Shown one piece after another: positions 1 to 64,000 of a DNA stretch of 64,000 nt. The notes beneath the pieces are model-generated. The model searched no databases. It was not told the origin of the DNA and saw nothing but the letters and a program-made list of their open reading frames with translations. The stretch lies in NCBI RefSeq assembly GCF_036785885.1, contig NC_092312.1, positions 10,992,001-11,056,000 on the forward strand, read 5' to 3'. Position 1 is the stretch's first letter; every line of letters begins with the position of its first letter. The translations under genes and the position numbers were made by a program. This stretch comes from Coffea arabica (taxonomy: Eukaryota; Streptophyta; Magnoliopsida; Gentianales; Rubiaceae).

Positions 1-346
1 ATATAGTCTGAATGATGCTTCGATTATTGAATTTAATTAGTCCCACTCTTTGCCCAGTTCAATTGCTTGACTTACCGTTTGCAATAATTCCAAGTTCACC
101 CAACTATCTTTTTGTGTTAACTACAGATCTACGAATGGTTAAAAAGGTAAAACTGTCACTACTACCACATAAGTAGAATTTGAGAATATAATCATCATCC
201 CACCAAGGGTACGCTTGTCAACTCACATAGCAATAAGTATAGCATGCTTGCACTCAAAGCTGAATCAATTGTGCTATGACGACATGTTACCTAAATTGCC
301 CCTAAAAAAAGCAGATGAAAAATAAACAACAGTCAAACACCAACTC

Positions 347-349
<3 letters not shown>

Positions 350-399
<50 letters not shown>
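350..399. repeat. (AT)n microsatellite, about 25 units
   Basis: An uninterrupted alternating T/A run. A shorter (AT) run lies at about 709-727. Confidence 0.95.
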
Positions 400-401
<2 letters not shown>

Positions 402-734
402 ATACAATTCTAAGACTGCTTCCACATTGTCAAACCCACATATTCAGCTTAACTGATTGGTTTATATCAATGATGTTTGTCATGCTCCAAATTAATGGGT
501 TTTTTTTTTTTTTTTTTTACTAAGCAGATTGTAATCATTTGTTTACTGAGAAAATTACACCTTACAGAAAGCTTTTAGATTTTTTTTCCAATTTCAACTT
601 CATATATCTTAAGTTGCAATAGAATCAGAAATACACCGTCTTAATCACTATCAAGTCAAACCACCCACTCGCAGGCTACGCGTGGACCGCTTCAAGAAAA
701 AAAAAAAAATATATATATATATATATACATAAAC

Positions 735-842
735 ATGCGTCTATTCAATATTCATTATTATATCTGTAATGTATTTCTGTGACCTCCAATGCGTCTATTC
801 AATATTCATTATTATATCTGTAATGTATTTCTGTGACCTCCA
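735..842. repeat. Perfect 54-bp tandem duplication
   Basis: Two head-to-tail copies, 735-788 and 789-842, read identically through all 54 bases. The absence of mismatches points to a recent duplication or a local assembly artefact. No coding meaning is seen. Confidence 0.93.
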
Positions 843-947
843 ATGTCTAGTTTGCGTCCTGCAGAGAATAGCAACGGCCATGCTACGTTAATTGAGACTT
901 GACTTCTCTCTCTTTAATGTTGCAGAACAAAACCATGTCAAAGGAAC

Positions 948-1425
948 TTGGGCTGCGGTTAGATTGAAAATTTTGACAAGAGATTTGAATTTCTCATAGA
1001 CTTCATTTGGATTGAAATTTTTCATTAAGGATTTGAAATCCACTCAAATCACTCTCGTTGTTTAGATGTCTTAAGAGGCATTTGGGTGCATAATTTATTT
1101 ATTATATAAATACATTTTAAACTCTAGAATAATTGATAATTTATAAATCCAAATACCTTGTAAGTAATCTAAACAAACAGAGAGATCTAAGAGAATTTCA
1201 AATCTTTTGTCAAATCCCTCAACCCAAACGCAACCATAAATTCTTATAATTTTCCACGTTATCTGGAAAGTATTTAGATTTGTAAATTTTCAATTATTCT
1301 AATATTTAAAATATATTTTAAAAATTGATATATTACAAAGCCAAATGCCTATCAAGTAATAAAAACAACTAGAGCTATTTTGAATGGATTTAAAATCTTT
1401 CATCAAAATTTTCAATCCAGTCTTG
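948..1425. repeat. Fold-back / MITE-like inverted repeat complex
   Basis: The outer arms are partly complementary: AGATTGAAAATTTTGAC near 961-977 against CAAAATTTTCAATCC near 1403-1417. An inner pair starts AGGCATTTGGGTGCATAATT near 1076 and is mirrored by a block ending in CAAAGCCAAATGCC near 1336-1349. Further TTGAAAT/ATTTCAA blocks repeat inside. There is no coding potential. It is most likely two or more old MITEs inserted into one another; I could not fix target duplications. Confidence 0.6.
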
Positions 1426-2288
1426 TATTGTTCTTCGCAGTCTCATGCAAACAAATAATGGGTTTGCTCCTCAACTGATTATTTTAACTAATGATAGATT
1501 CTGATTTTGGACAATCAGTTCTTGCTATGTTCTTGAGTGCTCTTGTATTCTAATTATATATCTTTTCAATGACCAAGAAAGCTAAAGCAATTATATATCA
1601 TCTAAGAGTAGCTTTTGCTGGACCTGATTATTTTCTATAATCAATTTTTATAATCAAATTTTGCAAATTCTAAAGCAACCAAGAACAAGGCCAATATCTT
1701 CACCAACTTTTGCGCGTCCTGTGCCAATTCAAAGAGTGAAAGCAATACAAATTTGGAGACAGGAACACAACCTATTTCCCAAAAAACCAGTAGAGGGAGA
1801 AATCAAATAATTTCGCTTGAAACCGGCAAGGCCATCCCAATAAATAGAAATGGCCCTGGACTACTAATTGCTCCCAGCAACCCCACAAAGAAGAGGGATG
1901 TGGCACTGAGCAAACAAGTAACTTCAATAGACTAAACGAGAATGAAGCCGTCTGGAAGAGCAGCCTTTCGCATGAGGGTTGAGAGGCTCGTGGGCCTGAC
2001 AAGCCGCAAGTACATTTCTCCCAAACAAGTTGGTAGGCCGTGCACCTTAGGGCTTTGACATCGCAAACTAGACACTTCCATAGTGAAAATAAAATAATAC
2101 AATCAAGCAAGCACCAAGAAACTCAAATCCATGTCAAGCCTTTACTCGGGGAATAGATCCTTTTTTTTTTTTTTGAGCAACTTTTGCAGAGTAAGATGCA
2201 CCAATTGCATGACAACGTAATCTCCAAAATATGGTCAGACAAAATGGAAGGTGCCAAAAGAAAAGAAAGGACAACAAAAGATTCACAG

Positions 2289-5200
2289 CTAATGCCTTTT
2301 ATTTATCCTTTTCCCGTTCCTCTTATCCCTTTTACTTTGTGGCTTTGGATGGGATCTCATCCTTGCTGCCTTCTTGAATTGTTTCTTCTTGCTAACAGAT
2401 ACTACGTGTTTTTTCTTCTTTTCAGGGCCTTCATCCAACTGAGGTGCTTCTGGCAATGGCCTTTGACTGGGATACTCATCCTCCCTAGAGATCTCCCTTG
2501 TGGTCACTGTGACTTTCATATCACCATTATCATACATCATTGTCCCTGTTTCACAAAGCAAAATTATAATTTAAGAGGATGACAGTCAAGTTTAATGCAC
2601 AATTTTTCTATTCACGCACCAAAAATTAAAGGATAATGGAATTACAATTAACAAATTTTATCTGTTTTAGATTTCAATAAATTACTTATTATCATGTACA
2701 TAATTGTGCAATAATCCTGTATCACAGGACAAATGCCGGAGTTAACACTTATAGGTGACTATATACATGCATATCACCATACCAGCAATACAGAGAAGTG
2801 CCCTCAAATGAAGTCCTGTACTTATCTTTGCACAAAAGTATCTAAAGAGAACTTCTTTGGATGCCAGTCAGAGAATTCAGAAAAATCTGGCTGCCTCAGT
2901 TCCCCATTATTTTGCTGTCGTGGATACACATCCATGGAACCACAGAAATTATCAAAATAAAAAAAGTGACAATAATAACTATGATTATGAGAAAGAACCC
3001 CTTTTTTGTAATTTATGATCCGATTGGAGCTTGTCATCAGACACTTTTTTTTGTTTGGGGGGGGGGGTGGGGTTGGTTGGTGGGGAGAGAGAGAGAGAGC
3101 ATCAGCATATTGACTGGTACCAAAGAAGTACAAGGGCAGCAGGACGCAGGGGATTTGTATTGGAAGACGAGCTATTAGCTAATTTGCATATCCTATGGCC
3201 TCTAATATTAATAATAAGCATGTTCTAAGATACAAGAATGATGTATGGAGGTTATCAAAAAAAAAAAAAAAGAATGATGTGCAGAGATACCAGAGACTGA
3301 TGTGGTTGGCTCCTCTTCTCCATTGTCCTCTCTGTCGTCATCTAATTCCTTAGGTTCAGAACTTGAATCAGGTTGAGCTCCACCATATATGACAAATTCT
3401 CTTTCCAGTTTTCTCTGTCAAATAAATCAGAAGGAAAGTCAAAGAACCTCATCTTAAGAATTCACTCAACAAGCCTGCTCGCTGGAGCATCTTTGGTGAA
3501 TTACAGGCACCAACACACTGTTTCAAGCTTAATTAAGACCACTCAAGTTTTCAAACATTAAGTGACAAATTGTTTTGAGTAGTTTTTTAATGCTATTTTC
3601 AACAGTAAACAATAAAATCGGAAGTTCTAATTTGTTTCAATGCAAGGAGCAGATTTTAGTTCCATGAAAGACTAAATCTTTAATAAAACTGCAAGAGAGA
3701 TGGATGCCTCCAATCCAATGGCTTTTGCTTTTTTCACTTGTTTTATTAAATATTTTCTCCGAGAAGCCTTCCCACCCAATCCCATTATTTGTGTGATTGA
3801 AGGTTTCAAGAAAGTGACCAGAAACATGATATTGAAAAATGAGAACCAAGTACAATGGACCAGATAATATCACAAACTGTCAACTAAGCAACAACTGAAC
3901 CTAGTTTACAGATCTCAGCTAAAAAACTCATTTCATGGCCAAAATTTACTGATAGGATTTTCTTTACAAAAGGTATTGTTTACATCTCAAAGAGAGTGAT
4001 AAAAGAATTCCACTCTCCTCAGATCCAAATGTCTTCATTATTACCAAGCAGAATCAGACACCACTTTACATTATTAAAATACTTATTCAATCTACAAAAA
4101 TGCAAACCAAAGTTACTCCTATACAATCTGAAATATAATTTTCAACTGTCAAGGAAAGAAAGTTACATCTGGAAAAAACAAGAAAAGATCCACTTGACTA
4201 AGAGAAGTCAACTATTCCAATAATATTGGAAAGAAGGTAGTATCTAAGAGATGGTAGACTCAAGGCAGAATTGGAACCATGGAAAGGAAGCATTAAGAGC
4301 TTATATTCCAAAGAAGTGGAGTGGCATCTCAATTTCCAGGAACAGCTTTCAAAATTTTGGATGATTACCATTTCATGGAGCATGCTTCAGGTGTATATCA
4401 TGAAGAAGAGATAGACATGTACTGAAACTGCTGTAAAATGAGGGCTAAATGGAGCTTTTCAAGGGTCAGAAGAAGTCGTAAATTGACCATTCCCCTAGGC
4501 AACCTAGTAGTTTCAACTCTGACAGCTGCTATTACATGACTGTTGTTCCCCTTTCCTCTTGGCATAATAATATGAATTTAATCCAAATTTCTTAAAAAAA
4601 ATGAAAAACAGGGAAAGAGGGGGGTGGGGGTTTATAATTGCAAAATGAAGATAAAAGAGACAAAGAATTCGGTACACCATGATCTCATATCCAAATTAGA
4701 TAGCTCCTCAAGAAACATATACAAGGAGACATGGTGTGCTAGCCTTGTAAAACCGAGTAATTTCTCTACCTAGAAACTTGGTTTATAACATATAAGCTCC
4801 CCCCAATTTTTTACCCTTCAAAGAATCTCAAGTAATTCACATGCCAAGACACAGACTTAAGGCCTTCAGTTTTGATATTTACATACTTAACCCGACTTTA
4901 GAAAACTATAATTAAATCATCTAAACTGCCCTCCATTAGCAAATGACAACTATAAAAACACTCCATTTTTCAGTATATCTAAGGTATTCACAGCCAAATA
5001 CAATCAATACGCAACCTCAAAAATGATGTCCTAATTCCTAAAGCACCATTCACTGAATTGAAGCAAATAATTGCATTACTTTTAAGCCACTTAAATAGGC
5101 CCATGAAAGTACGCAAGTTTAGAATTCAAGTACCACCATACAAATAAAGCATTTTAAAAACTAATCACCTATACCTATTCCAGAAAGAAAAACAAACAAA

Positions 5201-5587
5201 ATAAAAAGAATAACTCGAACAGGATAAAAATTGAACCTTTTTGCGGGCTTCAATCCGCTTTCGGCGCTCAGCTTCCTGTAATTTTTGCTGTGCTTCTCTT
5301 CTTCTCTTCTTCTTCCTCTTGTGAAACCCAGTTACAAAATCCCTACAATTGATTTTAAAAAAATCGAAAAGCTCAAAATTTGAAAAAAAAAAAAAAAAAA
5401 AAAAAGAATGGCGTAGAACTTTAAACTCGAAGCAGTGAAAATTTTGAAAACAGAAGAAGAAAGAGTACTTGAGGTCCTTTTCATTGAAGGAGACTGAAAG
5501 GGCTTTGTTCTTGAGGGCTCTTTTCTTGATATGGCGGGCTCCTCTTCGCGCGTCAGCTTGTGAAGGCACCGCTTCGGCTTCTTCCAT
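2289..5587 (-). CDS. NOL12/Rrp17-type nucleolar ribosomal RNA-processing protein, 4 exons, about 201 aa
   Basis: On the minus strand the exons are 5587-5469, 5342-5237, 3414-3291 and 2545-2289. All junctions are GT-AG and phases agree, giving 201 residues. The first two exons join to read KDFVTGFHKRKKKRRREAQQ, the core of the NOL12/Nop25/Rrp17 family, whose members are nucleolar and act in pre-rRNA processing (the yeast member is a 5'-3' exonuclease). A basic, probably coiled region (ERRKRIEARKKRKLERE) follows, then the plant-typical FVIYGG stretch, an acidic linker (DDDREDNGEEE) and a very basic tail that looks like a nucleolar localisation signal. An in-frame ATG lies four codons upstream at 5599; I chose 5587 because MEEA... 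looks like family starts. The large intron 2 (3415-5236) holds no recognisable gene. Function is by family resemblance. Confidence 0.88.
3057..3067. repeat. Poly-G run in intron 3 of the NOL12-type gene
   Basis: Eleven consecutive G, followed by more G-rich sequence and a short (GA)n run near 3087-3100. It lies between exon 4 (ending 2545) and exon 3 (starting 3291). Confidence 0.9.
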
Positions 5588-8008
5588 GCCGGAGCACAAC
5601 TGGTTGGTACTCGGGCTTTCTTGGAGTAATCAGTAACGAACTTATTGTTGACTAGGGTATACGCTTTTGACGAGTCGTACTTTCTTCTTATGATGTTGTA
5701 CCTTGGTCTCCCATTTTATAGTTTGGTACTCTGGTTCAATAAACTGGGAAAATTTTGTAGAAAGAGGCTAAGAGCTAGTGGCTGGGTGGCTTTTTTCCTT
5801 CTTTTTTTTTTTTTCTTCCGTTTTGGGCTGGCGATGCTGCCTGAGCTAAAATGTTTTTGTCAGAGGAATATTTATTCAAATATCAACATTATTCTTACTA
5901 GTTAACCCATTGTCAGATCCATTTTTTCAAAAAAAAAAAAAGATTCATTAACCACTAATTACTCATTATCTTTTCTTTCTAATTAATTGAATAGCTTGCC
6001 TACTTCTTTACCCTCTTTAATTTATTTATCTATTATTTTCATAGCTCATTGATTTGATTTTGAGTTTTTTATCATATTTTTCTTATATTGTAATTCTTTT
6101 AGTTTATTTTTTTATTTTCGAAGTTGTATTTAAAAGTTTTTTTTTTTTGCAAATACAATATGATTTAACTTGAACAACTAACAATCTAAAATGAAAATAA
6201 TCCAAAAAAACATAGACATACTTTTCCTTCAATATTCATGGGATATAAAATGTAATGCAATTTAAACTAACTTTAATCTAGTTATTAGAAAATATGGACA
6301 CATGTTGAAGTCAAGATGTATATAATTAGAAAAGTGGAAAGGATAGTGAAGTTTATAATAATATCAACTGCACACTAGTACAATAAACAAACAAAATTCA
6401 AAAAAATAAAATATGTTGCATATTTCACAAGATTAGTTCGAATGACATCATAATAACAATCAGACAATTTTCCCATCATCTTTAATTTAAAAAAAAAAAG
6501 AATCAAAAACATAATATACCCTCCAAAAAATTGCAACAAAATTGCATTGCAATTTTAATCAAAATTTATGGTCACTTCAAAAGGCCAAGAAAAACATACT
6601 GATGGTGATACAAAAATAGCAAGAGTGGAGCAGAGAAGAGTATTATGCAAAGATCTTGAACCATATGTTGCAAAAGTTTCAAGAAAATGAAAATAAATTA
6701 TAAAATAGGAAAGATAAGGAGAGATTATAATGCAGGATTGGAGAGGAAGTGAGAAAGCAGACAAAACATTGTAATGTCAATGAGAAAGAGGGAAAAAATG
6801 AGTAATTGGTGGATAATAGGTCTAACAAAATCAGTGAGAATATATGGAGTTAACTAGTGAGGGTAATGTTGGTATTTGCATAAATCTTGCTCTAACAAGA
6901 AGGTTTTAGCTCTAGTAGTATCGTTTGCCTACATTTTGGAGCAAGGTTAGGTAATGAGCAACTTATTTTATAGGAATAACTCTGGTAGTATGCATTAGGT
7001 GTTTCTATTTCTATAAGTGTTTTTTTTAAAATTACACTGTAAAATTGCATATCAAAAACTTTTACAATAGTTATATGTTTGGGGTGTTTTTAAAACTTAA
7101 AATTTTATTAGAATAATTAAAAATTTTTAAAAATTTCCCACCAAACAGTACCACCTATCACTATCGCTGTCCCTTCTGTCCTCTCTCTTCCACTGCCGCC
7201 AACCCTCTCCCTCCTTCTTCTCTCTCTCTCTCTCTCCCTCTTCCTCTTTTCCCTTTCTTTTTCCTCTTCTCCCTCCCCCATATCCTCATTTCTTCCATGT
7301 GATCAATTTGGCACAGTTGGATGGCTATTCACATCAGTTGAAAACATTTGTAACACTTCTTTATTGTTAGAAGGGAGGGGAGGGAGGGCAAGAGGAAAGA
7401 GGAGGAAGAAGAGGAAATGAGGAAAATGGAGAGGGAAAATAAGAAATAAGGGGGAGAAAAATAGAGGAAGAAGGAGGTGAGGGTTTGGGTGGGGGTAGAA
7501 AAAAAATTGGGCAATAGGATTTGGTATATTTTTGTTTATCTTTTTTAAAATTTTTGTCGGAACACCGTTTGAATTAACTATTTTTTGGGATATTTTTGAA
7601 ATATTTTACTATATTAGTATATATGAAAAACTTTTATTGTAAATGTTTTTTGTGATTTTTTTGAAACATATTTTGGGGTACCTTTTAAAATTAAAATATT
7701 TTTAGAGTACTTTTTAAAAATTTATAGTACCACTCACAATCACCGCCACCGCTACTCCTCTCTCCTCATTCTTCCTCATCCCCTCTTCTTCTTTCCTCTT
7801 CATCCGGCCCTCCCATCCACTCCTTAAATTGGTCATAGCCAGATTGCGACAAAAAAAGTTGCGACCTTTCTGGCCATAACTAGAGGCCTTGATTTCGTCT
7901 CAAATGGATCGAGGGGAAAAGGGAGGTCTAGGGGGTGGGAAGGAAGGGAAGAGAAGAAGGACAAGAGAAGGGGAAAAGAGGAGAAGAAAGAGGGAAAGGG
8001 TGGTGGCT
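5588..8008. other. Intergenic region with mirrored CT-rich and AG-rich blocks
   Basis: The first few hundred bases are the presumed promoter of the minus-strand NOL12-type gene. The remainder is AT-rich. At about 7160-7300 a CT-rich block is followed by an AG-rich block at about 7370-7505, and the pattern repeats at about 7740-7810 (CT) and 7905-8000 (AG). The frames here (for example 7329-7514 minus and 7889-8092 plus) are low-complexity Lys/Arg/Glu or Ser/Pro/Phe translations and not credible genes. The blocks resemble the larger fold-back element at 38.3-39.4 kb. Confidence 0.55.
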
Positions 8009-11000
8009 GCGACAGCAGGTGGTGATAATAAGTGGAAAATGTTATTAATTTTTTTAAAAATTTTTTTGTACATATTTATGAGTTGTTTTTGATACATTGT
8101 ATAGATGAGATATTTTTGAATTGTTTTTATTTGAGTATTATTGTAACATTGTATTTAAAAAACTAGTTTTTAAAAAATAGGTCAATCTAAATAGGATCGA
8201 AGATTGTATAAATTAGATATTTTTTAAGATATTTTTGAAATGTGTTACTATAGCATTACATTTGAAAAACTTGCTAATCCAAACATTATTTTTTTGATAA
8301 AGGCATTTATGATATATTTTATAAATAATATTTTTTTAAACAAAAGACAACACCTATTCTAACTTACTCTAATGATTTTTTATGTTATGCACAAACTAAT
8401 CTATGGTACATTTGCTTACAAGGATGAAATGGTGCATTCTTTGCTAATTAGTTTTTAAAATGTGTTCTTTCATTTAGTTTCTGAACCCTTAAATTTTTGG
8501 ATTTTTTATTTAGGGATAGTAAATTAAGTTTTAATTTTCATAAGAACGTGACTCGTAGAAAATCCTATTACTCAAATACGATCTATTGAACATTATCATT
8601 TTTATCGACGTCATATAGATGCATCTAAAACTTATATATGCTTCTAGAAAATTGGTTTGAGACTTACAAAGATACAAATGAGCGAAGAGTAATGGGGTGC
8701 GTGAAGAGGGGATGTCATGAAGGCTAAATTTCCTGTTGTGTTTGTTAATTTTCAAATTTTTAAACTGAAAAATTTATCATCCAGTAGTTACACCAAACAG
8801 CATTTATGACATTGTCATTATGAACCTTTTTTTCAAAAAAAATTTGAAGTATGCATTTTTATACAGTGGTGAGATAGAATCAAACCCTTATCATAATTTT
8901 TCAAAAAAAAAAAGATAAGAAAGATGATATGGTGTATTAAAAAAAATTATCCATAAATCTCCTTTTTCGGTCGAAGATGAAAAGCTTGTTTTGATTTGTG
9001 CATGATAGATTAATCTTTGAAACTCAAAAAACCAGTATTAACTTTTAAACTCTTGTATAACAATTAGATAACCTTATCCAATCACGTCTTAAATTTTGAA
9101 TCCAAATCCATATGCTTCTCTGTAACGGTACTAGCAAACATCTCATACGATTTAAATCCCTCACCATTGGACTTAGATTTTGGTCCTAATTATCAAGAGA
9201 TCTGATTATTTAACGGCTCAAAGTCTATAGATCAAAGCTACCCAAAAGCGTAGGATCATTACTCGACCAACCAACTAACCTTCGTAAACTCCAAAACTCA
9301 AAATATTGTTGAACTTTCATTCCGAAATCCGGTCTAATCTACGGCGGTGGCGACAGGTGGTGATAATAGGTGGAAAACGTTATAAATTTTTTTAAAAATT
9401 TTTGTCGATATTTGTGAGTTGTTTTTGATGCATTGTATAAATGAGATATTTTTTGAATTATTTTTATTTGTGTATTATTGTCACATTATATTTAAAAAAA
9501 ATAGTTTTTTAAAAAAAGATCAATCCAAACAGAGTCGAAAATTGTATAAATTAGATATTTTTTAAGATATTTTTGAAATGTGTTACTATAGCATTACATT
9601 TGAAAAACTTGCTAATCTAAACTTTATTTTTTTTAAAAGGCATTTATGATATATTTTGTAAATAATATTTTTTTAAACAAAAGACTATACCTATTCTAAG
9701 TTAGTCTAATGCTTTTTATGTTATGCACAAACTTTTCTATGGTACATTTGCTTACAATGATGAAATGGTGCACTCTTTGCTAATTAATTTTTAAAACGTG
9801 TTCTTTTCATTTAGTTTCTTAACCCTTAAATTTTTGGATTTTTTGTTTAGGGATAGTAAATTAAGTTTTAATTTTCAGAAGAACGTGACTCGTAGAAAAT
9901 CCTATTTCTCAAATACGATCTATTGAACATTATCATTTTTATCGATGTCATATAGATGCATCTAAAACTTATATATGCTTCTAGAAAATTGGTTTGAGAC
10001 TTACAAAGACACACATGAACAAAGAGTAATGGGATGCTTGAAGAGGGGACGTCATGAAGGCTAAATTTTCTGTTGTATTTGTTAATTATCAATTTTTTAA
10101 ACTTAAAAATTTATCATCCAGTAGTTACACCAAACTGCATATATGACATTGCCATTATGAACCTTTTTTCAAAAAAAAATTGAAGGATGCATTTTTATAC
10201 GGTGGTGAGATAGAATCAAACCCTTATCATAATTTTTCAAAAAAAAAATATAAGAAAGATGATATGGTGTATTAAAAAAAATTATCCATAAATCTCCTTT
10301 TTCGGTCAGAGATGAAAAACTTGTTTTGATATGTGCATGATAGATTAATCTTTGAAACTCAAAAAACTAGTACTGACTTTTAAACTCTTGTACTAACAAT
10401 TAGATAACCTTATCCGAGAACGTCTTTAATAGGTAGAAAGCGTTAACAAATTTATTTTTTATTTTTTTGTCTATATTTGTGAGTTGTTTTTGATGCATTG
10501 TATAGATGAGATATTTTTTGAATTATTTTTATTTGTGTTTTGTTGTAATATATATTTAAAAAATTAGTTTTAAAAAAATAGACCAATCCAAACAAAGTCG
10601 AAGATTGTATAAATTAGATATTTTTTAAGGTATTTTTGAAATGTGTTACTATAGCATTACATTTGAAAAACTTGCTAATCCAAACATTATTTTTTTAAAA
10701 AGGCATTTATGATATATTTTATAAATAATATTTTTTTAAACAAAAGACAATACCTATTCTAAATTAGTCTAATGATTTTTTATGTTATGCACAAACTTTT
10801 CTATAGTACATTTGCTTACAAGGATGAAATGGTGCACTCTTTGCTAATTAGTTTTTAAAATGTGTTCTTTTAATTTAGTTTCTGAACCCTTAAATTTTTG
10901 GATTTTTTGTTTAGGGATAGTAAATTAAGTTTTAATTTTCATAAGAACGTGACTCGTAGAAAATCCTATCTCTCAAATATGATGTACTGAACATTATCAT

Positions 11001-13340
11001 TTTTATTGACATCATATAGATGCATCTAAAACTTATATATGCTTCTAAAAAATTGGTTTGAGACTTACAAAGATAAACATGATCGAAGAGTAATGGGGTG
11101 CTTGAAGAGGGGACATTATGAAGGCTAAATTTTCTGTTGTATTTGTTAATTATCAATTTTTTAAATTTAAAAATTTATCATCCAGTAGTTACACCAAACT
11201 GCATATATGACATTACCATTATGAACCTTTTTTCCAAAAAAAAAAATGAAAGATGCATTTTTATACGGTGGTGAGATAGAATCAAACCTTATCATAATTT
11301 TCCAAAAAATATATATATAAGGAAGATGATATGGTGTATTAAAAAAAATTATCCTTAAATCTCCTTTTTCGGTCAGAGATGAAATGCTTGTTTTGATTTG
11401 TGCATGATAGATTAATATTTAAAACTCAAAAAAGCTGTACTGACTTTTAAACTTTCGTACCAACAATTAGATAACCTTATCCGAGCACGTCTTTAAATTT
11501 TAATAAAAATCCATGTGCTTCTTTGTAGCAGTACTAGCAAACATCTCATACGACTTAAATCCCTCACCGTCAGATTCAGATTTTGGTCCCACTTATCAAG
11601 AAATCTAATTATTTAACGGCTCTAAGGCTATAAATCAAAGCTATCTAGAAGCATAGGATCATTGCTCGACCAACCAACTAACTTTCGTAAACTCCGAAAC
11701 TCAAAATATCGTTGAACTTTCGTTCTGAAATCCAGTCTAAATCTGCGGCGGTGGTGGCTGTGGCGACAGGTGGTGAATAGGTGAAAAATGTTATGAAATT
11801 TATTTTTAAAATTTTTGTGTATATATTTGTGAGTTGTTTTTGATACGTTGTATAGATGAGATATTTTTAAATTATTTTTATTTGTGTATTATTGTAACAT
11901 TGTATTTAAAAAACTAATTTTTAAAAAATAGGTCAATCCAAACAGAGTCGAAGATTATATAAATTAAATATTTTTAAGGTATTTCGAAATTTGTTACTAT
12001 AGCATTACATTTGAAAAACTTGCTAATCCAAACTTTATTTTTTTTAAAAAGCATTTATGATATATTGTATAAATAATATTTTTTTAAACAAAAAACAATA
12101 CCCATTCTAACTTAGTCTAATGATTTTTTATGTTATGTACAAACTTTTCTATGGTACATTTGCTTACAAGGATGAAATGGTGCACTCTTTGCTAATTAGT
12201 TTTTAAAGTGTTTTCTTTTCATTTAGTTTTTGAACCCTTAAATTTTTGGGGTTTTTGTTTAGGAATAGTAAATTAAATTTTAATTTTAATAAGAACGTGA
12301 CTCGTAGAAAATCCTATTTCTCAAATATGATATAAACTTTATCACTTTTATTGACGTTATATAGATGCATCTAAAACTTATATATGCTTCTAGAAAATTG
12401 GTTTGAAATTTACAAAGATACATATGAACGAAGAGTAATGGGGTGCTTGAAGAGGGGACGTCATAATGGCTAAATTTCCTGTTGTATTTTTTAATTTTTA
12501 ATTTTTTTAACTTAAAAATTTATCAGCCAGTAGTTACACGAAACTGCATATATGACATTGCCTTTATGAACCTTTTTTTCAAAAAAAAAAAAAAAAAAAT
12601 TGAAGAATGCGTTTTTATACGGTGGCGAGATAGAATCAAACCCTTATTATAATTTTCCAAAAAATATATATATAAGAAAGATGATATGGTGTATTAAAAA
12701 AAATTATCCATAAATCTCCTTTTTCGGTCGGAGATGAAAAGTTTGGTTTGATTTGTGCATCATAGATTAATCTTTGAAATTCAAAAAACCAGTACTAATT
12801 TTTAAACTCTTGTACTAACAATTAGATAACTTTATCCAAGCACATCTTAAAATTTGAATCCAAATCCATGTGCTTCTTTGTAGCGGTACTAGCAAACATC
12901 TCATACGACTTAAATCCCTCACCATTGGACTTATATTTTGGTCCCAATTATCAAGAGATCTGATTATTTAACGGCTCAAAGTCTATAGATCAAAGCTACC
13001 CAGAAGCGTAGGATCATTGCTCGACCAACCAACTAACCTTCGTAAACTCCAAAACTCAAAATGTGTTGAACTTTCATTCTGAAAGTTGGTCTAATCTACG
13101 GCAGTGGCGACAGGTGGTGATAATAGGTGGAAAATGTTATAAATTTTTTTTTACAATTTTTTGTCTATATTTGTGAGTTGTTTTTGATGCATTGTATAAA
13201 TGAGATATTTTTTGTATTATTTTTATTTATGTATTATTGTAATATTATATTTAAAAAACTAGTTTTTAAAAAATACGTCAATCCAAACAGTGTCGAAAAT
13301 TGTATAAATTAGATATTTTTTAAGGTATTTTCAAAATGTG

Positions 13341-15068
13341 GAAATACGTCATTTTTCATCCCCGCCCCGTTGTCAAATAACTCCTCCCATCCCCCACCCC
13401 CCGTCCCCGCCCCCTCCCCGTTTTCCCCACGGTCCTCCGTTTCCATATTAGATTAACTCTTTTTCTTATATAATACTAAAATCTTAAATCATTTAATTGC
13501 CGTAAAATGAGTATTAGTACATAAGATACCAGAAATTCATATTCAAAGTCTCAGCATAGCTTTACAGCAACATAGAGTTTTTCCCATTAAATAATAGCAT
13601 TTACAGGTCTCATGAACTAATTAGCTAAAGATGACCCGTCCATAATAAGTTATATCAATAGCCATCTAAAAGGATTTAACAACTCAGAATTCAACAAACT
13701 AAAAACACTTAACAATAAATCCAACTTTTCTCTTCATTAATATAGCTCAACAATTTCAGAACATTTGCTCTTCATCAATCTCGAGATGTGATAACTCACT
13801 TGATAAAGTAACTCTGACATTTGATGATAAAATAAAAGAAGAATCTTGTCACCATACTATAGTGTATAACAAATAATTGGAGAAAAATAATTTAGATGAA
13901 TCAAATTTCTTTAATACCTATTCAGTAACACAATCAACATCATCTTCTTAATCCAACAATGTATGACATCCCTTTCGAAGTAGAGCAAGTAGCTGCACCA
14001 AAAAAAGAAACCACTGATTTACTAAATAAAGAAATGCAAAAAAAATTATATAAATTTAAAAGTAGAAGTTAAATTATATCCATGAGTGCTACCTGTCTCG
14101 TATTTCTTTCTACAATACTTGCACACACCATAAAAAATGCCATCTTCACCTTTCTCTCTATCATTTCTTTTTCCTCCTTCAATTTCATATTCATCTTCTT
14201 CTATTGCAACTGTCAAGTAAATTGATTCAACATTCATTGATTGTGGAGTTGATGAATTATCCCCCTGTTCAGATGCAATTACATTTTCAGACTGGTTCAT
14301 TGTGATAAGAAATCTACAAAGACAAAAAAGCAAATAGCACAATAAATGGACTGATCACAAAAAAAGCAAATAACACAATAAATCAAGCTCCATAAAAAAA
14401 ATGCCTAAAATGAACAAACCCAAGTCAAATGAAAAGACCAGAAACAACGGGATGATTTTGTGAGACGATGGAAATTAGCTGAAAAATCAAATAGCAAAAT
14501 TACAATCGGTAGTTCTTAATCTCTAACAACCTAAACACGAAGTATTAGAAAAACAAAAGTAAGTTTTAAGTGCCACAACCCACGACAAAGGAAAGAGACA
14601 TCTAAAGGAATTGACAAAAATTGACAAAAATGGAATCTTAAGCTTTAAGCACCACGGCAAAGGGATTGGCACAGATGCAATCATTTATTCACCATGCGTG
14701 CTTCATTAATCTATCAAGATAAGAATGATAAAGGAGCAAACCTAGAAAGGATTCAACAGCAGATGAAAGCAAAACGTGAATAAGAATGCAGAACAAAGAG
14801 GATGGAAGGTCCAGACCGTGCGACAATCGGCAAATGATGTGAAGGAGCAGCTTTAAAAAATTTAGGGTTGTTTTATGTGTGTTTGTGTATATATATATAT
14901 ATATATATTTTTTTTTTTTTGCAGGGGATAGGGCTGGTGTATGTTGCCCCATCCCTCGTCCCATTTTAAGGTGGGGGGGAATATTTTGCCCCCACCCCCG
15001 TCCTTGCCTCACCCCATACCCCGCCTCATTTCTATCCCCCGGGGCGGGTGCACTTGTTGTCATTCCTA
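13341..15068. mobile_element. hAT-like non-autonomous element inserted in the array
   Basis: It interrupts array unit 5: the array text stops after AAAATGTG and resumes at GTGTTACTATAG. The left end is rich in CCCCGCCCC. The right end, read on the minus strand, starts TAGGAATGACAACAAGTGCA and then CCCGCCCC, like Ac/hAT termini (TAGGGATG...). The left terminus (GAAATACGTCATTTTTCATC) is only loosely complementary to it. The only clear flank duplication is GTG, so the 8-bp hAT duplication is not demonstrated and the left end may be eroded. A BED-finger-like fragment inside supports hAT origin. Confidence 0.65.
14046..14342 (-). pseudogene. hAT transposase N-terminal fragment (BED-finger-like)
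   Basis: A 98-codon frame contains GVCKYCRKKYETGSTHG, which resembles the first half (CxxC) of the BED zinc finger at the N-terminus of plant hAT transposases. An acidic, Ser/Asn-rich stretch precedes it. The downstream histidines of the finger, the catalytic region and the C-terminal dimerisation domain are not visible, and the frame closes directly after the CxxC segment. I read it as a decayed transposase start inside the 13341-15068 element. Confidence 0.5.
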
Positions 15069-17578
15069 GTGTTACTATAGTATTATATTTGAAAAACTTG
15101 CTAATCCAAATATTATTTTTTTAAAAAGGCATTTATGATATATTTTACAAATAATATTTTTTGATACAAAAGGCAATACCTATTCTAACTTACTCTAATG
15201 ATTTTTTATGTTATGTACAAACTTTTCTATTGTACATTTGCTTACAAGGATGAAATGGTGCACTCTTTGCTAATTAGTTTCTAAAGTGTATTCTTTTCAT
15301 TTTGTTTTCGAACCCTTAAATTTTTGGATTTTTTGTTTAGGGATAGTAAATTAAGTTTTAATTTTCAGAAAAACGTGACTTGTAGAAAATCCTATTTCTC
15401 AAATATGATCTATTGAACATTATTATTTTTATCGACGTCATATAGATGTATCTAAAACTTATATATGTTTCTAGAAAATTGGTTTGACACTTACAAAGAA
15501 ACACATGAACGAAGAGTGATGGGGTGCTTGAAGAGGGGATGACATGAAAGCTAAATTTTCTGTTGTATTCGTTAATTTTCAATTTTTTAAACTCAGAAAT
15601 TTATCATCCAATAGTTACACCAAACTACATATATGACATTGCCATTATGAACCTTTTTAAAAAAAAAATTTGAAGGATGTGTTTTTATACTATGGTGAAA
15701 TACAATCAAACCCTTATCATAATTTTCCAAAAAAAAATAAAAGATAAGAAAGATGATTTGGTGTATTAAAAAAATTATCTATAAATCTCTTTTTTCGATC
15801 GGAGATGAAAAGGTTGTTTTGATTTGTGTATGATAGATTAATCTTTAAAACTCAAAAAACCAATACTGACTTTTAAACTCTCGTACAAACAATTAGATAA
15901 CCTTATCCGAGCACGCCTTTAAATTTGAATCCAAATCAATGTGCTTCTTTGTAGTGGTACTAGCAAACATCTCAAACGATTTAAATCTCTCACCGTTGGA
16001 TTCAGATTTTGGTCCCGATTATCAAGAGATTTGATTATTTAACGGCTCTAAGGCTATAGATCAAAGCTACCCAGAAGCATAGGATTATTGTTCGACCAAC
16101 CAACTAACCTTCGTAAACTCCGAAACTCAAAATATCGTTGAACTTTCGTTCCGTAATCTGGTCTATTCTGCGGCGGTGGTGGCTGTGACGGCAGGTGGTG
16201 ATAATAGGTGGAAAATGTTATAAAATTAATTTTTAAAATTTTTTTGTATATATTTGTGAGTTGTTTTGATACATTGTATAGATGATATATTTTTTGAATT
16301 ATTTTTATTTGTGTATTATTATAATATTGTATTTAAAAAATTAATTTTTAAAAAATAGGTTATTCCAAACAGAGTCGAAGATTGTATAAATTAGATATTT
16401 TTTAAGGTATTTTGAAATGTGTTACTATAGCATCACATTTGAAAAACTAGCTAATCCAAACATTATTTTTTAAAAAAGGCATTTATAATATATTTTATAA
16501 ATAATATTTTTTAAAACAAAAGGCAATACATATTCTAACTTACTCTAATGATTTTTTATGTTATGCACAGACTTTTCTATGGTACATTTGCTTACAAGGA
16601 TGAAATGATGCATTCTTTGCTAATTAGTTTTTAAAGTGTTCTTTTCATTTAGTTTCTGAACCCTTAAATTTTTGGATTTTTTTGTTTAGGGATAGTAAAT
16701 TAAGTTTTAATTTTTATAAGAACTTGACTTGTAGAAAATCCTATTTCTCAAATATGATCTATTGAATATTATCATTTTTATCGACGCTATATAAATGTAT
16801 TTAAAACTTATATATGCTTCTAGAAAATTGGTTTGAGACTTACAAAGACACACATGAACGAAGAGTAATGGGGTGCTTGAAGAGGGGACACCATGAAAAC
16901 TAAATTTGCTGTTGTATTTGTTATTTTTGAAATTTTTAAACTTAAAAATTTATCATCCAATAGTTACACCAAACTGCATATATGACATTGCCATTATGAA
17001 CCTTTTTTCAAAAAAAAATTGAAGAATGTGTTGTTATACAGTGGTGAAATAGAATCAAACCCTTATCATAATTTTCTAAAACAGAAAAAGATAAGAAGGA
17101 GGATATGGTGTATTAAAAAAAAAATTATCCATAAATCTCCTTTTTCGGTCGGAGATGAAAAACTTGTTTTGATTTGTGGAGAATAGATTAATTTTTGAAA
17201 CTCAAAAAATTATACTGACGATTAGATAACCTTATCCGAGCATGTTTTTAAATTTGAATCCAAATTCATGTGCTTCTTTGTACCGGTACTAGCAAGCAAT
17301 CTCATACGATTTAAATCGCTCACCGTTGGATTCAGATTTTGGTGCCAATTATTAAGATATCTGATTATTTAACGGCTCTAAGGCTATAGATCAAAGCTAC
17401 CCAGAAGCATATTATCTTTGCTCGACCAACTAACCTTCGTAAACTCCGAAACTCAAAATATCGTTAAACTTTCGTTCTGAAATCCGGTCTAATATGAACT
17501 GGCCGAACCGATTTGATACAGCTTCCATAAAAATAAACGAGTGGAGATGGAAGACGGAGTGAAGACCACTCAGGAGAG

Positions 17579-20500
17579 ATGGAGCAGAGTAGAGCCCCTG
17601 AGGCTCTATTCTCTGACCGGGTAAAAATCAACGGCGTTGTGACGCTGATGACTCTCACCGTCAACGGTCAACTCCGGTGGTCAGATCGTTGCCTGGTTGT
17701 GGAGAAAGAGATTCTCGGATTTGTAGTGAATGGCTCAAAAATTAAAATTAGGACAATTGTTGAAACGGGAGCTGGAATCTGCTGTGGAGGCAATAAAGGC
17801 GCTCTTGTGAGGAAAAATTTCGCTTTTGAGCCGTTATCCGATGATCTCCTTCGGCTTTGGTGTGACAATCTCCAAAACTACATTGATTCTCTCGGTAAAA
17901 GGACCTTTAGTTATTTTCTTAACGGGTATTTATACGTTGCTTGAGTTATGGAACAGCACCCTTTCGTTTTTCTTTTATTCTTTTGGAAAGCTTTGATGTG
18001 TGATTACTTTAATTTACGAGATGACGTTTGAAATATAGGTTTTGTCATTTCGATTGTGATCTGTAGTATGAAATTGCTTCTAGTGCAATTTGATCATTTC
18101 TTTGTCTTAATCTTAGCACCCAATTTTGAATTGTAGTAGCTTTGTGATCAAATGAAGATATTAAACTATGTTAATCTGCAAGGATATAGATGCTTTTGCT
18201 AGTTGTATGGACGTGTGAGTGCCTTAGTGTTTAGTGTTGCCGTGTAAAGAAGGCCTTATTGCCGCCACCTTATTTTGTGGAGGTTGAGATTACATATTTA
18301 ACAATCTTATAATTCTGTTTGAGATTGGCTTGTTTATTTTTTTGGAGCTGAACTTGAGAAGTTCTTATGGGTCAGAGGTCGATTCAAGTACAGCTTTAGT
18401 TGCCTTTATGTGAGTTATATGCTAGCTTTGAAAGTTAATGAGCACTAATTACTGATCGGCCTTGGTTTTATTACTTGACAAAATAATCTCACAATTAGAT
18501 TTTATGAAGACGAGCTATTTGTGTATCAAATAGCATGTTGTCATTTGAGCCCTACCTTAGTTGACTTTTGTCTTTGTTCTCCGAATAACTAAGCAAATGT
18601 TATTTTCGTCTGGATGATTAGGTCGGCCTAAGAGGCTATTTGTGCTTGTAAATCCATATGGAGGGAAGAGATCTGCTTCAAAAATTTTTCTTGATTTTGT
18701 AAAGCCACTTCTGGAGGATGCCAATATCGAAATCACAGTGCAAGGTGAATGATTTTATATGATTCTCCATGTGTCTAATCTGTTAGTAATTAATCTTTTG
18801 TGTGCAGAATACTGTTATAGGATTGGTGATTGCCTGCTAATTATCTCCTGATATGACAGAAACTCAGTACCGGCTACATGCCAAGGAAATTGCTCTCTCG
18901 TTGGAGCTACCAAAGTATGACGGAATTGTCTGTGTGAGTGGGGATGGAATTTTAGTTGAGGTAAGTTGGTCACCTTGGACTGCATAATGATTTGTTACAG
19001 AATTTCCCTCAGCAGAAGGATTTTGAGGGTCAGTTTGGTCTGTGCTTAAAGAGTTCAGATGGATAAAGGGTGGTTTATTGTAATTTTGGTAAAGGCTTTT
19101 CTCCTGTTATAATTTGAGCATTCTGTTCTATAACAGTACCAATGCTGCATAATGAACCATTGCACAATATCAAAATTTGGTTCCTTTCAGAAACACAACC
19201 AGCTCCTGAGATATCCCTTACATAACTCATGCATTCACTAAATTGCCATATCCTGAAGAAAGGAAGTATCTTGAACATGCTGATATATTTTCTCTGGTGC
19301 TTACCGTTCAGATGCTCAAGTTTATAATGTAGCTTAAGTTGTTTTAAGTTTTTCAAACTGTTCACATAATGGGGGAATTTTTGAGCTTTTAATTCTTATA
19401 TTGCTACCTTAGTAGGTAATAAATGGACTGCTTGAAAGGGGGGATTGGAAAACTGCGATAACCATGCCTCTTGGGGTAGTGCCTGCAGGTTTGTCGTTTA
19501 TTTGTTTCTTTTCATTTCAATAACAATTTGATAAAAGAAACAGAATATATTTCTACGTTTACAAACCGTTTCTATCTCCTACCGTTGAAAAGAAAATGTC
19601 AATGAAAGTAGCAATTGATTGCACAGAAAATGATGCCAGAAATTTCATCTACAGGTTATATGTTGGGAACTTACATGGTTTTTGGATGCAGGAACTGGAA
19701 ATGGAATGGCAAAGTCGTTACTGGATTCAGCTGGTGAACCTTGCACACCAGCTAATGCTGTTCTTTCTATAATTCGAGGTTGCTCCAAAATCTTCAGTTA
19801 TACATGTTAAAGATAATATTAACATTTTTGTCCTATAACTCCTCTCAAGTCTCAAAATTTTCACTTAAGAAGTCTTCTCTATGCTCAATATCTGTCAGGG
19901 CATAGGCGTTCACTCGATGTGGCTACCATTTCCCAGGGGCAGACCAAATTTTTCAGTGTGCTGATGCTCGCTTGGGGTGCAACAATAATTTCTGTTACAC
20001 TTTCATTATTTTGAAATAATTTCTTAGATAGATTAATGACTAAATTGTACGTACTTGTTCATGTTTCACAATCACTTTTCTAAGGTCTGGTGGGTGATAT
20101 TGACATTGAATCTGAGAAATACAGATGGATGGGTAGTGCCCGCATTGACTTTTATGTGAGTCTTTGGACCTCTTTTTTCTATTTTTTATGTGTTTCATTT
20201 TTAAAGTTCTATTGAAATATGTGAAGTATGTGCCTACCCTCTTGAGCTCCTGATACATTTGGATCTTGAAACCACATCTGGTAATAGATGTATTGCATGA
20301 GTCTATCATTTCATCATAATAAATTACATAAATGATACAATACTACAACGAGTTTCTCCCTTATTGCTTGTCAATTCGCCTTTACAGCTGCCCAAGTTCT
20401 TTATTCCGTGTGGATATATTCCCTGTATTAACTAGTCTCAGATCTTTACCAGATGTTTTCTGAATGTGATGGTGCACAAGATGAAACTGATTGAATATCT

Positions 20501-22417
20501 AAAATATTGTTGCAAGTCTAAGCAGTCTTTGTACTTTTCATTGCTAATATTCTCCTTTTTTGCCTGTTATCCCCGCAGCTTATGGTTTTGCAGGATTTTG
20601 CCTTTAAAAAAATTTGGCTAATTTGTTTAAGTTCAGATTATACTCTTCAGTTGAAAAATAATTAACAAAATCATCGATAGTGTTCTACACTTGAATGCGC
20701 CTATCAGTTTGGTTTCAATCTGATTCTTTTGCTGAAGAAGATTGTATTAATTAGAAAAATGACTTATGAAAGTTGAAACACAAGAGAATCGTTATCATGA
20801 TCATCAATCCTTTAGAAATGTAGGCGTTGTTACATATAGCATGTCCCTTTTTCGCAATGCTCACTTTATCCAACTATCGCCAGTAAGGGGTTTCATTTTT
20901 CTTTTGCTTTGGGGTCATGGATGATATTGGGAGTTCATAAATATTTTTTCTGTAAATATAGTATCAGTTGCACTCCTTTGCTTTACCCTGATAGGATAGG
21001 AAGAAGCAAGAAAAAGAGGCTGTTTCCCTGATCTTCGTGTCTCACTTTCAGGCCATTCAGCGAATATTTTGTCTGAGGAAGTACAACGGTTGCATAAAGT
21101 TTGTCCCTGCACCAGGATATGAGGCTTGTGGAGAAGTTACCAGCATAGAATGTGAATCTGCTGGTGAAGTCATTCCCAGTGAAGATGGAACTGATAAGTT
21201 GCTCGTCAATGGTCAGCAAAATGGCTATCAAGGTGCTGATATTGACATGAAGAATCTAAACTGGCGGAAGGTTGATGGACCTTTTGTTTCAATCTGGCTT
21301 CATAATGTACCTTGGGGAGGGGAGGACACCATGGCCGCTCCTGATGCTAAGGTCAGGTTCAACTTAGTTCTTAATTTACTGGTGATTTCACTGAATCATG
21401 TGTTTTCCAACGCTAAGAAGTATAAAATATGTGATTGTTGTGGGCATCCTGTGACAGAATATTTTCCTTATTGCTGAAATTGTTTTTGTACTCTTTTTCT
21501 TCTTCGTAATTTTTTTGCTTTTTCCTTCTTTTCTTTTCAAGTGTAGTCTTTGCTTTGTTTTCCAATTATTGGAAACCTTATCTTTTCCAAATCCACCTCT
21601 TTCTCTCTCTCTTCCATGAAAGATTTGGGGCTGCAGTCAGACTTCTGTTTCAAGTATTTTTGCTGAGTGATTTGCAAATGTTTAACTTCTTGGTTCTTTC
21701 TTCCTCTGCTTGATTACAGTTTTCAGATGGTTATCTGGACTTGATTATGGTAAAAGACTGCACCAGGTTGGGGTTGCTAAGATTGATGACTGAACTGAAT
21801 AATGGTGGTCATGTTAAATCGCCACACGTCCAGTACCTTAAGGTGAGTTCCCCGTTTTAAACCTAAATCCTTCTGTATTCTGGTCCTTTAATTTAATCAA
21901 GTCTTGACTGTTTCTGAAGTATTCAATGCAATACCATCATTGAAGGGGGAAATTTTTCTCTGTTTCTATTTCATTATTGTTTATCTTACATAGAAAAGTA
22001 TGTGGTGCTTTTGATGGGTGGAGTTGTTTCTCTTTCAAATTTTTTAGTGATATTTATGAGGATCTCGGAGAACTTTTTGAAGACCATTTCAACCATACAA
22101 TAACCCACCCTAAGAATGAAGGGGGAGCTGAGGAGGAAGAAAAAATGTAGTTTGTACTTTAGAGTAGGCTTTAAGTTTGGACTCCTGTGGCTATCCAGAT
22201 TGCTTTACTTATTCCATATCTGCAGGTGAAGGCTTTCATTTTGGAGCCTGGTCCGCGAAATGATGATCCATCCAAGGAAGGGATCATAGACGTAGATGGA
22301 GAGCTTCTGGCCAGCGGAAAAGGAACGTACAGATGTGACCAGAAGACCCTGTTGGCTTATGAAAAACTCCACATCAATGTGGAGCAAGGATTGGCTACAT
22401 TGTTTTGTCCTATTTAG
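17579..22417 (+). CDS. SPHK1: Sphingosine (long-chain base) kinase, 10 exons, about 487 aa
   Basis: Exons: 17579-17894, 18622-18744, 18860-18960, 19416-19488, 19692-19778, 19899-19976, 20085-20155, 21052-21351, 21720-21842, 22226-22417. All introns are GT-AG and all phases fit. The 487-residue length is close to Arabidopsis SPHK1. The enzyme phosphorylates sphingoid bases to 1-phosphates, lipid signals in guard-cell and stress responses. The diacylglycerol-kinase-type catalytic domain starts near residue 107 with RPKRLFVLVNPYGGKRSA. It contains the nucleotide-binding SGDG (about 173-176, in VCVSGDGILVEV) and the GTGNGMAKS loop (about 205-213); the substrate-side GDIDIESEKYRWMG block follows (exon 7). 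Exon 8 carries a variable insert typical of plant SPHKs. The start ATG has a G at +4. The tandem array ends about 85 bp upstream, so the promoter probably overlaps repeat DNA. Confidence 0.93.
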
Positions 22418-22529
22418 AAGTCAATTTTTCTTTCAATCGATTGGGTTTCCAAATGCAGGCTTTACATTACATATATTGCACAAGATAGCTGTTTGTTTCT
22501 CGCTCGACCCCATGTATACAACCGGTGGC

Positions 22530-22700
22530 GGAGCCACGTATAGTTGTGGGTGGGCAGTTGTGCCCCCTCAACTTTGGTAAAATCACAAAATAGCCTTGGA
22601 AGTTTTGAGAAGTTTTCAATCACGTTATATCTGTCCCCCCTTAAATTTTGTGAAATTACCTTTGACAGTTTCATTGCTCCCTTAACTATTAAGATATCAT
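22530..22700. mobile_element. Relic sharing GGTGGCGGAGCCA with a second copy near 57.9 kb
   Basis: It begins GGTGGCGGAGCCACG and continues with GGGTGGGCAGTTGTGCCCCC, a phrase familiar from dispersed plant repeats. A related start (AGTGGCGAAGCCGGAAC) occurs at 57861. The right boundary and superfamily are not resolved. Confidence 0.35.
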
Positions 22701-23513
22701 CCTGAAATAGCGATTATTTTCTGTTCTATTTCAAGTTATAAAAAGATCGATCCATTTAGATTGAAAATTATTTTAAAAATTTTCTTTAATGTAGCAATTT
22801 TTTTAAAGTCCTAACTCAAATATGTAGAATGATCATATTGCTAAATTAAATTCACAAAATTAAGTTTAATGATACGTATAAGAAACATCATAATAGCAGC
22901 AAATTGCACCCTTAATTTAAGGTCCTACACCACGTAAGGGAATAACCATGAAGTAAAGGAACTAGATAACAATAAAGCAAACATTTTGTCTGTGTCCCAT
23001 TCTAAATAACTAGGACAGAAAACTATGAAGGTTAGAAGGAGAAGATGGGCAAAATATGGATGTATCACAGATAGGAAAATTCACCCATGGATATTGGTGC
23101 AAGTGAAAGGGATATGCATCCCTTAATTACGAGGTTCCTGATTTTAAATTTATGAGAATGAAAAGGATAACGTTGGAAGAGTTTCCCTCACAAGGATTCT
23201 AACACGATTCAAATAGAATTAGTCGCAAACTTTAAAATGATACGAATACTTGTAATTTATATCAAAAAAGATAGGAAAATTTGAAAGAAAGAACTCTACG
23301 ACTGTCGCCTATGATCTAGAGAGTGCAAGAGACTCCAACCCAGTTCGAAATGTACGAAACAAAATAATCAACTTGATGATTGAAGCCATTTTTGTCACTA
23401 GTCTTGCTTGGACGACGGCTAAGCCGGACCAAGCGGCAATCAAAAGCATGATTTAATGGTACGCTACAAGTGACTCTTTCTTGCTTGGCCGCCTTATCCA
23501 TTTTTGTCTACAT

Positions 23514-23975
23514 TAGGAATGTGCAATTTCGGAAAAAAATCGATTTACTGATCCATTTCAATATTAATTCAGAACTTCAAAATCGATAAAAAGGGAAATT
23601 GGAATTTTCGTTTCTAATGGTACGATTAGATTCAAAATTGGGATTATGTTTTACCAAATTTCGATTCCAATTTCGAATTCATAATTCGAAAACGGTAAAT
23701 CTGATTCCTATTTTGAATTCAAATTTGTATATATAAATAAATATGCATAGATATATATTGATATTAATACATATATGTAATATAAAATATTTATATGATA
23801 TAATAATACCTCTGAGTTCTAATCACTAATTATATTATATAATAGTACTATAATAGTGAGTCTAATTAAGTTTGTTGTACGGAAACAAAAATTAGCATCT
23901 AATTTAGCCAGTCGAATTTGGTGAATACGGTAGTTTACCGAATTTTGAAATGAAATCGAAACGAAATTGAAAAGT
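23514..23975. mobile_element. Possible decayed hAT-like element
   Basis: It begins TAGGAATGTGCAATTTCGG, like many plant hAT termini. The body alternates AATTTCG and CGAAATT phrases around an AT-rich centre and ends in GAAATCGAAACGAAATTG. No matching right terminus or 8-bp duplication was found. Confidence 0.3.
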
Positions 23976-25582
23976 TCTTTCTTCATTTTTGTTGCTAAAG
24001 CTTTACGAGCTCTAGTTAAGCTTTTCTGTTCACATGATTGACTCCTTAATTAGTGTTAGAATTAAGCTTCAGCGTTGTTGACCTAAACATCCCCTCATTG
24101 ATGGATCACTGTATATTGTTAGAGTAAATTAGTAAGACTTATTGTGCATCGATATATTGGATTATTTGATTTTCTTATGCTACACAGTGTACGGATCTTT
24201 GTGTACATAAATTCTCCAATCTTATGCTTGTCAATCCTTTCGAAAAGTAAATTACTAATGAGAAGAGCTTATTAATTAATTGATTCTTGTCCTCCATTGT
24301 CTTTTACAATCCAGCCGGGCAAAAGTGATTCTCACCTGAGTATAATTTTTAAAGAATAGATCATGGTCGTTTATTTCTCCAAGGTATTGTCGTTTGCGGG
24401 TGGCTATAAGTTTCTTCTGCAGCTGATTATTGTTGTCGGTTATGTCTAATCTTGTTTGGAATCTAACCTATGTATTTCATTTTTAGAAAAACTCTTTTTT
24501 TCTCAAAAAAAAAAAAAAAGAGTTTTGCTGATGCCAGTTGCCGCGGAGGTGCTGATGTCATCGGTCGGCTGTAGGAGCATTTCTCTCCTTCTTCCCTGTC
24601 CCTTCTCTTCTCTCCCCATTTCCTTCCTTCCTTCTTCCTCCCTCCCTCTCTCTCCCGCCACCTCAGCCTCCCCCCTCCTAATTTTCCTGTGCAACTCTGA
24701 GAGAGTATAATCGATCACATAAAAGAGCATTTAAATCTAAGAGCTGATTCGCTACTAATCAAACATAATTAATCAGTATTCAAAAGTTAAAAGTTTTTCA
24801 TTAATTTGTAAAACTTGGTCATAAATAACATATAAAAACGATAAAAGTTTATGTGATTAAACAAAATGACTTCCAATGAAAATCTCGTCATAACCCCTAT
24901 AGTAGATCTTTTGTGTTAAACCATAAACGGAGAAATAGAAAATGGAAGAAAATGATAACTTTCTCAAATGAGAGTTATGTCACGTTTCAAAAGATAGGAA
25001 TGCTACCGTTAACTTCCATACCTTCTTGTATAATAGGTAGGTAGGTGTGCGGTGGTTGATTCCAAAAGGGGTTTAAAAAAAAAAAAGAGTTATACCAGCA
25101 CCTAAGACAAAATTTCACATTTCACTCCAATGGGTCTAGTAATAAATTGCATAGTCTAGTTATTTATAAAATATATTTTTTTGCATCCTAAATAAAATTT
25201 TTATTATTTTTTATCTCATATATATTATAAAAAAATGATAATAATTATTTTAAATAATTGTATCAAATAATCTCGACACACACAAGAGTGCGCGAGATTC
25301 AGTGTACACAGAAAAGAAATCGCATTCAGATAAGGTTGGAGAATTCGCCCACTGACAGCGACGCCGAGGTCGACCAAAACTCAAACTCAAGTCATCGCCA
25401 AAAAACGACGCCGTCAGCTCCTAGACTAAAATTAACCCCTTCTTCCCTATTCATCAACGTGCTCTTTAAGCCATACTACTACATGTAACACGTATCTGAT
25501 CTCATGCTCACGCGCCCACACCCACCCACCCACACACACACACACACACACTCCTTTCCCCACTGCGTAACAAAACAACACT

Positions 25583-25602
25583 CTTCTCTCTCTCTCTCTC
25601 TC
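25583..25602. repeat. (CT)n run in the presumed VAL 5' leader
   Basis: A pure CT run about 320 bp upstream of the VAL start codon. CT repeats are common in plant core promoters and 5' UTRs. A (CA)n run lies just upstream at about 25532-25550. Confidence 0.8.
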
Positions 25603-25924
25603 AATCCTAAAACCCTCTGCTGAGGAAAACCCAACCCGTAATCAAATCAAATCGTCGCCCTTCACCTCCTTCACTTTCTCTCTCTTTCAATAGAGTTTTT
25701 AAGTTCACATAGGATTTTTACGCTTTTTTACGTTTTTCACGCTTCACCTTATCTACCACGAAAGTTTCATGGTTCGACTTGCACGACTCAATCGACGGAA
25801 CACGTTTTCCTCGATAAATCTTTTTTTTTCCTCTTTTTCTTTGTCGTTTAGGTTTTGGTAATTTATTGTTAGGGTTTTTATGCGGCGGCGGAGGCGGGGT
25901 TTGTTAAAGGTTTATTAGGAAACT

Positions 25925-28900
25925 ATGGCCGCGTCGGCGGCGGCTTCGACGGCGTCGCTGGCGAAAGTTTGCTTCAATTCCAACTGCAAGGAAACTCTAG
26001 AGAGGCCGAGGAAAGGTTGGCGTCGCCGGACCGGCGAGTTTGCTGACCTTTGTGATCGTTGCGCGTAAGCCAATTTATTTCTTTTAATTACCGTTGCGGA
26101 TTTAGAAGTTTTGCGTTATTTTTATGACCCCCATTTTACTTGTGTACTAAGTTTTGATTTCATGTCTTGTGTTTTGGGTTTATTTTAGTAGTTTTTTTGT
26201 GTCAAAATCGTATCTTTGGGAATGCTAAGCAGAACTAGAGTCTGACAAATGCTGCTGTTGAATTTCACTTCTCTGTTACATTTCCTTATTTTTAATTTTT
26301 TCCTGGAAAATAGTGAGTGGTGTTTCTGGTGCTTACTTGAGCTTTGACTTATTGGGCATGACTGTTGTGTTTGGTAAGATCAGATTTTTTATAGGATATG
26401 CCTCTTAGTAGCATGTTCTATGAGAGTTCAGGTTGTGATATATTTGTTCGGTAAAAAACCGTTGTACTGTTTATGTTACTATCGAGGCAAGAGGTCATTG
26501 TTAAAACGCTGTTATTACCTGAATTCCAGAAATGGGGAAAAAAATTTAAAGTTAGTGTGCTTCTAAGTAAACGAATTTAACTATGTTGGTTGCCCCTTTT
26601 TGGTTTTGAATTGTTTTTCTGAAGTTTCTTGTTAGTATAAAGTTTCTATCTTGCTCTTTTCCTTTTCTCGCCTCTGTTGGTATCTGATTCTTTAGGAGTC
26701 CTGAAGATAAATTACTTAAAACTCTAGTGAAGAAAAATTCCAAAATGAGGGAATAAGGCAGTCAGGAAGCCTTCCGTCATTTAACCCCAAGGGACTTGGT
26801 CAGGTTTCGTGTATTCTTGCTACTATGGGACTTGTATGTGTGGGTGAAAACTATTCTACTAGACATGGTTTTATGGTTTTTTACTTGTTTCTTTGGGGGT
26901 GAAAACTGTGTTGACAGTACAAGCTACTTATTATTATTCCATGGTCATGTGTTCTTGTCATTATGAGACTTGCTGTCCTCTTGTTTAGTTGTTGGTTAAT
27001 TTAAATGTATATGTCTGGAAAAGGGGGGCAAACAGATATCGGAGTATGCCTGTCTTTTTTTTTTATAGAGTAAACGTTGAGGAAAAATAAGGGTTGGGCT
27101 CTGGAAGGGAAGGAAATTAACATTTCCTTTCTAAAATATGAGGTGCTAAAATGGTTGCATGATACATCACATTTTTCTATATCTGGGTTTAAAGAATCAT
27201 ACCTCAGGTCTACTGATTCTGGAGCTTTTGTTGGACACATTTCTTAATTAATGGGTACAGCTTTTTGAAGGTATTTTGCTGATTCTTTGACAAACATGTA
27301 CAGTAGGCCAAATACATAATAAGGTGTGCAAGAAGCTTCTTTGGGTGCACAAATAACATTTGTATGGGTAATGGTGCTATATGTCGGCTTGGTCTGCGTT
27401 ATGGTGGTTGCATGCACGAGTGCAGATGCTCTTAAGACGTATACATGGCGGCACATATCTGAATTCATGGACTTCCCACCTATGAAGAAAATTTAAAACC
27501 AATGTCACTCTGAATGTATAAGGGACTTTATATTCTTCAATCGTGCATCTCAGAAACTATTCTTGAATACTTTCTGTGCTTCAGTTATTTCTCTCAATAA
27601 TCCCTTCATATTTCTTTAAAGTTGTCTCTATAGATACCCTGAACCTGACAAGAGTTATATTTGATTGTAGTTCTGCTTATGAGGATGGAAAATTCTGTGA
27701 ATCTTTTCATCTTGATGCTTCTGGTTGGAGATGTTGTGAATCTTGTGGGAAGGTAAGCCAGATATTCATTGGTTTTCCAGGATTTGAATTTAGGTTCAGG
27801 GAAACAACCACAGGACCCTGTGGCTAAGTAACTTTTGTTGATCTGTGCTGCACTAATGATGACTTTGTTGGTTTTCAAATTTGAAAGCTCCATCCTTTTT
27901 CTTCAATGGGGTTCTAAATCTTTAAATTATCAAATGCAGCAAATACATTGTGGATGTATTGTCTCTTTCCATATGTTTGTCCTACTGGATGCTGGTGGAA
28001 TTGAGTGTATAACCTGTGCTCGGAAAAGTTTCATCTTGGTAAGAGTCATTTGTTCCATTTGATGGTTTCTGAATTTCGCATTTGCTTGTCTATCATCTAT
28101 TGCTTCCCATAGCTTCCTTTGCACTCTTTTAAGCATTAGGAAGTCTTGGTGGCAACCGTTTGATAAGGGCATAGACAGCTTAGATTTAATGATGGAAATC
28201 CTAAAAATAGGATTTATTGTCTATGTTTTAGAGAGATTTAATGAGCTAATTATTTCACCATCCTTTTACCAATTTATGACTTGGAACATAACTATGATTT
28301 AGACACTTGTATTATGCTTATTGAGTGTCTATGTACTACCAGTTTACCAATTCAAAACTTGAACATTGCTATCTTTAGACAGGTGTAATGAGGTTAGTAG
28401 CATAAACAGCTCCCCTGTATAAAAATTCGTCCACGGAAATAAGCACTTGTGATTGTTAACTAGTAAAATAGTTGTATTGGCATGATTTTTTGGCCAATAA
28501 TTTAGTTTTTAGTATCTGTTTCTGCTATATCTTTTGACACCTTAGAATCTCTAAGCTTGCACAAGTTTAAGCATATGAAAGAGTAGCCTCTTCATCTGAT
28601 TGTGTTTTGTCTGATTTTCCTCTAATTATGTAGTTCAGAAACTTGTTTAAATTAATAATTTTGAAAATTCAGTAATGCTGTACTATCCATGACTTGAATG
28701 TTTAAACCATAATCAGTATTTCTTTCGTATCCTTTCTCTAAGATATTGTTTTGCGGTTCTCATTTTTTTTCTTGTCATCTGTCTTGTAGACGCCAAATCC
28801 AGCTTGGCCTCCGCCTTCATTGTTCCTTCCTTTACAGCCTGAAAGAATTAAAGATATATCTGTCAAAAATTGGAGTCCGATAGCCGGTTCAGGTCCAGTG

Positions 28901-31900
28901 CCTTGGCGTCAAGCTCCTAGTTTGTTCAATGGTTCTGCTATCCAATCTGAGTTGCAGCCAAGGGTTCCCACACCAATTGAATTTGATGTATCAGGTGGGG
29001 TTGATAGGCTCCAGCTTAATGAAAGATTATCTTCCTCTTTGGAGAAGAAAAAAAAGGAGGAATCTTTTGAAAGGTTCATGAATGGGAGCCTGAGGATTTG
29101 TTCTTCAGAATTTGGGAGTGGCACTTCTGGTAATTGATTTCACTGCTCAGAGATGTACTTGAATTACATAGTACATAGATATAAGGAATTAACATTATGT
29201 CCACCAATGTAATTCTTTGTTGCAGGAGCCATGGGTAAGGAGCAATCTTTTCCCTTTTCGAATGCTTCCCCTCAAACTGGGTACCCATCAACTTCAGATT
29301 TCAGTGTAGCTACAGCTCCTGCATTGGAAAATGGAAGCAACAATCATACTAAGGCATCTGGCACTCTTATTCAACAGACAACCCAGCCAACACCATCTGA
29401 GAAACGACCTTGTGGTCACAACCCAGCAGATTCGTCTGAGGGTCAACCACGCAATGGACGGGCCAGACCAGAGGTACGAGCACGGAGTCAATTGCTTCCT
29501 CGTTATTGGCCCCGAATAACTGACCAGGAGTTGCAGCAGATATCTGGAGAGTATCCTTATGATAGAAAAATCTTGATAAGTTTTTGTGACACCTTTGACA
29601 TTGCTTTAGTTTTGGCTTTTGGTTTATGGTTGGGTCGAAACTTTTACTTTTATGCAGACATGGCATAAGCTTTCTCAAAGAAGCATTTAGTTATCAGAAA
29701 TTGTTAATGCACATATAATTTTTAGATGCTTGAGTTGACAAGCTGACTACGGCAGTTAAGCATCTTGTTTTGACTTAACTACATCTAGTTCAAACTCGGT
29801 AATTACACCTTTGTTTGAGAAGATGCTAAGTGCAAGTGATGCTGGCCGGATAGGGCGCTTAGTGCTTCCCAAAAAATGTGCAGAGGTAAGTACTTATTAG
29901 GTGCTCAGCTTTCGAATTTTTAAGTGTTTCTGATCTTTTGGTTTTCTAGATTGGATGTTCTTGGCATTTTGATTGTAAATTAATTGTTTTCTAGATTGGC
30001 ATCTGTACACTGTAGCCTATGTTTGGGTTGTATGTAAATGCTGTTAGCTGAATCTTCATTTTCTGATGTGCTACACTGAACATTGACTGCTGTCAGCTAA
30101 CAATGTCACCAAGTTTTGAAAGTATATGACTTAAACTTTTTACTGCCTGGAAGTGTTACTTACTGTTCTTTATTACTTGTTAGATGGGGGCTTACTTAGA
30201 ATTTTCTGTATAAATATTACCTTCTTGTATTCATTTCTGAGAAACATATGTACTATGATGTAGGCCTATTTTCCACCAATTTCTCAGCCAGAGGGATTGC
30301 CACTGAAAGTACAAGATTTGAAAGGGAAGGAATGGGTTTTCCAGTTTCGGTTTTGGCCAAATAACAATAGCAGAATGTATGTTCTAGAAGGGATAACTCC
30401 TTGTATACAGTCTATGCAATTGCAAGCTGGTGATGTAGGTAATTATTATTGTTCAGCACTTTGAAATCCTTGAATATTTCCCTAATACCACGTGGATTTT
30501 TAGTTCTTTGCTTATGATTAATCATGGAACCTGAGAGCTAAATAAGGTTTTTCATTTTTTTTCCATGTGGGCTGGAATGGGAATGGGAATGGTCAACCAC
30601 ATGGTAAACATCTATTGTTGTCTGATTCTAGAATCATATTCCGGTAGCCGTGCATTGTTTGGTCAGAACCGTCATTTTAGTTTCTTCTAATTAAGTATCA
30701 ATTCTCTTACAACTGGTATCAATTTGGAAAGGATATTAAGTGGTGTTGCATGGGTGCTTTTGAACGGTGGGGGACTGAGAAAGGTTAATAATTCTGCTTC
30801 TAGTAATGTATCGTACTACCTCTATTTCAACTATCATAAAGCATGAACATGGACGACAAATTTTTGTACTTCAATAGTATTTTCATAATAATTAACTATT
30901 TGATGCTAATAGCTTCTCCCATCCTTTTTTCTTTCAACTTTTTTCCTACCTTTACTTTTTCTCCATGATTATTTTATTAATTGCACAGATGTAGGGTGTG
31001 CCTCTCTCATTAGTGTTGAATCAAGTGCTGAGAGCATATTTTGTCATTTTCCTGCATTAATTCATAGGATGTAGTATTTGGAGAACTATATCTTTGTGTA
31101 TAGTGAAGCATGTACTTAATGCGATTCTTTCTTCCACTGTTGCATTTTGCCACCAAATCCACCCTTCTCCCTTGTACTCACAAGAAAAAAGAACGCAAAA
31201 CCTCTCACCACCCACCCAAGAGAGGAATGAAAGAGGAGAAAAAGAAAACATGAGTGCAGAATTAGGATATTTGCATTTTTTTGTATTTGTATGCTAAAAT
31301 ATCCAGACACTAATGATATGTGATCAAATGATTCAGTAACATTCAGCAGAATAGAGCCAGAAGGAAAGTTGGTCATGGGTTGCAGAAAGGCTTCATGTGC
31401 TCCATCAGATCAGGTTGGTCAATTTACTACAAAATGCAAAATAGTGCTCTTTTCCATGTTCATGATATCCTTAATTCATTATTTTGAGGATAGATGCACA
31501 GTGCTGGCTTGGCTTGTTTTCTGTTTCTTGTTGGCACATATCAGTAACCAGGCCTATAAGATTAAAGCTTTCTTAATTATTCTATTAGCATACAACTGGT
31601 GCATTGGATTCCTTTTATCACATAATTGTTGTGGACAGGGAGGATAAGACTGATTTGCAATATATTAAAATTGTAGAACTTTCCACATGACTACAATATT
31701 TCACACCAGAACTTGTCTTAGTTGTTAACTATTATGGTTCTGTTTTTCGCTAGATTGATCTTTCATTAAGAATACAGCGTCACATATTATGACCTTTTTA
31801 CAATATACAGGGAAATGAAGCTTCTAATGCTGGGCAAGGATATTCTTCAAACGGGGATGTTGCGCCTAAGAGTAACAAAGCTGGTGAAATAACAAAACCT

Positions 31901-34757
31901 GGTGAACTAGTATCAACTAATTCTCGTATGAAAGGCTACTCAGCATCATCCAGTTGTCCATCACTAAATCGTGCTGCAGCAAAGTCGGGAAGTTCTTGGC
32001 CAGAACATGATAAACCAGTGCATGTAGCCAAAGTAGTTGAAGCCAAGCCTGCAGTCCGTAGTAAGCGAAAAAATAGCACTTTGGGTTTAAAAAGTAAACG
32101 CCTTAGGATTGAAAATGAGGACATGTTAGAGCTGAAAGTCACCTGGGAACAAGTTCAAGGATTGCTCCGCCCACCTCCTAATAAGGCTCCTAGCGTCTTT
32201 GTTATAGAAGGTTGTGAAATTGAAGAGTATGAGGTATTCAAGTTGGTCTGTTTAGATTTTTCTTGTACTTAAGCATTGAAGCTGGCTTTACTTGATTTGC
32301 TTTTCTATTTTGAAAGTTTTAGATAGGCAACCATTTTCATCTGTTACCTGCCTTATTTTGTGTGTGTGTGTGTATGTTGATATAGCTGTTTCTTTTGAGG
32401 AAGCACATTGTAGAATTTTGTCATGCTGTAAGTTCATGAAAAAGCACACCCTTTTTTGCGCCATATAGCTCATACGTGCTAGAAGCATACCAAGAAGATG
32501 GTAGGCTGGAAAAAGAGATTAATGGGTAGTACATTGAGGATGCACTTTTGAGTCTAATGTCATGGTTTTTGAGCATTTAGTTGCTTTAGTTAATGCAGCT
32601 TTATTCGTGAATGAGTTCATTGAACTGATTGTTGTTGCTGACATTTCTTAACAGAATATTTTGTAATTGCTGATATCATTGTCCTGCATGAAATTTTTAA
32701 AGAAAATTATACTCAAATTTCTAGAAGTTCTCTAAATTGATTCTGCTTCTTTGGTCATCTGTCAATGCTTCCTGATAGTTGCTAAGTTAACTTAACAATG
32801 GCTCAAGCTTTTTAAGGATTTTGAAATTCTGCATTCTGACTTCATTCTCTACAGCAGGACGCACCAGTTATTGGAAGACCTACTATTCCTGGTACTGATC
32901 ATCAAGGGTAGGTTCTCTATGTGCTTCTTGGAAAACTGGAATTTTTTTTTGACTTCTGTTGCTATGATTTTATACAGGGTAACATGCCCATTTTTTTAAA
33001 TTTCATTTTGCAGCAAAAAGATTCAGTGGGCTCAGTGTGAAGAATGTTCTAAGTGGCGCAAAATACCTGCTGATGCTCTTCTTCCATCAAAGTGGACATG
33101 TTCTAAGAACTTGTGGGACCCTGAGAGGTATGGTGGACAACCAAAACTATGCTTTCTGCTTTGAGGGATTGGCTGTTTGGATGCAGCAGCTTGTGGCTGT
33201 TTCTCCTGTTGTATTACATGCATTCCAGCCTATGATATGATGCATTGCTTAATTGATGATTGTCATTGTGATCTCCCACCATTATATGTAGTTACGTGTC
33301 TATTTGCTTGTTCTTTTGCGGTTCTTAGAGAATAGTGATTCTGGGATAACTCTGATAACAGCTAGTTATGTTTTAAAACCAAGTGTTTTTACTATTGCGG
33401 TGACTGCAGAAGCTCTCCTGTAAAACTGAAATGGAGTTGAGTATGCTCTTTATCCATGGTAAAATATTGGTGTCAAGTTCAGTAAGGAGGCATGTGGCAG
33501 CTGAGATTAACCTGTCTTAATTGAGTGATAGACCTAATAGAACTTTATTGTGTTTATTTAGTCCTATGGATATGGATTAATACCATGTCTATATCACCAA
33601 GAGAATCTCAGAATTTATACAGGCTAGTTTCTTGACAAGTTTGATGTGAGCTGGTGATAGTTGTTGGTAATATTGGTTTCTCTGGCTTGTAGAATATTCT
33701 CCTTCCCAGTCCTTGCATCTTTCAAGTTCAATATTCTTGCCTCTTAAATCAGATCTTTTGCTTTTTAAAAAGTATATGACCCATTTGTGATTTTGGACCT
33801 GATAGATTATTAAGTTCAGGCTAGAATATTTTGTCTTATAACTGGTGCAGGACATTGCTCTGTTTGATGTGAAAAGGTTGCAATGTATCTCACTTTATTT
33901 GGCACACTAGCCTAGAGCTCCATGGTACAGTGTGTGAGCTTATCCTGGAATCTTACTGATTCTTTCAACTTTGTTGCAGATCTCTCTGTTCAACGGTTCA
34001 AGAATTATCCATGGAGAAGCTTCAGGACCTATTACCTGCTATTAGCAAAAGTATGAACTTTTTCTTGTTTCCTTCTTCTCATTGCATAAAAAACCCAGGT
34101 CTGTTTCACCCTTGAGGAGCCTTAGTCTGCTAGACGAGTGCTAGTGTTGTCATGATTTGTTAATTTCCAAATAAATAATATTACTCCTTTGCAGCTGCTT
34201 CTAAGAAGATAAGGGCTCCTAAGCAGGATCCTGACTCAGTTGAGGCTTTGGAAGGGCTTGATGCACTTGCCAATCTAGCCATACAGGAAAAATCAGGGTC
34301 CTTTCAGGCATCCCAGGCAACAACAAAGCACCCGCGCCATAAGGCTGGTTGTTCGTGCATTGTTTGCATTCAACCGCCAAGTGGAAAAGGACCCAAACAT
34401 AAGCAACCATGTGACTGCATTGTCTGCAAATCCTTGAAGCGTCGTCATAAAACCATGATGTTGAAAAAGGAGAAAAATTTAACAGAGAAAATTCCAGAAA
34501 CGAGTGACCAAATGCTTAGCATGCAAGAGTTGCCTGAACAAGTGCCTAATGGCCTTGTGAACAAAAGTCCAAAGGAGGAAGTGGTAAGTGATGAGGGTTG
34601 TATTGACAACCCTGATGAGATGTGTTCTGCATTGCCATTTAAAGGTCAAATAGACCTCAATATACAGCCAGAAAAGGAGGAAGAGTTGTCGCCTAGTTTT
34701 TGTTCTGGTAACATCCCAAGATCGATGCTGGAGACTCGGGAGCGGCATAACAGGTAG
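25925..34757 (+). CDS. VAL/HSI2-type B3 transcriptional repressor, 13 exons, about 851 aa
   Basis: Exons: 25925-26064, 27671-27752, 27940-28038, 28790-29129, 29226-29550, 29789-29885, 30264-30438, 31337-31413, 31811-32233, 32858-32907, 33014-33127, 33980-34050, 34195-34757. Phases all agree. Domains in order: PHD-like Cys/His region (residues about 15-107, with CESCGKQIHCGC); B3 DNA-binding domain (about 335-440, [20 protein letters not shown] through [13 protein letters not shown]); CW zinc finger (about 605-652, [16 protein letters not shown]); a second Cys cluster typical of VALs (about 712-745, [10 protein letters not shown] and CDCIVC); and an EAR motif DLNIQP (about 818-823). VAL1/VAL2 bind RY elements, recruit Polycomb and shut off the LEC2/FUS3/ABI3 seed programme; the CW domain reads methylated H3K4. 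The presence of CW and PHD-like domains places this nearer VAL1/VAL2 than VAL3. Arabidopsis VAL1 is about 790 aa. Exon 10 has a tandem acceptor that could add one Gln. Confidence 0.95.
32852..32858 (+). other. Tandem (NAGNAG) splice acceptor of VAL exon 10
   Basis: The sequence ACAGCAG at the 3' end of intron 9 offers two AG acceptors three bases apart, at 32853-32854 and 32856-32857. Use of the first adds one Gln codon before DAPVIG; use of the second does not. Both keep the frame. Confidence 0.8.
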
Positions 34758-36609
34758 CAGAGGTTATCAGCTTCTAGTGGTAGAGGAAGTTTAGTTGGCA
34801 ATCAGACATAGCAGGATGCAGCTGGACGGACAAATTTCAGTAATATTGCTCTTCATAGCAGTTACAAGAGAACTGAGTCTGACCTGCGTTGGTCTTCATT
34901 GAAAGAGACAGTGGCATCGTTGTCACCAGCCTGATGAAGTGTCTTTCCTGCTGTCATATAGGGGAGTACCTGAACTACTTTTTTGGTGGAAGAGGCAGGT
35001 CTAACTTAGTGTACATTCATCTGCTTTTGGAATTACATAGTTGTATATAAACTGGTAGGATGTAGTTCTATCGCTGCAAAAACAAGTAGTACATTTTTCA
35101 GGTAACTATCTGGATATCATGGCCTTCCTCTGCTCGTCTTTGTAGTGTTTAGATGCACTTGGAGAGGCTGTGGTTGAAGCTGCTCCTTATGTGGTTAGGA
35201 GCTTGCTTTGCCGCCCTTAATGTGAGAACATACTGCCAGTGTAATTAAAGCATGATTTTTTTTTTAATTGAGTATAGAGCAATTGCGTTGTTTAGTCCTA
35301 TTTGCACTTGTAAGTAAGTTATGTTCTAGAATTTCTTACAAGGAGGATATAGACGGTCTGCCAGATAGATTGCTTGATACATTTGTGGGGGGGGGGGGGG
35401 GGGGGGGGTTATCGCTGACAAACTTTTGAGACTATAAGTTGCTTATTTTTGTGTTTTTTTTGGGGGAGTGTTTACAAATAACTCGTGTTCGCATCAGTTA
35501 TCTGAATGAGATTGCTCCGTTTGGCTGGAATTTTTGGTTGTTTGACTTGTCAGCAAACGGAATTTGGAACTATACTTTCTAGTGCTGTTGACCATAATTT
35601 GACAGATAAAAGATCTGTGTGACTAGTATTTATGCCCATCGCTTAATGTAGCAAAGATGCTACTCTCGCACTTGCAGGACAACACCATGAAATTATACTA
35701 TCTCAAGAACAGTGCATTCAAATGCTTGATCATGGTGCTAATTCATCCAGTGTTTTGGACGGCAAGGTGCTACAGTGCTAGTCCACCATTCCGGAGATGT
35801 CGAACACTTAAGTGCAACTATTCTACTGAGGTCAATGCCACATTCTTCGGCAAGTTGTGCCAGCCGAAAACTCAAGATTCAAAAATACGATCACGCTCAA
35901 CCCCGGTTATATTTTTATCACGTCTAATGAAAGCATCGAAAGAATTTCCAATTGGGAGGTCTTTGCAGGTCAAGAATTCCGTTAACATGAAAAAGAAAGA
36001 TATATAAGAATCAAAGCATGCAAGTCACTCTGCAACAGCTATTTCAACGTAGACATTAATCTTCGTGCTCCTCTAGTTCTAAGATTCTCCGATACCTCAA
36101 TGGTAACTGGCAAAACATGTGCTTGGTCTTATCTTTTGTGCTGGAAGACAGGACATGGTTGGGAGGCCCAAAGGGTAGCAAATCTGGAGGGAGCAACTGC
36201 CACCAAGGAAACCTCAGAGAGGGTCATAGAAATGACATCAAATTTTACAACCATGCCAAGGATGGACAGCGTGGGACAACCATGCCGCTGTAGTTAGGGC
36301 CAAGGATGGACAGGAATTTAAAAGCAGCTGAAAATTGAGGTAAAGCTTCTTTTTTTTTTCTTTTTTGTCGATGAACTTGGATAAACAATATTAACATATC
36401 AGATAAATATTTCCTATAGTTCATGCAAGTTAAATAGACAAACGAGAAGTTTTCTGAGTTTTACATCAATTAAGCTCCTTTTGAGCTCTTCATTCATTTA
36501 CTTTTATTGAAGAAAAATATAGTGACTCTATGAAATTTACATAATATGCTTCATATCTTTACAACATATACTTGTGTTTAAAGCTTGTGGTAAGATCCCC
36601 AACTAGGGT
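34758..36609. other. VAL 3' flank and intergenic region
   Basis: The first few hundred bases are probably the VAL 3' UTR. A 22-base G run sits at 35387-35408. A frame at 35657-36007 (116 codons) and one at 36100-36297 have no recognisable domain; another frame of the same stretch reads EIILSQEQCIQMLDHGAN and then closes. This could be a decayed gene fragment, but I cannot name it. Confidence 0.45.
35387..35408. repeat. 22-base poly-G run
   Basis: An uninterrupted run of 22 G about 630 bp downstream of the VAL stop codon, beyond the likely 3' UTR. Length accuracy in the assembly is doubtful for such homopolymers. Confidence 0.95.
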
Positions 36610-37272
36610 TTGTTCAATCCCGTTGCCCTAATTAGAAGGAACCACCAAATCTTTGGCACCATGTACATGGAGTTGGACAGCAAGATGAAGCAACAGCACC
36701 AGAAAAGCCTTGGCACAGAGACGGAGAGCGTGGAGAGGAAGAAAGCAAGGGTTTGTAATGAGCAAGAAGAAGGTGACAAATCACGCATCTATTTTCTTGT
36801 CAAGAACCAGTCTTATGGTACCTTTTGGTACATAGACCTGAATGAAAGAGATGACGAGGGTCATCCATGTGGTCAGAAACTAAATGCGCAGCGCCCTCCA
36901 TTCACAGCCTACCAACGGGTTGCTATTGGTTCTTGTGGCTTGCTGATTTACGCTTTGGGAGGTCTAACCGAGGAGTCAGATGATGATACTGGTCTTTAAT
37001 ACACGGTCTACTTTTATAATACGGCAAACCGGTCCCTTCAGAGGGATGGTTTATTTTGGAAGAAAACCGATGAGAGCGGCGGTGAACCTTGGTACATTGG
37101 TCGAGCCTCGGGCTTTAGATTTGCTACCCTTTGGAAGGCACAACCTTGCTGCATTATGTTCGGTGTGTTCACTGCTTCGCCTCCGGCCGGCACCGCGGAT
37201 CACCCTCGTGATTTTTCTGTTACCATTGAGAAATATGAGCTCCTCACAATAGAGGATCCTCATGGAAATTAA
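36610..37272 (+). pseudogene. Kelch-like gene fragment with an internal stop and a frame change
   Basis: The frame from 36610 (or Met at 36661/36670) reads a polar start, then IYFLVKNQSYGTFWYIDLNE and YQRVAIGSCGLLIYALGGL, with the hydrophobic-Gly-Gly pattern of a kelch blade. It ends at TAA 36997-36999. The same frame resumes at once with YTVYFYNTANRSLQRDG, the expected next blade strand. At about 37065 the kelch-like text changes frame: PMRAAVNLGTLVEP continues in the +1-shifted frame. One nonsense codon plus one shift within about 70 bases argues for a pseudogene, or for assembly error. The kelch assignment rests on pattern resemblance only. Confidence 0.45.
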
Positions 37273-38254
37273 GAAAGAGCTGCTGCCGTGTGAGTAACCC
37301 AGCTCTGATGTCAAGTAGTGATTGTTTATTCCTAAATGCTTGTCCAGTTTCCATTTTGCTGAAAAAAAAAAAGTCCGAAAATGTGGAGATTACTTCGTTT
37401 CTTGGTGCTCGACATGCATTGACCGTACCGTACTGATTTGTGCTTAATTTGATCGGTGCTCGACTTCATCTTGATTCATTTTCAGGATGAGGAAAAATGA
37501 AATTCTAGTAAAATTCATCATTTCATTTACGCGGTTGAAATCGCTAATGGATAATTTTTCTCTTCGAGTTCAATGGAGAAACAACCCTATATATTGTCAA
37601 GTTTTTTTTTTTTTAATCCTTGACAAATAAAATATCCACATCGGGATTTTCACCCAATAGGTTCAAAGTGAAGAAAGAGATTTTATCTAATGCATATTGT
37701 AAAGTTACAAAGCATATTATGTAATTTTATGATCATATGGCCAAAGTTTGGAAATTAAACAATTAATTCAAAATCATTACGTTTTTCTCCGTTAGGAACA
37801 GGGCTACAACTTTAAAAGAGGCAAGCGAATAAAGACTTTTCAAAAGAGCTTAAGCAATGTAAAACTGATTGACTTTTCAAATTTTTTCCTTTTTTTTTTC
37901 GAAGAGGATTAGTGTTTCTCCACTTATCCCCTTCCTAACAAAATTTGAGTTTTCAAAAACATAATCTAAAACATGATTTAAAAGCATATTATATGATTAT
38001 GAGATATAACCAAAATTTGAAAATTAAACAATTCAAAATCACTACTTTTTTCACCATTTACAAAAGAAGCATCAACCTCAAAAGAAGCAGATTTTTTTTT
38101 CGGAGACGACAATAGTTGTATAACCTAATCTATTCTACATTAACGGAGAGGGGGCGGACCAAAGGAGACTCAGGAATAACTCGAAGGGGATTGAATCACC
38201 ATCGAACCAAACGGATGCACGATACATCCATCTAGATTTTTTTAAGCAAACCAA

Positions 38255-39416
38255 GGCCCTGTTTGGCACCTCAAGTTTTTACCAAATTTGTATAATATTA
38301 GTTTTTTAACAACTTTTGCTACAGGAACCCCAAAAAACTTATCAAAGTTTTTAACCTACACACTTAAAAAATACACAAAAAACTTTCCTTTCAACTTTTT
38401 TTTTTCTTCTTTTTCCTCCTCCACCCAACCCACCACATCCTCCGCCGCTGGCCACCACCTCCACCACCACTTCCGGCGCCGGTCATCATTCCGGCCGCTA
38501 GTTCCGGCCTTCAACTTTTTTTTTCTCTCTCTATCTCGACCCCTCTCCTCCTCTCCCCTCCCCCTTTGACCAATCTATGGTGTCTTTCTGAAAATTTTTT
38601 CCTTTTTTTTTCTCCCTCCCCCTCTCCTCTTAGCGTCTGCCTCCCCCGCCACCCTCCCCCTCCCCCTCCCCCTCTCCCTTTGACTGATCTGGTCGCGCGA
38701 CCAGATCGCAAAGGAGGAGAGGGGAAGGGAAGGGGCGGCGGGGGAAGGGGAGAGGGGAAGAGAAGGGGCCAGACCAGCGGGGAAAGGGAGGGTGGCGGGG
38801 AAGGGAAGGGCCGGCGGGGGAAGGAAGGGGAAGGGGAGGGGCGGCGGGGGAATGGGAGAAGGGAAGGAGAGGGGCCAGACCAGGAGGGAGAGGGAGGGTG
38901 GCGGGGAAGGGGAGGAGAGGGGAAGGGGAGAGGCGGCGGGGGAAGGAAGGGGATGGGGAGAGGTGCGACCAGAACGCGTCGCGAAGGGGGAGAGGGAGGG
39001 TGGCGGGGAAGGGGAGGAGAGGGGAAGGGGAGGGGCGGCGGGGGAAGGAAAGGAAGGGGAGAGGGAGAGGGAGAGGGAGAGGGAGAAGGAGAAGAGGGAT
39101 GGTGGGGAAGGAAGGTGGCTGCCATGGAAGAGAAAAAAAGTAAAAAAAAAAAAAAAAAAAGGTAGAAGGAAAGTTGCTGCCATGGAGAACTCGGGAGAGG
39201 GAACAGCGGAGGGAAGGGGGAAGGAGAAGAAACGGGAAGAGAGGAAGGAAAAGAAAAAAGAAAGAGAGAAAAAAAAAAGAAAAAAGAAAGAGAAGGAAAG
39301 AAAATGAAAAGGGAAAAAAACTTTTTATCTTACAAAAGTTTTTCTACAACTTCTACAGTGATCTACAGTAAAGTTTTATACAAACACCCAAAAATCTCAC
39401 CTTCCAAACAGGCCCC
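38255..39416. mobile_element. Fold-back MITE-like element with CT and AG arms
   Basis: The ends are inverted: GGCCCTGTTTGGCA at 38255 and TCCAAACAGGCCCC ending at 39416, the GGGCCTGTTTGG terminus shared by several plant elements. The left arm is CT-rich (about 38510-38680) and the right arm AG-rich (about 38710-39310), with a perfect 22-bp palindrome between them at 38686-38707. The AG arm is a minisatellite-like series of GGGGAGGGGCGGCGGGGGAA-type phrases. Overlapping frames here (up to about 204 codons, both strands) are Gly/Arg/Glu or Pro/Ser low-complexity and not genes. A convincing target duplication was not found. Confidence 0.65.
38686..38707. repeat. Perfect 22-bp palindrome at the fold-back centre
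   Basis: The 11-base half GATCTGGTCGC is followed directly by its exact reverse complement. Flanking bases extend the pairing imperfectly (CTCTCCCTTTG left, CAAAGGAGGAGAG right). Confidence 0.95.
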
Positions 39417-40056
39417 AAAAGAAGCAGGTCAATAAAGACTTAAAAAAACACACACGAACACACACACTCATTAGTTGTCCTTCAACTGACATAAATGATA
39501 TGACACATGACCAGAGGTTCCTAACAAAATTTGAGTTGTCAACGCTCAACAACATTACTTTAATACGTGATACTATTAATTGGGAATAAGAAGAGAAGGT
39601 CATAGTTCTTTTGATTTTAAGCCATTAAATTGATAATCAATTATACTGTTTCTCCAAATCTACATGTTAACCATTTAGAGTTAGCATAATATCAACCCAT
39701 TGGTACTCATTTTAAGCAATCGAAGAATATTTATTAAATATAGTATTATAGATGAAATACTATGAAAAGCTATATCTTCATAATAAACCTTCAATCCAGC
39801 CTTATAATTTACTAAACCTTCAATCCAGCCCTTAGACACGTACGTCTTTCATGATTAATTTCCTAACTGAATCTTATAATTTAGACAACTAACGATGTAC
39901 ATATACCAATTTCATTTTTTTTAAGGCAGTACCAAGTTCGTATTGGACCCATGCCGGCCTCAAGAGTAGTTGAATTAATCGAAATTAGCTGTATAAACAT
40001 GGTTTGTTAGACTCTAAAATCTTGCTAAATTCGTTGTCGCATTTGTGACCTTAACC

Positions 40057-40188
40057 ATGGCTTCTCATGCCAACCCAGATTCCAATAACAATGACTTCAA
40101 CCAATTTCTTGGTCAAATAAATTCAGTTCCTCATCAGAGATTGAAGAAGAGGAGGATGAAGCTCCTCTTGGGAGCAATGAGATCTTGA
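40057..40188 (+). CDS. Small 43-aa ORF upstream of the syntaxin gene (uncertain)
   Basis: The ATG lies in a strong context (AACCATGGCT) and reads MASHANPDSNNNDFNQFLGQ, ending at TGA 40186-40188. Another reading frame over the second half gives an acidic segment (SSSSEIEEEEDEAPLGSNEI) that looks more protein-like and stops at a TAG shortly after 40188. Either this is an upstream ORF in the syntaxin 5' leader, or the remains of a frame-shifted small gene. No family was recognised. Confidence 0.25.
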   Translation: MASHANPDSNNNDFNQFLGQINSVPHQRLKKRRMKLLLGAMRS

Positions 40189-40308
40189 TCAAATAGAACA
40201 AGAAATATTTCAAAGATTTGCCTAGCAAATCCATCTGTAATTAGTTTGTATTAATTTGATCACACATTTTGCAAAACTCTCAAAATCCAGTTAATCAAAA
40301 GAGGAAAC

Positions 40309-41229
40309 TTGTCAGATATGTTCATGTCTGGTTCCTTCAGGAAATACAAGGATTTGAAGAATCAGGCTCCGAGGGACAGCATGGAAATTGGTGGAAGGCT
40401 GTCAAATGATGCTAGCCATCTCGATCGTTTTATGCATGAACTCGAGATCGTGAAGGAAGACGTGAAAAGCATGGATAAGCTCCGCAATAGGCTGAATGAA
40501 ACGAACGAGGAGAGCAAAACCGTCCCGGATGCGGCAAAAATGAAAGAACTCAGAGCCCGGATGGATTCAGATGTTGATCATGTCTCGATGCTGGCCAAGT
40601 CCATCAAGAAAAGAGTCGAAGCTCTAGAATTCATGTCGTCCACCGATACCATTGACCGAACCATGATTTCCGTGGTTATGGGGCTTGGAAAAAAACTAAG
40701 GGACATGATGGATGAATTTCAAGGGCTGAGAGTCAAAATGGCAACTGTATACAAAGAAACTGTCGAGTCCAAGTACTACTCAATCACGGGAGAAAAGCAA
40801 TATATAGAGGCCATCGAGAATTTGGCATCCACCGGACGACTTGAGGATTCTCTGGAAGAGGCAATCCAGGAGCATGGGAGAGATAGAGTAGTGGATTTTT
40901 TTCAAGAAGTTCAAGAAAGGCGTGAAGGTTCGAAGAATATGCAGAGGAATTTGGTTGAGTTGCATCAGGCGTTCTTGGACACGGCTGCTGTAGTTGAGGG
41001 ATTTGGTCAGAAGGAGAGCAAAAGTGGCGGCTTGGGTCGGGAAAACCAAGTGGTCCGTGAGAGTTCCTTTATGAAATCAACTGGGGCGGCACAATTGCTA
41101 GACCAGCCTGATCATTATGATATGGAAGCCAGAAGGCGTGCTAAATTTGCTATAGCAGGAGCTGTAACTCTTGTTGTCATGATCCTTATCCCACTCTTCG
41201 TTAATGAGTCTTTTAGGGATTTGGAATAG
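40309..41229 (+). CDS. Divergent plasma-membrane-type syntaxin (SYP1-like Qa-SNARE), intronless, 306 aa
   Basis: The N-terminus MSDMFMSGSFRKYKDLKNQ, the Habc-type helices (about 35-160, including ELRARMDSDVDHVSMLAKSI, LGKKLRDMMDEFQGLRVKM and YKETVESKYYSITGEK) and a C-terminal membrane anchor (about 278-298) follow the plant SYP11/SYP12 pattern. These proteins are target-membrane SNAREs for exocytosis or cell-plate fusion. The SNARE motif starts normally (VQERREGSKNMQRNLVELHQAFLDTAAVVE, about 201-230, given here in part). From residue 231 it departs: where the family has a zero-layer Gln (VESQGE or similar), this protein reads VEGFGQ with Phe at 232, and the rest of the helix is rich in Gly, Ser and Lys. 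The frame is otherwise intact. It may be a specialised, non-fusogenic paralogue or a young pseudogene. Confidence 0.8.
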   Translation: MSDMFMSGSFRKYKDLKNQAPRDSMEIGGRLSNDASHLDRFMHELEIVKEDVKSMDKLRNRLNETNEESKTVPDAAKMKELRARMDSDVDHVSMLAKSIKKRVEALEFMSSTDTIDRTMISVVMGLGKKLRDMMDEFQGLRVKMATVYKETVESKYYSITGEKQYIEAIENLASTGRLEDSLEEAIQEHGRDRVVDFFQEVQERREGSKNMQRNLVELHQAFLDTAAVVEGFGQKESKSGGLGRENQVVRESSFMKSTGAAQLLDQPDHYDMEARRRAKFAIAGAVTLVVMILIPLFVNESFRDLE

Positions 41230-42625
41230 ATATATTGAGATGCCCGTTGTGTGGCCAGCTTTTTTCATGATATTCGTCATTTGCAAGAATAAATCTCCAC
41301 ATTATTGGCTCACTAGCTAGCTGTGGGATATAGTTATTGATGTATTCCATGTTGGGAAGTTAGGGGGAAAATGAAAAGAAAAGTGATAGTATATCAAAAT
41401 GCACCCATTGACAAGAGGTACCGATTGATTAAGGGGGTACCTATTATTCAAAAGGTTTCTACTTATTGAAAGGTATATATTAACAAAATGTTGATGATTA
41501 AGAAATGTTGATGAAGATGTATGTACATATGATAGTGTATATGCATGTCTAAAGAGACACATTTTTATAAAGGGGTATCTAAACTATAAAAAATAAAAAG
41601 ATCTAGACATCATTTACTCACTTTTAACTTTTACTTTCATTTTTCCTTCTTCTTCCATACTAATAAAAAAAACATAAAATTCCGTAAATGTTCTTGAGAG
41701 AGTTTCTTTGTATTGCTGCAAGGAAATTCTAGTTTCTGGCATCGTAATTCTTAGATGGAATTGCCACAAACTCGATAACAAATAGCGGGGGCAAATTTCC
41801 TCAAGAAAAGTGAATCTATTCACGTCAAAACCACATCTTGGATTCTATATTTGCAGTAGTTATTTTTCTAACACAAACCAGGGGACATTCATTCCTTAAA
41901 AGAAAAAAAAAATTTACTACCATGTTTCTTTTGAAATATTGATGAAATACAACACGACTACCTCTCCAATCAGATGTAAGGTGTACTGAAATCTGTAGTA
42001 ATTGTTTAGTTGCTTTCCTCTCTTATATTAGCTTTGTAGACAAAGAACTACTATTAGATGATCGTCCATTCTCATGAAAGGTCTATTATGTTCAATCTTA
42101 ATACTAGTTCCAATGACCAATGCAAAGGAAGCAGTAGAAAATAGGCGTGTTGGCAAATTTTGCACTTTCAATCAGACATAAATTGGATCGTGTGTATGAA
42201 TACCGAGAAAGATTACATGCAAAAGTAGGCATTCCAATCTTTATTAGTACTATATAACTGATCCTGGATTTGATAAGATGGCAAAAGTTTCAGAAGCACC
42301 GATAAATATGTTGAAATTGATGTGGCTTCTTGATCGCTCCGATGACCATTGACGTAGAAGTTCAAACCCACCGCCGAAAACTTGGTTTCGGATTTAACTA
42401 ATTTTAGCCCCATTCGCAGAATTTCAGGAGCGAGTAGATCATCAGTGTTTGGCTGTTTTTCGGGCTGCCAGAGAACGCTGAAAAAAAAAAAAAAAAAAAA
42501 AACTTCTTTTTGCTTTTTTATTTTTGGAATTGCTTTTTCTCAATGAATTTATCTGTGACTTCTGACGTGAAAATAATAAATAAGAAGTAAGGTTGACTCA
42601 GTGTTCAGTTCATAATTCATTTACT

Positions 42626-42697
<72 letters not shown>

Positions 42698-43838
42698 CTA
42701 ATTAAGTTACTGTGCTATACAATCTACAACACTCCAGTTAATTGACAGTTATATCAATCTGTAATTATTTCGACAAGAATTTAGTCTAAGAATCCTAAAA
42801 CCAAGATACCTTGTCATAGTTTATTCCTAGAAATCTTTTTTTTTTTTTTTTTTAGCAGAAGAGGGTTGAGAGATTTGAATTCAGAACCTCTAATTTCTAA
42901 ATCTATTTAAATTCGTTTTCTTTCCCAATCAAGATATCTTGTCATATTTTATTCTTAGCAATTATTTATTTATTTATTTTTTTTGAGAAGGGGATGGTTG
43001 TGGTCTATCAAGTTCTTTTTCTTATCCGATCAAGTGGTCCATTATGTTTTTTACTTCTCATGCCAAGTGGCTTTCCGTGTCGGGCCTAACGATTCAGCAG
43101 GTTATGAATACGGATGACTAGCCAGTGTCACAACCCAAAGCCCTGGCCCATCTTATGAAAGAGGACCCAGCATTGCAATTGACTCTCGTTTTCTGTCGTT
43201 GGTTGCGGCCTATAGCATCAGCACGACTAGACCTGGCGAGGTGCATCGGAGAACATAATAAAGATACTAGTAGTAATTACCCAAAAAAAAAAAATGTATA
43301 TGGTGATAACTGCAAATGAAACAAGCACCCCAAAATTAATCTTTCTTCATCTAATAAAATACTAAAGTGAAGTATTAAGAGCTATTGTTAGAGGTTAAGT
43401 ACCTCTAATTGAGTTTCTAAATTTCAATCCTAACCAAATTACCAAAAAGGCCTGGAACAAGAGGCAGTAATAAATGGAGGAAATTAAAGAAAAAAAAAAG
43501 TAAAGAAATATATGCATAATAGCAAGTAAAGATAATACTCCAATTCAAGTATTCTATAACTATTAAAAAGTTAATAGGCTACTAAGTTTTCATTGATGTA
43601 AAAACATATAAATAACAAAAAAACTTTGCACGTTCATGTACATAACTTTTTGGTCGTATATGTAATTGGCCCGTCTTATATCCCTATACCAATTAGATAT
43701 GGAAAAACATCACAGAACTCCCAACCGTTTTAACAAGTCAATCGAAAACTTCTATACACAACTTTTCCTTTTTTTTTGGGTTCTTGTGTCAAATTTTTCT
43801 TCGCTACAAAGAAAATCCTAAAATTAGTAGTATCAAAT
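41230..43838. other. Intergenic region between the syntaxin and DUF761 genes
   Basis: It contains the syntaxin 3' flank, a poly-A run near 42481-42501, a long (TA)n tract (listed), poly-T runs near 42838-42855 and 42975, and a short odd segment at about 43085-43300 ending in poly-A that could be retroposed but matches nothing I recognise. No credible gene. Confidence 0.5.
42628..42696. repeat. (TA)n microsatellite, about 34 units
   Basis: An uninterrupted alternating T/A run of about 69 bases, the longest microsatellite in the window. Such tracts can extrude cruciforms and are unstable in length. Confidence 0.95.
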
Positions 43839-45663
43839 TTAATTGGCCCCACGGTTGATCATTTCCATGTACTGGTTCAACGACTCTTGCCTCTGCAGCC
43901 TCATATCTTCATTGAATTTCTTGATGAATGCTTCGACTCGGCGGTTCAACTCGTCCTGACCCGGTGAAGGCTCCCTATGAATCCTCCCAGGAACCGGCGG
44001 CCCGGTGGTTTGTGCGTCATAATAACTGGTGCGCTCTCTGAAGGTCTGTGATTTGGGCACGTGGTCCGGAGTGAAGTCATGCTCCGAATCTAGTGATGGG
44101 TTTACCAAGACCTCCCGCCCATGATTCTCCCACGTGTCAGATCTCTTCAAGTGCCTCGTGAGCGGCACGTGACGCCCATCCGTTATCATCTTCCACGTGC
44201 TCTCCAGCGTTTGATCCCTCTTTGGCCTTGCCACCCTCAGCGCTCTCCCACCTTCCAAATCAAAATAAAAAATAATATAATTAATAAAAAAGAATAAGAG
44301 CTCAATGGAGTAACTGTTTGACCACCCAACCTAACTACTTCAAATGAAATTTTAGGCAATTAATAAAAATTAGAAGACAAGAAACCTTTGTGGGCCAATA
44401 TGGGAGCAACTACTAATAAGTGCGTGCTTATCTAGTGTAGCTAAACATAGCAATTTTCTTCTGTCCATACGTAAACACAAAAAAAAAAAAAAAAAAAGTA
44501 AAGGACAAATTAAAAATTTGGTAGAGTTTTTCCGTGAAACTTCTGCATTAAAATATGGTCAAACTTAGGACATCCTTAGAAATGGCTAATGTTTACAACC
44601 ATCATCAATGAAAAGAATACCGCAAAATTTCAATTTTTTTTAAAACCTTCCAATTTCTCCGTCCCGTATCCTTTTCACCTCCAACTGCTAAGTTTCAAAT
44701 TCGAACTCTCTGCACCGACCTTAGAAGCACACTCTAACGGTACACTCTAATAGTTCTCTCCTGATCATTAATGGATCAACCGCAGCTGTTATACCACAAA
44801 ATTTCGTTGCATGAGTCCACAATTTAAATCTATATAGCGTCCGTGGTAGTTGACTTGTCTTGCTACCAATAGTAGGGTTAAAATTGTAATAGTAGTAGTA
44901 GAACTTAAAAAATGGGAAAAAAGTAGTAGTAAAATAAAAGACGGGAATTTTTAATTTAGTAAATTGAGTTTTTACCTTCGGGACTGGTTTTGATAGGCTT
45001 CCTGTGACCAAATCTCGACGCAGTTAGCGGTTTCTCTTTTTCCGGCAGGAGAAGATCCAGGGGAGACTCGGGAGAAACCATCTTCTGAGACGGAGTGGCA
45101 CTAGACTCCCAAACCACCCATTCGTCATTCGCCACGTCATCAGCATCTTCAGTTCCTCCAACGGCCTCAAATTGAACACCGTTCACCACCACGGGCTTCA
45201 GCTCCACAACCTTCTCATCCTCGTCTTCGTCTTCATCTTCAGCAACATACACCTCCACCACAGGCGGCGGAGGCAGCGCCAGCGGCCCCGGAGCTTCCAC
45301 TGCATTCCTATTAAGCTCATCCTCCCGCTGAGCCAATACTACCGCGGCCACCACATCAGACGGCGGAGGTGTTCTAACAGAAATCAGCGGCTCACGTGAT
45401 TGATAGGAATCCGAGTTTTTGGATTGGTGATGATGACTGAAGCGGGAGGAGGCGGCGATGGTGATGATAATAACGTTGATGATGAAGTAGAGGTAAGGAG
45501 GCTTGAGCCAGGTCACCACAGATTTCCAAACTACAGGAAGGTCATAACAGGTGAAAGCTGTAATCGATGGAACAGAGAATATCATCCCCATAGCCATGGA
45601 AATGGCTCCCGTCGAAATCAAGATAATTTTCAGGGAAAGTAGCAACGTAGTAGGAAACGACAT
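43839..45663 (-). CDS. DUF4408/DUF761-type membrane protein, 2 exons, about 366 aa
   Basis: On the minus strand the exons are 45663-44976 and 44251-43839. The GT-AG junction joins ...SPEG to GRALRVARPKRDQ in phase. The N-terminus has two hydrophobic segments (about residues 3-32 and 53-75), as in DUF4408 proteins. A long acidic and Pro-rich middle follows (ALPPPPVVEVYVAEDEDEDE). Exon 2 encodes the conserved ESTWKMITDGRHVPLTRHLK block and ends with a DUF761 signature (about 329-362, DELNRRVEAFIKKFNEDMRL). Members of this family are poorly characterised; some were named for expression in cotton fibre or vascular tissue. The open frame runs a further 124 codons upstream to 46035, but that part covers the presumed promoter and two duplicated promoter units, so I start at the ATG at 45663, where the hydrophobic N-terminus begins. 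Confidence 0.85.
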
Positions 45664-45787
45664 TATTTTTTTTCCCTCCGATTTGTAATTTCCAACAGAC
45701 CAGAGAGTGGAGTGTATATGCTTAGCTTTGAGTCTGGGGAACTTTTCCTTCCAGGTTGCATGGTTCTGTGGGAGGTGGGTGGCTGGG

Positions 45788-45798
45788 GATATAAATAG
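45788..45798 (-). promoter_or_regulatory. TATA-like element of the DUF4408/DUF761 gene
   Basis: On the minus strand this reads CTATTTATATC, about 125-135 bp upstream of the chosen ATG. That spacing would put transcription start near 45760 and leave a leader of about 100 bp. It is a prediction from sequence alone. Confidence 0.45.
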
Positions 45799-45954
45799 GG
45801 GTGGGGAAATGGAGGGGGGACCGGGGAGGAGACGTGGTAAGTGGGATTTGATGGAATGAGGGCCGTTGGATATAAACATGGGGTGGGGACATGGAGGAAG
45901 GACTAAGGAGGAGACGCGGTAAGTGGGATTTGATCGAATGAGGGCCGTCGGATG
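45791..45954. repeat. Duplicated ~82-bp promoter unit
   Basis: Two imperfect head-to-tail copies lie directly upstream of the TATA-like element. Each contains GGTAAGTGGGATTTGAT followed by GAATGAGGGCCGT, at 45836 and 45918 onward. Period is about 82 bp. Shared blocks could carry duplicated transcription-factor sites. Confidence 0.8.
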
Positions 45955-46032
45955 TGGGAATGGAATGGAGTTCGTGAGTTGGAGCTGCGGGGTGCAGCAA
46001 TGCAACTTGCTGAGGAAATTGGGGGGGTGGCC

Positions 46033-46038
46033 CACGTG
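46033..46038. promoter_or_regulatory. G-box (CACGTG)
   Basis: A CACGTG palindrome in the context GCCCACGTGTGAG, about 370 bp upstream of the DUF4408/DUF761 ATG. G-boxes bind bHLH and bZIP factors, including ABA and light regulators. Function here is inferred from position only. Confidence 0.4.
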
Positions 46039-46906
46039 TGAGAAGATGAAGTGATTAATTAGTCAAATTAAGGATAAAGTGATTTCACTTTAGTTAATTA
46101 ATGAATTTAACGATCAAATACTTTGTATTATGAAACTAAGAGACAAATTGACAGTTTGTAGTTGTTGCACAAGATTCACACTGAATTTAAATGTTTTCGG
46201 GACCACAGATTGCTCATACGATTTTTTATAGATTGCTTGTTAATACAGTTCTCACATCGATAATGAAATTCAAACGCACAGATCTTTTGCATGAAAATAA
46301 TCCATTCTTTTATATTGGTGGTGAAGCTATCAATCACTTGTTATAAAAGTAACCATTACTCCGATATCCATCAAATTTGCTTTAAAGCATAAATCATACA
46401 GTATATTATAACCTGTCAAAGTGTCTTGTTCCATTTGAGTTCTTGATTGGTCTATGCTGCTATAAGAACTTTTGGTCAAAGGTAAAAAATTTTTAATAAG
46501 AGTTGATTTTACCAAAGGAAAAAAGGGATTTTGTGTTCAAAATATGCATAAATTTCAAAAGTACCAGATATAATTAATCCTTTTAAGATCGCATATTTGC
46601 AAAAGTCTGCCATAACGGTCATATAACAGACTGTTTGAGTCGAGGGCTGGATCCGGGATCCTGATAGCCCGGTCCCATGGTTGCCCGCGGGCTCAATTGG
46701 TGGGTAGGGTACACCCCTGACCGACCATTCTTGCGATTTTTGTTTGCCACAAATAAAGGGTTTCTCTCTTCCAGCTGGAAAATTTTTTAGAAATGCTTTT
46801 CAAAAGTAAAAAAGGGGAATTATTAATCTATTTCCGTTATTAATTGTTAAAGCTATCGTTACTTCGGTTAAAAGAGAACAAAAAGCCAACGGTTTGCAAT
46901 CTAAGG

Positions 46907-47224
46907 CCTTGCTTGGATTGCTTGTTTCCGTCGAAAAATATTGGGTTTGTTTGGATTGTAGTTTATTTACCAAAATATATTTGTTTACATCATCATTACA
47001 ATTTCCAACACACATTTTTATCTTCCCAATTACCTTTTTATCTCACATACATCACATCACAAAAAGTGCTACAGTAAAAATATCTCTAATAATTCACAAT
47101 CCAAACAAACCCATTGTCATTTTCTATGATCACATTTCCTTATCACCTTTTTCCCTCACATATATCAAATCGCTACAGTAAATTTTTCATGAAAAATGAC
47201 GGAAAATGCAATCCAAACACAACC
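46907..47224. mobile_element. Outer MITE, split by a second MITE
   Basis: The left end reads TTGCTTGGATTGCTTGTTTC then CGTCGAAAAAT. The right end, on the opposite strand, reads GTGTTTGGATTGCATTTTCC then GTCATTTTTCATG. The pairing is good but imperfect. The right half contains CACATATATCAAATCGCTACAG, a motif shared with the inner element and with the copy at 58.2 kb. The inner MITE at 46942-47113 sits inside the left arm. Confidence 0.65.
46942..47113. mobile_element. Inner MITE with perfect 18-bp terminal inverted repeats
   Basis: The left end is TGGGTTTGTTTGGATTGT and the right end (47096-47113) is its exact reverse complement. The body carries CACAAAAAGTGCTACAGTAA, a phrase found in a dispersed family also seen at 58.3 kb. 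At 172 bp with no coding capacity it is a typical MITE. The target duplication was not clear. Confidence 0.85.
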
Positions 47225-47416
47225 TAAATTTCGAAGCCGAGCCTTGATATTCTATTGATTTATTTTGCTTGTTCTGTCCCAAAGCAACATGGTCCGATAA
47301 ATTAGTTATACGTGTCTAATCTGAAACATACGCCACTTAACTAAACATAATATTAGTATTAAATACCACCCAGCTTGCCTGGATTTGTAGCGTATCCCTT
47401 GGGGAGGATCCAATTT

Positions 47417-47625
47417 GACATAAATTTGTTTGTAAAAAGAGAATTCTAGTGACGCTGGTAGTTTTTTTTTTCCCTTTTCTATAAGATTACCTATAACCAG
47501 CGACTGTGGACCAATAAAAGGCATAAATTTGTCTGTAAAAGAAGAACTTTAGTGACGCAGGTAGTTTTTTTTTTTTTTTTTTTTAATAAGATTACCTATG
47601 TGGACCAATGCAAGAGATTGAGTTT
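47417..47625. repeat. Imperfect ~103-bp tandem duplication
   Basis: Copy one starts CATAAATTTGTTTGTAAAAA and copy two starts CATAAATTTGTCTGTAAAAG near 47522. Both continue through AGTGACGC(T/A)GGTAG, a poly-T run, AAGATTACCTAT and GTGGACCAAT. The copies differ mainly in poly-T length and one small insertion. Confidence 0.85.
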
Positions 47626-47778
47626 ACAACTAATTTAAACTGTAACTAACCCCTACCATCGATGGGAGAAATATTAACATAAAGTTAGGAGAGACTCACA
47701 CTTTGGTGAGATTTAAACCTATAATATGTAAATCCTCGTAACTCAATCTTGATCAGTAGACTAAGGTCTTGTCGACAT

Positions 47779-48196
47779 TAGGGGTACTGGCGAGTTCGAT
47801 CAAACGCTCAACTCAAACTCGAATTCAAGTTCGAATTTCAATAACTCGATACAGGAACCAAGTCGAGTTTTAGTCTCTCTTTGTGTTAGTTGAGTGCTCG
47901 TCAAGTAACCCGATTAAGTGTTTATATTATATATTTATTTTGATTATGAAATGACCAATAAAGGTTTATGTTTTAGATAATTTACGTGAAGTTTCGTAAC
48001 TTGATAAGATTGGAGAATAGTATCGAACCTTATTAAATTGAGTTCGAGTTTTAATTGTTCTTCTCTCAAATTGAATCGAGTTATATAAATTTCTGCTCGC
48101 TCAAGTCGTGCTCGAACTCAAATAAGCTCGTCTATCATCAAATTCAAACTCAAGCATAGCACTATTAGGACTCGAGCCGATTCGATATCATCCCTA
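47779..48196. mobile_element. hAT-like MITE
   Basis: The left end is TAGGGGTACTGGCGAGTTCG. The right end on the opposite strand is TAGGGATGATATCGAATCGG. Both are typical of short plant hAT derivatives rich in CGAGTTCGA phrases. Candidate target duplications are GTCGACAT (47771-47778) and GTCAATGT (48197-48204), 5 of 8 matching, so the element is probably old. Confidence 0.5.
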
Positions 48197-48754
48197 GTCA
48201 ATGTGAAATTGGTAGTCGATAAGATCTCCTCTCGAAAATTGTTAAGTATTTTGGTTAATTCTCACTAATCTCATTTTTCCTTAACATTTAAGCATTTGGA
48301 ATCAATCCATGCATTTCTTTCGAAGCAATTCTTTACTCAATTGACAGGAATTTATCCATATCTCTCAAGGGAGATTAGAATTACTTTATAACGACATTTA
48401 CAGCGTTATTAACTCAAGCACGTATAGTCATACGCCATTTAATTTGATATCACATCGTCTCATGATGTAACAGTTTTAGTACGCCTTTTTCAGGGTGATA
48501 CCTACTAGTCACCAGCTAAATTCCCGAAGATTATCTTGCGTTCCGTCTGGCACCGAAAGGATAGCTGAGGCAGCAGTTTCGAGTTTTGAGTATAATAGTC
48601 ATTGAAAATCTAGGACTCGCATCATATCTGTAGCGTACATTTGAACCCAAGGTTGATCAAGTGGTGGTGATTATGCTATTAAATAAAAAAAAAAATCCAG
48701 TAAACGTGGAGACAAAATTAAATCGCAATCTTGGCATGTTTCACGCTCTGCACC

Positions 48755-48769
48755 GGGGGGGGGGGGGGG
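48755..48769. repeat. 15-base poly-G run
   Basis: Fifteen G followed by TGGG. A further run of 10 G is at 56928-56937 after CCCC. Confidence 0.9.
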
Positions 48770-48938
48770 TGGGTATTCAATGGCTCATCTAAAAGAAACC
48801 ACATCCTTAGTTGGAAGTAAGCGTATGACATGTTGATCTTGACTCAGAATTTGGATGAAAATATTTATTAAGGGTAGTGAAAGATTTAATTTAAGGAAGC
48901 CTCGTCACAACTCAACATATAAAAGCATTTGGTACACC

Positions 48939-50314
48939 TAGGGGTGGGCAAAAAATTCGATCCAATCCGATTCGAAAAATAGAATATCCGATCCTATTTT
49001 TCTTAGCGGAGACAGATACGGGTAGGGTACCTGCAAAAACGGATACGGATACGGATCAGCAAAATAAAAACCCGCGGGTACCCGACCCGCAGGATATATT
49101 ATATAAATATTAAAAAAATAAGGGTTCATTATATAATTTTACAATTTTTAATCCTAAGTGTAAGTAAAGTGGTTCACAATCTCATATTTTAATTTCATAT
49201 GATCTGCCTCTCCTCATCTTGTCTAAAAAAAATGAATATTCTTGGTGAAACCTAAACCAAATGAATAAAATAAAGAAAAATTTGTGAAAATCTATCATAA
49301 AAATTGTTTATCCCTTTCATTCTTTTTCATTTTTATTCTACTTCCATCGATCTTTCCTACAAATTTTTCATCAATTCAATCAAAAATTTGTGTTTGGAGT
49401 TCCAATTTTCTGTTAGCTAGATAATTAAAACATTTGTGTCTTTCATTTATTTATTTATTTTATTGCAATTGTGTCTCTTAAATTTGTCTCCTTTATTTTA
49501 GTGCAAGAAATTTATTTTTCTTTTTCATCACCTTTAATGTAACAAGGTCTATTCCAAAGATGTAAGAAAGTTGGGAAAAATTTTTTAAAATTATTTTGGT
49601 TATACTTTTTTCAAAAATTATTAGCTCTGTTCAATTCTTTTCCGGACTTGATTCCACAATCGACTCATTTTGGATGCAATCTTGTACCATAATATCCTTA
49701 AGGAAGTTGGAAAAGTTTCCATATATTTATTATCCTTGTGTTTGTTATGTTTTAAAAGGATGAAATGCGTGAGAATTGTGATGTACTCAAAATTATCATA
49801 AAATTTCGTTTTATCCTTGTGTTTGTCATACTTGGAAAAGTTGGAAAAGTTGTCATATACTTATTATCCTTGTGTGTGTTATGTTGTAAAAGGATGAAAT
49901 GCGTGAGAATAGTGATGTACTCAAAATTATCATTTTATTTATTAGATATTATAATTCTAATATGTACTAAATTTATGAAATCGGTTTGATTATTGGATGA
50001 AATGTGAGAATGGTGATGTATGGATTTTGATGATAATATCTCTGCCAATGTTAATTGGAAAGCATATAATTGATTATACTTTCTTTATTGGAAAACATGT
50101 TGATATTAAGTAAAAAATATTTTTTTATTGAAAAATAGTTTTTTTTTAAGGGCAAGTACCCTATGACCCGCCCCTTTTTTTTTCGGATAGCCGAATAGCG
50201 CATACCCGAAAACATTAGGAGCGGATTAGGATCGCAAAATGGTCGATCCGATATTTTAGGGTCAGGTCAACCAAATCTTGTTAGGGACGGGTAGCCGACC
50301 CGTGCCCACCCCTA
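48939..50314. mobile_element. Non-autonomous hAT element, 1376 bp, with target duplication
   Basis: Both ends carry the exact 12-bp terminal inverted repeat TAGGGGTGGGCA. The flanks are GGTACACC (48931-48938) and GATACACC (50315-50322), an 8-bp target duplication with one mismatch, which fits hAT. The subterminal regions are GC-rich (CCCGCGGGTACCCGACCCGC on the left, GACGGGTAGCCGACCCGTGC on the right) and the centre is AT-rich. No transposase frame is present. The centre holds a direct duplication of about 132 bp, listed separately. Confidence 0.88.
49707..49950. repeat. Direct duplication inside the hAT element, period about 132 bp
   Basis: AAAAGGATGAAATGCGTGAG recurs near 49755 and 49887, with GATGTACTCAAAATTATCAT after each. 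Preceding blocks with CTTATTATCCTTGTG or TTTATTATCCTTGTG also match. It is an internal expansion of the element and not a separate insertion. Confidence 0.8.
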
Positions 50315-52341
50315 GATACACCATCACTTCTCTGCTTAATCAGAGAAGAAATCTCAAAGATTTCTTGATATCGGTGTATAATTCCCTATGAAATTTTCAT
50401 TCCAGGCAATAGTCATTTATTTTCAAGAAAAATGTGGTCTTGATCTGTTTGGATTGTGTGCGTGGCTCTGTCCTTCACTATGGAATCACCATTGTCATTA
50501 TCTGAAGAAAAAAAGAAATAAAGCATGAATAAATAAAATGAAAGAAAGAATAACCGTTCAACTTTAGCTTGCTTTTTTAACCACTAATTAAAACGAAATT
50601 CACTCCTGGATAAATCTCAAGCCTTACTCCACAGGAATTGCCATCCCCATCAACTTGTATTCTTTTTTCCTACGTTGAAGCTCAGGGATGGACGGTGGTG
50701 GGAGCCAAAAAAAGTCAAAGACTCCACAAAAACAAATCCATTAACCGACATACAAATATGACTCATTTATCTCATGATCCATCTACTAGTATTAATTTTC
50801 TATCTATGCAAATATTTGCATGGGCATATCTATAATGCAAAAAGGTTACATCGAAAAAAGGGACGTCACTCGTGCAATCTTTCGTGAGAATCTCCAACAA
50901 CTTTTTTTTTATCTTTTGCTTTAGTTTCTCTGATTGATTATTTTTGGTCATAGTTAAAGCATCTTTTTGACTAACAAATAACTTTTAACCTACATTTGTA
51001 AAATTTGGCACACAGGGGGGTTCTTGCAATCATCATTCTGTTAAATATTTGTACTCCATCATAAGCCCCCAAGATTCTCTTTTTTTTTCTCTTGACTGTG
51101 AAGCATAATGGAATATGCTGCAAGTATACATATATATGAACTAGTCAATAAGGGCCAATGTTTCCCTCCTTGGGCTGTTGGTGAGGATTAGCGAAAAAAA
51201 TTTAAGGGTCGTGCCATAGCATTTCTTTGGTCTAGTTGAATCTGTATATTCACTAGTCCCTACAACAGTCTCCTTAGGCTCCCCCTCCCCCTAGATTAGG
51301 ATAGAATAGGTTATACAAATGTATCGTTGCTGACAAAAAAAAAAAAACGATAACGTGTGGATTTTTACATACGTACAGTATATGAACTTGCTTGCTTGCT
51401 TACTTTGGAAGTTAATTAATTAAAAAGAAAAAGTCCAAATTTCATACCGACATACTCATTCTGAATATTCGATTCAATCCTCCTAAACCCCTATCTAAGC
51501 TAATTAGTACCAGAGGCCTTGGATAAAATAATTAAATGTCTATTAGTATCTGATAATGAAAGGCAACTAAATTGCTTTGGAACTGGAATCTGATTGACTT
51601 TAAATATCAGATCAAGTCAACCCGGACTCGTATGAGTCCCATTCAAACCGCCGGAAGTATCCAACCGCTACTCATTTGAGTTGGCATCTTCTTATGTTTA
51701 CAGCGAAGAAATTTACCTGCGTCGGTTGCGGAGTTGGGTCCATTTCTGTCGTACCATTAGCGTACAAAACGAAGTCTAGGTCAGGTGTAACAACAGTATT
51801 GGAACGTTTAAATCAGATATTTATGTTTTTTTTTCTAATAGAAAAATAGATGGCTCTTCCTGTCTTTCAAGCTCCAACTAAACCAGTTAAAAGATGTCAA
51901 TTTGTTTGTTGGAAAAGATTCCCAAAATTACGTGTTGTGAAGCTTTGATTCAACAAAGAGAAACTTAGGAGTGAATTTGATTTTCAATTTCGTCAAAAGT
52001 GATTTTCGAGCGACTAATTTCTAAGAAATTTGCCTGCAAACGGTGGGCTCGAATGATTTGTATGGTATAGTATGCACGGTTAGAGTGGCATATTTCAACA
52101 ACAAAGCCAACCACTTGTCATCTACCAAATGTTGATAATTTACAAAAGATTAACTTAATCTACTATGCCTTCAGAACAACGGGTAAAACTCTTAATTAAA
52201 GTTTTACATGAAAATAGCGTCACTAGCACGCGATGAGAATGGAAACTGAATTTATCCAAACTCTTTTTCTTTACAAAAATAAAATAAAAAAAAGATAAGC
52301 ATTTAATTGCCACGATAAAGATTTATAAGATCTTAATGAAC

Positions 52342-52392
<51 letters not shown>

Positions 52393-53198
52393 TTGTCCTC
52401 CCATCTCTTCACGCACCTTTTTTATTTTTAATTATCAAATTTAAAATTTAAAATTCAAACTTTGAACCTGATAGTCAAGCGCCTTTGTTTAAATTAAAAA
52501 TGTTAAAATGAAAAAAATGAAAAAAAGAAGACTTGAGGAGTTGACCATTAGGGTGGACTCAGTATCAAGGGAAGGTTGTTAGGCGCTTTTCCGCCGTTAA
52601 ATTTGGAGTCCGAATCCCATGCGTGAGAATTGGGGGTGTGAGTGAATCAACCTCGCAGAGAAGTCTATTATAGTAAGTACATCTTAATTTCGAAGAAATG
52701 TTTTGAAACCATAGCCAGGTTGAGAACATCACTGGGGACCCAAACCCCAGCATCTAACCACAGCACAGCTTTCTGCTGTGCTGTTGCAAATTGCTGAACC
52801 AGGACAACCGCGTCCACTGTGCTTGACACAACTGAATTGCGGCCCCTTTCCAAATATAGACAGGCCTACGGTCACTGCCATTGTCTACGGATGAGATTGG
52901 ACAGTGACATCTTTGTCCATTTCCCTGCTCTAGCCCACCACGACCAGCTTCGTGGGCTGACCCCCCAGCCGACCATTTGTTCTTTCTAAATTGACACCCA
53001 CCCTTTTCCATGTGCTGCCTATCTGTCAAAATCGACCCACGAACGGACCAAAAAGGGCATTCTCCAGGCTCTGGCTGCCGGGTCCTATGCTAAGGAATGA
53101 CATGACAGTAGTTTCTTTCATCACAATTCCCTATCTTTTTCTTTTTCGCTAAGATACTACACATAAATTTAAAAAAAAAAAAAACATTCTTGGTTAAT
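50315..53198. other. Intergenic region
   Basis: Mostly AT-rich. Between about 52560 and 53040 the base composition is more balanced and several frames stay open on the minus strand (52565-52753, 52668-52853, 52754-53029), but they overlap in different frames and I recognise no domain. This may be a decayed gene or transposon remnant. Confidence 0.4.
52347..52389. repeat. (TA)n microsatellite
   Basis: An alternating T/A run followed by poly-T. It lies in otherwise featureless AT-rich DNA. Confidence 0.9.
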
Positions 53199-53211
53199 GA
53201 AGCACCGTTAC

Positions 53212-53417
53212 GTCCCGCGTGAATGGTCCAGCGGCAGCGCCTTTCACCAGTGAATCTTGAGGTCACAAGTTCGAGTCTCCGCTCCGCTGGATTCCTCCAC
53301 GCACTTAACGTGTTTGGACCGGGTTAGGGCGCCGGGTCCGGACCGCAGGAAATTAGTCGGACCCCGTAAAGATTGACCCGGACATCCCTGTGTCGACAAA
53401 AAAAAACAAAAAAAAAA
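53212..53417 (+). mobile_element. tRNA-derived SINE with poly-A tail and target duplication
   Basis: The head carries an RNA polymerase III A-box-like segment (TGGTCCAGCGG, 53224-53234) and a B-box-like segment (AGTTCGAGTCT, 53268-53278), about 33 bp apart. A GC-rich tRNA-unrelated body follows (GGGTTAGGGCGCCGGGTCCG), then GTGTCGACAAAAAA and an A-rich tail. Flanks GAAGCACCGTTAC (53199-53211) and GAAGCGCCGTTAC (53418-53430) form a 13-bp target duplication with one mismatch. It is not a functional tRNA gene, since no cloverleaf closes. Retroposition used LINE machinery in trans, as known for SINEs. Confidence 0.9.
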
Positions 53418-53430
53418 GAAGCGCCGTTAC

Positions 53431-55184
53431 CTTCGTTCCTCTTCTACCGTGAAAAAAAGTAGTAATGAATTACCTTATTTTCTATCTAAGATAAACAAAT
53501 TTCTCTCAACAGTGTTTATATCTTTTAATTAGCAATATCAAGATTTTTTAAGGCAGCAGGATTGATCGCTTTCATTAATAAGGAAATAAGCCTGTAGAAA
53601 AGGTTTACAGAGATAAGATTAAGGTTTTAAAAACATTTTGTTGCCATTTTAGGAGATATTTATCTCATTTTGATGGTTTAATTTCTAAATCTTCCGATAG
53701 TGGTTTGATTCCTTTTCTCCAAAGTCTACTACTAGTCGTCTGTTAAACTAAGGTTCAATCATGACTGAGGTTGGAGTAAGATTAGTCCCTAAGGAAGGAA
53801 GTTTAGACATAATTGCCTCCCATCTTTTTAACCTTTTAGAGAAGCATCAATAATTACTGCACATCTGTAACCTTTGATCTTTGTCCTTTGGAGAAACATC
53901 AATAATTACTGCACAGCTGTGATTTTTTGAGCCACCCACAAAGGCTAATAAAAGCGTTGCGCGGAATACAAGTCAAGAAATGAAGAGCAGAAAAGTCCAT
54001 AGATGGAACTTGTAAAGCGTACACGGAAATGAAGACTCCGAAGACTTTACTTTTTCTTGGAATAATTTTCAAAGTGGGATAGTAGTTGAGATAATAATCT
54101 CCAATCTGATTATTGCCACAGAGGTTGTTTCCTTTCCCGTTTGGTCTAGTATTCACCCTATCGACAAATTCTTGAGGAAGACGAGGCCCCCGCGTCCACC
54201 AGTCCATATAAGGTGAATTTGAAGGAAGTTTCTCCCGCAAGAAATTATGGACGTGCTTGAGGTCTTGTCTGGACCTTCTTTTTTTTTTTTTTTAATGTCT
54301 GGACATGACTCTCTGTTTTTTTTTTTTTTTTCATTTTGATTTTGACAAATGGGCAACACTAAGACGTGCTGAATAATGGGATTTACTTAATGTCTAAGTT
54401 TTTTATTCTTTTTAAAACAAGAGAAGAGTGGGATTGAGAAAGATTTGAAACTAAAACCTTTAATTCTTGGAGTTATAATTCTATTTAAGTAAAATTAGAC
54501 TATTTAATTAAGATATTTTACTATCTTGTTGAGAATTATGCCAAACTACACGAAACATAGAATAGAAAACTTTTTTTTTTTTTTTAAATATGATAAAAAC
54601 ATAGAATAGAATAAAAACTTTTGTATGTATTACATATATAACACGCATGTTCTAAGGAAACTTCAAGCGAACTTTCAAGATAAAAATTTGTCATACACCT
54701 AACTGAATATGCTTGGACCACTTGTACTTATCCGGTAATTCAATTTCATGTATGACTTTTCGCGGGTAAAGAAGTGTAGGGTTTCGAACTCTGAATACGA
54801 CGGTAAACTGTCTACCGTGGGAAAGGAAGAATAGAATAGACAACTCCATTCCTTCGGCTGCCAACCATTCTCCGAATACAATGACAAATATTAAATGTAG
54901 GAGGGCAACAGCAACATAAAAGAAATTACGTGTGTCCATGAAGATTGAGATCGGAGGGTCGGACGTTTGAAAATGGAGTGAACGTTAATGGTCGATCCAA
55001 TATGCAGGTATGGGTAAGGAATTGGGGGTCCCATGCATGAGAGCAATAGGCAGTTATTTACGTTTCAACTAACATAACTGCCCGGAAGAGGTGGCACCGA
55101 CTCATTGCCAGGAATTCCAAGTCTCCATCTCCAGAAGTTACGGAACGATGTTGCATGCCAACCCCTTCAATTAATTTCTCCTAA
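53431..55184. other. Intergenic region
   Basis: AT-rich DNA with several poly-T runs (for example 54279-54293, 54317-54331, 54571-54584). The minus frame at 53899-54240 (113 codons) has no recognisable domain. A segment near 54410-54490 (GAGAAAGATTTGAAACTAAA then ACCTTTAATTCTTGGAG) resembles the poly-T-led segment at 42838-42910, suggesting an uncharacterised dispersed repeat. Confidence 0.4.
54691..54939 (-). CDS. 82-aa ORF with one hydrophobic segment (uncertain)
   Basis: It starts at a true ATG and reads MDTRNFFYVAVALLHLIFVI, a plausible signal anchor at residues 6-21, then WLAAEG and a polar tail ending KYKWSKHIQLGV. No family is recognised, the start context is weak at -3, and there are no neighbours to support it. 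It is reported only because hydrophobic N-terminal small ORFs are often missed. Confidence 0.2.
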   Translation of the reverse strand: MDTRNFFYVAVALLHLIFVIVFGEWLAAEGMELSILFFLSHGRQFTVVFRVRNPTLLYPRKVIHEIELPDKYKWSKHIQLGV

Positions 55185-56710
55185 TATATTAAGCTTTGGG
55201 GGAGACGATCAGAAGTGTGTATATATATATATATATATTTCTTGCTTTCATCTCATCCGTTAAATTGACGATAGCAGTAGTCATTCTTCTAGTGTCGGAA
55301 AAGGCACCATTCTTATTAATTAGAGAAGAAAAAGCTAACGTCCATAGCTGGACAACAGCGTTTTGGATAATGTATCATGTCGAAAAGAATAAAAAAAAAT
55401 AAAGCCAAAGACTATCTTTAAGACTATCTTTAATGTCTGAGATTTAAGGTAGAGAATCAACGTTTATTGCTGGATAACAACGCTTTGGATAATGCATTAT
55501 GCATAGGGATGGCAATGGGGCTGGGTGACCGCGGGCACCCGCCCCGTGGGGGGGCTAATGGGGCGGGGACGGGGGCGGGAGAGTGTACCTCCGCCCCATC
55601 CCCTGCCCCGCCACCCGCTTTAAAAAAATAAATATATAAAATATATATAGGTATATAATTATATATATAATATATAATTTAATTAGTTATAAATTTATGA
55701 TAATGATATTATTAGTTATATGTATTATATGATGTCTATTAGTATATATAATATAATTGATATTATTAATTATACTAATAATTATATATGTGTACTAATA
55801 CAAATTATTAATTGGTTATACTAAATTTACTAATATATTTATACTAAATCCCTAATTGCACTTAATACAATAACATTTTTTTCTTAAAAAAAGCACAAGC
55901 ACAATAATGAATTAGTGATTGTATTTGTACCAAAAGTGAAAACTTGACTACTTTAGTTATATTTATTTCATTATGTTGGATTGTATTCAAATAATTTTTG
56001 TTTGATTGTTTTTATAAGTTTCAATTGTAAAATTACAATGAATAATAATTTAATGATGTGTTGATATTTTAGTACTTGATTATTTGCTAAAATTTAACCA
56101 TAATAAAATTATATAACAAATTTTTATTAGTCCCGCGGGGATACCCACGGAGGAAGCGAGGCGGGAGGAGCGGGGGACGGGGGACGGGGGATGGGGCGGG
56201 GGCGGGGGGAGTTTGTAGGCAGCGGGGCGCGGGATGAGGGAGGGGTCCTTCGCCCCAACTCCGCCCCGTCGCCATCCTAATTATGCAAGTGTGTTTGGAT
56301 AGAAAACTGTGGATGGTAGAGAATCAAGGTCAGTTTTTGCCATATTATCACTTAAAATATTTTTAATGTTTGAGATTTAATTCGATAAATCAAAAGAATT
56401 TTTTTTTTGTACGATAGAAAATAAAAGTGAATGCTTATCAATGGCCAATAAATTAAGCTTTGGAGTAGAGGTATAGATGGTATATTTCTTCTTGCTTTCA
56501 AGTTTCATCTTATCAAATTGGGAATACACTACTAATTCTTCTTCGATTCCTCACCTGCGTTGATTAGCCAAAATTAGCTTGTAAAAAATTTGTAGTACTA
56601 GTGTCAAAAAGGGTACTTTATTTTTCAATGGAAAAGACTAACGTCTATAGCTGGGTAACAACTTGTTTTCTGGATAATGGATTATTATATCAAAAGGAAG
56701 GGGGAAAAAA
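55185..56710. repeat. Diverged local duplication interrupted by a hAT element
   Basis: The left copy (about 55185-55440, with a further partial copy at 55455-55503) and right copy (about 56440-56710) share a series of landmarks: ATTAAGCTTTGG, TTTCTTGCTTTCA, TTCTAGTGTCGGAAAAGG versus TACTAGTGTCAAAAAGGG, TAACGTC(C/T)ATAGCTGG, and TTGGATAATG versus CTGGATAATG. Differences are frequent, so the duplication is old. Confidence 0.65.
55504..56279. mobile_element. Non-autonomous hAT element, 776 bp, with perfect target duplication
   Basis: The left end is TAGGGATGGCAATGGGGC and the right end on the opposite strand is TAGGATGGCGACGGGGC. The flanks are identical: ATTATGCA at 55496-55503 and at 56280-56287, the 8-bp duplication expected of hAT. 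GC-rich subterminal blocks (GGGCACCCGCCCC and similar) enclose an AT-rich centre of about 500 bp. No transposase is present. The minus frame at 56087-56275 is a Pro-rich translation of the GC-rich end. Confidence 0.92.
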
Positions 56711-57315
56711 CAAGAAACAAAGATGTATCTCACTCTTCGACAAAGAAACTAGGATGGTAATTTAAAAACCTTGTAACTGTTGCTTTCGATGATAGCTGGC
56801 TTGAATTGTTCGAGTCAAGAAACCATCAAGTGGGGGTGCAGATGCAATAATTTCACTTTAGATATTTATATACAGTTAAATATTTATAACTGGTTTTAAT
56901 TAATTGTTTGAGGCTTTAACTATCCCCGGGGGGGGGGAGCATATACAATATTTTCTCTTTAAATATTGAGTAAAATTTTTATATATTATCAGTGTATAAT
57001 TATTTACACTATCAAATTGAAATCATATTACATAGCATGAATTTAAACTCAAAATTTAAATTATGCACATGCGACATACATTCATAGTTGTTAGTGTAAA
57101 AAAAAATTACTATACTATTAATGCATAAAAAGTTAATTCTTAAATACTCTCTCTGTTCCACTTTGATTTGATAGATTTGATTTTTTTGCCACACACATTA
57201 AGAAAAGTTAGTTAATTTTATTGGAATAATAAATCTAATTTACTATCTTACTAAAATACCCTTACATTAAATGGAAGATAACTAATTAGCTTTACATTAA
57301 ATAAGTTAAGTTATA

Positions 57316-57407
57316 CTCAAGAAGAGGGCTAGATTGAGCAGTAAGATGGTAGGGGTTGCAAGTAAAACGTCTTTGGTTAAAGTCCTCTCAATTATCAAAA
57401 AAAAAAA
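57316..57407 (+). mobile_element. Short SINE-like relic
   Basis: GGCTAGATTGAGCAGTAAGA resembles a degenerate A-box head, and GGTTAAAGTCC a degenerate B-box (GGTTCGANTCC). It ends in CTCTCAATTATC followed by a 12-base A run. ATTAAATA occurs on both sides (57295-57302 and 57408-57415), which could be a short target duplication. Confidence 0.4.
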
Positions 57408-57860
57408 ATTAAATATGGATATTTTAAAAAGTTATAATTTAATTATGTTTTTCAATTGCAAAGTAAATTACTGTAATTTGAAATGAATGAAAGAGAAAAA
57501 TGAAGACGTGGTGAGAGTAGTTAAGTTTTGATTGTATAGCTCAATTACAAAATGTAGCGTTGATGACGAAAAGGACCATATCTCAGTGTCGGCCCGAGGC
57601 CAATGTGGCAACCTGCAATTGAGTTTAAGTCTAAGGGACCATGTAATAATTTATGCTTTCATAATGGCGTTTGTACACTTTTCTTGACTCACATGCTTAA
57701 GTCGTCTGCATTGACGGGCCATTGCTGAACCCAAACAATTGACCGCCATTATGAGTCAGTCTACTCGGGCCATCCACGAGATTACCTAATCAATTGAAAC
57801 TGATGTACCCAGCGTAACTAGAGGATTAAAAACATGGAAAACGAGGATGAATAGTAAAAT

Positions 57861-58172
57861 TAGTGGCGAAGCCGGAACATTAGACCAGTGGAGCAATATT
57901 ATAGTTAAAAAAATGATATAATTATTATGTGAGAAAAATATTGAACTTATAATTATGTATTTATTTTGAGTTATTTTTTTAAAATTTTTTACTTATTCAA
58001 GTAGTATTCAATTTTTTGTTTAATTAGTTTTGAATATTATGTTTAATATTATGAATTTTTCAAAATATAGGGAGTGATTTCAAGGGAGAAATATTTCCTA
58101 GAATTGAGAGGGAGGGGGGACAATTATGATAAAAGCCTACAATTCTGTAAAGTTTTCATGGCTATGCCATAA
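57861..58172. mobile_element. Relic beginning AGTGGCGAAGCC
   Basis: Left AGTGGCGAAGCCGG and right GGCTATGCCATAA form a loose terminal inversion. The start matches the relic at 22530. The body is AT-rich with no coding capacity. The superfamily is not resolved. Confidence 0.4.
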
Positions 58173-58228
58173 ATTGTGCTAAATTGAAGTAAGGAGGGAT
58201 AATTGCCCGGCCTCTTGTAGTAAAACAA

Positions 58229-58392
58229 AGTGTTTGGATAGCAAATTATCCCAAATAATATTTTACTTGTATCATAAACATATTTTCAAATCTACCATTT
58301 TATATTTCCAATCATCTTTTTATCTCACATATATCATATCACAAAAAGTGTTACAGTAATTATTCCAAATAATATTTCAAATAATACTCGTA
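58229..58392. mobile_element. MITE relic of the 47-kb family
   Basis: It starts AAGTGTTTGGATAGCAAATT and carries ATCTTTTTATCTCACATATA then CATATCACAAAAAGTGTTAC, nearly the same as in the inner and outer MITEs at 46.9-47.2 kb. The right end is degraded, so no clean inverted repeat remains. Confidence 0.6.
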
Positions 58393-61300
58393 GAAGTGTT
58401 GATAAATTCAAAATGTTACTCAAATTCTAAACTTTTGATTAATTCTCTTAATAAATCCAACATGTTAAGCTAATTATTTAAGTTATGCATATTCTGCACG
58501 TAAAATAAATTTTTTTTTTTTGGGGGTGGCTATCAGGCCTATAGCTGATGGAGCCTTGTCTAAAATAAAACTGTCAAGAAAAAGAAGTTAAAAAATGTGC
58601 CAAAAAGATTATTCAATTATATATATATATATATATTCACTGTTTGAAACGACAAATTAAACGAAGAGAGGATACGAGTTGAGGCTGAAGGTTAACGTGT
58701 GAAAGCAACAATGGAAGTGGATGTATGTAGCTAGTTCAGACCTTATCACCGTCAATCTTCTAAGACTCTGCCAAATGTGCAGCGAGCAATTAAGATAAAT
58801 GGCTGCATGGGTTTGGTGGGCGGGGGGTTATATTACATGTACTTGGAGTTTGAAAGCTACCATTTTTACTGAAGCGTACGTCACATTTGAAGCTTCAGAA
58901 CTGCCGACGAATCATCAGTACACAAGTTTCAGGCAGGTTGCTCATCAGTCAAAAACATGTATGATAACCTAGATGCTTTACCCGTTTTTTGATGGGCTCA
59001 TCTATTTAATGACTTTGTACCATTTGATTTCGAGTTCATACCAGCTGTACATTTAGAATGGATGGATTTGTCGGGCGAGTAGGGAAGTACTTTTAGAATT
59101 CCCTCATACGCCACTTTTAGACCTAAATCTTGGATATGACAGTTAGGGATGATGAGGAGCGGTGGAATGTCAAACAAAAAAAAAAAATTAAGTGGCATGT
59201 GTTAAACTCACATGTAAAAATTTTTAATTTATTTGATAATCAAATTTAACAATTAAATTTAATGTATTCAAATCTTAATTGTGTTTAGATTGTTTTTATA
59301 ACAAAAAAGAGTGCCACTTAATTGATTAAGTGCTTCTGAATTATCTAGGTAAAATTGAGTTTAGAAAATAAGTGATAAGTTTTTCATTTATCACTTAATA
59401 CAAGATATGCTTTTACGCTAGGGTTTAAGTACTTTTTTTTTATATAACTAACTCCGATTAGATTAGCTGTTTTTGGGAGGTGTTTTTGAAAAATTTTACT
59501 GTAGCAGAGTTTTTAGATTATATTTTGGGATATTTTCAAAAAATATTTTGAAATATTTAAGAGTAGAAGAGTTTCTAAAATATATTTTGAGATATTTTTT
59601 AAAATTTTAAAAAAATTCAAACTAATTTTAGATTACCTTTTAGAGTGCTTTTTAAAATTTTTTATTATAATTAAAAAACTAATTTTTGAAAAACACTACT
59701 CCCATCCAAAAAATAATCCGTATAATCGGTTGTCTTCTCCCACACCCTCTCTCCATCATCTCTTCCCTCTCTCATCAACATCCGATCCTACCTCGCTCAC
59801 CCTTCCCTTTCTCCTTTTCCATTTGGCATCATTATGGATAATTAAAAGGAGTTTTCCATTGAAGTGTTCTCTCATATAAGCTAAAGGTATGCGTACAAGT
59901 CTGTAGATATTTGTATCGTTTCTACTCCTGACAGCTATATGATTCATCATTAGTTTATGGTTTGATTACAAAATTCGTTGAAGACATCACAGAAAATATA
60001 GAACACAAAGGAGGATCTCGACAAGTTGATCAAGGCTTTATGATCAACTTCCGTGAGCAAATTAAAAATCAACATTTTTAGCATTTTAGATGAATTATAT
60101 TTACAGTATTTGTATTTTGTCAAATATATTTATTCCATTATAAATTTTATTTCAATTTTAAGTTCATTCTTTTTCTAATAAGTAATTCTTATTTTAAATA
60201 AAATTAAATCATATGTGCTACTATTAAAATACACCAATATAATATCATTATTTATAAATAAATCAATATAAGGACAAAATTGTAAAATAAAAGAAATTCG
60301 GCATTCAGTTGTCTACATACATAATACATTCAATGTTCAAATTCAGACAAAAATTTGTATTAAATTTACCACTTAACAATTCAATAACTTAATGAATTCA
60401 GATTTCAGACTTCAATTTTATCAAACGTGCCCTAAATTTAGAGATCAATTAACCTGGTTGTTGTGGCCCAAGAGACCCGAAAGACAAGCCAAGGAAGACT
60501 ACTTTTGAGCTGGAGATTATAAGTAATTGACTATCAAAAGTCAGAGATTTTGCAATATTTTCTGAAGTTTTTGTAAAAAATATATCGTAACGATTTGATT
60601 TGATGTGTGTAAAGTAAAAAAAAATGATTAAAAATGTATTTACGAAAAATGTAAAAGTTTTTTGAGATTCCCAAATCATAATGTTCTCCTTTGTGGAATC
60701 AAAACTCAACTCCAGCACCTTTTGGACGATATTCTGAGAGAGAAAAGCTTGAAGCCGATCAACATTCCACGAGTCACCCAAGAAGAATTCCGCCACCAGC
60801 ATTGGCGGAAATTTTAACAAAGTCTCGCAAAACTTTTACAGAACAATATATATGTATATATATAACAATTTTAGTTTTATTTTCTTCATGTTGGTGCCAT
60901 CATCCCGATTACGGGGATTTACATCGATATTTGCTTGCTGCTTTTTACAACCCCCTTTTGCCCCCTTTCTGATATAAATCTTGTTTCCTGCTTTCTGAAT
61001 CTTTCCTAGCATGAAAACAGACATCCTTTTGGTTATTACAGTATCGGGCAACATTCGTGTTTCATTTTCTTATTACCAGTTGCTGTCGATGCCCCACATC
61101 GCAGGTGATCCACTCCACTCAAGTTAGAAGCATTGTGTTTCTTAGCATAAATCATTCTCGGCAGTTCACAAGGTAAAAATCTACTATATTTATGCTAGCA
61201 AAATTAAGAATTGACAAGCTAAATGCCTTAACATAAGAAGGGATATAGCAGGTAAATTACAAATATTTGCAATATACAATCTGCTGATAAATAAAAGAAT

Positions 61301-61414
61301 GGAGCCAATTCTGAACATCAGTCATTATAATAATTGCTTCAAACCAAAAGTAGTATTTAACTGTGGATATGCTAATTTTGTGCTCTAAAGTAACAAATGA
61401 ATTGGGGTGGTGGA
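58393..61414. other. Intergenic region
   Basis: AT-rich DNA. At about 59460-59700 phrases such as TTTTGAAAAATTTTACTGTA and GATATTTTCAAAAAATATTT recall both the 7.0-7.7 kb region and parts of the tandem array, followed by a CT-rich block at 59735-59820. Frames at 60449-60972 overlap on both strands without a recognisable domain. An (AT) run lies at 58617-58636. Confidence 0.45.
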
Positions 61415-63389
61415 TCACCGTTTTGTAAACATTCCCTGCACTAAAAAAGAGAAGTCATAATTTGATGGGGCACTCAAAGTTGAGTAAGGCCTGCCCATCC
61501 CCGCAGCTGATATTCCACCTACTGGAGCCATTGGTGTTGCATTGTACATGCTGGCAAAGGCAGATTCTGTAAGTGTTTGAAGTTATTTCCGAAAGGCTGA
61601 TTTCAAATTACTGGTATCTTTCCATTGAATAATGCCTATCTTCATGTTTTCAATGTATTATTAGAATGCCACGCAGGGACTGCGGGGATTTGCACTTTCT
61701 TGATTTCATCTTAAATTTTCACAGCGATTCTTGTGAGCTGCATTTATTGGATATCAGATTGCGGGACATCAAATTTTCATAAAACTAGTAGATATAGAAC
61801 CAGAGGACATTTGATTTGGTTACATGCCCTCAGATGCTTGAACAGGCTGGAAGAATGATTCAGGTGGAATTTCTATGCCAACCTTTGCAATAGATTGAGA
61901 TTATCTATTAACGGAAGTGATGCAAACGAAAGGGCACACACTGTATTTTGCAACAAAACGACAGCAGGTCTCTCTTCAAATAAAGCTGAAAACTCTGATG
62001 AAGGCTGTTTAAGAAAGGTGAAAGACACCTTTTGATTGAGTTGTTATTCATGTCTAGATGTCATTCTATGATCTCAGATTTCAGATTATTCAGTGGATAT
62101 TAAAGGTAATTTCTCCAACAATTATGGATGAAGAAATTCACGCAAAAGACGTTCCATAGTTAGTATTACCTTAAATTTGGACTTGCAGAAGCAGCAGCAT
62201 AGTAGTTTAAAGGTTGAACACTTCCCATCTTGTACAAGAACATAAAAATATAACAATAGTAAGAAGAAAATATGCTCAAAAAAAAAATTAAGATTAAGAG
62301 AATACATTCAGGAGACCAACCATTCTTCCAGGTGCCTGATAACTAATTCTTCCCCAGTTTTGAGCATTGGAGGTGGCTTGATGTATATTGTTGGGAATTG
62401 AATGAGACTGACCCCAAGGCCTTGGTGCAGCAGCCATGTAACTAGACTGCTGTTCAGCCAGCATCGTATGTTGTTGTTGGACGGGCAAAGGTGACACCAT
62501 GCTAGACTGTGAGGGAAAAAAAAAAATTAGCAAGTTAAGATGTAATCTTAACTAAGAACAAGAACTGCACATGAACACTTAATAAACATATAGATTTGGC
62601 CAAGAACATACGTTACAAGTACAACAATTTCCAGGGACTGCCCAACAAATTTGAATTGAACCTTAAAATACAGTTAATGTTCTGAATTACCTTGTTCCTT
62701 TTTTATTTCAGTGATTATTTGTCATCAAAAGAAAATAACCTCATAATATGGCAGAATAAACTTTAACTGATTGTCGCAAAAAGTCATATACCTTGTCAAT
62801 GAGGCTCATGGTGTCATTCTTCATATCATCTAAAGGTTTCCCTACAACAGTTGGGGTATTCCACTGAAAATCTCTAAGTAATTCTTCAATACCAGAGTCC
62901 AGCTTGCTCTTGTTTTCTGCAACCTTAGATGGAACCTTTTGCTCAAAGCATTGTGTAGCTTCAGCAGCTGCAACAAGACAATTAAATCATTAGTGCAAGG
63001 CAAAAAGGTTTTAACTTATCCAACTATAAATGGCTTCTTACTCCATGGCGATAAGAATTACAGCCATCACCACCTCCCTAAAAAAATAAAAGAAGGAAAT
63101 AAAAAGTGCTGGGAGTAGTCAGTAAAAATGCCTGCATGATACCAAATAAATCTCAGGTGAAGAACGTACTCTGCGAACGTCCCAATGAAAGATTATTAGC
63201 AGCAGACAATTTGGGGTCATTTTCTTTGGCTTCCTCCATAGAAAGCTTATTAAGAAAATCAGTAGCATATTCAACCTTAGCTTCTGATTCCATTGGGGTG
63301 GCCCTGCCTCCTGGTTGTCCTTTCCTAGCCTGAGTGTCTGATGGCTCCAATTTCTGGTGAACTTCTTGCAGTTTCACAGCAGAAGCAAT
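61415..63389 (-). CDS. ARF-GAP AGD5/NEVERSHED-like protein, 3' half only (partial at right edge)
   Basis: Visible minus-strand exons: 63389-63170, 62967-62792, 62506-62321, 62228-62170, 61550-61415, totalling about 258 residues with consistent phases. Landmarks match the C-terminal half of plant AGD5: VEYATDFLNKLSM, LLRDFQWNTP, DDMKNDTMSLIDK then SSMVSPLPVQQQ, EQQSSYMAAA, and the very end YDFSFLVQGMFTKR. The zinc-finger ARF-GAP domain, which stimulates GTP hydrolysis by ARF at the trans-Golgi/endosome, would be encoded by exons beyond 64000; the 611 bases right of 63389 look intronic. In Arabidopsis the NEV gene acts in vesicle traffic and organ shedding. The small 59-bp exon and the acceptor of the last exon were set by phase (an AG 16 bases upstream would break the frame) and are the least certain parts. 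Confidence 0.8.
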
Positions 63390-64000
63390 CTGTCCAACAG
63401 TCCATGTCAGTCTTTGGGAAACAATTATCTCTGGTATAGAATAAAAGCAAGCTACCAAATCCAGATCATTCAAATATATGCTCAAAGAGGGCAGAAACAT
63501 GTTCAGAAAAAGGATGGCTCAATTTCCAAGACATCCGAAAATGGAATACAAGGAAATCAAAGTCTAGACCTCTGTATCTCTTTAGTGATAGTGAACTCAA
63601 AATTCAGAAGTCTCCTGACTGACAAGTATTAGGTTGTAAATGTGGCTGGAGGCATGTGAAGGTTCACCATCATATGTGGTTGCAGAGTTACATGTGCTTA
63701 ACAGTGAGCAATTTTCCCCCAACCCCCTCCAACTGTGATAAAAGTACTTCATAGGCATAAAAGTGCTAACCACTTTTCAAATTTGCATCCATTTGGACCC
63801 CATTGTAAGATTCCTTCCTCTATCACATACTGTGCCCTCTACAATTATAGTTCTATAAAATTCAGGAATTCAATGTAGACTCACTTTAAAGTAAAAAAGT
63901 TCCAACATGTTCACTTTTTTAGATCCAAGCAACAATTAAGCTCGAATGATACACAACAACTATCAAAGAATACAGTTCTTTACTCTTCACTATCAAATCC
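63390..64000 (-). other. Intron of the AGD5-like gene, to the window edge
   Basis: The minus-strand sequence before the acceptor at 63391-63390 shows no family-like exon. It is most likely an intron whose upstream exon lies outside the window. Confidence 0.55.

Follow-up and report, generated by a model that had tools for sequence, protein, structure and literature searches.

A long-kept SYP12-type syntaxin gene of Coffea arabica with a diverged SNARE motif: a candidate non-fusogenic Qa-SNARE

Introduction

What is the role, if any, of a syntaxin gene whose reading frame is unbroken and half of whose SNARE motif has diverged past recognition? The question is raised by a stop-free run of 306 codons on the plus strand of the Coffea arabica genome (40309..41229), within a stretch of 64,000 nucleotides that was analyzed as a whole and is referred to as the window. 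The window lies on C3 (G000:C3) of the assembly that was searched, which comprises 1.198 Gb in 131 contigs. If the gene is expressed, it would represent a natural experiment on a syntaxin without the helix half that pulls membranes together, docking and SM binding would be separable from fusion in a living plant, and the lesson that phytolongins provide for R-SNAREs would extend to Qa-SNAREs. If expression is lacking, the gene is a duplicate in decay of the ordinary kind. The features of the frame are as follows.

40309..41229 (+): divergent SYP12-type syntaxin frame, unbroken, 306 codons plus stop (ORF reading, Pfam, genome search)
40309..40311 (+): TTG where the paralogues' MNDL has ATG (paralogue alignment; codon 1 is identical in the C4 copy)
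40318..40320 (+): Met4, the earliest ATG in frame and the probable start (sequence)
40414..40866 (+): Habc regulatory domain, residues 36-186 (PF00804, 101.5 bits)
40645..40650 (+): codons 113-114, between which about 10 Habc-loop residues (GCGPGSS region) are absent (alignments)
40867..41001 (+): residues 187-231, the linker plus the retained N-terminal SNARE half (family model, 58.1 bits)
41002..41004 (+): zero-layer codon TTT, giving Phe232 instead of Gln (alignments)
41002..41136 (+): residues 232-276, the C-terminal SNARE half, so diverged that Pfam no longer recognizes it (Pfam, family model, alignment)
41026..41040 (+): in-frame 15-base insertion GGLGR, residues 240-244, its exact place being alignment-dependent (alignment)
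41146..41202 (+): putative C-terminal membrane anchor, residues 280-298, mean hydropathy 2.73 (hydropathy only)

Domain Content, Membrane Anchor, and Start Codon

The window protein has a clear Habc domain, with PF00804 well above its cut-off of 26.7 bits, and a Pfam scan finds no SNARE domain (PF05739) in it up to E=1. The same holds for the copy of the gene on C4, where PF00804 reaches 98.3 bits and PF05739 is not found up to E=0.01. Control proteins give both domains with the same models: 65.5 bits for PF05739 and 187.4 bits for Habc in the SYP124-like protein of this genome, and 31.4 and 151.1 bits, respectively, in the SYP112-like protein. Arabidopsis SYP124 and SYP123 score 65.1 and 59.1 bits for PF05739. 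The Habc score of the window protein is far under those of the two paralogues. Judged by hydropathy, a membrane anchor appears to be retained directly behind the SNARE region; three paralogues have values of 2.82-3.46 at this place. The initial annotation of this DNA, made from the sequence alone, had described a Habc region, a membrane anchor, and a frame without a stop in 306 codons, and all three hold, the last in both chromosome copies. A PDB sequence search with the window protein returned three matches (E 0.31-0.73), none of them a syntaxin, and no relatives were found in bacterial and archaeal contigs, viral contigs, or phage records.

The N terminus of the window protein reads LSDM, with its leucine coded by TTG, at the place where the paralogues have MNDL, and the MNDL start is absent. 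The ancestral start codon is lost, and because the family ATG is now a TTG, Met4 (40318) is the likely start of translation. A separate ATG frame of 43 codons (MASHANPDSNNNDFNQFLGQINSV...) is found immediately upstream of the syntaxin frame at 40057-40188; it may be an upstream frame or may belong, as a fragment, to some other gene.

The Zero Layer and the C-Terminal Half of the SNARE Helix

The position of the invariant zero-layer glutamine is occupied by Phe232 in both chromosome copies, as the initial annotation had read it in one; the five paralogues of this genome that were aligned (S124, S121, S112a, S112b, and KNOLLE) all have Gln. The two halves of the helix were scored against family models built from relatives, with four of the models' own members as reference. 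The N-terminal half (residues 187-231) remains well within reach of the family, with members scoring 73-102 bits and none of 2000 shuffles scoring as high as the window protein. The C-terminal half (residues 232-281) gives only 4.6 bits where the four members give 70-92, a score matched by 14 of the 2000 shuffles (1828 scored at all).

The layers from -6 to -1 are mostly like those of the relatives, with Ser at -7; layer -2 is Thr in the window protein and Met in the C4 copy. Behind Phe232, the GGLGR insertion is followed by two further inserted residues. Past the insertion, layers +1 and +4 are Glu, +2 is Ser, and +8 is Pro, and hydrophobic residues can still be aligned at +3, +5, and +7, all of these assignments being alignment-dependent. 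The sequence ENQVVRESSF in this region still aligns with ESHVAHASSF. Given this alignment and a score that so few shuffles match, the C-terminal half is best regarded as a diverged helix with faint homology and not as foreign sequence. The initial annotation had this half replaced by Gly/Ser/Lys-rich sequence; the disruption is borne out, but "replaced" was too strong a word for a region in which homology remains. In a single-sequence structure model (mean pLDDT 52.5), no helix is formed at residues 232-244, where the confidence is below 50.

A Second Chromosome Copy and Checks for Artefacts

A gene-model or sequence error might produce the same appearance, if a missed intron, an alternative exon, or a frameshift concealed a canonical SNARE helix. 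A search of the genome with the window protein, in which all 106 of 106 candidates were scored, gave 14 matches: the window gene, the C4 copy (97% identity), and pairs of paralogues, some of them in two pieces. The syntaxin matches are paired by chromosome as C3/C4, C5/C6, C9/C10, C11/C12, and C13/C14. The C4 copy differs in 12 codons, of which 9 change the amino acid, the last of them at residue 225. From residue 226 to the end the two proteins are identical, so that the Phe and the insertions are common to both copies and a sequencing error is unlikely. Neither copy has a stop, and the frames on C3 and C4 are separated by 0 indels.

A concealed in-frame intron does not account for the sequence either. 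Among 537 in-frame GT-AG removals (at least 60 bases, inside the frame), the best gave a protein of 227.5 bits, below the 240.6 bits of the unspliced frame. A canonical C-terminal half was absent from 2829 six-frame segments of the window, the best reaching 7.0 bits (E 1.2), and the remaining two reading frames of the syntaxin region carry stops. An in-frame missed intron, a frameshift, and a sequencing error were accordingly dropped as candidates; the initial annotation had named a missed intron or sequencing error restoring a canonical SNARE motif as what would overturn it, and nothing of the kind was found among the in-frame removals, the window segments, or the C4 copy.

Family Placement and the Question of a Retrocopy

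The initial assignment to the SYP1-group Qa-SNAREs could be narrowed to SYP12. In a tree, the window gene falls on the side of SYP123/124/125 and the SYP124-like gene of this genome with a UFBoot value of 96, in a topology that includes Arabidopsis sequences and has a long branch for the gene and an inner order with weak support (51 and 35). The window protein is 48% identical to the SYP124-like protein. A SYP11-like identity, which the N terminus had suggested, was dropped after alignment.

The frame contains no intron, which the initial annotation took as compatible with a retrocopy, that is, a processed copy of a syntaxin mRNA. The SYP124-like, SYP121-like, and SYP112-like genes of this genome are single open frames as well, and only the KNOLLE gene shows an intron (one). 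Two family surveys give 0 or 1 intron for the SYP11 and SYP12 genes of rapeseed (Brassica napus) (PMC8912762) and peanut (PMC10139436). Because the SYP12 paralogues here are themselves intronless, the missing intron says nothing for a retrocopy, and the argument loses its weight. Direct repeats around the frame fall into seven short families, and two 14-base pairs (93% and 86%) bracket the frame; pairs of this kind often arise by chance, and these are not convincing as a target-site duplication. Survival of the marks of a retrocopy would in any case not be expected, given that dS to the SYP124-like paralogue is saturated (dN 0.44). The protein of a neighboring DUF4408 gene has its sole further matches on C9/C10, the chromosomes of the SYP124-like gene, but 5.1-5.5 Mb away from it; this is at most suggestive of an origin of the window gene as an ohnolog.

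Distribution of Changes Along the Protein

The initial annotation proposed a selectively altered fusion helix. At sites invariant in five Arabidopsis SYP12 proteins, changed positions in the window protein number 25 of 68 for Habc, 12 of 33 for the N-terminal half of the SNARE motif, and 8 of 15 for its C-terminal half, with no significant difference between Habc and the C-terminal half (p=0.26) or the whole SNARE part (p=0.70). A larger count covers those sites where the SYP124-like protein of this genome has the same residue as its SYP121-like protein. Here, 35 of 95 are changed in Habc, 15 of 36 in the N-terminal half, and 19 of 27 in the C-terminal half; the C-terminal half exceeds Habc (p=0.004), but the N-terminal half does not (p=0.69). 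Over all domains, 82 of the 177 agreement sites are changed, and the same way of counting gives 14 own changes to the SYP124-like lineage against the 82 of the window lineage.

At the 8 changed SYP12-invariant sites of the C-terminal half, the substitutions are more drastic than under neutrality, with a mean BLOSUM of -1.25 compared with -0.24. Replacements at SYP12-invariant sites are overall no more conservative than neutral (P=0.34), nor are those in Habc (P=0.31), an argument that the fold of Habc is not strongly constrained; the same test at sites invariant in SYP123-125 gave P=0.045. On these alignments, the whole protein evolves fast and the C-terminal half of the SNARE motif fastest, with the N-terminal half kept. 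Of the selective alteration proposed at the outset, the excess in the C-terminal half stands, but the protein is fast throughout and its N-terminal half shows no excess.

Age of the Gene and Selection on the Frame

Selection was estimated with a codon model of nine sequences of this genome on a topology fixed by the analyst. The background has an omega of 0.080, the stem leading to the window gene one of 0.180, and the two tips of that gene one of 0.793, the stem values being rough given the saturated dS. For the stem, the model rejects omega=1 (2dL 13.0, p=0.0003), and the difference from the background is not significant (p=0.09); for the tips, omega=1 is not rejected (p=0.73). For Habc, the stem value is 0.107 (omega=1, p=0.016) and the tip value 1.29. 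For the SNARE region, the corresponding values are 0.317 (omega=1 not rejected at 0.05, p=0.075) and 0.54. The tip estimates depend on few events, as the copies on C3 and C4 differ by only 12 changes, 9 nonsynonymous and 3 synonymous (omega 0.79, indistinguishable from 1). Canonical paralogue pairs show nonsynonymous to synonymous ratios of 3:4, 4:4, 0:4, 9:6, and 1:2. The 9:6 pair, which stands above the other canonical pairs, is a second SYP112-like gene (L012/L013, on C13/C14).

The unbroken frame itself carries information about the past. In neutral simulations that started from Arabidopsis SYP124, 30-40% amino-acid change brought a mean of 5-8 stops, and at most 1% of 400 runs were stop-free in each of four settings. 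Since omega=1 is rejected on the stem and the frame is free of stops with so many conserved sites changed, selection maintained the frame for most of the time over which it diverged. The length differences to relatives come from a protein alignment, where only whole codons can show up.

For the more recent past, the two copies can be compared with their surroundings. Between C3 and C4, the frame has 12 changes in 918 bases, compared with 61 changes in 2212 bases and 26 indels in the aligned flanks (p=0.013 for changes); counting only nonsynonymous sites (9 of 726) gives p=0.017 against the flanks. The signal of recent constraint is only moderate, because among 877 overlapping segments of 918 bases from the rest of the 64 kb, 83 are equally free of indels and changes. 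All but one of those 83 start at 17451-34201, in an apparent large gene. Taken together, the sequence comparisons indicate that the gene is old and that its frame was kept by purifying selection over most of its history. The initial annotation had offered very recent loss of function as one option, and this is contradicted by the Phe and insertions that predate the split of the copies and by a stem under purifying selection; decay at present is still allowed by the recent dN/dS. A dN/dS near 1 over the whole gene together with no expression had been named there as the refuting result; of this, the recent branches show a value indistinguishable from 1, and the stem does not.

Candidate Function and Rival Explanations

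The likeliest reading of the sequence is a protein that would not be fusogenic. In its fuller form, which is held tentatively, the gene is an old SYP12 member from the SYP123/124/125 side that was long kept, has been left without the C-terminal SNARE half, and is a candidate inhibitory Qa-SNARE. Because Habc, the N-terminal half, and the anchor are kept and the C-terminal half is lost, this anatomy would allow docking and at most half-zippering. The syntaxin would be located in the plasma membrane, where partners could possibly still be bound through Habc and the N-terminal layers; zippering would then proceed at most to about the zero layer and give a non-productive complex. The protein would act as a non-fusogenic regulator, either a built-in inhibitory Qa-SNARE or an SM/SNARE decoy, and the process affected would be the secretion served by the SYP124-like relative. 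From this scheme one might infer a dominant-negative role. A more specific proposal, that the gene is the Qa counterpart of the phytolongins, a plasma-membrane syntaxin lineage that half-zippers with SYP124-type exocytic partners and puts a brake on polarized secretion, seems unlikely.

Loss of function is the main rival to the non-fusogenic reading, and it is a distinct possibility that a SYP12 paralogue, functional for a long time, ceased to work in the fairly recent past and today drifts as a pseudogene whose frame is still unbroken, with the wreck of the SNARE motif and the lost start as early damage. The recent omega, compatible with 1 and above it for the Habc tips, fits such a gene, as do the acceleration of the whole protein down to its SYP12-invariant sites, replacements no more conservative than neutral, and the missing start ATG. 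There is also a parallel in poplar (B9I5W3) and soybean (K7KQY1), where SYP1 genes that lack domains and sit on long branches were called possible recent pseudogenes (PMC7573729). The changes at conserved sites, however, are too many for a stop-free neutral episode at 30% change or more, the copies show none of the indels found in their flanks, and the Phe and insertions are common to both.

It is improbable that the protein still drives fusion as a Qa-SNARE with an atypical zero layer and a helix that tolerates both the Phe and the insertion. The hydrophobic residues that can be aligned past the insertion and the long purifying selection would suit such a protein, but the C-terminal half scores far under the four family members and carries Glu in layers +1 and +4, Ser in layer +2, Pro in layer +8, and a Gly-Gly inside the helix. 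The lack of a modeled helix points the same way and counts little at that confidence. On the sequence comparisons above, a retrocopy and an artefact are both very unlikely: the former has in its favor the intronless frame and the two weak repeat pairs, set against its intronless paralogues and saturated dS, and the latter, the least probable explanation of all, is opposed by the splicing trials, the segment search, and the C4 copy.

Comparison with Known Systems

The non-fusogenic reading can be compared with several known systems, and the closest relatives are the syntaxins of root hairs and pollen tubes, SYP123, SYP124, and SYP125. What the window protein has in common with them is Habc, the N-terminal SNARE half, a C-terminal anchor, and sequence. 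It differs in the zero-layer Phe, the insertion, the lost C-terminal half, and the absence of about 10 Habc-loop residues, as well as in a moved start codon and faster protein evolution.

The nearest evolutionary precedent, by analogy, would be the phytolongins. These are described as non-SNARE relatives of the VAMP72 R-SNAREs in which heptad layers persist in the N-terminal half alone (PMC2779197). They likewise keep a regulatory N-terminal domain and an anchor next to a diverged SNARE motif. Phytolongins derive from R-SNAREs of the longin type and form a family across land plants, whereas the window syntaxin derives from a Qa-SNARE, can still be aligned, and has been observed in a single genome only, as two chromosome copies. 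Among syntaxins, the nearest and less flattering precedent would be the poplar and soybean genes, which, by their description, are likewise diverged land-plant SYP1 members without the usual domains; for the window gene, in contrast, age and in-frame history were tested. Titles and abstract beginnings in the open-licence literature yielded no plant Qa-SNARE paralogue with a degenerate SNARE motif acting as a regulator.

Other precedents bear on the proposed mechanism. In the yeast Qc-SNARE Vam7, C-terminal truncation gives stalled, partially zipped trans complexes, which can be rescued by Sec17 (PMC5643095); this rescue counts against an inhibitory reading. Inhibitory SNAREs (i-SNAREs) have been proposed in plants, and SYP1 proteins of the plasma membrane are presented in the review as causing no interference (PMC3627133), which also counts against it. 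A soluble, anchor-less fragment of SYP123 (Sp2) is reported to be dominant negative in root hairs (PMC4961009). By these accounts, i-SNAREs and Sp2 have the effect that would be expected here, a non-fusogenic complex that occupies partners. In i-SNAREs, however, the SNARE itself is intact and inhibition comes from dose or place, whereas the defect of the window protein would be built into the gene product; and Sp2 is an artificial soluble fragment, whereas the window product is predicted to be anchored and its inhibitory effect would follow from its anatomy.

Neighborhood of the Frame on C3 and C4

The surroundings of the frame show several features of their own. Scattered open pieces at 17537-37272 possibly represent one or more plus-strand genes; a Pfam scan of seven of the pieces gave no match reaching the cut-off. 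Some of the pieces resemble a VAL/HSI2-type B3 regulator. Within this region, about 2.3 kb at 28601-30918 have 0 base differences or indels between C3 and C4, against an average of 2.8% over the aligned 54 kb, and this tract represents either a recent exchange or a collapsed or copied assembly.

About 1.3 kb on C3 (38093-39412) are absent from C4, where the flanking matches overlap by 17 bases, and the difference is either an insertion on C3 or a deletion on C4. This C3-only segment contains purine-rich tandem repeats at 38711-39105. On the other side of the syntaxin frame, the DUF4408 gene lies at 44956-46035 (minus strand). On C4, the counterpart of this gene is matched in two different frames, with the junction close to codon 113-123, and one of the two copies, on C3 or C4, may be frameshifted.
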